IMG/VR virus record: IMGVR_UViG_3300042556_003181
Span: 1-29,328 of that record
Strand: one strand, 5' to 3'
From: a virus
DNA: 29,328 nucleotides
Position 1 is the stretch's first letter; each line of letters begins with the position of its first letter. The translations under genes and the position numbers were made by a program. Under the pieces are notes generated by a model, which saw only the letters and a list, made by a program, of their open reading frames with translations, did no database searches and was not told where the DNA came from. Shown here one piece after another: positions 1-29,328 of this stretch.

Positions 1-1771
1 CATCTTCCTCGCAGCGGCCCTCGGCGCGCTCGGCCCACGGCTCCATGAAGAGACGGATCGACTCGACGGCCATCTGTCCGCACCACCGGACAAGAATGCT
101 GAAGGCCTTGTCGATGTTTTCAGAATACTCGGACTCGCAGGTCGGGCAGCCGTCGGTCGGCAGGGCATTCTCTGTCGTGACCCGTCGACTCTGTTTCTTG
201 AGTCCGTCGAGAACATCAAGCTCGGAAGGCGGAATGTCGGCTCCCGCCGAGGCGGCCGTGATCGGGGCAATGATGCGCTTGCAGAGAACTGGCTTGTAGG
301 CACCGCGAATTCCTCGATAGTCGGCCGTGACATAGGCGTCTCCGGCGATCTCCATCAGATTGATGTCTGCATACTGGAAGGACTTGAGATCATGGCCGTC
401 TCCCATGAGGCGGGTCTCAAACTCGCAGAAGATTGGCCTCGTGAAGTCGATCCTCGTGAAGTCGCTGCCCAGTTCAAAAAAGGTGTCTTCTCTCTCGGGC
501 ATGAACGCCTCCCAGACATGGTTGTGGCTTCCGTCAGACAGAGCCCGGTAGTCGACCGAGGCCGCGAAGGCGCGCCGCTTTCCGTTGATCACCGGGGATG
601 CCCACTGGATCGGGCGGATCCCCGTCCACACTCCAGACCACGCCGGGATCTTCTCAGAGGAGAATTCGCTCAGGGGAGAATAGTCGAGCACAAACGTCTC
701 AGAGTTGAGATTCTGCCCGATCGGCATCGACATGAGGAGGTAGTTCTCAAAGCTGAGACCACAGATCATGGAAGAGTCGTCGTTGAGAAACTGCTTGCTG
801 AAGGCCATCTCGGCGTCTCGATAGTTGATCTGGCTCGTCAGGTTGCTTGAGGCCGCCGCGTCAGAGGCCACGAGACCTCCAGAGCTATACCACCACATCA
901 GGCCCGCCTGAAACACGACACTTCGTCCCGCGACGCATCCGGTGCTCGGGAACAGGATCGACTGCATTCCCTGGGTCGTGGCCCACTGGGCGCGATCTCG
1001 GATGCCAGAGAGCACGATCTCGCTCCTCTCGTCGGTGAACACCACGACGACCTCGACTCGCTCGTCTCCGATGAAGCTGGTGACCCCGGTGATCTGCTTT
1101 GGGAAAGAAAAATCGCCTCGGCCCTCGCCCTCGACTCGCTCGGTGAACTTGATCGGATCGAACAGATCAGACGCCAGAAGAACATTGCCGCGCGCGACCC
1201 AGAGACGTCCCCCAGAGAAGGTCATCCAGGTCCCGGTCGGGGTCTCGAGATTCGGGGCTGCCTCGACGAGGTGCCGCGATTCCTCCCCGTCCCAGTATGC
1301 GGCCGGGGCCACGCCGTCCTGGATCATCAGCACATTGTGCGACGGCACGATCTGCAGCGTCTGGTCGGGCGCGGTCGTGACGGTCTTCTCGGCGACCGCA
1401 AAATGGATCATGTCCACGTCGGCAGAAAACTGCAGATTCTTGAGTCGAAACTCTTCCCAGAATCTTGGCTGCTCGAGAGGAAACGGCGCAAAATAGATCT
1501 TGCCGTCGACGGCAAAGACGAGATGATCGTCGCGGCGTTCGTTCTTGGTGATCTGAAAGTGGGCCATTCCCTGGAGATTTCCCTCGGGCAGCGTGAGCCG
1601 CATGCGAAATCCGGGTCTCGTCTGGATCACGCCGCCGCGGTTCACGACGTTGACTCCGCGTCGATACTGATCCTGCCGAAGAAACCACGGATGCCGGACA
1701 GAGTTCATTCCCGACATCCATCCGGCGTCGACACTCACGAGCCGTCCCTGGGTTATCGCGGGAGATTGCAT
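1..1771 (-). CDS. Tail nozzle / stabilisation-like virion protein (3' end outside window)
   Basis: This is an open frame of at least 590 codons, read from the ATG at 1771 to the left edge without a stop, so the C-terminus is missing. The N-terminus reads MQSPAITQGRLVSVDAG. The body is beta-rich and dense in W, F and Y, with recurring short strands of the type 'LWVARGNVLLASDLFDPIKF' (about residues 190-209) and a 'MWWYSSGGLVASDAA' patch (292-306). That texture and the position directly after the adaptor-like gene fit the podovirus tail nozzle or stabilisation proteins (T7 gp12 or P22 gp10 type, beta-propeller-like). A Cys-rich stretch (GCPTCESE, 541-548) lies near the visible end. The start is 3 bases after the upstream TAG, which suggests translational coupling. 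The family assignment rests on texture and gene order, not on a signature motif. Confidence 0.7.
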   Translation of the reverse strand, partial: MQSPAITQGRLVSVDAGWMSGMNSVRHPWFLRQDQYRRGVNVVNRGGVIQTRPGFRMRLTLPEGNLQGMAHFQITKNERRDDHLVFAVDGKIYFAPFPLEQPRFWEEFRLKNLQFSADVDMIHFAVAEKTVTTAPDQTLQIVPSHNVLMIQDGVAPAAYWDGEESRHLVEAAPNLETPTGTWMTFSGGRLWVARGNVLLASDLFDPIKFTERVEGEGRGDFSFPKQITGVTSFIGDERVEVVVVFTDERSEIVLSGIRDRAQWATTQGMQSILFPSTGCVAGRSVVFQAGLMWWYSSGGLVASDAAASSNLTSQINYRDAEMAFSKQFLNDDSSMICGLSFENYLLMSMPIGQNLNSETFVLDYSPLSEFSSEKIPAWSGVWTGIRPIQWASPVINGKRRAFAASVDYRALSDGSHNHVWEAFMPEREDTFFELGSDFTRIDFTRPIFCEFETRLMGDGHDLKSFQYADINLMEIAGDAYVTADYRGIRGAYKPVLCKRIIAPITAASAGADIPPSELDVLDGLKKQSRRVTTENALPTDGCPTCESEYSENIDKAFSILVRWCGQMAVESIRLFMEPWAERAEGRCEED

Positions 1772-1774
1772 GGC

Positions 1775-4750
1775 CTAGTCCATCCAGTCGTCTGGCCTGG
1801 TCGTCACGTCGGCGTTGATCTGAAATGTCGGGGCGCGTGGTCCGTCGAGCGCGCGGTTTCTCTTGTTGAGGTATTCCACCGCGATCAGGCGATACTGCTC
1901 CGATTCGGCGATGAATTTCTTGAAGAGCAGTTCCTGCGACTGGACCATCATGAGGATCGCCATGCGAGAATCCAGATTGATGAAGTCTCTCTCGGTCAGC
2001 ACGTCGAAGGCCCGGCGGCGATACTTGAGGCGGACAGACGTTGCCGACTTGCTGACTCTGATGCGGCGGTATGCCGGGACCGTCTCGGTGGGATGGATGT
2101 CTCCAAGAAGCGCGATGTTTCCGGTTCTCGACGTGTCCCAGGCATAGAGTCGGATGTATCCGTCGGTGATCGGTTTTTCAATGGAAGAGACGGTCTGAAC
2201 GGACACCGGCGCGCGGGAAACAACGACCCGCTGGGTTCCTGTTCCAGACGACAGAAAGGTGATGCGTCCGGCCGTCGAGGGAGCGGCATTTGCCTGCGCC
2301 TGCGAGGGATACAGCTCGATCTGGTCGTCGTCGATGGACCTGAGATAGTAGGTGGTCGACGGAAGAAGCGGCGACGGAAGCGCCGAGCTCGTCACCGCCG
2401 TGAGAGCGGTTCCAGTGGCAAATCCATGGTCTGAAATGTCGAGCGACGTCGCGGCCGGGGCCGTCATCGAGCGAGAGATCAGCATCTCATGGCTTCCTGA
2501 GCCAACAGTCGTCAGCGGAACAAGCGCGTTCGCGGTCGTGTAGACCTCGATGGTGTCTCCCACCACGTTGACCCGGTAGTCTGTCGCGGTGACAAGAGGA
2601 GCGGGCAGCGTCCCGGTGGTCGTGAAGCGGACAATCGTGAGGTTCTCGAGAAACGCCGTGAAATCGACATCGAGGCTGTTGTCTCGGGGCGACACGGTCA
2701 CTGATCTTGCCCTCGAGAGATACAGCGTCTCGGCGCCGGAAGTCGTGGCCGAGAACCGCCCCGTCACCGTGGGAGGAGCGGCATTTGCGTTGACTGCCGA
2801 GTCATAGATCTCGACAAGTGAGTTGCTGATCTTGCGGACATAGTATAGGGTCGACTGGTCGACCTGCGACGGGGCCGTGCCCGGCAGAATTCCGGGCGTG
2901 TAGAATCGGACGGCATCGCCGGTCGAGAGGGCCGTGGCGTCTACCGACCACTGCGGAAGATAGCCCACCGAAAACGAACGCGAGATGACCACATAGAGCT
3001 GCCCGGTGCCGCCAGAACTGATTGCGACCGGATTCGGGATCGTGTCGTTGAGAGAAAACGTCGTCGAGGTCAGCGGGGCCTCGCCGCGATAGACCGTCTC
3101 GGCCTTGATGGGATCTGGAAGTGTCCCGTTGGAAGTGAAGCGAACCAGGCTCCCGCCCTGTGACGTGAAGGTCACCGTCGGAACCGAGGTGTATCCCGTG
3201 CCGCCCGTGATGACTCGGATCGAGACCACGGCACCGCCCGCGACAATTGCCTCGGCCGTCGCTCCGGTGCCTCCACCTCCCGAGATGGTGATCTTTGGCG
3301 AGACGTTGTAGGCACTTCCGCCGGCCCCGACCGAGACGGCGACAACGGTCTGACTCGAGAGCACGGCAGTTCCGGTCGCTCCCGAGCCGCTGGGGGCACT
3401 GAGGTTGTGCGGACTCGCCGTCGTCACGGTGCTGCTTCCGCCGCCAGCGACGGTTGCCGCGATGAGTTTCACGAGCGAGTTCGTGCCGACTCCAAGCGAG
3501 GTCAGCGCGACCGGATTGGCCCCAGTCGAGGAATCGACCGCGGTGGAATGCAGCGACACGGTCGTCGCGCTCAGGGCCCTGACAAAGTATGGCGTGTTGG
3601 CGATCAGAGGCTGCGGAAGTTCTCCTCCGGAATTTGAGGCCGTCACCTGGTCTCCTGTGACAAAATTGTGCTCCAGCGTGAAGGTCAGCTGGGTCAGCGG
3701 ATACATCGGCTTGAGAATCCGCGCCTCGACAGACGTTCCAGGAGTCGTGGCATTGACCGGATTCGTGGCATTCTCACGATCATTGTCGTCGTTGTAGACG
3801 ATGAAGCGGTCGGCCGCGATCGGGGAGGCCGGATATGTGCGGGCCGCCTCAAACGGCAGCGGGAGAGGCGATCCGGTGAAGGCCACGAGATCTCCCTCCG
3901 AGATGAGGTTGGCTCCCGAGGTCACAAAACAGGTTCTGGCCCGGACGGCCCGGGTCTCTCGCAGCGTGATCGCGGCCGTGGGATCGACGGTCGAAAAAAG
4001 AATGGGTCTCTGATTCGTCTGGGCATCGAGTCGCGTCGCATACAGCAGGACGCGGGTCGAGTCGACGACTCGGATGAAGTAGAACGCCCCGTTGATCAGG
4101 GGCTGGGGAATCGATCCGGAGGCAAGCTGCACCTGCATCTGGGCGGCCGTGGCGAGACCGTGGGCCGTCCCGGAGACCAGCAGACCAGTCGGCGTGGTCT
4201 CGAAGAGACGAAGAAACGGGACAGAGGTCGGGGCGGCCGTGGGAGCTCCCGCGACATTGACTGCAAAGGTCTCGGTCCCGTCGATCCAGTCGCCATTCTC
4301 GAGCTGCTGACGAAGTTCTCGGCCATTCGCGTCGATCCCAAGGACACGCACGACGACGCCGATGTCGGCCTCTGAGTCGCAGCGGGCGATCAGGGGACCG
4401 GGAGTTCCGATGTCCATGAAGGAGGGCACGGTCCCAGAGTCGTCCCATGCCCACGGGACGACGTGATCGTCTGTCAGTCCGTCGCCGTTGAGATGAAAGC
4501 GAAAAAACTCGTCTCGCATGAAGGCCGGAATGCCATTGACGGCAACTGCCAGCGGTGTCTCGACCTCGCGCGGAAGAGTGACGGTCTGACCGTCAGAGAG
4601 GGTCATGATGTCAAGGGCCCCGATGTTCGCGGCCCAGTCGCCCTCGTCCTGAAGGGCTCGAACTGCCTCGGAGATGCGACGAAGGGCCTTCTGCCGGTCG
4701 CACCGACCGAGGACCTCGATCACCTGGTCAATGATCTCCGAGACAAACAT
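1775..4750 (-). CDS. Tail adaptor-like protein with large tandem beta-repeat insert
   Basis: The product is 991 aa from the ATG at 4750. An in-frame upstream extension to 4843 is possible but would overlap the preceding gene, so I rejected it. The N-terminus is helical (MFVSEIIDQVIEVLGRCDRQ, then SEAVRALQDEGDW, about residues 1-40). It is followed by a compact segment with VTLPREVETPLAVAVNG near 57-73. The last 65 residues are again helical (LDSRMAILMMVQSQELLFKK onward). Between them, about residues 180-845, sit roughly seven degenerate copies of a beta module built around 'LPxPLxxxTxYYVR', a variable strand ending in 'LYxT', and 'GTGxxxLxxSR'. One copy is interrupted by a glycine-rich piece with GYTSVPTVTF. 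Helical ends plus a position just before a nozzle-like gene suggest a T7 gp11-type adaptor in which the repeats are an insertion. This is inference. A fibre-like structural protein is the alternative. Confidence 0.65.
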   Translation of the reverse strand: MFVSEIIDQVIEVLGRCDRQKALRRISEAVRALQDEGDWAANIGALDIMTLSDGQTVTLPREVETPLAVAVNGIPAFMRDEFFRFHLNGDGLTDDHVVPWAWDDSGTVPSFMDIGTPGPLIARCDSEADIGVVVRVLGIDANGRELRQQLENGDWIDGTETFAVNVAGAPTAAPTSVPFLRLFETTPTGLLVSGTAHGLATAAQMQVQLASGSIPQPLINGAFYFIRVVDSTRVLLYATRLDAQTNQRPILFSTVDPTAAITLRETRAVRARTCFVTSGANLISEGDLVAFTGSPLPLPFEAARTYPASPIAADRFIVYNDDNDRENATNPVNATTPGTSVEARILKPMYPLTQLTFTLEHNFVTGDQVTASNSGGELPQPLIANTPYFVRALSATTVSLHSTAVDSSTGANPVALTSLGVGTNSLVKLIAATVAGGGSSTVTTASPHNLSAPSGSGATGTAVLSSQTVVAVSVGAGGSAYNVSPKITISGGGGTGATAEAIVAGGAVVSIRVITGGTGYTSVPTVTFTSQGGSLVRFTSNGTLPDPIKAETVYRGEAPLTSTTFSLNDTIPNPVAISSGGTGQLYVVISRSFSVGYLPQWSVDATALSTGDAVRFYTPGILPGTAPSQVDQSTLYYVRKISNSLVEIYDSAVNANAAPPTVTGRFSATTSGAETLYLSRARSVTVSPRDNSLDVDFTAFLENLTIVRFTTTGTLPAPLVTATDYRVNVVGDTIEVYTTANALVPLTTVGSGSHEMLISRSMTAPAATSLDISDHGFATGTALTAVTSSALPSPLLPSTTYYLRSIDDDQIELYPSQAQANAAPSTAGRITFLSSGTGTQRVVVSRAPVSVQTVSSIEKPITDGYIRLYAWDTSRTGNIALLGDIHPTETVPAYRRIRVSKSATSVRLKYRRRAFDVLTERDFINLDSRMAILMMVQSQELLFKKFIAESEQYRLIAVEYLNKRNRALDGPRAPTFQINADVTTRPDDWMD

Positions 4751-4757
4751 GTCCAGA

Positions 4758-5030
4758 TCATGCCACTGGCGAAATCCCGAGTCGGCTGTCGGACATCGCC
4801 GAGAGCTCGGCCCCGAATCCAGAAAGATCGGCACCGGTGGCAAGAACCTCGTTCATTGTCTCGTCGGCCTTCACGGCCTTCTCGTCGGCCTTGAGTTTTG
4901 CCTCGGCGGCTCCGATCGCCTGGCTCAGCCCGGCCAGGAATCCCTTGGCAAGGTCAAACGTCGATCTCGGCAGCGTCAGCTGAATCTGGGGTTCTGGCTC
5001 CTCGGCCATCGTGTCGGTCATTCCATTCAT
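4758..5030 (-). CDS. Small virion-operon protein of unknown function
   Basis: This is a 90-aa protein that I do not recognise. It has an acidic start (MAEEPEPQIQLTLP), then an amphipathic, alanine- and lysine-rich helical stretch (AIGAAEAKLKADEKAVKADE, about 39-58), and a glycine/serine-rich end. An ATG at 5036 overlaps the stop of the upstream gene. The in-frame ATG at 5030 is better placed, because GGAGG at 5038-5042 lies 7 bases before it but only 1 base before the other. The gene ends 7 bases before the adaptor-like gene. Size, helical content and position suggest a minor structural or chaperone-like role, but nothing in the sequence decides this. Confidence 0.65.
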   Translation of the reverse strand: MNGMTDTMAEEPEPQIQLTLPRSTFDLAKGFLAGLSQAIGAAEAKLKADEKAVKADETMNEVLATGADLSGFGAELSAMSDSRLGISPVA

Positions 5031-5032
5031 GG

Positions 5033-5359
5033 TCATTCCTCCTCGTCCTCGGTTTCCTCTTCGGACTCACGGAGACCCTTCTCGATCTCATCCTCGCCGT
5101 CCTCGGAGATCTCTCCAAATTCGATTCCCATGACCTCAAGATCCAGCGACGAGGTCTTTCCGTTCGGGCCCTCAGAATCGGTCTTCGAGACGATCCTGAA
5201 GCGGATCGTCGCCTCGCCCTCGGTCCCGACATCGGGAGCGTCGTCGATTCCCTCTCTTCCAGAGATGTAGAGAGACGGATAGGTCATTTTTTCATCCGGC
5301 ATCGCGGAGACCATCTCGATCATGCCGGCGGATTCTGAAGATTTTCCAAGATTGATCAT
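5033..5359 (-). CDS. Acidic small protein of unknown function
   Basis: This is a 108-aa acidic protein. A compact middle (TYPSLYISGREGIDD, then EATIRFRIVSKTDS and SSLDLEVMGIEFG) looks like a few beta strands. It is followed by a run of glutamate and aspartate at the C-terminus (ESEEETEDEEE). Similar layouts occur in small phage proteins of unknown role found beside tail genes. The Glu-codon tail carries the Shine-Dalgarno sequence of the following gene. The stop overlaps an ATG at 5036 in the ATGA arrangement. ATG 5359 is the first start in the frame. An internal ATG at residue 13 is possible. Confidence 0.65.
   Translation of the reverse strand: MINLGKSSESAGMIEMVSAMPDEKMTYPSLYISGREGIDDAPDVGTEGEATIRFRIVSKTDSEGPNGKTSSLDLEVMGIEFGEISEDGEDEIEKGLRESEEETEDEEE
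5038..5042 (-). promoter_or_regulatory. Ribosome binding site deciding the start at 5030
   Basis: GGAGG on the minus strand lies 7 bases before the ATG at 5030 but only 1 base before the ATG at 5036, so it favours the downstream start. It lies inside the Glu-rich codons at the end of the upstream acidic gene. Confidence 0.6.
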
Positions 5360-5428
5360 GATCGTGACTCGTTGTGCAAAGTTATCTCTCGATGGAACAT
5401 TCTGACATCACAGATTGCCGCGCAGAAG

Positions 5429-5863
5429 TCAAAGAATCTTTCGGAAATAGAGGGCACTCCTGCCTCCCCAGACGTGGTGGGGAGAATACAGCCGGAAGCC
5501 GCAGGAAATGAGCGAATTCGCGCTCGCGAGATTCGAGGGAACGACATAGGTCACGAGTTCTTTCAGTCCGACTCGGCGAGCCTGGGCGATCCGTCTCCGG
5601 ATGAGCTCCTTCTGCCGTCCCTGGCCTCGCCAGTCCCGCAGGACTCCGACTCTTGAGAGAAATCCCAGTCCGGCATTGTGCCTCGCCGTGCAGGGACGCA
5701 GGGCCGCATAGGCGACGGGCGTCCGGTCCTGTTCCTCGATCCACCAGTAGCAGCCCTCGACGCGGACGCGCCAGTCGGCAGGAAAGCACAGCTGGTCGAG
5801 ACGCAGAATGGTGTCCCGGATCCACTCCGGGCACGAGTCTGGCCTGGCGACGAGCCGGGTCAT
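5429..5863 (-). CDS. GNAT-family N-acetyltransferase
   Basis: The 144-aa product has the length of a single GNAT domain. The acetyl-CoA binding motif A is clear: a beta strand FLSRVGVL (about 68-75) followed by RDWRGQGRQKELIRRRIAQA (76-95), which holds the R-G-x-G-type pyrophosphate loop. Motif B-like residues follow (VPSNLASANSLISCGFRLY, about 108-126, with the usual N...A...L...GF pattern). GNAT enzymes move an acetyl group from acetyl-CoA to an amine. The substrate cannot be read from the sequence. The gene lies between a DNA-binding-like gene and small structural-operon genes, and its ATG is 3 bases past the preceding stop. It could acetylate a host or virion protein or a sugar amine. Confidence 0.85.
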   Translation of the reverse strand: MTRLVARPDSCPEWIRDTILRLDQLCFPADWRVRVEGCYWWIEEQDRTPVAYAALRPCTARHNAGLGFLSRVGVLRDWRGQGRQKELIRRRIAQARRVGLKELVTYVVPSNLASANSLISCGFRLYSPHHVWGGRSALYFRKIL

Positions 5864-5866
5864 GGC

Positions 5867-6313
5867 TCACAGGATGTCGAGATCCCTCCCGAATGCCTTG
5901 CCTGAGGGATACGTGGGCTTGCAGTGGGGCCACGTGATCTTCCAGCGCTTTCCATCCTTCGACAGAATTCCGACCTTGCCAGAGCCGCGGCGGCGTCGCA
6001 CCCGGGAGCCCTCCATCGGCTCTCTCACGGGCGCGGGCTCGTCAAATTTTTTGGAATCTGCCGCGACCGGCGTCTCGCCCCTGCCGAGCTCCCGGTAGCC
6101 GGTGATCCGAACCAGGCGCTTGAGCTTGTTGTCCCAGACCGTGAAGTCCTGGCGCTCGACCGTGCCGGCACGGATGCCGGGGGCGAGAAGCGAGGCCACT
6201 CTCTCGGGACTGCACTCGAGCTGTTCGGCCACGTCGTCGCGGCTCGACCAGCCCCTCGGCCATGCATAGGCCGCGGCGTTTTGTTTTTCCAGTATGGATT
6301 TCCAGTTAGGCAT
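5867..6313 (-). CDS. Possible winged-helix DNA-binding protein
   Basis: This is a 148-aa protein. The N-terminal half contains GWSSRDDVAEQLECSPERVA, a good helix-turn-helix pattern, followed by SLLAPGIRAGTVERQDFTVWD and RLVRITGYREL, which read as a wing of beta strands (about residues 21-75). A proline-rich linker leads to a very basic patch (RVRRRRGSGK, about 104-113) and an aromatic C-terminus (KRWKITWPHCKPTYPSGK). The whole fits a small sequence-specific DNA-binding protein or phage regulator, but I do not recognise a named family. ATG at 6313 overlaps the TAA of the metallophosphoesterase gene by 8 bases. AAAGGAAA about 10 bases upstream can serve as its ribosome binding site. Confidence 0.6.
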   Translation of the reverse strand: MPNWKSILEKQNAAAYAWPRGWSSRDDVAEQLECSPERVASLLAPGIRAGTVERQDFTVWDNKLKRLVRITGYRELGRGETPVAADSKKFDEPAPVREPMEGSRVRRRRGSGKVGILSKDGKRWKITWPHCKPTYPSGKAFGRDLDIL

Positions 6314-7316
6314 CTGTGCGGTTTCCTTTCAGTAGCATGCCGGCATAGCTCTCTCCGGCGTTGATGGTGACGTTGAACATGCTGAAGTTGCCCGTGGCCC
6401 GGGAGATGAAGCGGACCAGATAGCCGTGGGTCCATTCGGTCGGCCGGGTGTTGGCGTAGAGAGGCTGGCGCTTGCACAGACAGCCCGGATTCCAGGCACT
6501 GACCAGGCCGATCCCCGGGATGTGCTTGGGCTTGAAACTGGCCCGGTGCGTGTCGAAGTAGCAGATGTTGCCGCCGGCCTTGGCCAGGGCCACGTCGGCC
6601 GCGTCCTTCGAGTTGCTGATCTTGTGCACGTAGAACATCTTGTCGAGCTTCACCCAGCCCGGCGTGTCGCAGCCCTCGTGGAGGTGGCCCTGCCGGTAGT
6701 AGCGGATGCCGCGCTCCCTGAGGCGCAGGACGTGCTCGGCGCAGAAGGTCTTGCGCAGCAGCTCGACGTCCTTGTGGTGGGCGAGTCGCTGCGTGAGGGC
6801 CCAGCGCTCGACGCGCCACTCATGGTTGCCCTCGAGATAGTGGATGTCCGGGCAGGAGCTGGATTCCATGACCGCGTCGAGCAGCTTGTTGGCGACTGCC
6901 ATGTCGTCCTCGTAGCTGTCGTCGGCCTCGGACACGTAGCCCAGGACATGGTGCTCGGCCAGGAATCCGCCGCAGTTGATGAAGTCGCCCCCGATGAAGA
7001 TCCGGTCGGGGCGCAGGATCTTGAGATCACCGAGCAGCGCCGAGAAGGCCGCGGGGTCGACCTGGTTGCCATGCACGTCGGAGAAGATGACCTCGACGAT
7101 GTCGCCCTTGCCGGCCCTGGGGCTCGAGGGCCTCGGCACCTGGATGGCCTTGCGGCCAGCGGTGCGGGCACGTTCTAGAGTCTTGACCGTCTCGGCGTGG
7201 GCCTTCCGCTCGGCCTCGAGCTGGGCCTGGGTCTCGGCCAGCCTGGTCTGGTGATCCGCGGCATGGGCCGCCTGCGCGACCTTGCCCCAGTTGGTGTCAG
7301 TGGTTTCTTTTTTCAT
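6306..7316 (-). CDS. Calcineurin-like metallophosphoesterase with N-terminal coiled coil
   Basis: This 336-aa protein has metallophosphoesterase motifs in the expected order: D80-x-H82 in FSDVHGN, GGD at 109-111, GNHE at 163-166, and histidines at about 231 (FYVHKISNS) and 257 (FDTHRASF). These residues bind two metal ions in this superfamily, which cleaves phosphomono- or phosphodiesters. Residues about 15-50 form a charged heptad-like helix (RLAETQAQLEAERKAHAETV), a likely oligomerisation coiled coil, with a basic linker after it. A strong AGGAGG lies 8 bases before the ATG, across the endolysin stop codon. The target (nucleic acid, nucleotide or cell-wall phosphate) is not deducible. Such enzymes are common in phages but are usually placed with nucleotide metabolism, not beside lysis genes. 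Confidence 0.85.
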   Translation of the reverse strand: MKKETTDTNWGKVAQAAHAADHQTRLAETQAQLEAERKAHAETVKTLERARTAGRKAIQVPRPSSPRAGKGDIVEVIFSDVHGNQVDPAAFSALLGDLKILRPDRIFIGGDFINCGGFLAEHHVLGYVSEADDSYEDDMAVANKLLDAVMESSSCPDIHYLEGNHEWRVERWALTQRLAHHKDVELLRKTFCAEHVLRLRERGIRYYRQGHLHEGCDTPGWVKLDKMFYVHKISNSKDAADVALAKAGGNICYFDTHRASFKPKHIPGIGLVSAWNPGCLCKRQPLYANTRPTEWTHGYLVRFISRATGNFSMFNVTINAGESYAGMLLKGNRTDA

Positions 7317-7324
7317 GGATGTTT

Positions 7325-7330
7325 CCTCCT
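7325..7330 (-). promoter_or_regulatory. Strong ribosome binding site for metallophosphoesterase
   Basis: AGGAGG on the minus strand lies 8 bases before the ATG at 7316. It overlaps the TAG stop of the endolysin gene, which allows coupled reinitiation. Confidence 0.7.
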
Positions 7331-7910
7331 ATTGTGTCGCCTGAAAGTGCATCGCGTCTCTCGACCAGAAGGCTCCCGCGGAGAGCCAGCCCTCACGGGC
7401 AAAGATCTCCATCACGTCGAGCGGCATGTGCGCCCTGGTCGGCCAGTGCGCGTGCAGGCCATTCCGACTCGCGTCGAGATCAATCGCGGCGGCCCGGGCA
7501 TGCAGACTCGGGAGGGTTCCGCCTCGCATGTTGCGGTTGGCGTAGATTCCAAAATAGCGGTTGACCCCGGCCTCGGTCCTGGCCTCGTCGGTCTTATAGC
7601 GCTTCCCGAGCTCGTTGAGAATCCGGGAGAGACTGGGAGCGAGCCTCTCGTGGACTGCCAGCGTCCGGATGGTCTCCGGCCCGTTGTAGAGAAACATCCT
7701 GTAGGGAACAGAGATCCGGGCGGTCGAGACCGAGCCCGCCGGGCCGTAGAACGCCGTGAGACTCTTCTGATCCTGCCTCGGCCACGGATTCGGCCTCGGC
7801 ATGAGGGCACGAAGATGGCGCTGGCAGGCCAGGATGGACTTCGGTCCCCAGAAGCCGTCGGGTTCGACCCCGACCGACTCCTGGAGGATCTGGATCTGCG
7901 TCTTTTTCAT
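7329..7910 (-). CDS. M15-type peptidase endolysin
   Basis: The 193-aa product has the zinc-peptidase pattern of the D-Ala-D-Ala carboxypeptidase-like M15 family: S-L-H137-A-R-A-A-A-I-D144, and H188 in SRDAMHFQ near the C-terminus. These are the three expected metal ligands. The first about 35 residues (ILQESVGVEPDGFWGPKSIL) resemble a short peptidoglycan-binding repeat that recognises the 'DGxWGPKT' type motif. Such enzymes cut peptide bonds in the murein stem or cross-bridge. There is no signal peptide, so release would depend on a holin, and a holin-like peptide and a lipoprotein lie just upstream. The ATG overlaps the lipoprotein stop by 4 bases. This is the best candidate for the lytic enzyme. 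Confidence 0.88.
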   Translation of the reverse strand: MKKTQIQILQESVGVEPDGFWGPKSILACQRHLRALMPRPNPWPRQDQKSLTAFYGPAGSVSTARISVPYRMFLYNGPETIRTLAVHERLAPSLSRILNELGKRYKTDEARTEAGVNRYFGIYANRNMRGGTLPSLHARAAAIDLDASRNGLHAHWPTRAHMPLDVMEIFAREGWLSAGAFWSRDAMHFQATQ

Positions 7911-8071
7911 CGCTCGGGCCTCACGACCTGCTTGCCGTCGCCGGGCTCGACCGAGACGGTGACTCTCTGGTTGAGAAAGTCATAGCCGAACCCGATCCTC
8001 GGGGTGGCACAGCCCGAGAGCAGGGCTGCCACGATGAAGGCCAGGATGATGACCACGAGTGCCGTCTTCAT
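7907..8071 (-). CDS. Short lipoprotein, candidate outer-membrane spanin
   Basis: This is a 54-aa protein with an N-terminal signal: MKTALVVIILAFIVAALLSG and then a lipobox cysteine (L-S-G-C21). Signal peptidase II would cleave before C21, leaving a 34-residue lipoprotein tail (CATPRIGFGYDF onward). It overlaps the holin-like gene in the ATGA arrangement and is followed directly by the endolysin gene. Short lipoproteins at this place in a lysis cassette are often o-spanins, which disrupt the outer membrane. I see no matching i-spanin, so the role could also be another small lipoprotein function such as blocking superinfection. Confidence 0.75.
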   Translation of the reverse strand: MKTALVVIILAFIVAALLSGCATPRIGFGYDFLNQRVTVSVEPGDGKQVVRPER

Positions 8072-8244
8072 TTGCGCGAGAAGCGGCCGACGAAGGCCGC
8101 GATCGCCCGCAGCGTCTTCTCGGGCTGTTCTCCCGGGATGAGCGCGAAGATCGCGATCAGGGCCACGATGAGGCCGTTGAGGGCCACGATGACCTCGAGC
8201 CAATTGAGCCGGGTCAGGGTCTGGATGATGTCGTTGATGTTCAT
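8068..8244 (-). CDS. Small single-span membrane protein, holin candidate
   Basis: This is a 58-aa protein. Residues 16-37 (LEVIVALNGLIVALIAIFAL and neighbours) form one hydrophobic membrane span. An N-terminal amphipathic segment (MNINDIIQTLTRLNW) precedes it, and a basic C-terminus (AFVGRFSRK) follows. AGAGGAG lies 8 bases before the ATG. It is directly upstream of the lipoprotein and endolysin genes, so a pinholin- or holin-like role in timing lysis is the natural guess. It has only one clear span, so it is also compatible with a class III holin or an accessory lysis peptide. Family identity is not established. Confidence 0.75.
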   Translation of the reverse strand: MNINDIIQTLTRLNWLEVIVALNGLIVALIAIFALIPGEQPEKTLRAIAAFVGRFSRK

Positions 8245-8252
8245 TGTTGTTT

Positions 8253-8259
8253 CTCCTCT
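8253..8259 (-). promoter_or_regulatory. Ribosome binding site of lysis cassette
   Basis: AGAGGAG on the minus strand lies 8 bases before ATG 8244. It sits in a 47-base gap that follows the preceding gene, making the lysis genes an independently initiated translation unit. Confidence 0.65.
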
Positions 8260-8291
8260 GTTGGTTGTTGACTAAAAAATATGCTTCCGGA

Positions 8292-8774
8292 TCAGGGTTG
8301 CTGCAAATCCTGCACAGCCTCCCCGCTCGCCTCCGCAAAGGTCGCCTGCGGCACGCCGAAAGACTCCTGCGGTGCGGGTGTCGGGGATGCGGCCCATGAA
8401 AGCACGACGCCCTCCAGCCACTGCTTCGCGGTGGTCATCTTCGGGCCGAGGGGTTTGCCTGCTTGGAGGAGGGCCATTTCAAGGCGGCTGAGGGCGGCGA
8501 TCTGGTAGGGGGAAAAGTATTGGCTGACTGCTTCTTCAGCGGTGAAGGTCGCCACAGGCACTTCCGCCACGCTCCACCCTCGCGTCACCGTCCGCGCTTC
8601 CGCGTCGATAACTTCGGTCTTTTCCAACCGTTGAGTGGCTGGGTCGTAAGCAGGCTGATCCTCCTGCACTACATCCATCTCCAACAGATGCGCGTCGAGG
8701 CCGACCACGGGTTCCTCGTCGATACGGGGCCACGGGAGGATGGCGTTGGTTTGGGTGTTGTAGAGGGCTTTCAT
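8292..8774 (-). CDS. Tail-fibre-associated protein (assembly-like)
   Basis: This is a 160-aa protein beginning MKALYNTQTNAILPWPRIDE, then PVVGLDAHLLEMDVVQEDQP and a TATQRLEKTE-like acidic segment. This layout (a short beta-hairpin N-terminus, EPVVGLD, and later ARTVTRGWSV) recurs in small proteins encoded next to phage tail fibres. A helical middle (AEEAVSQYFSPYQIAALSRLE) is followed by a Pro/Ala/Gln-rich tail. The start overlaps the TAA of the lectin-like gene by one base. I read it as a fibre-tip or fibre-assembly protein. Function is inferred only from position and texture. Confidence 0.6.
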   Translation of the reverse strand: MKALYNTQTNAILPWPRIDEEPVVGLDAHLLEMDVVQEDQPAYDPATQRLEKTEVIDAEARTVTRGWSVAEVPVATFTAEEAVSQYFSPYQIAALSRLEMALLQAGKPLGPKMTTAKQWLEGVVLSWAASPTPAPQESFGVPQATFAEASGEAVQDLQQP

Positions 8775-9574
8775 TAGATGGCGGCGTCGATGTCGGTCAT
8801 AAGCGTGCCAACGCGGGTGTTGAGAAGGGCGAGATCAATGGCCGATCCGATGGAGTAGAAAGACAGGCGAGCGTCGGTTAAAAAGCCACCATCACGCGCA
8901 AAGACCGTGACATTTCGTGGCGCTCGGCTGTTGGACGCTATGGCAAATGTGCTATTTGTGCCGTTACCCCGCAGAATATATTCTGACGATACGGAGCGGC
9001 TGTTGCCAAAAAACCCAAGCGTTGTTCGTGTGGCGGACGGGTGCGTGGAGACGTTAGTGTTGCGGTTGCGTCCGATGAACGCATTTCCGGCATTTGCCGT
9101 GTAGGCAAGAATAGTTGCCTCGACAGCGGCCCCCGATGTGTCTCCCAACAAAGACGTTGTAACCCCCGTGCCTCTGGTGTCAGCCACGGTCTGCCATGCG
9201 GCCATGTGGTAGGAGTTTAATGCTTCGGAATCTCCCGCCTTATTAGAGTTGAGGTATTTTGTGCTGCCATCTCCGATTAGCCCCGTCTCTCGGTTGTAAT
9301 CGCCGCTGACAAAGTTGCTGCTCACGTTGGTCGGGGCTGGGCCGACCAGCGGCGTGAGAGCGCCTGCGAGCGTCCTTGCCCCTGCCAGAATGCAGGACGC
9401 TGTGATGGCCGACCAGATGCCGTCGGCCTTGCAGCCCTTGACAAAATCATCCACCGCCTTGCGGACGGCTGCTTCAAGCGCCTGCGTGTCGGCGGTTTCT
9501 ACGGCGTCGAGATAGGCTTTGGCGTCGGGATCTTCGCCGCCGAAAGCGTAGGAGTTGATGACAAAAGCACTCAC
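8774..9574 (-). CDS. Lectin-like tail appendage protein
   Basis: This is a 266-aa protein with a GTG start (VSAFVINSYAFGG) that overlaps the preceding stop as GTGA. A good AAGGAA lies 7 bases upstream. The first 60 residues are helical (AYLDAVETADTQALEAAVRK). After that comes a beta-sandwich-like body with ILAGARTLAGALTPLVG, FVSGDYNRETGLIGDGSTKY and repeated short strands such as AFIGRNRNTN and GFFGNSR. This resembles the concanavalin/LamG-like appendage proteins of environmental phages, which probably bind host glycans. The last ~30 residues return to a helix (LALLNTRVGTLMTDIDAAI), a possible trimer handle. Glycan binding is inference. Confidence 0.65.
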   Translation of the reverse strand: MSAFVINSYAFGGEDPDAKAYLDAVETADTQALEAAVRKAVDDFVKGCKADGIWSAITASCILAGARTLAGALTPLVGPAPTNVSSNFVSGDYNRETGLIGDGSTKYLNSNKAGDSEALNSYHMAAWQTVADTRGTGVTTSLLGDTSGAAVEATILAYTANAGNAFIGRNRNTNVSTHPSATRTTLGFFGNSRSVSSEYILRGNGTNSTFAIASNSRAPRNVTVFARDGGFLTDARLSFYSIGSAIDLALLNTRVGTLMTDIDAAI

Positions 9575-10197
9575 GCCCGTGTTCCTTTCAAGACAACCTT
9601 CAACCCCTTGCCCGCGATGGTTGAGCCGATCTGGTCGATGTCGATGGTGATTGAGGCGTCATCGGCCAGCGCAGTGTCCGAGATGACGGCGGCGGTTGCA
9701 GCCGTGGTGCTGGTCAGTTCGCTCGCGTCTATAGAAAGCTTGGTCGAGAGGATGGTGCTTCCAGCCTCGTTGATGTCCACGATGAGGGTGCTGCCTGTCG
9801 GTGCTGTGTTGACCGAGGCGCGGACGCTGGAGAGCGTCATGGCGTAGGGCATGCGGAAGGTGACTTTGGCGGTGCCCGTGGTGAGGTTGGTTGTCTCGTC
9901 GCTACAGGCGATGACGAGTTCGGCGGATGCGCCGACAAGGGATGTCAGCGCGATAGTGCCAGAGGCATCCGGCAGATCATACGTCCTGTTTGCCGTCAGC
10001 TTGCCCTGCGCGTCGAAGGTGGCAACCTCGCCGCCTGTCGAGTCTTTGAGCGTGAAGGTCGTGAAATTTCCTGCCGCTGCCGTCGTGCTTCCAATCGGCG
10101 TATTCTGGATTGAGGCAAACGTGACATTGTTCGCCGTGCCGAGTCCGAGATCAGCGCGGGTGATCGCGGGTTTGTAGAAGGTGGAAAGGTTGCTCAT
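9571..10197 (-). CDS. Tail fibre protein
   Basis: This is a 208-aa protein from ATG 10197, 1 base after the preceding stop. An in-frame extension to 10425 is rejected because it would lie inside the upstream gene. The N-terminus SNLSTFYKPAITRADLGLG and the NVTFASIQNT / AAGNFTTFTLKDSTG segment are typical of fibre shafts. The segment FDAQGKLTANRTYDLPDASG (about 63-82) is a common trimeric fibre motif. The C-terminal half is beta-rich with few aromatics (TGTAKVTFRMPYAMTLSSVR) and looks like a small beta-sandwich. No catalytic motif is visible. A role as a minor fibre or fibre connector is likely. Confidence 0.7.
   Translation of the reverse strand: MSNLSTFYKPAITRADLGLGTANNVTFASIQNTPIGSTTAAAGNFTTFTLKDSTGGEVATFDAQGKLTANRTYDLPDASGTIALTSLVGASAELVIACSDETTNLTTGTAKVTFRMPYAMTLSSVRASVNTAPTGSTLIVDINEAGSTILSTKLSIDASELTSTTAATAAVISDTALADDASITIDIDQIGSTIAGKGLKVVLKGTRA
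9582..9587 (-). promoter_or_regulatory. Ribosome binding site supporting a GTG start
   Basis: AAGGAA on the minus strand, with 7 bases to the GTG at 9574, supports that unusual start. It lies inside the last codons of the preceding fibre gene. Confidence 0.5.
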
Positions 10198-10198
10198 G

Positions 10199-11041
10199 TT
10201 ATGGGATGCCGATGAGGGTGAAGCCGTAGACGGTCGGGCTAGTGGCAATGTCGTGCCTGACGGCGAGGCGGCTGCCTGCGGGGATGTTGCGTCCAAAAAG
10301 CGACAGATACGGAGGCGAGGACTGCACGGCTTCGCTGTTGTTATAAGAGGCAACGGTTGCCCCAAACACCTGTTCGCTTCCCGACGCGCCAACGCCAAGC
10401 TCCAGTTGTGGGGCAATCGTCGCAATGCCTGTGCTGTGCATAGACGGCACTATGGCCACTGCGCGGTAGGCTTGTGATGTTGATGCCGTTGCTTGCACCC
10501 ATGTTCCGCTGGCTCCGCTAAAACTGATGCCTTGGCTGTTGGCCGTGTTGCCGCCGATGACATCCACACTGGTCGGTGCCGTGGCGTAATCGCCGCCCAC
10601 ATCAAAGAGGAAGACTTGTGCGGTTGCCGTTTTGCCGCCCGTGACGACAGACTGAATGCGGGCCGAGATGCGCGTGCCGCTGGGGATTTTTAGCGGAACA
10701 GAAACGGCAACGCCTGTTGGGCCGGTGGTGGTAAGAGCGCCTCCCACGGCGAGGTTTGAAATAATAGCCGCCTCAGAACCGCTGGCACCAGTAGCCACGT
10801 CAATAAGTGTGGCGGTATTGGTGCTTGCCACGGAAATGTCCTGCACCATAAGAACCAACAGCCCTGCGTTGGCCGAGGTGGAGGCGATAAGCTCGGAATA
10901 CGAACCCTTGGTGTGCGCGGCGGTGTCTGCGGTGACTGTGACGAGACTGCCGTTGTCGACCAGCGTGTAGGCGTCCTCAAACCAATCGACATCTTTGAAG
11001 AGCGGCGTGGCACCGAGATAGGCTTTACGAAGAAGGGCCAT
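10199..11041 (-). CDS. Virion / tail appendage protein of unknown fold
   Basis: This is a 280-aa protein rich in Thr, Ser, Ala and Gly with short alternating strands, for example LIASTSANAGLLVLMVQDIS and KIPSGTRISARIQSVVTGG. No signal peptide, membrane span or catalytic motif is visible. The N-terminus starts MALLRKAYLGATPLFKDVDW, followed by a jelly-roll-like pattern. The last strand block (YLSLFGRNIPAGSRLAVRHD) resembles the C-termini of appendage beta-sandwich proteins. It starts 3 bases after the preceding gene and ends 1 base before the next fibre gene, so it is probably part of the appendage set. The exact role is unknown. Confidence 0.6.
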   Translation of the reverse strand: MALLRKAYLGATPLFKDVDWFEDAYTLVDNGSLVTVTADTAAHTKGSYSELIASTSANAGLLVLMVQDISVASTNTATLIDVATGASGSEAAIISNLAVGGALTTTGPTGVAVSVPLKIPSGTRISARIQSVVTGGKTATAQVFLFDVGGDYATAPTSVDVIGGNTANSQGISFSGASGTWVQATASTSQAYRAVAIVPSMHSTGIATIAPQLELGVGASGSEQVFGATVASYNNSEAVQSSPPYLSLFGRNIPAGSRLAVRHDIATSPTVYGFTLIGIP

Positions 11042-11044
11042 AGC

Positions 11045-11971
11045 TTACGGATCGGTGATGATGTAGACCGTCCCCGCATCGTAGGAGCCGAGGGCGTTAT
11101 AATCGGCTTGGGAAATGGTCACGATGTTGTCGATGGCTGAAGCTCCCGTGATCCCCGTGACATCGGAGCGGACGCTGGGAATCGCGGTGCCTTGGAAGGG
11201 AACGACTTTCCACCCCACCGTGGAACCAACAAAGACCAGCGTGAAAGCGGCATCCTCGACCTCGCAGATCATGTTCTCGGCCAAGGATTCGATGTTCGAT
11301 CCGTTGCGGGCGATGGTGAGGTTGTTGGTGTCGAAGGTGCCTGCGTAGTCGAGGACAGTGATGGTGTCGCCATTCGACGGGGTCGCAGGCAGGGTGAGCG
11401 TCCATGCTGCACTTGTTGTATCGGCGGCGACTTTGTCTCCGGTGACCGCGTTCGCGTTGGCGCTCAGGAGGCGGTAGTCGGAGACGGCGATTCTTCCGTC
11501 ACGATTCGGCGCATCGAGGGTCCTGGTGGTCCCGGAAGATATTCCAGAGACGTCAAAGGCAAGTTCCTTCGTGGGATCTGCCGTGTCGTAGATCCTGAAA
11601 TACTGGCTGTCGTTGACCGAGGGGAACTCTCCGGCATAGTCCCAGTCGGCCAGGGTCCCGTTGTTGAAGAGCCTGACGTAGATGCCGGCGGGCTTCCGGT
11701 TGATGAACCAGACGCCGGAGTCCTCGCGAACGAGGTAGGCGGTGTTGACGGGCGGGGTCCCGACCGTCACCGGGAGATCGGCGTAGAACTGGACAGACCC
11801 GTTGACGTATCCAGCTCCGCCGCCACCTCCTCCCTCTGAGATGGCCACTAGGGCCGCGATCATGAGACGACGCCAGGTGGCGGTGTCAAGGATGGCCGGA
11901 ATCTGAGACGGGTCGACTCCTGCCGCCAGGAGTGCCAGGCGGCGATATTCTGCGGTGTCGAGAATGCTCAC
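11045..11971 (-). CDS. Tail appendage protein with N-terminal helical repeat
   Basis: This is a 308-aa protein with a GTG start (VSILDTAEYRRLALLAAGV) that overlaps the upstream stop as GTGA. The first 45 residues hold two related helices (ILDTAEYRRLALLAAG and ILDTATWRRLMIAALV) followed by a glycine linker (EGGGGGGAGYV), a likely virion-attachment module. The body has fibre-like strands (VQFYADLPVTVG, GVWFINRKPAGIYVRLFNNG) and FRIYDTADPTKELAFDVSG (about 149-167), a trimeric fibre motif. It ends with ISQADYNALGSYDAGTVYII, a C-terminal element seen in other fibres. I call it a fibre or spike component. Receptor specificity is unknown. Confidence 0.65.
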   Translation of the reverse strand: MSILDTAEYRRLALLAAGVDPSQIPAILDTATWRRLMIAALVAISEGGGGGGAGYVNGSVQFYADLPVTVGTPPVNTAYLVREDSGVWFINRKPAGIYVRLFNNGTLADWDYAGEFPSVNDSQYFRIYDTADPTKELAFDVSGISSGTTRTLDAPNRDGRIAVSDYRLLSANANAVTGDKVAADTTSAAWTLTLPATPSNGDTITVLDYAGTFDTNNLTIARNGSNIESLAENMICEVEDAAFTLVFVGSTVGWKVVPFQGTAIPSVRSDVTGITGASAIDNIVTISQADYNALGSYDAGTVYIITDP

Positions 11972-12300
11972 TTCTTGTCGAGACTGTGGTTGATGTCACG
12001 AAGACTGCCGTCGATCGACTTGAGAGACGCGTCAAGATGCTGCCAGTGCCTCTCACGAGAATTGCGCTCCTCGCGAAGCTCAACAAGAAATGTATCGCGG
12101 GCACGATCAAGGTGAGCAATGAACGCCGGGGCGACCTTGACCAGCAGCATGATGGCCGCAAAGGCGACGAGCCCAAAGCTGCCCATTTCGGCCACCGTGC
12201 GGAGCCATCCAAAGGACTCCATGACCGGCGCGGCGGTGGCGAAGACGCCGAAGGTTCCGGCAGTCAGCATGGCGGCGGATGCTTTGAGTTCGAAGATCAT
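11968..12300 (-). CDS. Membrane protein with C-terminal coiled coil (holin- or i-spanin-like)
   Basis: This is a 110-aa protein. A first hydrophobic stretch (about 8-25, ASAAMLTAGTFGVFATAA) and a second, stronger one (about 38-60, EMGSFGLVAFAAIMLLVKVA) suggest one or two membrane spans. The C-terminal 50 residues are charged and heptad-like (RARDTFLVELREERNSRERH, then LDASLKSIDGSLRDINHSLD). It lies between tail spike 2 and an appendage gene, about 4 kb from the lysis cassette. The pattern fits an inner-membrane spanin or a holin-type accessory and could be the missing partner of the lipoprotein at 7907-8071, though distance makes that uncertain. Confidence 0.6.
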   Translation of the reverse strand: MIFELKASAAMLTAGTFGVFATAAPVMESFGWLRTVAEMGSFGLVAFAAIMLLVKVAPAFIAHLDRARDTFLVELREERNSRERHWQHLDASLKSIDGSLRDINHSLDKK

Positions 12301-12340
12301 GGCGCTTGCGGGCGGTTGGAGATTAGAGGGGCATTAAATG
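12301..12340 (-). other. Spacer with motif shared with 14192-14266
   Basis: This 40-base spacer contains AATGCCCCTC followed by TAATCTCCAAC on the minus strand. The spacer before tail spike 2 contains AATGCCCCTC followed by GAAAGTCCAAC. The two share about three quarters of their positions over some 30 bases. Here the ATG is followed by a stop after two further codons. It looks like the broken remnant of the same small reading frame, left at a cassette junction. Confidence 0.4.
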
Positions 12341-14185
12341 CTATGCGGCTACATTGGCCATTGCTTTGAACACATAAACGCCAGTCGTTCCACTTGTTGT
12401 GCATACCCATGCCGGTGTTCCTGCTGCTGAAGGTAACGTGTTCCAAATAATATCTCCCCGATTGTAGTTGCCGGTCGCCGGAACTGAGGAAAGGTATTCT
12501 GTTCGACGCATAATTGAATTTGCGCCTAACTTTATGTGGGGAATGTTGAAACCATCAAATATGTTGTCAAAGCTATAAGTGTAATCGACGCCGGTATTCT
12601 CAACGATTGCATACTCCCCAAAACCAGCACTGTCTGATTGTCTAAAATAGTTGTTCTTAAAATAATTTCTCGCCGAGGATGATCCGTAAATGTTCACAAC
12701 GACAAACGAATTTCCGCTTTTTGCACAATCAATGAAACTATTATTAACAACTTCTGTGTCTACGCAGTCGCTTATCACAAGCGCGTTTGTGTTGTAGTTT
12801 ACGCACTTATTGTCAGCTATTTTTGTTTGGACGCATCTTACCAAGTCAATTCCGATTCCGGTTGCCACGTTCAACGCGCCTCCGTTCAATAAATTATCTA
12901 CAATGTGCAAGCCTTGGCAATCTGCGGCAGATACCAAGGCTCCATCGTTTTGCGTGCCATATGGCAAAGTCCTGTTTCCGGTGACAATTATTCGATAGAC
13001 ATTTTTATTTCCGGAAGACTGGCCATCCATTCTAACCCCTGTCGTAAATCCGCTAAATTCATTATTGTCTATTACAAGGTCACGAGCTTCTTGACCAGAT
13101 GTTGGCCCACCAGAAACTTGAATAGCATGTGTTGTATTGGCCGCTCCGTATTCGTTTGTAAATGTGTTTCCGGTGACTTTTGTGTTTCCGGTGTAATAGC
13201 CAAAATAACAACACGCCGAACTTACTCCTTGAGGCGAATAGAAGTCGTTGGCAAATATCATGCTGTCCCCGCCGCCAGGGCCAGGAAAGTAAAGTCCATA
13301 GGTTGCTCTAATTGTATTATGCTGAATTAGTGACACTGCATATCCAAGATATTCGATCCCCCTTTGAACATTCCATATTCTGTTTCGGACGATTGCACAG
13401 TGCATCGTGTAATCAGACTTGATCGCGGCAACTGCCAGATTGTTGCCATTGAAGCCAATCCCCTCAATTTTAGAATAAAACGGGCCAAGGTCAGCGTCAC
13501 TAACGTCAAATATTAACTCCATCATTGATGCAACGGCGGTTGTCGCCTTCAATGTTGGCATTCCAAATCCAACAATAGTTGCGTTGGTTAAATCTAAAAA
13601 GTGAACATCCGTTGACGGGGATGGAGGAATTGGCGCGGCGTCCCGCGTTATTTTAACAACGATAGTGTCTGATATTAGGTATGGACCCGGACCAATAATA
13701 TAGACCATTTTGCCAGTTTTCATTGCCTCATTAACCGCCGATTGAATTGCGGCCCAGTCAATTTCCTGAGTCAGTGATGTTGCAAACGGATATACAGCTT
13801 GAGCCGCGGCAAGGGTCGGATATACCGACGAAAGCGGGTGTGGATTACCGTCTCCAATGGCGCCGAAGTCTTTGACGTTGACCATGTCCGCAAAACGATC
13901 TTGGACGCTGCGGGCGGTGGTCGATCCGGTGGCAATGACGGGCGCGAGGGTCGGATTCGGATATGCTCCGGCGAGTGCTCCTCCGGCGGCCGCCCCGACA
14001 GAGACCTTGGTCGCGAGACCGGCCGTGAGCTCTGCGGCAGTGGCCGATGGAAACCCGCCGGCGGTCGAGCCGTCATGCACGACAACCGTCTTCTTGTCGG
14101 TGTCGACGGTGACCTCGGCCGGTGCCCCGATGAAGGGAACGTGCTGGGCCGTCGTTCCGCGTCTGAGCTGTAGTTGACTCGCCAT
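12341..14185 (-). CDS. Tail spike 2: anchor domain plus right-handed beta-helix body
   Basis: This is a 614-aa protein. The first 45 residues (LQLRRGTTAQHVPFIGAPAE, then VTVDTDKKTVVVHDG) are the hyaluronidase/tropism-determinant type N-terminal module, shared almost word for word with tail spike 1. VNVKDFGAIGDG (102-113) is the signature opening of a pectate-lyase-like beta-helix. The body carries many short parallel-strand repeats rich in N and V (for example DNNEFSGFTTGVRMDG, VTGNRTLPYG, ADNKCVNYNTNALVISD) out to about 560. A C-terminal PAWVCTTSGTTGVYVF closes it. Such spikes bind and often cut host surface glycans. The segment after residue 113 is AT-rich: a 60-base sample at 12661 is 24/60 GC, against 39/60 at 14041 in the anchor. 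This implies recent exchange. Confidence 0.85.
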   Translation of the reverse strand: MASQLQLRRGTTAQHVPFIGAPAEVTVDTDKKTVVVHDGSTAGGFPSATAAELTAGLATKVSVGAAAGGALAGAYPNPTLAPVIATGSTTARSVQDRFADMVNVKDFGAIGDGNPHPLSSVYPTLAAAQAVYPFATSLTQEIDWAAIQSAVNEAMKTGKMVYIIGPGPYLISDTIVVKITRDAAPIPPSPSTDVHFLDLTNATIVGFGMPTLKATTAVASMMELIFDVSDADLGPFYSKIEGIGFNGNNLAVAAIKSDYTMHCAIVRNRIWNVQRGIEYLGYAVSLIQHNTIRATYGLYFPGPGGGDSMIFANDFYSPQGVSSACCYFGYYTGNTKVTGNTFTNEYGAANTTHAIQVSGGPTSGQEARDLVIDNNEFSGFTTGVRMDGQSSGNKNVYRIIVTGNRTLPYGTQNDGALVSAADCQGLHIVDNLLNGGALNVATGIGIDLVRCVQTKIADNKCVNYNTNALVISDCVDTEVVNNSFIDCAKSGNSFVVVNIYGSSSARNYFKNNYFRQSDSAGFGEYAIVENTGVDYTYSFDNIFDGFNIPHIKLGANSIMRRTEYLSSVPATGNYNRGDIIWNTLPSAAGTPAWVCTTSGTTGVYVFKAMANVAA

Positions 14186-14191
14186 GGGTGT

Positions 14192-14266
14192 CTATTGTTG
14201 GTTCAAATTCTGAAAATGCGAATTATGGATGTCGCCGTCGCGGACTGTTGGACTTTCGAGGGGCAT
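14192..14266 (-). CDS. Possible 24-aa leader-type peptide before tail spike 2
   Basis: A tiny frame (MPLESPTVRDGDIHNSHFQN plus 4 residues) ends 6 bases before the tail spike 2 start. No good ribosome binding site precedes it. The VRDGD..I.NSHFQNLN pattern resembles the start of small proteins found beside phage tail fibres, so it may be a real short peptide or the truncated head of a lost gene. The related but broken sequence at 12301-12340 supports a lost-gene reading. Confidence 0.3.
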   Translation of the reverse strand: MPLESPTVRDGDIHNSHFQNLNQQ

Positions 14267-14279
14267 TATTTAATAAAAT

Positions 14280-14459
14280 TCAGGTCGATGGCGCGTCTGA
14301 TGCGCTATAAAATCCGACATCTGTTTTATTTTCTTGCTGTTTAGCCATCGCTTCCATCTGTTCAGCCATTTTGTCGCGTATTGTTTCAAGGCGCTTTACC
14401 TCCATGATTAAATCTCCCATTTGAAGAGAGATGCGTTGTTCAAAACTTAATGGATTCAT
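14280..14459 (-). CDS. Small coiled-coil protein after tail spike 1
   Basis: This is a 59-aa protein starting at ATG 14459 (MNPLSFEQRISLQMGDLIME). An in-frame TTG three codons upstream is less likely. A continuous heptad-like helix covers about residues 5-45 (EVKRLETIRDKMAEQMEAMA), followed by a short polar tail. It begins 1 base after the tail spike 1 stop. Small helical proteins directly after a tail fibre or spike gene are often fibre chaperones or fibre-base oligomerisation factors. No specific family is recognised. The region is AT-rich like the spike body, so it may have come in with that segment. Confidence 0.6.
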   Translation of the reverse strand: MNPLSFEQRISLQMGDLIMEVKRLETIRDKMAEQMEAMAKQQENKTDVGFYSASDAPST

Positions 14460-14460
14460 T

Positions 14461-16281
14461 TTAAGCAATCGTTGCCAGTTTCCGCTCTACGCCTGCGCTG
14501 TCTTTAACTGTTATGTAGCCATTAACCGCTGCGTCTGCGCTGCCGGTGTGCCCGCCAAGCAACACGCGTCCCGCTCCTTTCGGAATAAGAGCAATATCTA
14601 TATTTGCAGCGCCTCCTGCGGCATATAAGCGCGGTTGGTTAAAGGCGTCTGATCTTACTCCAAGCCACGACGTTCCCGTAGACAGTTGATCTATTTCAAA
14701 CTGCACAGCCGAATACGAATGGGAATTAAATCTATAAATTCCGCTTCCTTTGGTAGATATTCTAAAGGCAATGTTTGTGTCTGTTCCCGCGGTAGTCAGT
14801 GATGCGGACTGACCAGACGATCCGGCAGACATAATGAATCCGTTGCAAGCACTTCCATCCAACGATTCGGTTGTTAATACCGCCGCTGAACCCTCTCCTC
14901 CGATGTTTACGTCTCCATCAGCTTGAAAGGCAATTTGCTTCCGCTTGCCGTTCAATACATCATATCCTGTTCCTATATACAGCGGGTATTGTCGGCCCAC
15001 ACCGCCAGCAGATTGAATGTGAAAATACCCATTACCGTATGCACCAATAGTAATGTTTTCCTCAAAGCCCGCGCCAGAAATTCGATGAACCCGAAACGCG
15101 GACATAATGTCGTCTACAGAAGTCCAAAACTCATAAGAAACATTGGTCTGCGTTCCAGCAGACGAGCCAAGGGTCAAAGAATTTGGCGCTCCAGAAGCTG
15201 ATGACACATCATAAACAACGCCGTTAATTTTTATTTTATACTCTGTGTTGGGCATCACCACAAACGGATCTCCAGCAATGCGTGTGACCGTTGTGCCGGA
15301 TGTGTTGCATGTTCCCTCGCCAAGCGTCGGCGCAAAAACAAATGTTTCTGGCCCTGCGGCAGCAAATGAAACCGCTGACCCATCCAAATTTGTCACAGTT
15401 GCCGTGGTTGCATTGACGACGCTGGCGCACAGGTATCTTCCCTGACCTATATACATTCTTTTTCCGACCAGCTTTGCAAAAAAGTCAGCGCCGGAAGTTT
15501 TTGTTACCGTGTTTCCACCAATAGCCAGCGTGCATGCGCCAGCAACGGCGGTGGGCTGGATGGCAAATTCTGTAGTTGAGGGAAATATGCTCGGCATAAC
15601 CGTTGTCCAGCCTGCGTATCCGTCGCTAAAAAACACGTTTCCGTTTACTCCGTCTTTTGGGTCGCCGCCGCCGATTTGCAATCCAATGGGGCCAGCGGAA
15701 TTGCGCCCAAAGCGGTAAGTGCTGCCATACTGAAGCGGATCGCCTACGCCGAAAGACCATGCTCCTGTGGCGGGATCAATTCTTTGAATGAGCGCACCAA
15801 CAAGATCAGATCCAGTTGTTGTAGCGCCAGAAAACAAAAATTGTCGGCCTGTCGCAGTAACGCTTGCAGAAAGTAAATAGGTTCCTGATGGAACCGCGAT
15901 TAGAGCGCCAGCCGGAGCCGCAGCATGCGCGGCCGCAAAAGCTGGCGCATCATTTGCTACCCCATCGCCAACGGCACCAAAGTCTTTTACGTTGACCGTG
16001 CCGTTGATCGTGTTCAGCCCCTTAGCCAGCTCGGCGCCGGTGGCGCGTTTGGTGATGCCGCCTTGCTGAATGATTAGCTCGTCGGCGGCGTTGACGGTTG
16101 TGGCGTCGGCCAGGAGCGGGATCGCGACATTGAGAGGAGCAATCTCCTTGCCGCCCATCGTGGTGCCGTCATGGACCCTGAGAGAATCACGATCGGTGTC
16201 GACCGAGACCTCGGCAACGGCCCCGGTGAAGGTGTCGTTCTGTGCGGTCGTGCCGCGCCTGAGCTGTAGAACCTGTGCCAT
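14461..16281 (-). CDS. Tail spike 1: anchor domain plus pectate-lyase-like body and fibre-type C-terminus
   Basis: This is a 606-aa protein. The anchor (VLQLRRGTTAQNDTFTGAVA, then EVSVDTDRDSLRVHDG) matches tail spike 2. VNVKDFGAVGDG (96-107) and the following NDAPAFAAAHAAAPAGALI mark the opening of a beta-helix enzyme-like domain. The middle is beta-rich and Thr/Gly/Ser-rich. The C-terminus (NIDIALIPKGAGRVLLGGH, then GYITVKDSAGVERKLATIA) is the conserved end seen in many phage fibres, likely the trimerisation region. GGAGG at 16294-16298 precedes the ATG with a long 12-base spacing. GC content drops sharply after residue 107: a 60-base sample at 16081 is 41/60 GC, one at 15781 is 25/60. Role: host attachment, possibly glycan cleavage. 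No catalytic residues can be assigned. Confidence 0.85.
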   Translation of the reverse strand: MAQVLQLRRGTTAQNDTFTGAVAEVSVDTDRDSLRVHDGTTMGGKEIAPLNVAIPLLADATTVNAADELIIQQGGITKRATGAELAKGLNTINGTVNVKDFGAVGDGVANDAPAFAAAHAAAPAGALIAVPSGTYLLSASVTATGRQFLFSGATTTGSDLVGALIQRIDPATGAWSFGVGDPLQYGSTYRFGRNSAGPIGLQIGGGDPKDGVNGNVFFSDGYAGWTTVMPSIFPSTTEFAIQPTAVAGACTLAIGGNTVTKTSGADFFAKLVGKRMYIGQGRYLCASVVNATTATVTNLDGSAVSFAAAGPETFVFAPTLGEGTCNTSGTTVTRIAGDPFVVMPNTEYKIKINGVVYDVSSASGAPNSLTLGSSAGTQTNVSYEFWTSVDDIMSAFRVHRISGAGFEENITIGAYGNGYFHIQSAGGVGRQYPLYIGTGYDVLNGKRKQIAFQADGDVNIGGEGSAAVLTTESLDGSACNGFIMSAGSSGQSASLTTAGTDTNIAFRISTKGSGIYRFNSHSYSAVQFEIDQLSTGTSWLGVRSDAFNQPRLYAAGGAANIDIALIPKGAGRVLLGGHTGSADAAVNGYITVKDSAGVERKLATIA

Positions 16282-16283
16282 GA

Positions 16284-16637
16284 TTATGTCAGACCTCCGA
16301 GATCATAGGTGAAGAAGATGACCGTATCAGAGACGAAGCCCATGTCGAACGGAAAAGTGAGAGGAACTATCCCGAAGGCAAAGGCCGCCCAGAAGGCATC
16401 CCCGGGAGTGGAATCGACGCACATCCAGACGATCTGGGTCTGCTGGTATTCCTGGATCCACATCGAGCCGCGACGATAGCCTGCGTTGGCGTCGTCGAAC
16501 GGGGTCGGGGGATTCGGAGACCTGAGGTTGCTGCGGCGGATGAAGGACGTCCGTCCCTCGAGGTCAGTCGCATAGTCCCGCAGCGTCGTGGCGCCGGGAA
16601 GATAAACGGCCGGATCTAGGCTGGAGTCCTTGAACAT
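16284..16637 (-). CDS. Small virion protein of unknown function
   Basis: This is a 117-aa protein, N-terminus MFKDSSLDPAVYLPGATTLR, with a middle rich in aromatic residues (GSMWIQEYQQTQIVWMCVDS, about 57-76) and a beta-like C-terminal part (FPFDMGFVSDTVIFFTYDLG). It has no signal peptide or catalytic motif. It follows the capsid gene after a hairpin and ends 2 bases before the tail spike 1 start. The position suggests a virion connector, head protein or spike-attachment protein. I do not recognise its family. Confidence 0.65.
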   Translation of the reverse strand: MFKDSSLDPAVYLPGATTLRDYATDLEGRTSFIRRSNLRSPNPPTPFDDANAGYRRGSMWIQEYQQTQIVWMCVDSTPGDAFWAAFAFGIVPLTFPFDMGFVSDTVIFFTYDLGGLT

Positions 16638-16660
16638 GTCTCAGGTTTTCTTTTCTGGGT

Positions 16661-16719
16661 CGATTATCGGAGAGGGGGCTTCCCACTGCTTGCCCGCTGA
16701 CCCCCTCCCCGATGTATCG
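16661..16719 (-). terminator. Strong hairpin after the capsid gene (possible terminator or mRNA-end element)
   Basis: A 12-bp GC-rich stem (TCGGGGAGGGGG pairing with CCCCCTCTCCGA in minus orientation, one G-U pair) closes a 22-base loop. It is extended by an outer CGAT/ATCG pairing. It starts about 10 bases after the capsid TAA. No U-run follows on the minus strand, so it is not a textbook intrinsic terminator. It may attenuate read-through or protect the capsid mRNA. Confidence 0.5.
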
Positions 16720-16726
16720 AACCAGA

Positions 16727-17935
16727 TTAGAGTCCCGTTGAACTGGTCAGGCAGGTCTCGAGGCCGGTGTCGAAGGTGCAGCGCTTGTAGGCGAAGGGCA
16801 CCACGGCGTGCGGCCGGATCGGCTGGTATGCCCGGCTGATCTGGTAGATGTGCTGCCCGTAGTCGAGGAACAGGTTGCAGTCGTTGTCACGCTGCGCGAC
16901 CCATTCGAGCTCGCCCATGTGGAGCTGAGGCGCGAACTTGAACGATCCCTCGCCGGTGTAGCGCTCGGGCGTGAGCCGCGAGAAGCTGTCGCCGGCAACA
17001 AGGAAGCCGATCTCATACTGCGCCGAGACCCACGCGGGGTTGCGACGAGAACCCTTGCCGTTGGTGACGGACACGCCAATCTCGGGCTCGATCAGGATGG
17101 GCTGACCAGAACCGTTGAGGGCGTTGAAGCGCAGAGGCTGGCTGTCGACGCCGAGGGCGAATCCGCGATACCCCTGGAACGAGTAACCCGTGAGGGCCTC
17201 ATTGCCGAGGCGGAACGAACCGGCCGTGACGTAGAGCAGGTCTTCTTTGACGTCTGCATCGTTGCGGAAGGCTTCGATCTGGTCGATCGAGGCGATCACC
17301 ATGAAGAAGTCACCGCGCTCGGTGCCGAAGGGCTCCGCGAGGAGATCCTCACGCAGGAGAGTTCCGAGCTTGTAGAGCGTGCGGAAGTTCATCTGCGCGT
17401 CGGGCAGCGAGTTGTAGAACGGAGTGTCGATCTGCTGGGAATCGCCGGTGACAAGATTGTCAAAGGAGACGCCCTTCTTGGCGACGAACTTGACACCGGA
17501 GCGACGCAGGAGCGTGGCACGGATGTCGGAGTTCATGATCTGCAGGATTCCCTTTTCCAGGGCCATCTGGGCCTGGAGATAGGCGCCCTTGAACGCGGTG
17601 CGACTGGTCTTCACGCAGACGCGGGGACCGCGGCCACGGAGGGACTGCAGCTGATATTGGTATTCGGTCGAGCCGACTTCATCCGGGTCGGCGCCGACAC
17701 CGCAGAGTTCGACGTCGTTGGTGAACGAGGGCTCCGAGAGCGATGCGTTCATCACGGCGCGTTCCTGCACGACTGAGCGGACAACATCCGAGACATTCGG
17801 AATGGTTCCGCCCTTGAGGACGTTCATATACGGACTCTTGCGAGCCAGGACCTTTGCGATCTGGCCGACAATACGGTTGACGTCCTTGGCCGCGAAATTC
17901 TGTACGGCCGACAGATCAATACAATCATTAGGCAT
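16727..17935 (-). CDS. Major capsid protein candidate
   Basis: This is a 402-aa protein from ATG 17935. A GTG at 17992 would add 19 residues, but those codons are poor in GC third positions (about 7 of 19), unlike the body, so I chose the ATG. The N-terminus is MPNDCIDLSAVQ, then NRIVGQIAKVLARKSPYMN (about 21-39), a helical segment typical of capsid-like N-arms. The body has VFMVIASIDQIEAF-like mixed strands and helices (FFMVIASIDQIEAFRN, about 207-222) and a Cys-containing C-terminus (FAYKRCTFDTGLETCL). Position after the scaffold candidate and before tail genes, length, and its own leader and 3' hairpin all support the call. There is no obvious HK97 cleavage motif. Confidence 0.7.
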   Translation of the reverse strand: MPNDCIDLSAVQNFAAKDVNRIVGQIAKVLARKSPYMNVLKGGTIPNVSDVVRSVVQERAVMNASLSEPSFTNDVELCGVGADPDEVGSTEYQYQLQSLRGRGPRVCVKTSRTAFKGAYLQAQMALEKGILQIMNSDIRATLLRRSGVKFVAKKGVSFDNLVTGDSQQIDTPFYNSLPDAQMNFRTLYKLGTLLREDLLAEPFGTERGDFFMVIASIDQIEAFRNDADVKEDLLYVTAGSFRLGNEALTGYSFQGYRGFALGVDSQPLRFNALNGSGQPILIEPEIGVSVTNGKGSRRNPAWVSAQYEIGFLVAGDSFSRLTPERYTGEGSFKFAPQLHMGELEWVAQRDNDCNLFLDYGQHIYQISRAYQPIRPHAVVPFAYKRCTFDTGLETCLTSSTGL

Positions 17936-18098
17936 ATTGCTTGTGCTTTCTAACTGAGGTTTAGGGTTGAATGGCAATGCATCTTCAGACACATCGTCGT
18001 TCTCTCTGTCCTCGGCACGTTAGGACTGTGTGCGGCCTGTTTGCAGCGGCTGGACCGCGGCTCCCCGATCGCTTTCGGCGATCAATCGCAAGAGCAAG
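17936..18098 (-). promoter_or_regulatory. Capsid gene leader, the longest gap in the structural operon
   Basis: These 163 bases separate the last glycosyltransferase gene from the capsid gene, while neighbouring genes overlap. It holds a small hairpin (18067-18083) and no clear -10/-35 pair that I would stand behind. A promoter or a 5' UTR that boosts capsid translation is a reasonable inference. Confidence 0.4.
18067..18083 (-). other. Short perfect hairpin in capsid leader
   Basis: GATCGC and GCGATC form a 6-bp perfect stem with the loop CGAAA in minus orientation, about 130 bases before the capsid start. No U-run follows, so it is not an intrinsic terminator. It could be an mRNA-stability or processing element. 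Confidence 0.4.
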
Positions 18099-18851
18099 CT
18101 ATCCCTGCTGAGAGAGAATGGAAAAGCTTTTTTTCTGCGAAGAAACCAGGCGCCGCCTCACCCAGTCGCGCGCGGTTGAGTCCTTCACGCCATGGAGCCA
18201 CGCGCAGTCGTCCTTCAGGAGATGCTCAAAGACAAAGGGCTCGACGTTCCGGGCCTGGTAGAGATTTCTGATCTCCGGGATGTCCTCCCACCCGAGCTGA
18301 TGAAACACGTTTGCCAGGTAGGTGTCCCAGGCGACTCTCGTGCTGCACCCCGCGAGGCGAGGATCGAGCGTCACGGTCAGCGGATCAAACAGGGCATTTC
18401 CGTTGATATGACCGACCCGGTGCTCGCCGTTGGGATGCCAACATCCGGCCACCATGGACTCGGCCCGGTCCCACGCGGCAAGCAGTCTCTGCGGCCAGTC
18501 GCGGACAAGCGGAACCGCGTCAGCCTCGGTCGTCAGGACGCAGTCATACTTCCACTCTTTCGACCGATGCATTGCCGCCACGTGCTGCATCATGTCACAC
18601 CAGACGCCGTTGGGACCAGCTGGAAATCCGGTCTCGTGACGCCTTGACCGATACGGGCGGACAACTGAAAAAGATCTGCTCAGCAGTTCCTCGAGCTCTC
18701 TTGGTCTCGGGCAGTCCCTGCGGTAGACGAGCATGGCGTCGACGTCCTGATACGGGGTTCCGTCGGTGATCTCGGCGTGGAGCCGTGCCACCTCGGCCGC
18801 CATGTCAACGTCGCCGTGCCAGACCTGGAGGACATAGAGAAGGCGGCTCAT
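18099..18851 (-). CDS. GT-A-like glycosyltransferase 3
   Basis: This is a 250-aa protein. The opening strand MSRLLYVLQVWHGDVDMAAE, then DVDAMLVYRRDCPRPRE, and the acidic motif E109-A110-D111 in CVLTTEADAVPLVRDW fit a GT-A fold in which E-x-D replaces the usual D-x-D metal/nucleotide-sugar site. GHINGNALFDP (147-157) and AWDTYLANVF (174-183) look like acceptor-site elements. These enzymes transfer a sugar from a nucleotide donor. It overlaps the upstream gene in the ATGA arrangement and ends 163 bases before the capsid ATG. Donor and acceptor are unknown. Its place in a four-gene cassette beside the capsid gene suggests a virion or host-surface target. Confidence 0.75.
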   Translation of the reverse strand: MSRLLYVLQVWHGDVDMAAEVARLHAEITDGTPYQDVDAMLVYRRDCPRPRELEELLSRSFSVVRPYRSRRHETGFPAGPNGVWCDMMQHVAAMHRSKEWKYDCVLTTEADAVPLVRDWPQRLLAAWDRAESMVAGCWHPNGEHRVGHINGNALFDPLTVTLDPRLAGCSTRVAWDTYLANVFHQLGWEDIPEIRNLYQARNVEPFVFEHLLKDDCAWLHGVKDSTARDWVRRRLVSSQKKSFSILSQQG

Positions 18852-19540
18852 TTCAGTGTCTCCTCGAGTTCGGCCCTCGCCGCGTCGATTCCTCCCCAGC
18901 TCCAGAACTGGCGGGCATGGACCTGTCCCTGCTCCGGAAGACGCCAGACAAACCGGTCGTGAAAATACTTCCAGGCGACGGCTCCGAGCACGTTGAACTC
19001 GCTAAAACTGCGGTGGGGCCTGGAAATGACATACTCGTCGAACGGCGTCCCGTGGATCTGCTCGATCAGCCGTCGCGTCTCGCCATAGAGCCAGCTGGGA
19101 TACATGAACGGGTGGCGGCGCATGAACTCATGTTCCGGAGTCCATCCCAAAATCTCGGCCACGACCGGCTGCCACGGACTGCCCGTCTTTCCATAGGACT
19201 CGTGACACAGGATGACCCGGCCGTCTTCCATGAAGTCCTCGGGCGACGTCTCTCTGGTCAGCATGACGTCTGAATCCATGTGCATGATCAGATCTGCGTC
19301 CGTGAACGTGTCGGCCAGCATCTTTGTGATCTGCTGCCCGATGTAGTCATCATGATAGCGGGGACATTCATGGATGATCTCCTCGGTCAGGTGTCGGAGA
19401 GGACCAGAGTCTCCCTCTGGCACCACGATGTGCACTCTTCGAAATCCCCTGGCGTGACGTCTGATCTGGTCGAGGCAGTGCCACAGCCAGCAGAAGTCGC
19501 CAGGATAGGTCCTGATCAGGATGTCGGCGACGGGATGCAT
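18848..19540 (-). CDS. GT-A-like glycosyltransferase 2
   Basis: This is a 230-aa protein. It starts with ADILIRTYPGDFCWLWHCLD and a helical region. D89-S90-D91 in LIMHMDSDVMLTRE is a clean D-x-D site. The later WLYGETRRLIEQIHG and SRPHRSFSEFNVLGAVAWKY (about 193-212) resemble the acceptor-side helices of DUF6492-like glycosyltransferases. The donor is unknown. The gene overlaps the methyltransferase stop by 25 bases and the next gene's start by 4 bases, so it belongs tightly to this cassette. No signal or membrane segment is visible, so it acts in the cytoplasm. Confidence 0.8.
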   Translation of the reverse strand: MHPVADILIRTYPGDFCWLWHCLDQIRRHARGFRRVHIVVPEGDSGPLRHLTEEIIHECPRYHDDYIGQQITKMLADTFTDADLIMHMDSDVMLTRETSPEDFMEDGRVILCHESYGKTGSPWQPVVAEILGWTPEHEFMRRHPFMYPSWLYGETRRLIEQIHGTPFDEYVISRPHRSFSEFNVLGAVAWKYFHDRFVWRLPEQGQVHARQFWSWGGIDAARAELEETLK

Positions 19541-20172
19541 AGGATGTCATACTGGAGGCCTCGCTCGGGCGGAAACGACCGCGTCGTGTAGCCGAGAGAC
19601 CCGATGAACTCAAGAAGCTGGTCTGGCGTGGTGCCACGCCTCTCGAGAGCGTGCTCGTTGACCTCGATCCACATGGACGGGCGGCATCGGCGGATCGTGT
19701 CGACGGCCCCGTGAAGAGCCTCGAGCTCGCATCCCTCGATGTCGAGCTTGATGAAGTCGCATCTCTCGAGGTTGATCGCGTCGAGCGGGATCAGGTGGAT
19801 CTCTCCCGGGGTCTCAACGACGTGTCCGGCTCCGGCATTGAGGGCCTGCGCGTATCCAATCAGGCGTTCCTGGTCAGAGAGGCCTCCCTTCACGAGAATC
19901 GCCTCAGGACAGTTGTGCTCGAGACACTCGAGGGCCTCAGGATTGATCTCGAGGGCCACGACGTGTCCGTCTGGGCCGACCCGGTCGAGATAGGCTCTCG
20001 TGTGATCTCCGATAAAGGCTCCGGCGTCGACGACCCAGTCTCCTGGCCTGATGTGCTCGAGGATGACCGGAAGAGCATACTGGTCGTGGTCAAGACGACC
20101 CGCCTGCTCGACCCACGCCGAGATGTGGGTGTCGTGCTCGATGACAGCGATGTTGTTTGGCAGAATCTTCAT
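19516..20172 (-). CDS. FkbM-type SAM-dependent methyltransferase
   Basis: This is a 218-aa protein with class I SAM-methyltransferase motifs: VVDAGAFIGDHTRAYLD (47-63; motif I with the glycine-rich SAM loop), an acidic strand end at VVALEINPEALECLE (71-85), and FIKLDIEGCELEALHGA (140-156), the DIEG-type signature of the FkbM family. FkbM enzymes commonly O-methylate sugars or similar hydroxyls in surface glycan or natural-product pathways. It lies between two glycosyltransferase genes with overlapping ends, so O-methylation of the transferred sugar is the simple reading. Whether the acceptor is a virion or host glycan is not known. Confidence 0.85.
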   Translation of the reverse strand: MKILPNNIAVIEHDTHISAWVEQAGRLDHDQYALPVILEHIRPGDWVVDAGAFIGDHTRAYLDRVGPDGHVVALEINPEALECLEHNCPEAILVKGGLSDQERLIGYAQALNAGAGHVVETPGEIHLIPLDAINLERCDFIKLDIEGCELEALHGAVDTIRRCRPSMWIEVNEHALERRGTTPDQLLEFIGSLGYTTRSFPPERGLQYDILCIPSPTS

Positions 20173-20996
20173 AGAACCTCATCAAGGGCCGACGTGTGCA
20201 TGCCGTAGACCCCGTGGCCGACGTGGAGGGCATGGAGCATCGTGTCGACGTGCGGCTGGAATCCGCATTCTTTTGCTCTTGCGCAGAAGGCGATGTCCTC
20301 TCCTCGGCCGTCATTCTCTGGCTGAAAAAAGTTGAACGGCATCTCGGGGTTGGTCGGATTGAGCTCTGGAAACTTGGTCTGCATCGTCTCAAAGACCCGG
20401 CGATGAATGAGCAGACAGCCAGTCCCGATCCAGTCGCAGGGCATTGTGCCATCGTGGAACGAGGCCGCCCTCGCCCGGTAGGTCTGATCGAGCGCCAGAC
20501 TGTTGACGGCGCGTCCCCGGGGATGTCTGGTAAAATAGGTGGCTCCGACAATATCCGCACCGTGGCCGATGAGCCGGTGCGCGACGTGCAGCGCCGTGGG
20601 AGCCGTGGGATACGAATCTGGCAGTCGGCACATCGCACGAAGGAAATCTGGGCGTCCGATCGGAGGAATCATGTCATCGTCGAGAAACAGGAGCCACTGG
20701 GCCTGGGTCGCAAGAAACTTCATGGCAAGCTCGTTGCGGGCGTGGTAGATCATCGCGTCGCCGACCTGCATGTCGAACCTGACCTTCTCCTTGCCGAGAT
20801 CGAGCGCGATCGCGAGAAGACACCAGGCCGTGGCCGGGTTGGTCTGCTTGTAGCACGGAAAGCCGACAAACAGATCCCTGCCCAGCCACTCGGCCTCCTG
20901 CTTCCAGCCCAGCGGAGCCTGGGTCTGGATGACGGTCGTGGGCCCGAGATCGAGATCGTCGGGGTCGATCCCGTCGATTCGTCCGGTGTGGCTCAT
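20169..20996 (-). CDS. GT-A family 2-like glycosyltransferase 1
   Basis: This is a 275-aa protein. The core follows the GT-A pattern: LFVGFPCYKQTNPAT (about 42-56), IYHARNELAMKFLATQAQWL, then the metal site D106-D107-D108 in LLFLDDDMIPPIG. ATYFTRHPRGRAV, CDWIGTGCLLIHRRVF (187-202) and E233-D234 in DGRGEDIAFCARAKECG complete the donor and acceptor sides. This set is typical of phage-encoded glycosyltransferases. It overlaps the scaffold stop in the ATGA arrangement and the methyltransferase start by 4 bases. The sugar and acceptor are not deducible. Confidence 0.85.
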   Translation of the reverse strand: MSHTGRIDGIDPDDLDLGPTTVIQTQAPLGWKQEAEWLGRDLFVGFPCYKQTNPATAWCLLAIALDLGKEKVRFDMQVGDAMIYHARNELAMKFLATQAQWLLFLDDDMIPPIGRPDFLRAMCRLPDSYPTAPTALHVAHRLIGHGADIVGATYFTRHPRGRAVNSLALDQTYRARAASFHDGTMPCDWIGTGCLLIHRRVFETMQTKFPELNPTNPEMPFNFFQPENDGRGEDIAFCARAKECGFQPHVDTMLHALHVGHGVYGMHTSALDEVL

Positions 20997-22285
20997 GACA
21001 TGGCAGACTCGGCGGCCATGAGGCCGACCTCGATGGCATCCTCGTCAGAGAGCTTGTTGGGATCGGCCGACTCGGTGGCGGGCTTGCGTCCGCCCTGACG
21101 GGCAGATGGCGCCTTGCCGGCCGCTCGGACTGCCTCAAGAGCCTTTTCGGCCTTCTCGGCGCGCTCGTTGGCGGCCTGAAGACGGGACCCGAGATCAGTG
21201 ACTGACTCGGCGAGCTTGACGCTCGCGACGGCGGCGGCCGCGACCTCTGCCCGCGCCTGCGGGGTCTGCGGATACAGGGCCTCGCGGAAGCGCGTCTCGA
21301 GTTCCTCGACAGTCTTGTTGTGCTCGGTGATTCTCTTTGCCTCGTCTGGCTTGGCCCCAGGAGGAATTTCCTGATACCGCGCCCACGGAACCTTTTCGGT
21401 CATCTGGTCGACGTGCGTGAAAATCTGCTGCTCGGCCTGATACTGCTGCTGTTCCTGCTGGTTCTGCAGATACTGGCCATAGGCCTCGCGGTCTGCCTGA
21501 AATTTTTCGATCGTCTTTGAACGATTCTCTGACAGGTCGGCCCGATCAGCGAGACGCTTGCGGACGCGCTCCTGATCGACAAACGAGAGCTTGTTGAGAA
21601 CCGAGTCCTCCCACCACTTGGGAGACACCTTGTCGAGGCCGAGCTGTCTCAGCTGCTTCTCGGTGTCCTCTGGCAGGCCGTTCTTGCGAAGGATCGCCAG
21701 GACATCATTGTCGATGTTGCCGATCTGCTCGTCAAACTGTCTCTTGAACTCGGGGTCGTTCTCGGTGTCCCAGAGTTTTCGCATGAGACGCAGTTCTGTG
21801 AGCTCGTTGAGAACTTCTTCAGGAAGCTGCGCCTGGTTCTTCTGGACCTCGGCGAGCTGCTGCTCCATCTCCGCGGCGCGGGATGCCTGGGCCTTGAAAT
21901 GACGGGCGACGTCGCGCAGCTTGTCGAAGTTGACGAGATTGCGGGGACTGATGTCTGCCGGCGGCTGGATCGCATCGAGATCAATCTGCTCGAGTTCTCT
22001 GGCGACGTCCTCCGGAGAAGGTTCCGGGGCCTTTTCCTCGGGCGGCTTTTCATCGCCCGGCTGTTCTTCGGCGGGTGGCTCGCCGGTCGGCTGTTCGTCC
22101 GCTGGTTTCTCATCAGAGACGGGTGCCGCGGGAGTCTCTGGCAGTTCTTCGCCCGGATCAAGAATTCCGGCCGCTCGCATCGCCTCGTCGAGGCTGTTCA
22201 TGTTGTCCTGTGTGGGTGGTTCGACATGCCCGAGGTCAAGTTCCTGGGGCACGCCCTCGCTGGTCACTGGTTTTTCTGCTGACAT
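20993..22285 (-). CDS. Scaffold protein candidate (acidic, coiled coil)
   Basis: This is a 430-aa protein. Residues about 45-95 are Pro/Glu/Asp-rich and disordered (DEKPADEQPTGEPPAEEQPG). After that come long charged helices (DVARELEQIDLDAIQ, AEMEQQLAEVQKNQAQLPEE, then EVLNELTELRLMRKLWDTE) and a Gln-rich stretch (NQQEQQQYQAEQQ). An alanine-rich helix follows (ARAEVAAAAVASVKLAESV), with a basic linker and an acidic C-terminus ending in AIEVGLMAAESAMS. Length, acidity, coiled-coil content and the place between portal and capsid genes match phage scaffolding proteins, which guide procapsid assembly. No protease motif is visible. The four sugar genes separate it from the capsid gene, which is unusual for a scaffold-capsid pair. 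Confidence 0.7.
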   Translation of the reverse strand: MSAEKPVTSEGVPQELDLGHVEPPTQDNMNSLDEAMRAAGILDPGEELPETPAAPVSDEKPADEQPTGEPPAEEQPGDEKPPEEKAPEPSPEDVARELEQIDLDAIQPPADISPRNLVNFDKLRDVARHFKAQASRAAEMEQQLAEVQKNQAQLPEEVLNELTELRLMRKLWDTENDPEFKRQFDEQIGNIDNDVLAILRKNGLPEDTEKQLRQLGLDKVSPKWWEDSVLNKLSFVDQERVRKRLADRADLSENRSKTIEKFQADREAYGQYLQNQQEQQQYQAEQQIFTHVDQMTEKVPWARYQEIPPGAKPDEAKRITEHNKTVEELETRFREALYPQTPQARAEVAAAAVASVKLAESVTDLGSRLQAANERAEKAEKALEAVRAAGKAPSARQGGRKPATESADPNKLSDEDAIEVGLMAAESAMS

Positions 22286-22290
22286 AATCT

Positions 22291-22464
22291 TTATTTCTTT
22301 TTGGCCGTCCTGGCCGAGTCACGAAAATCCTTGGCAGAGGGAGCATTTTTTGATCCCGGCTTTCTCATCCGCTCGCCAGAGCCCGCCTTGATCCGGCGGC
22401 GCTTGGCATGGATGTTTGCGTAGAGGCCGGCGGCGGCGCTCTTTACCTTGTCTGCGTCCTTCAT
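22291..22464 (-). CDS. Small basic protein, DUF5872-like
   Basis: This is a 57-aa lysine- and arginine-rich protein: KSAAAGLYANIHAKRRRIKA, then GSGERMRKPGSKNAPSAKDF, then DSARTAKKK. The pattern 'K-A-x-x-x-x-I/V-H-A-K-R-x-R-I-x-x-G-S-G-E-x-M-R-K-P-G' is the small family often annotated as DUF5872 in phages. It overlaps the preceding gene in the ATGA arrangement and ends 5 bases before the scaffold start. Basic charge suggests nucleic-acid binding or a packing role in the head, but no function is established. Confidence 0.75.
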   Translation of the reverse strand: MKDADKVKSAAAGLYANIHAKRRRIKAGSGERMRKPGSKNAPSAKDFRDSARTAKKK

Positions 22465-22727
22465 GTCATGTCTCGGTATTCAGGGTTGACCTGCTCGCGG
22501 CGCTGAACGTCTGCGAGCGCAAAAAAATTTCTCTCATAATCGTCCCAGCCGGCGCGCATCGCGGCCACTCGGGCGACGGCCTCGGCATCGTTCTTGAGAA
22601 CTGTCTCGGCATCGACGACGGCCGGGCACATGCCTCGCATCACCTCGGCGATTCGTTCACGCGGGACACGGCGAAAGAACTCGCGCAGGGACGTCGAGTC
22701 CTCTGAAGACCATGGAACGGGGCTCAT
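22461..22727 (-). CDS. Small protein between portal and scaffold, unknown function
   Basis: This is an 88-aa, mostly helical protein (STSLREFFRRVPRERIAEVM, then DAETVLKNDAEAVARVAAMR). An aromatic segment GWDDYERNFFALADVQRREQ follows. It lacks a signal or membrane segment and starts 5 bases after the portal stop, overlapping the next gene by 4 bases. It is probably a small head or head-completion protein. No named family is recognised. Confidence 0.65.
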   Translation of the reverse strand: MSPVPWSSEDSTSLREFFRRVPRERIAEVMRGMCPAVVDAETVLKNDAEAVARVAAMRAGWDDYERNFFALADVQRREQVNPEYRDMT

Positions 22728-22732
22728 TCAGT

Positions 22733-25030
22733 TCATCCTCCTGCGGGCGGGGTGGGACGCGCGGGCGACGCGACAGAAGAGACGGCTGACTGGACTCCAC
22801 CTGCGATTCCGGGAGTCGCGGGAATGCCGGTCTCAACGGCCGGCGGCGGGGGACCAGAGACGGCGGTGACCGGGGCGGCACCCGGAGAGGTCGCGGGCGC
22901 GACGGCCGCGGCGGCACGCCCCTCGGTCGTGGGACCCTGGATCAGGGCACGCGCCTCCTCGAGAATTCCAGTGATCTCTGAGAGCATGGCGGGCTTGATT
23001 CCCTTCTGGAGGGCAGACTGGACGTGCTGATCGGCGTGCTGCAGGGCGACCTCGAGCATCTGGGCGCTGGAATCGAGCGGCATCTCGGAAGACAGGAGCG
23101 GGGCGAGTCTGCTCAGCATCGCGTTGAGATGGACCATGTCATCGTCGGTGGTGTCGACTGGCACGGGAGTTCCGTTGAGAAGAGTGGTCAGCTCAATGAG
23201 CTGCTGGCGATGCTGTTTGAGGGCAGACAAGGGACTGAGATCCACGTTGAGCAAACGCTCAGCGGCCGCTCCTCCGAGCTTGGAGGCAATGTCACGGCGC
23301 TTGAGCTCGACCGTGTCGATGGTCGGGTCTGCGGAATAGCGGCTCACGATCATCTCGAGGACACCGGACTGAGACGCGATGGCATCCTCGACGCTCGCAC
23401 GGCTCGACGAGTTGGCAAGAATCGCGATCTGCGAGATCGTCATTCCCTTTTCCAGCATCTCGAGGACTGCCTCGACGGCATCGGTGTCGAGCGACCGTGG
23501 AATCTCGACAAAGAAATACATGGCCGACTCTCCGACAGACTCGAGAGACGTCCACGTCTCTATGTCAAAGATCGGGGTCAGACCGGTCTGTCTTGACTCG
23601 ATCATGACCTGGTTTGAAAACTGGAGAATGTCGGCGCGGCAGATGCGGCGCTGCAGCTGGTCGATGAGGGCAAACATCTGGTCGGCGAAGCGAGACAGCA
23701 TTCCGGCGCGGATCTGCGCGTCGATCGAGGCCGTATAGTTCACCTCTGATGCCGTGCGGCGCTGTCCCTGCTGGTCAAGAATCTGTCCGGGCATGAAGGC
23801 GCCGACGGCAATCTCGGCCTGCATCGTCGCGTGGCGGTCGAGTGCAAAGAACGCCTCCGAGTTGATCTCAAAGGAGACCTTTTCAAGAACCTCGTAGCCC
23901 TCGCCGACGATCGCGAACGGGTGGTTGACGGTGAGACTCGGGGTCTCCACAGAACCGGCGCCGGCTCTGCTCGTGCGACGCAGGACCATCAGGCCAGAGA
24001 GGTGGAGAGCATCCTGGATGAGGTTGCGCGCCTGCTCGACCGAGACGTGCGTGTTGTAGAGTGCACGGCCCGCTCCGCGAGAACCATGGAGCGTGCGGTC
24101 ACCGACCTCGGCAGAGAAGAGACTCAGGCACTGCTCCATCTTGTCGTAGCGGGCTCGGCGGAAGAACAGCGGAACGCCGTCCTCGCGGTCAAAGATGTAG
24201 TGATCGACGCCGCCGGCCGGGTTGGTCGCGAAGATGTGACCCGCCTTGACGACGCGAATCGACGAGGTGAAGCTGCTGGCAAGGTTGTTCTCGCGGATCA
24301 GGTCCTCGTAGACTCGCTCGTTCTCGGTGTTGGCTCGGTCCTCGAACTGCTTGGTCGACGTGTTGAGCTTCTTGACAAGATTCTCGACGCGCCAGCCGGC
24401 AAGAGAGGCGACCTCGGGATCACGGATCGTGTCAACGATGTCGTCGACAAAGAAATCCTCCTTGAGGCCCCAGATCTTCACTCGATTCGATTCCTGGGGA
24501 CAGCCGACATAGAACAGGGCCTCGTCAGACCGATACATCTTCGGCTTCCAGGTGAACTCGTCTTCCCTGCCGACTGCCGCATAGCCGTAGGTCAGGTTCT
24601 CGTCGATGAGCTGAGAGAGAAAATCAGGCCAGCCCGTCCACTTACGAATGCAGTCCGTGATTGCCATTCGGAAAGTATCCTCCAAGGCTTCGGTGCCGGA
24701 AGTTTCGTTCGGAAAGCGGCTGTAGGTCAAGAGGGGGAGCTGGTCGACCACCTGTCGGTATGGAGGAGTCAGGCGCTTGATCAGGGACGACATGAATCCC
24801 GTGGGCCGATTGCTCCGCCAGGATTGCCCCGCGCCTCGCAGCTTGCGCGGATTCCACGGCTGCTCGCCGTTGATCTTGCGAGCGATCGCCGCGTTCTTGT
24901 TGTTGCGCTCCCGGTTGTCCTGCGTGAAGTTTTTGTAGGTCTGATAGGCCTGATCGAAGGTCAGGACTGCCGGAAGCACGGATCCCGTCTGCGGGTCGAC
25001 TATATCGGCTGTTGAGGCGTCGTTTGGCAT
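22733..25030 (-). CDS. Portal protein (podovirus head-tail connector type)
   Basis: This is a 765-aa protein of a size typical for large podovirus portals. An N-terminal helical part (LTFDQAYQTYKNFTQDNRER) is followed by VDQLPLLTYSRFPNETSGTE, and later by ALYNTHVSVEQARNLIQDAL (about 323-342). GQRRTASEVNYTASIDAQIR (422-441) is the 'TAxEV' signature of head-tail connector portals. A long helical crown-like region leads to a Pro/Ala-rich tail (about 699-765), probably flexible. The portal forms the ring through which DNA enters and leaves the capsid. ATG 25030 lies 3 bases after the preceding stop. Confidence 0.87.
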   Translation of the reverse strand: MPNDASTADIVDPQTGSVLPAVLTFDQAYQTYKNFTQDNRERNNKNAAIARKINGEQPWNPRKLRGAGQSWRSNRPTGFMSSLIKRLTPPYRQVVDQLPLLTYSRFPNETSGTEALEDTFRMAITDCIRKWTGWPDFLSQLIDENLTYGYAAVGREDEFTWKPKMYRSDEALFYVGCPQESNRVKIWGLKEDFFVDDIVDTIRDPEVASLAGWRVENLVKKLNTSTKQFEDRANTENERVYEDLIRENNLASSFTSSIRVVKAGHIFATNPAGGVDHYIFDREDGVPLFFRRARYDKMEQCLSLFSAEVGDRTLHGSRGAGRALYNTHVSVEQARNLIQDALHLSGLMVLRRTSRAGAGSVETPSLTVNHPFAIVGEGYEVLEKVSFEINSEAFFALDRHATMQAEIAVGAFMPGQILDQQGQRRTASEVNYTASIDAQIRAGMLSRFADQMFALIDQLQRRICRADILQFSNQVMIESRQTGLTPIFDIETWTSLESVGESAMYFFVEIPRSLDTDAVEAVLEMLEKGMTISQIAILANSSSRASVEDAIASQSGVLEMIVSRYSADPTIDTVELKRRDIASKLGGAAAERLLNVDLSPLSALKQHRQQLIELTTLLNGTPVPVDTTDDDMVHLNAMLSRLAPLLSSEMPLDSSAQMLEVALQHADQHVQSALQKGIKPAMLSEITGILEEARALIQGPTTEGRAAAAVAPATSPGAAPVTAVSGPPPPAVETGIPATPGIAGGVQSAVSSVASPARPTPPAGG

Positions 25031-25033
25031 TGT

Positions 25034-25285
25034 TCACCATTTTCCCTTCGGGCAGGATTCAGAAGCTAGCATGGTCTTGGCAAGGATAAAACACTCGCAG
25101 ACCGAGCATTGCATGTCCGATCGATACTCGCACTGATCGCAGACAGACAGCCTTTTTTTCTTCGTAGAACTATCAACAAGCAGGACTTCCCTGCGAGCGG
25201 CACGCGCGGCGGCTCGCCCGACGGCACCGGCAAAGTTCTTGATTCCCCTGGTCGTGATCTCCATGCGGCACCTCTCGCAGCTCAT
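25034..25285 (-). CDS. Zinc-ribbon-like small protein (DUF6171-like)
   Basis: This is an 83-aa protein from ATG 25285. A longer in-frame extension is rejected because it would run antiparallel to nothing and overlap the upstream gene. The N-terminus is MSCERCRMEITTRGIKNFAG. The C-terminal half has VCDQCEYRSDMQCSVCECFI and ends in ASESCPKGKW. The CxxC...CxxCxC...C spacing indicates a zinc site. The CDQC..M.CSVCECFI..K.MLASE.CP.GKW pattern matches small phage proteins annotated DUF6171-like. It overlaps the upstream gene's stop in the ATGA arrangement. Role unknown, probably nucleic-acid- or protein-binding. Confidence 0.75.
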   Translation of the reverse strand: MSCERCRMEITTRGIKNFAGAVGRAAARAARREVLLVDSSTKKKRLSVCDQCEYRSDMQCSVCECFILAKTMLASESCPKGKW

Positions 25286-25881
25286 CGTCTCGCCCAGCAG
25301 TATCCAGGAAGATCTGGACTCGTGCCGATCCTGTCCATGCGCAGCCACACGGCAGACCTGTTCTCGTGATGCAGGATCTGGCAGGCGCGAAGTTCTCTCT
25401 CGTGGTGGACTGTCTGGCCGGCTCGCAGGATCGCCGACATGCGGTTCACGGCCTCGACGCAGGAGCCGCAGTTGCTGTTCCACCTGACGTTGAATCTGCA
25501 GCCCGAACAGATGTCGGCACGTCGCTGCGCCTCCTGCTTCAGCTCGAGATTCTCGGTCGAGTGATCCTGGATCTGCCTGTCCATCGTCTGGATCATCTCG
25601 TCTGTGAGAGTGCGGATCGGCGACACGGAGTGCGCGACCTCGATCCGGGCCACTCCCTCGAACTGGTGGCACATGCGCGGGAAATTCTTGCAGATGTATT
25701 CATCGACCTCAGCCCTGACGTCGCCGATCGGGATGACGTTGTCGGCCCTGAACTTGATCACGGCATCGATGAGGGCTCGATAGGTCGGGGCACGGATGGG
25801 CTCAGGCATGTCGCGGCCGAGACGATCCTTCTCGGGCTTGTGCCATCCTCCGGGCATCACCATGGATTCGATCACATTCAT
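25282..25881 (-). CDS. Cysteine-containing protein of unknown function after large terminase
   Basis: This is a 199-aa protein. The N-terminal half is alpha/beta-like (PTYRALIDAVIKFRADNVIP, then DVRAEVDEYICKNFPRMCHQ). The middle is helical (RTLTDEMIQTMDRQIQDHST). The C-terminal third has four cysteines, CSGC and CGSC (in ADICSGCRFNVRWNSNCGSC, about 123-142), with H and C residues after them (HHERELRACQILHHEN), a likely zinc-binding region. It begins 1 base after the terminase stop. Together with the next gene it makes two adjacent Cys-rich small proteins between terminase and portal. No family recognised. Confidence 0.65.
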   Translation of the reverse strand: MNVIESMVMPGGWHKPEKDRLGRDMPEPIRAPTYRALIDAVIKFRADNVIPIGDVRAEVDEYICKNFPRMCHQFEGVARIEVAHSVSPIRTLTDEMIQTMDRQIQDHSTENLELKQEAQRRADICSGCRFNVRWNSNCGSCVEAVNRMSAILRAGQTVHHERELRACQILHHENRSAVWLRMDRIGTSPDLPGYCWARR

Positions 25882-25882
25882 G

Positions 25883-27823
25883 TCAGTCAGTCATGTCGAT
25901 GAAGTCGAGCTGGTCGACGATTCCGTGCTCGACGCGCTCTGGTCTCGGTGCCGGCACGCGCGACTCCTCGACCATGCGTCCGGAGATGCCGCCATTCATG
26001 CGAATCGCGTGAATCGCGACGAGCAGACTGTCGAAGCGATCAGGCGAGACGTCGTTGTGGCGCTTCTTGAATTCCTTCTTCGGCTCGAGTCTGAGGACAC
26101 CGCGGCCGACCTGCATGTAGCGACGAGTGACCGTCTCGCGGCCGAGCTGGTTCCAGTTGATCCCAGGATTGAGCTTGAGGAGATCAGTCTCGATGAACTT
26201 GCGGACACTGAACGCCATCTCGGTCACGACGTCATTGTAGCGCTCGGCGCAGGTCTCTGAGTCGTCGTCAAGAATGCGAGTGTCTGAGGCAGCCCAGCTG
26301 AACATGACACCAAAGACGTCTGGTCCAAACATCGACTTGAGGGCATCATGGACTCCGGTGCCGTTGCCGGTCCGATCGACCGCGAGCCACCTGGGCTTGA
26401 CTCCCATGTCATTGCTCAGGCGGATGATCGCCCTGGTCTGCTCGATCGTGTCTCTCTTGTCGAGACTGATCTGCTGCTCGACCTGGATGACACGCCGCTC
26501 GGACTTGAAGCGCTGGAACGAACCCTGCATGTCTGTCCATCCGATCGCCTGGCCGAATCTTGCGGCCGTGAAGAAGGCAAGGTCATTGCCCTCGAAGGCG
26601 AGGTCGATCCCGGCTGCCATGACTGTCGGTCCCGAGAAGGTGTAGAGACCCTTGGCCCTCTCGAACATCGACTCGTTGACGATGACGACCGAGGCAGACG
26701 ACTCGGGGAACCATCCCCTCGCCATCGTGAAATACTCTGGGTTGTCAGACCCGAGCTTGAGAAGTCGCTCGAATCCCTCCCAGGTCTGCAGGCCAGGATA
26801 GACGACCTTTTTCTCGGTGACGTTCTCGCACTTGGCCCCGTCGAGTCGGATGACGTTGTATCCCCGGCCAGATTCCCAGGTCTCGTCGACGTCGATGTCG
26901 ATCGATGCCCATCCTCTCTTGGGCTCTGCCAGAACTCCGAACTTGCTGTTGCGGTCCTTGGGGTTCGTGGCAGCAAACACCCTGACGTGGCTGTTGTCTG
27001 CTTCTTCAGTCAGGAGCACGTTGTTGACATCCTCCCAAACGCCCTCTGGAATCTCCTCTGCCTCGTCAAGGATCAGCGCGATGCGGCTGAGCTTGCCAAA
27101 CCTCGGATGGGGACTGGGACGAGGGACCGGGTGGAAACCTCGCAGGCGTCCCTTGCCGTCGTCTCCCATCGGGATCGAGGTGAGATGGATTCCCTGCTTG
27201 TCGTCGTTGTTGACCCTGACTGACTCGGCCTTGATCGAGAGATTCGGGACAGGAACGAGGACGTTGGCGAGCAGGTTCTTGATGTGCGCAAAGACGTTGG
27301 TGACCGCGTGCTGCCGGGTGACCGACATGACCTTGATGCAGGTCCACTCGGGATCGCGAAGAAAATCGAGGCCAAAGAACACGGCACCGGAATACGACTT
27401 GGAGAGCGATCCTCCTCCCATGATCAGGTTCTTGGCATGGTCTCTGAGTCCGTTCCACACCAGCTTCGTGCAGTGCGGCTCTGGCGTGAAGAGCTCTGGC
27501 CCCCAGCAGACGATGGCCGCCGCCTGATACTGGTCGAGATCAAGAAGTTTCTGGATGTATCTCCAGATGAGATACTCGCACTCGTGGCTGGCAAGGCGGA
27601 TCTGTTCCTTCGGCGGGTTCTTCACGCAGTAGCGAAGCAGATACTCGGTCGGTCCAAACAGGTCTCCGGTCTTCTGGTGGGCCTCTCTCATCGCATAGGC
27701 ATGCTCGAGATACTGCCGTCCGTCGAGTGCCTGCTCGATCGATGCCGACTCCTCTGGCGTCACCTCGGGGCGCTTCTTCTTTCGCACCCCGGTCTTGGCA
27801 TAGCGGGTGCGGACGACGCTCAT
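25883..27823 (-). CDS. terL: Terminase large subunit
   Basis: This is a 646-aa protein with both terminase engines. The ATPase half has a Walker A-like loop at 136-143 (GGGSLSKS), Walker B at 247-257 (RIALILDEAEE), and the coupling motif ATNP at 285-288. The nuclease half has D407 (AGIDLAFEGND), D483 (AVDRTGNGTG) and D595/D598 (NDVSPDRFDSLL), the expected RNase-H-like triad. It packages phage DNA through the portal and cuts it. The Walker A carries serine where the canonical GxxxxGK[ST] has its second glycine (S141). ATG 27823 overlaps the small terminase stop by 4 bases, which supports coupling. Confidence 0.93.
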   Translation of the reverse strand: MSVVRTRYAKTGVRKKKRPEVTPEESASIEQALDGRQYLEHAYAMREAHQKTGDLFGPTEYLLRYCVKNPPKEQIRLASHECEYLIWRYIQKLLDLDQYQAAAIVCWGPELFTPEPHCTKLVWNGLRDHAKNLIMGGGSLSKSYSGAVFFGLDFLRDPEWTCIKVMSVTRQHAVTNVFAHIKNLLANVLVPVPNLSIKAESVRVNNDDKQGIHLTSIPMGDDGKGRLRGFHPVPRPSPHPRFGKLSRIALILDEAEEIPEGVWEDVNNVLLTEEADNSHVRVFAATNPKDRNSKFGVLAEPKRGWASIDIDVDETWESGRGYNVIRLDGAKCENVTEKKVVYPGLQTWEGFERLLKLGSDNPEYFTMARGWFPESSASVVIVNESMFERAKGLYTFSGPTVMAAGIDLAFEGNDLAFFTAARFGQAIGWTDMQGSFQRFKSERRVIQVEQQISLDKRDTIEQTRAIIRLSNDMGVKPRWLAVDRTGNGTGVHDALKSMFGPDVFGVMFSWAASDTRILDDDSETCAERYNDVVTEMAFSVRKFIETDLLKLNPGINWNQLGRETVTRRYMQVGRGVLRLEPKKEFKKRHNDVSPDRFDSLLVAIHAIRMNGGISGRMVEESRVPAPRPERVEHGIVDQLDFIDMTD

Positions 27824-28317
27824 GCGAAGCTCTCTGCGAGATTGAGCACCTTCTCAGACACGTCGAGTCTGACCGAGTCCTTGAATTCTCCCATGATGCG
27901 GGCATCGAGCTCGAGCGCCTTGAGCTTGGAGGGAACCTTTACCGACGTCGTGCCGTCAGTGGAGGTGCGCACCTCCTCGGCCAGCTCGGACTCCTCGTCG
28001 ATGTCTCCGATCGGAGTTCGAACGAGTCTGGCGAGAAATTCGCGCTTCTCATCGAGACTCAGGAAGCGTTTCTGCTGGGCGCGCTCGGCCACGCGGGCCT
28101 TGAGTTCCTCGACGTAGGTCTTGGCATGTTCCTTCTGGAGAATGATTCCGCCGGCCCGACAGGCAGAACCCGCCGTGATCTTCCCGTTGTATTTGGCCGC
28201 GATGACGTCATCGAAGGCGAGGAGATAGGCCCGATACATCGGGAGCCCGTCGAGCACGTGGAGCTCAATGAACTCTCGCTGCTGAGGGGTGAGTCGTCTT
28301 GCTGCTCTGCTCGCCAT
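27820..28317 (-). CDS. terS: Terminase small subunit
   Basis: This is a 165-aa protein with the Terminase_2 pattern: LTPQQREFIELHVLDGLPMY (9-28) and RAYLLAFDDVI form the helix-turn-helix-like DNA-recognition head. SACRAGGIILQKEHAKTYVE (51-70) is the conserved helix with 'A-x-x-x-G-x-x-x-L'. A coiled coil (ELKARVAERAQQKRFLSLDE) then serves for oligomerisation. The small subunit recognises the packaging site and presents DNA to TerL. It ends in a 4-base overlap with terL. Confidence 0.88.
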   Translation of the reverse strand: MASRAARRLTPQQREFIELHVLDGLPMYRAYLLAFDDVIAAKYNGKITAGSACRAGGIILQKEHAKTYVEELKARVAERAQQKRFLSLDEKREFLARLVRTPIGDIDEESELAEEVRTSTDGTTSVKVPSKLKALELDARIMGEFKDSVRLDVSEKVLNLAESFA

Positions 28318-28335
28318 GGTCAGAAGATGGCCGCG

Positions 28336-28818
28336 TCACTTCCTCGAAGTAAACGCATCTCTGCTGAGAAGAATCCCGGCCCTCGCGATGAGCGGGGCGT
28401 CGCAGGTCTGCAGGGTCAGTCGGGTCCTGGGCCAGATCTTCTTCGCGGCATCCAGAAGTTGCCGCTTCCTCGCAGAACGCTCGCGGCTTCTCTGTGACTG
28501 CTCGATGGTCAGATTCATCCACTTCAGAAGTGAGAGCTCGACGAGCTCAGACCCGCCGTGCATGAGGGCCGCCCCGCACACCAGCTTGTAGTTTCCATAG
28601 AGCACTGCCATGAAGGCAGCAGACCGGTTCTCGCCCGCAAACTTCGGGATCTGCTCGATGAAGAGATGGGATGCCTTGTTCATTTTTTCTCGAACAAGCT
28701 CTACCACTTCCCGGTCTGTCTCGGGCATCTGGTGCAGACTCACGATTGCCATCGACTCTGGATCGAGGACTGCGATGGCCCCGTGCCTGCCCGGATCTAC
28801 CCCAATCACGTGTTTCAT
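28336..28818 (-). CDS. RuvC-like Holliday junction resolvase
   Basis: This is a 160-aa protein from ATG 28818. An in-frame GTG 13 codons upstream is less likely because it adds a Cys/Thr-rich leader. HVIGVDPGRHGAIAVLDP is the first RuvC strand with the catalytic Asp in G-x-D-P-G. HLFIEQIPKFAGE supplies the Glu. The segment LLDAAKKIWPRTRLTLQTCD and CDAPLIARAGI supply the last Asp region. RuvC-like nucleases resolve branched DNA before or during packaging. It precedes the small terminase by 18 bases and is the first gene of the late cluster. The AT-rich promoter-like region lies just upstream. Confidence 0.85.
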   Translation of the reverse strand: MKHVIGVDPGRHGAIAVLDPESMAIVSLHQMPETDREVVELVREKMNKASHLFIEQIPKFAGENRSAAFMAVLYGNYKLVCGAALMHGGSELVELSLLKWMNLTIEQSQRSRERSARKRQLLDAAKKIWPRTRLTLQTCDAPLIARAGILLSRDAFTSRK

Positions 28819-28966
28819 GGCTCGGATGCTACATCGAAACGTCGTGGAGGCACACATAGAGTTTCTTTGGAGACAATATCGGGCATAAGTAGTTCAGAAT
28901 ACAGGACAAGACTAAGTGAAAGATCTAGAATTACTCAAATATCATTAAGTCACAAAGATAAGTAGT

Positions 28967-28983
28967 TAATATAGAATATATTA
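28967..28983. promoter_or_regulatory. Perfect AT inverted repeat, operator-like
   Basis: TAATATA, 3 bases, TATATTA: a perfect 7-bp inverted repeat that overlaps the -10-like element. It could be a repressor or activator site, or simply AT-rich chance. Confidence 0.35.
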
Positions 28984-28995
28984 GAAAGAAGTTAA
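28968..28995 (-). promoter_or_regulatory. Candidate sigma70-type promoter for the late cluster
   Basis: On the minus strand, TTAACT (28995-28990) and TATATT (28973-28968) are 16 bases apart. They match the -35 consensus in 4 of 6 and the -10 consensus in 5 of 6 positions. A transcript would begin near 28960, about 140 bases before the resolvase start. AT-rich DNA produces such matches by chance. Confidence 0.3.
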
Positions 28996-29124
28996 TAGGT
29001 ATTTGAATGCTTTTCTGTTTTTTTAGATTTCAACCACTTTTTTTGCATGCCTAAAAAATTGCCCCGTTATAGCTTTTCCCATTTTGTTCGATTACCGGAT
29101 CATTTTGTCATAAGTCATTTGTGG

Positions 29125-29316
29125 TCAACAACTCTTTTCTGTGCCATGGGCAGTCGTGTGAAAAAACAGTTCTGGCACCTGCCATTCCGTGCTATGATGC
29201 TTCTCTGACACCATGAAGACTCCATCTGACCACATCACCGTCCACTTCCCCATGACCGGCCGCACTCTTCGGCACTCCAGCCACGTCTGGCGACGAGCCC
29301 GTCCCTCACGCGCCAT
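29125..29316 (-). CDS. Doubtful small ORF at the right edge
   Basis: This is a 63-aa frame (MAREGRARRQTWLECRRVRP, then VMGKWTVMWSDGVFMVSEKH and a W/F/H-rich end). It is on the same strand as the other genes, but no ribosome binding site is visible. A competing frame on the plus strand (ATG at 29213, open to the right edge) has GC-rich third positions and a weak -10 (TATGAT, 14 bases upstream). The sequence therefore does not settle which strand is coding. The downstream AT-rich region begins at its stop. Confidence 0.35.
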   Translation of the reverse strand: MAREGRARRQTWLECRRVRPVMGKWTVMWSDGVFMVSEKHHSTEWQVPELFFHTTAHGTEKSC

Positions 29317-29328
29317 GGCCTACATGGT

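Follow-up and report, generated by a model that had tools for sequence, protein, structure and literature searches.

In the T7 adaptor gp11 a helix bundle is combined with a fibre dock and an embracing helix; between adaptors, sequence homology is lacking (PMC6702177). The SU10 adaptor is organised like T7 gp11, and those of P22 and Sf6 are without the dock (PMC9509320). In T7, KP32 and SU10, the beta domain of the adaptor is the dock of the long tail fibres (PMC6702177, PMC9509320), and phage DEV has, between helices H2 and H3, an inserted domain that points outward (PMC10925440). In the phages used for comparison, adaptors have ~200-250 aa and at most one outward-facing domain of ~100 aa.

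The protein described here has 991 aa (~100 kDa) and is encoded in the window, by which we mean the whole stretch of DNA analysed (29,328 nucleotides of IMG/VR record IMGVR_UViG_3300042556_003181), a 29-kb virus record that also contains genes for a terminase large subunit, a probable portal and fibre/spike genes. It combines an ordinary adaptor fold, an unrecognised sequence family and an extraordinary insertion. With T7 gp11, SU10 gp11 and KP32 it shares the core fold, the order of helices, beta domain and helices, and a likely place between portal and nozzle, whereas those adaptors have 196-250 aa, carry no seven-domain insertion and show no detectable sequence similarity to it. DEV gp83 likewise has an outward beta domain between H2 and H3 (PMC10925440; Z 7.2), but the domain there is a single lectin-like one of 101 aa, whereas here a native beta domain is accompanied by ~670 aa of repeats. 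The best match to the core, a tail protein of Pseudomonas phage Pa223 (9nwi_A; Z 11.0, 175 aligned of 207 aa), is without an insertion. The overall explanation that we consider reasonably likely is an adaptor with an outward array of seven barrels that would act as a built-in collar for glycan adhesion.

The seven-repeat array

The adaptor gene lies on the minus strand, with an ATG at 4750 and a stop at 1777-1775. A sequence-only reading had placed it at 1775-4750, and these coordinates hold; the open frame of 991 codons is on the minus strand, and the plus-strand translation is broken by stops. Full-length homologs of the protein, with 79-99% and 47-53% identity, occur on ~20 IMG/VR contigs. 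The gene is divided as follows.

1775..4750, minus strand: very probable adaptor gene with seven-repeat insertion, 991 aa (open frame and full-length homologs)
4235..4750, minus strand: N-terminal core, aa 1-172, with helices 1-2 and the N-terminal half of the beta (dock) domain (aligns with short homologs)
3953..4204, minus strand: repeat R1, aa 183-266 (profile comparison and repeat HMM)
3704..3952, minus strand: repeat R2, the most degenerate, aa 267-349 (profile comparison and repeat HMM)
3461..3703, minus strand: repeat R3, aa 350-430 (profile comparison)
2978..3460, minus strand: repeat R4, the middle unit with a nested domain, aa 431-591 (profile comparison and repeat HMM)
3152..3397, minus strand: Gly-rich beta domain nested in R4, aa ~452-533 (model and profile matches)
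2711..2977, minus strand: repeat R5, aa 592-680 (profile comparison and repeat HMM)
2468..2710, minus strand: repeat R6, aa 681-761 (profile comparison and repeat HMM)
2213..2467, minus strand: repeat R7, aa 762-846 (profile comparison and repeat HMM)
1778..2203, minus strand: C-terminal core, aa 850-991, with the remainder of the beta domain, helices 3-4 and the C-terminal arm (aligns with short homologs)

The sequence-only reading had seen about seven degenerate beta repeats in roughly 650 residues and had proposed aligning the units with one another; the array measures 664 aa (aa 183-846) and contains exactly seven beta repeats of ~80 aa. Profile-profile comparison relates all of them: each of the 21 repeat pairs scored between 20.7 and 95.6, higher than the best of 126 column-shuffled controls (19.1), and scores of repeats against the non-repeat N- and C-terminal pieces stayed at or below 17.1, under the control maximum. 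The motif LPxPLxxxTxYYVR, also picked out by that reading, is real and recurs in R1 (IPQPLINGAFYFIR), R3 (LPQPLIANTPYFVR), R6 (LPAPLVTATDYRVN) and R7 (LPSPLLPSTTYYLR). A repeat HMM counted seven repeats in each array-bearing relative that is full-length and uninterrupted. In the AlphaFold2 model of the 991-aa protein the repeats are predicted beta domains (pLDDT ~75-93), as the sequence-only reading had supposed, and strands of 16-20 residues cross several repeat borders (260-277, 342-357, 585-603 and 676-695), which in the model suggests stiff junctions between repeats.

Within 50,697 phage records, just one repeat obtained a match, to a cyanophage baseplate wedge protein; R3 and the baseplate wedge initiator of cyanophage Bellamy share ~41% identity across 66 aa. 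PHROG profiles for tail, baseplate and virion proteins also match the nested Gly-rich domain of R4. A match to PHROG 460 ('head closure Hc2') was dropped as a sign of neck function because it covers the Gly-rich motif alone.

Three observations concern the repeats of relatives. The homolog at L019:10001-12861 (contig 3300008111_000139) is split into two frames inside the array, near R2, which may reflect a sequencing error or a truncated adaptor. Between L010 and the window, R7 is just 54% identical and the remainder 75-91%, a difference in sequence that suggests recombination or rapid change of R7. A sister phage has one copy of the repeat in a tail fibre (L076, frame from 12552, E 2e-7; sister contig G001, about 60600-63041).

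The adaptor core and its short relatives

Scans with Pfam, NCBIfam and PHROG left the ends of the protein unnamed, no profile calling them an adaptor, and the core had no homolog among the 50,697 records of cultured phages; a weak match to S-RSM4 (E 0.4) was examined and set aside. The protein's podophage lineage has no cultured relative in the collection searched. In hhalign, the core reached a probability under 2% against adaptor families of the T7 and SU10 type, a test without power because T7 against SU10 itself gives 0.4%. PDB sequence searches with repeat or core profiles returned no convincing match.

Narrow searches, first with the conserved ends and next with an alignment that combined two short forms and two joined ends, revealed short homologs of ~310 aa in which N- and C-terminal halves are directly joined, without repeats and colinear with both ends. 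When the ends of the window's family were joined in silico and compared with the short-form profile, they matched over 286 columns (probability 100, E 2.7e-70). Since these short repeat-free homologs match the joined ends, the comparative evidence is direct that the repeats were inserted. The ten array-bearing proteins sampled group as a single clade (100/100) in a maximum-likelihood tree with short and tandem forms, the deeper order of the tree being unsure owing to long branches elsewhere. It is very likely that the array was gained by insertion, and once. These short IMG/VR adaptors (L114/L131, L132-L150 and L172) are sequence relatives that have the nozzle-like neighbour but not the array, so that natural forms with and without it offer a ready before-and-after comparison. 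In bacterial genomes the array was found in none, and a single short adaptor homolog was present, in a Peribacteraceae MAG contig that is probably a phage contig. This short form (L172:7986-8930, contig binned as Candidatus Peribacteraceae) could be a hint of the host or a binning error.

The long-form model places helices at both ends of the protein (aa 3-13, 19-36, 920-924 and 928-968), as anticipated from the sequence, although these helical ends mostly have pLDDT below 60 and the C-terminal tail (969-991) is of low confidence. The short homolog P0006, to which the window ends are 35% identical, was modelled in place of the joined ends (AlphaFold2, 20-sequence alignment, pLDDT 79). Its order is helix, helix, beta domain, helix, helix, with helices at 5-8 (short), 19-35, 250-264 and 268-289 and strands (43-233) between helices 2 and 3. 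P0006 thus has both a four-helix up-down bundle to which the N- and C-terminal halves contribute, a part modelled at low confidence in the window protein, and a beta (dock) domain that follows helix 2 and precedes helix 3.

Aligned with VIA-align to the PDB (968 chains), P0006 had podophage adaptor chains or tail/connector entries as its best 11 matches, from Pa223, SU10, Moo19, B2, A4, KHP30, N4, VP1 and DEV (Z 11.0-7.2; SU10 7z47_A, Z 10.5), followed by the T4 gp20-gp14-gp13 neck (Z 5.4) and others at 4.2 or below. The rmsd to the adaptors was mostly 7-8 A over ~175 residues. The top three Foldseek matches were SU10 (probability 0.93-0.99), with E 1.4e-3 at probability 0.97-0.99. Hence a homolog tied to the window ends by a match at E 2.7e-70 resembles solved adaptors in structure over its whole chain. 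In the VIA list of the full-length model the repeats dominate and no podophage adaptor is recognised, which is not evidence against an adaptor. The sequence-only reading took the protein for an adaptor into which the repeats were inserted, a view that an unrelated fold of the ends or repeats that are not beta domains would have contradicted; the natural short relatives, the structural match to podophage adaptors and the predicted beta domains bear it out, and we regard it as highly probable that the core is a podophage head-to-tail adaptor.

Compared with distant long forms, the N-terminal core is 58-69% and the C-terminal core 58-62% identical, whereas the repeats are 29-57% identical and so diverge faster than the ends. 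Stronger conservation of the ends fits a partner-bound core with an exposed insert.

Proposed geometry and function of the insertion

Core residues ~172 and ~850 border the array, which lies inside the beta domain and thus between helices 2 and 3. By analogy with the outward domain at this place in DEV and with the fibre docks of T7, KP32 and SU10, the array probably faces outward, and we hold this with good confidence. The two ends of the array would connect back to adjacent strands within a single small domain, a connectivity that excludes a straight open-ended fibre. In fold matches, an alignment of ~70 positions reaches from model residue 179 to 846, and the outermost strands of the array therefore appear to share one barrel. 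We lean towards a closed arch or loop; the pTM of the long model (0.49) leaves the arrangement of the seven domains uncertain among a hairpin, an arch and a closed ring of domains. Of the outward decoration or built-in fibre proposed from the sequence, the outward-facing insertion thus stands, and the open fibre gives way to a probable closed arch; the larger tail collar that was also proposed there is a prediction.

In the mechanism that we propose, the adaptor would form a ring, by analogy usually of twelve, under the portal and would hold the nozzle below, with the beta domain facing outward. One loop of that domain (core aa ~172 to ~850) would have received seven small beta barrels, apparently once, and R4, the middle unit with its extra Gly-rich domain, would come to lie near the tip of the arch. 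Repeated around the ring, the arches would make a built-in collar, and the collar could bind host-surface or matrix glycans weakly and multivalently, adding to the separate tail fibres.

One pointer to such binding is the fold of the repeats. The top 15 VIA rows were E1 enzymes (FCCH barrels; Z 5.9-6.7, rmsd 2.4-2.8 A over 68-73 aa), and residues 425-507 of endosialidase K1F gave Z 5.2; these Z are middling, and the tool cautions that such a level may reflect no more than a shared arrangement. One of the polysialic-acid sites of K1F, a sialic-acid-binding site, lies in this barrel (PMC12632334). The E1 FCCH and K1F barrels resemble the repeats (Z 5-6.7, ~70 aa) below thresholds, and the units here, unlike those barrels, lie seven in tandem inside an adaptor. 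The E1 FCCH profile PF16190 reached at best E 0.52, in two of 16 members, short of its curated cut-off. The repeats also resemble parts of cyanophage baseplate wedge proteins by sequence or fold. We favour glycan adhesion as the predicted function of the array because of the likeness to FCCH and K1F barrels, the likeness to wedge and fibre proteins and the fast divergence of the repeats; the prediction is tentative. Literature searches on FCCH-like domains in phage tails and on duplicated adaptors brought up nothing relevant.

An alternative interpretation is that the array is an enlarged dock that anchors the N-termini of separate tail fibres and does not itself touch the host. T7, KP32 and SU10 use the beta domain to dock their long tail fibres (PMC9509320, PMC6702177), and an Mtd_N-type N-terminus occurs in at least two fibre/spike-like genes of the window, but ~100 aa suffices for docking in T7 and the short homologs, a need far exceeded by seven degenerate domains, and R2 and R5 show little conservation from one clade to another (29-57%), unlike a partner-binding surface; we consider this reading unlikely. 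Slightly less probable again is a mechanical brace, in which the arches pack on each other or on the capsid like a collar and have no binding function. The ring position, the long model strands of 16-20 residues over several repeat borders, with the stiff junctions that they suggest, and the number of seven repeats, fixed in all uninterrupted members, are consistent with it, yet the closest matches of the repeats are baseplate wedge, tail fibre and endosialidase proteins, which act at host-facing places. The ranking that we favour accordingly runs from glycan binding through fibre docking to pure bracing.

A more radical reading, that the protein is a tail fibre or other non-adaptor virion protein whose ends merely resemble an adaptor, could draw on the baseplate, fibre and virion proteins among the PHROG matches of the repeats and on ends that no profile names an adaptor. 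We judge it very improbable: the short homologs consist of the ends alone, the top 11 of 968 aligned chains are podophage adaptors or tail entries, and the place of the gene beside a nozzle-like gene is kept. An adaptor with an array that may bind glycans remains our preferred reading, and the protein suggests that large host-facing modules are not confined to fibres and spikes but can also sit on the neck ring.

Tandem relatives and genomic setting

Three relatives contain two adaptor cores per chain (L157:4995-7289, L170:4995-7925 and L151:4104-5933). The second copy in L170 holds a calcineurin-like phosphoesterase (metallophosphoesterase, PF00149, E 3.2e-9), and that in L157 an insert that looks, by eye, like a beta-sandwich; both inserts lie at a second loop, near strand FIRLY, and not at the loop of the window's array. 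A separate metallophosphoesterase-like gene, of the superfamily that L170 has fused into its adaptor, occurs near the adaptor gene in the window (6306-7316, minus strand, PF00149, E 2e-4).

T7 gp11 meets the six-fold nozzle through subunits that take alternating conformations (PMC6702177), and one idea, by analogy, is that a fused adaptor pair would fix such an alternation covalently. More broadly, and rather doubtfully, the beta domain might be a general docking slot that receives seven glycan-binding barrels, a metallophosphoesterase or a beta-sandwich depending on lineage, with adaptors fused in some so that six chains would build a twelve-fold ring whose symmetry is broken for the six-fold nozzle. 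If this were true, the neck ring would become a receptor-binding and enzymatic organelle. The tandem-duplicated relatives allow a direct test of a single-chain 12-to-6 symmetry switch.

Other genes of the window that bear on the place of the adaptor are these.

2..1771, minus strand: nozzle-like neighbour, truncated at the edge of the window (in a sister contig it has 1342 aa)
22733..25030, minus strand: probable portal (from size and position next to TerL)
25883..27823, minus strand: terminase large subunit (tblastn to annotated terminases of cultured phages)

A large nozzle-like homolog lies near the adaptor gene on nearly all contigs of the family, with short and long forms alike, and from its position it is predicted to be the nozzle. 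Downstream of the nozzle-like gene, L074 (G001, 19401-27656) is an open frame of 2751 codons, a candidate giant ejection protein. The two fibre/spike genes with Mtd_N-type N-termini (window 12001-16000) have a G+C of ~0.49-0.51 against ~0.60 elsewhere, as if recently exchanged. Three to four genes at 18099-20996 on the minus strand of the window are, by eye, sugar- or methyl-transferase-like and lie between the probable scaffold and capsid genes, an unusual place for them in a head operon.
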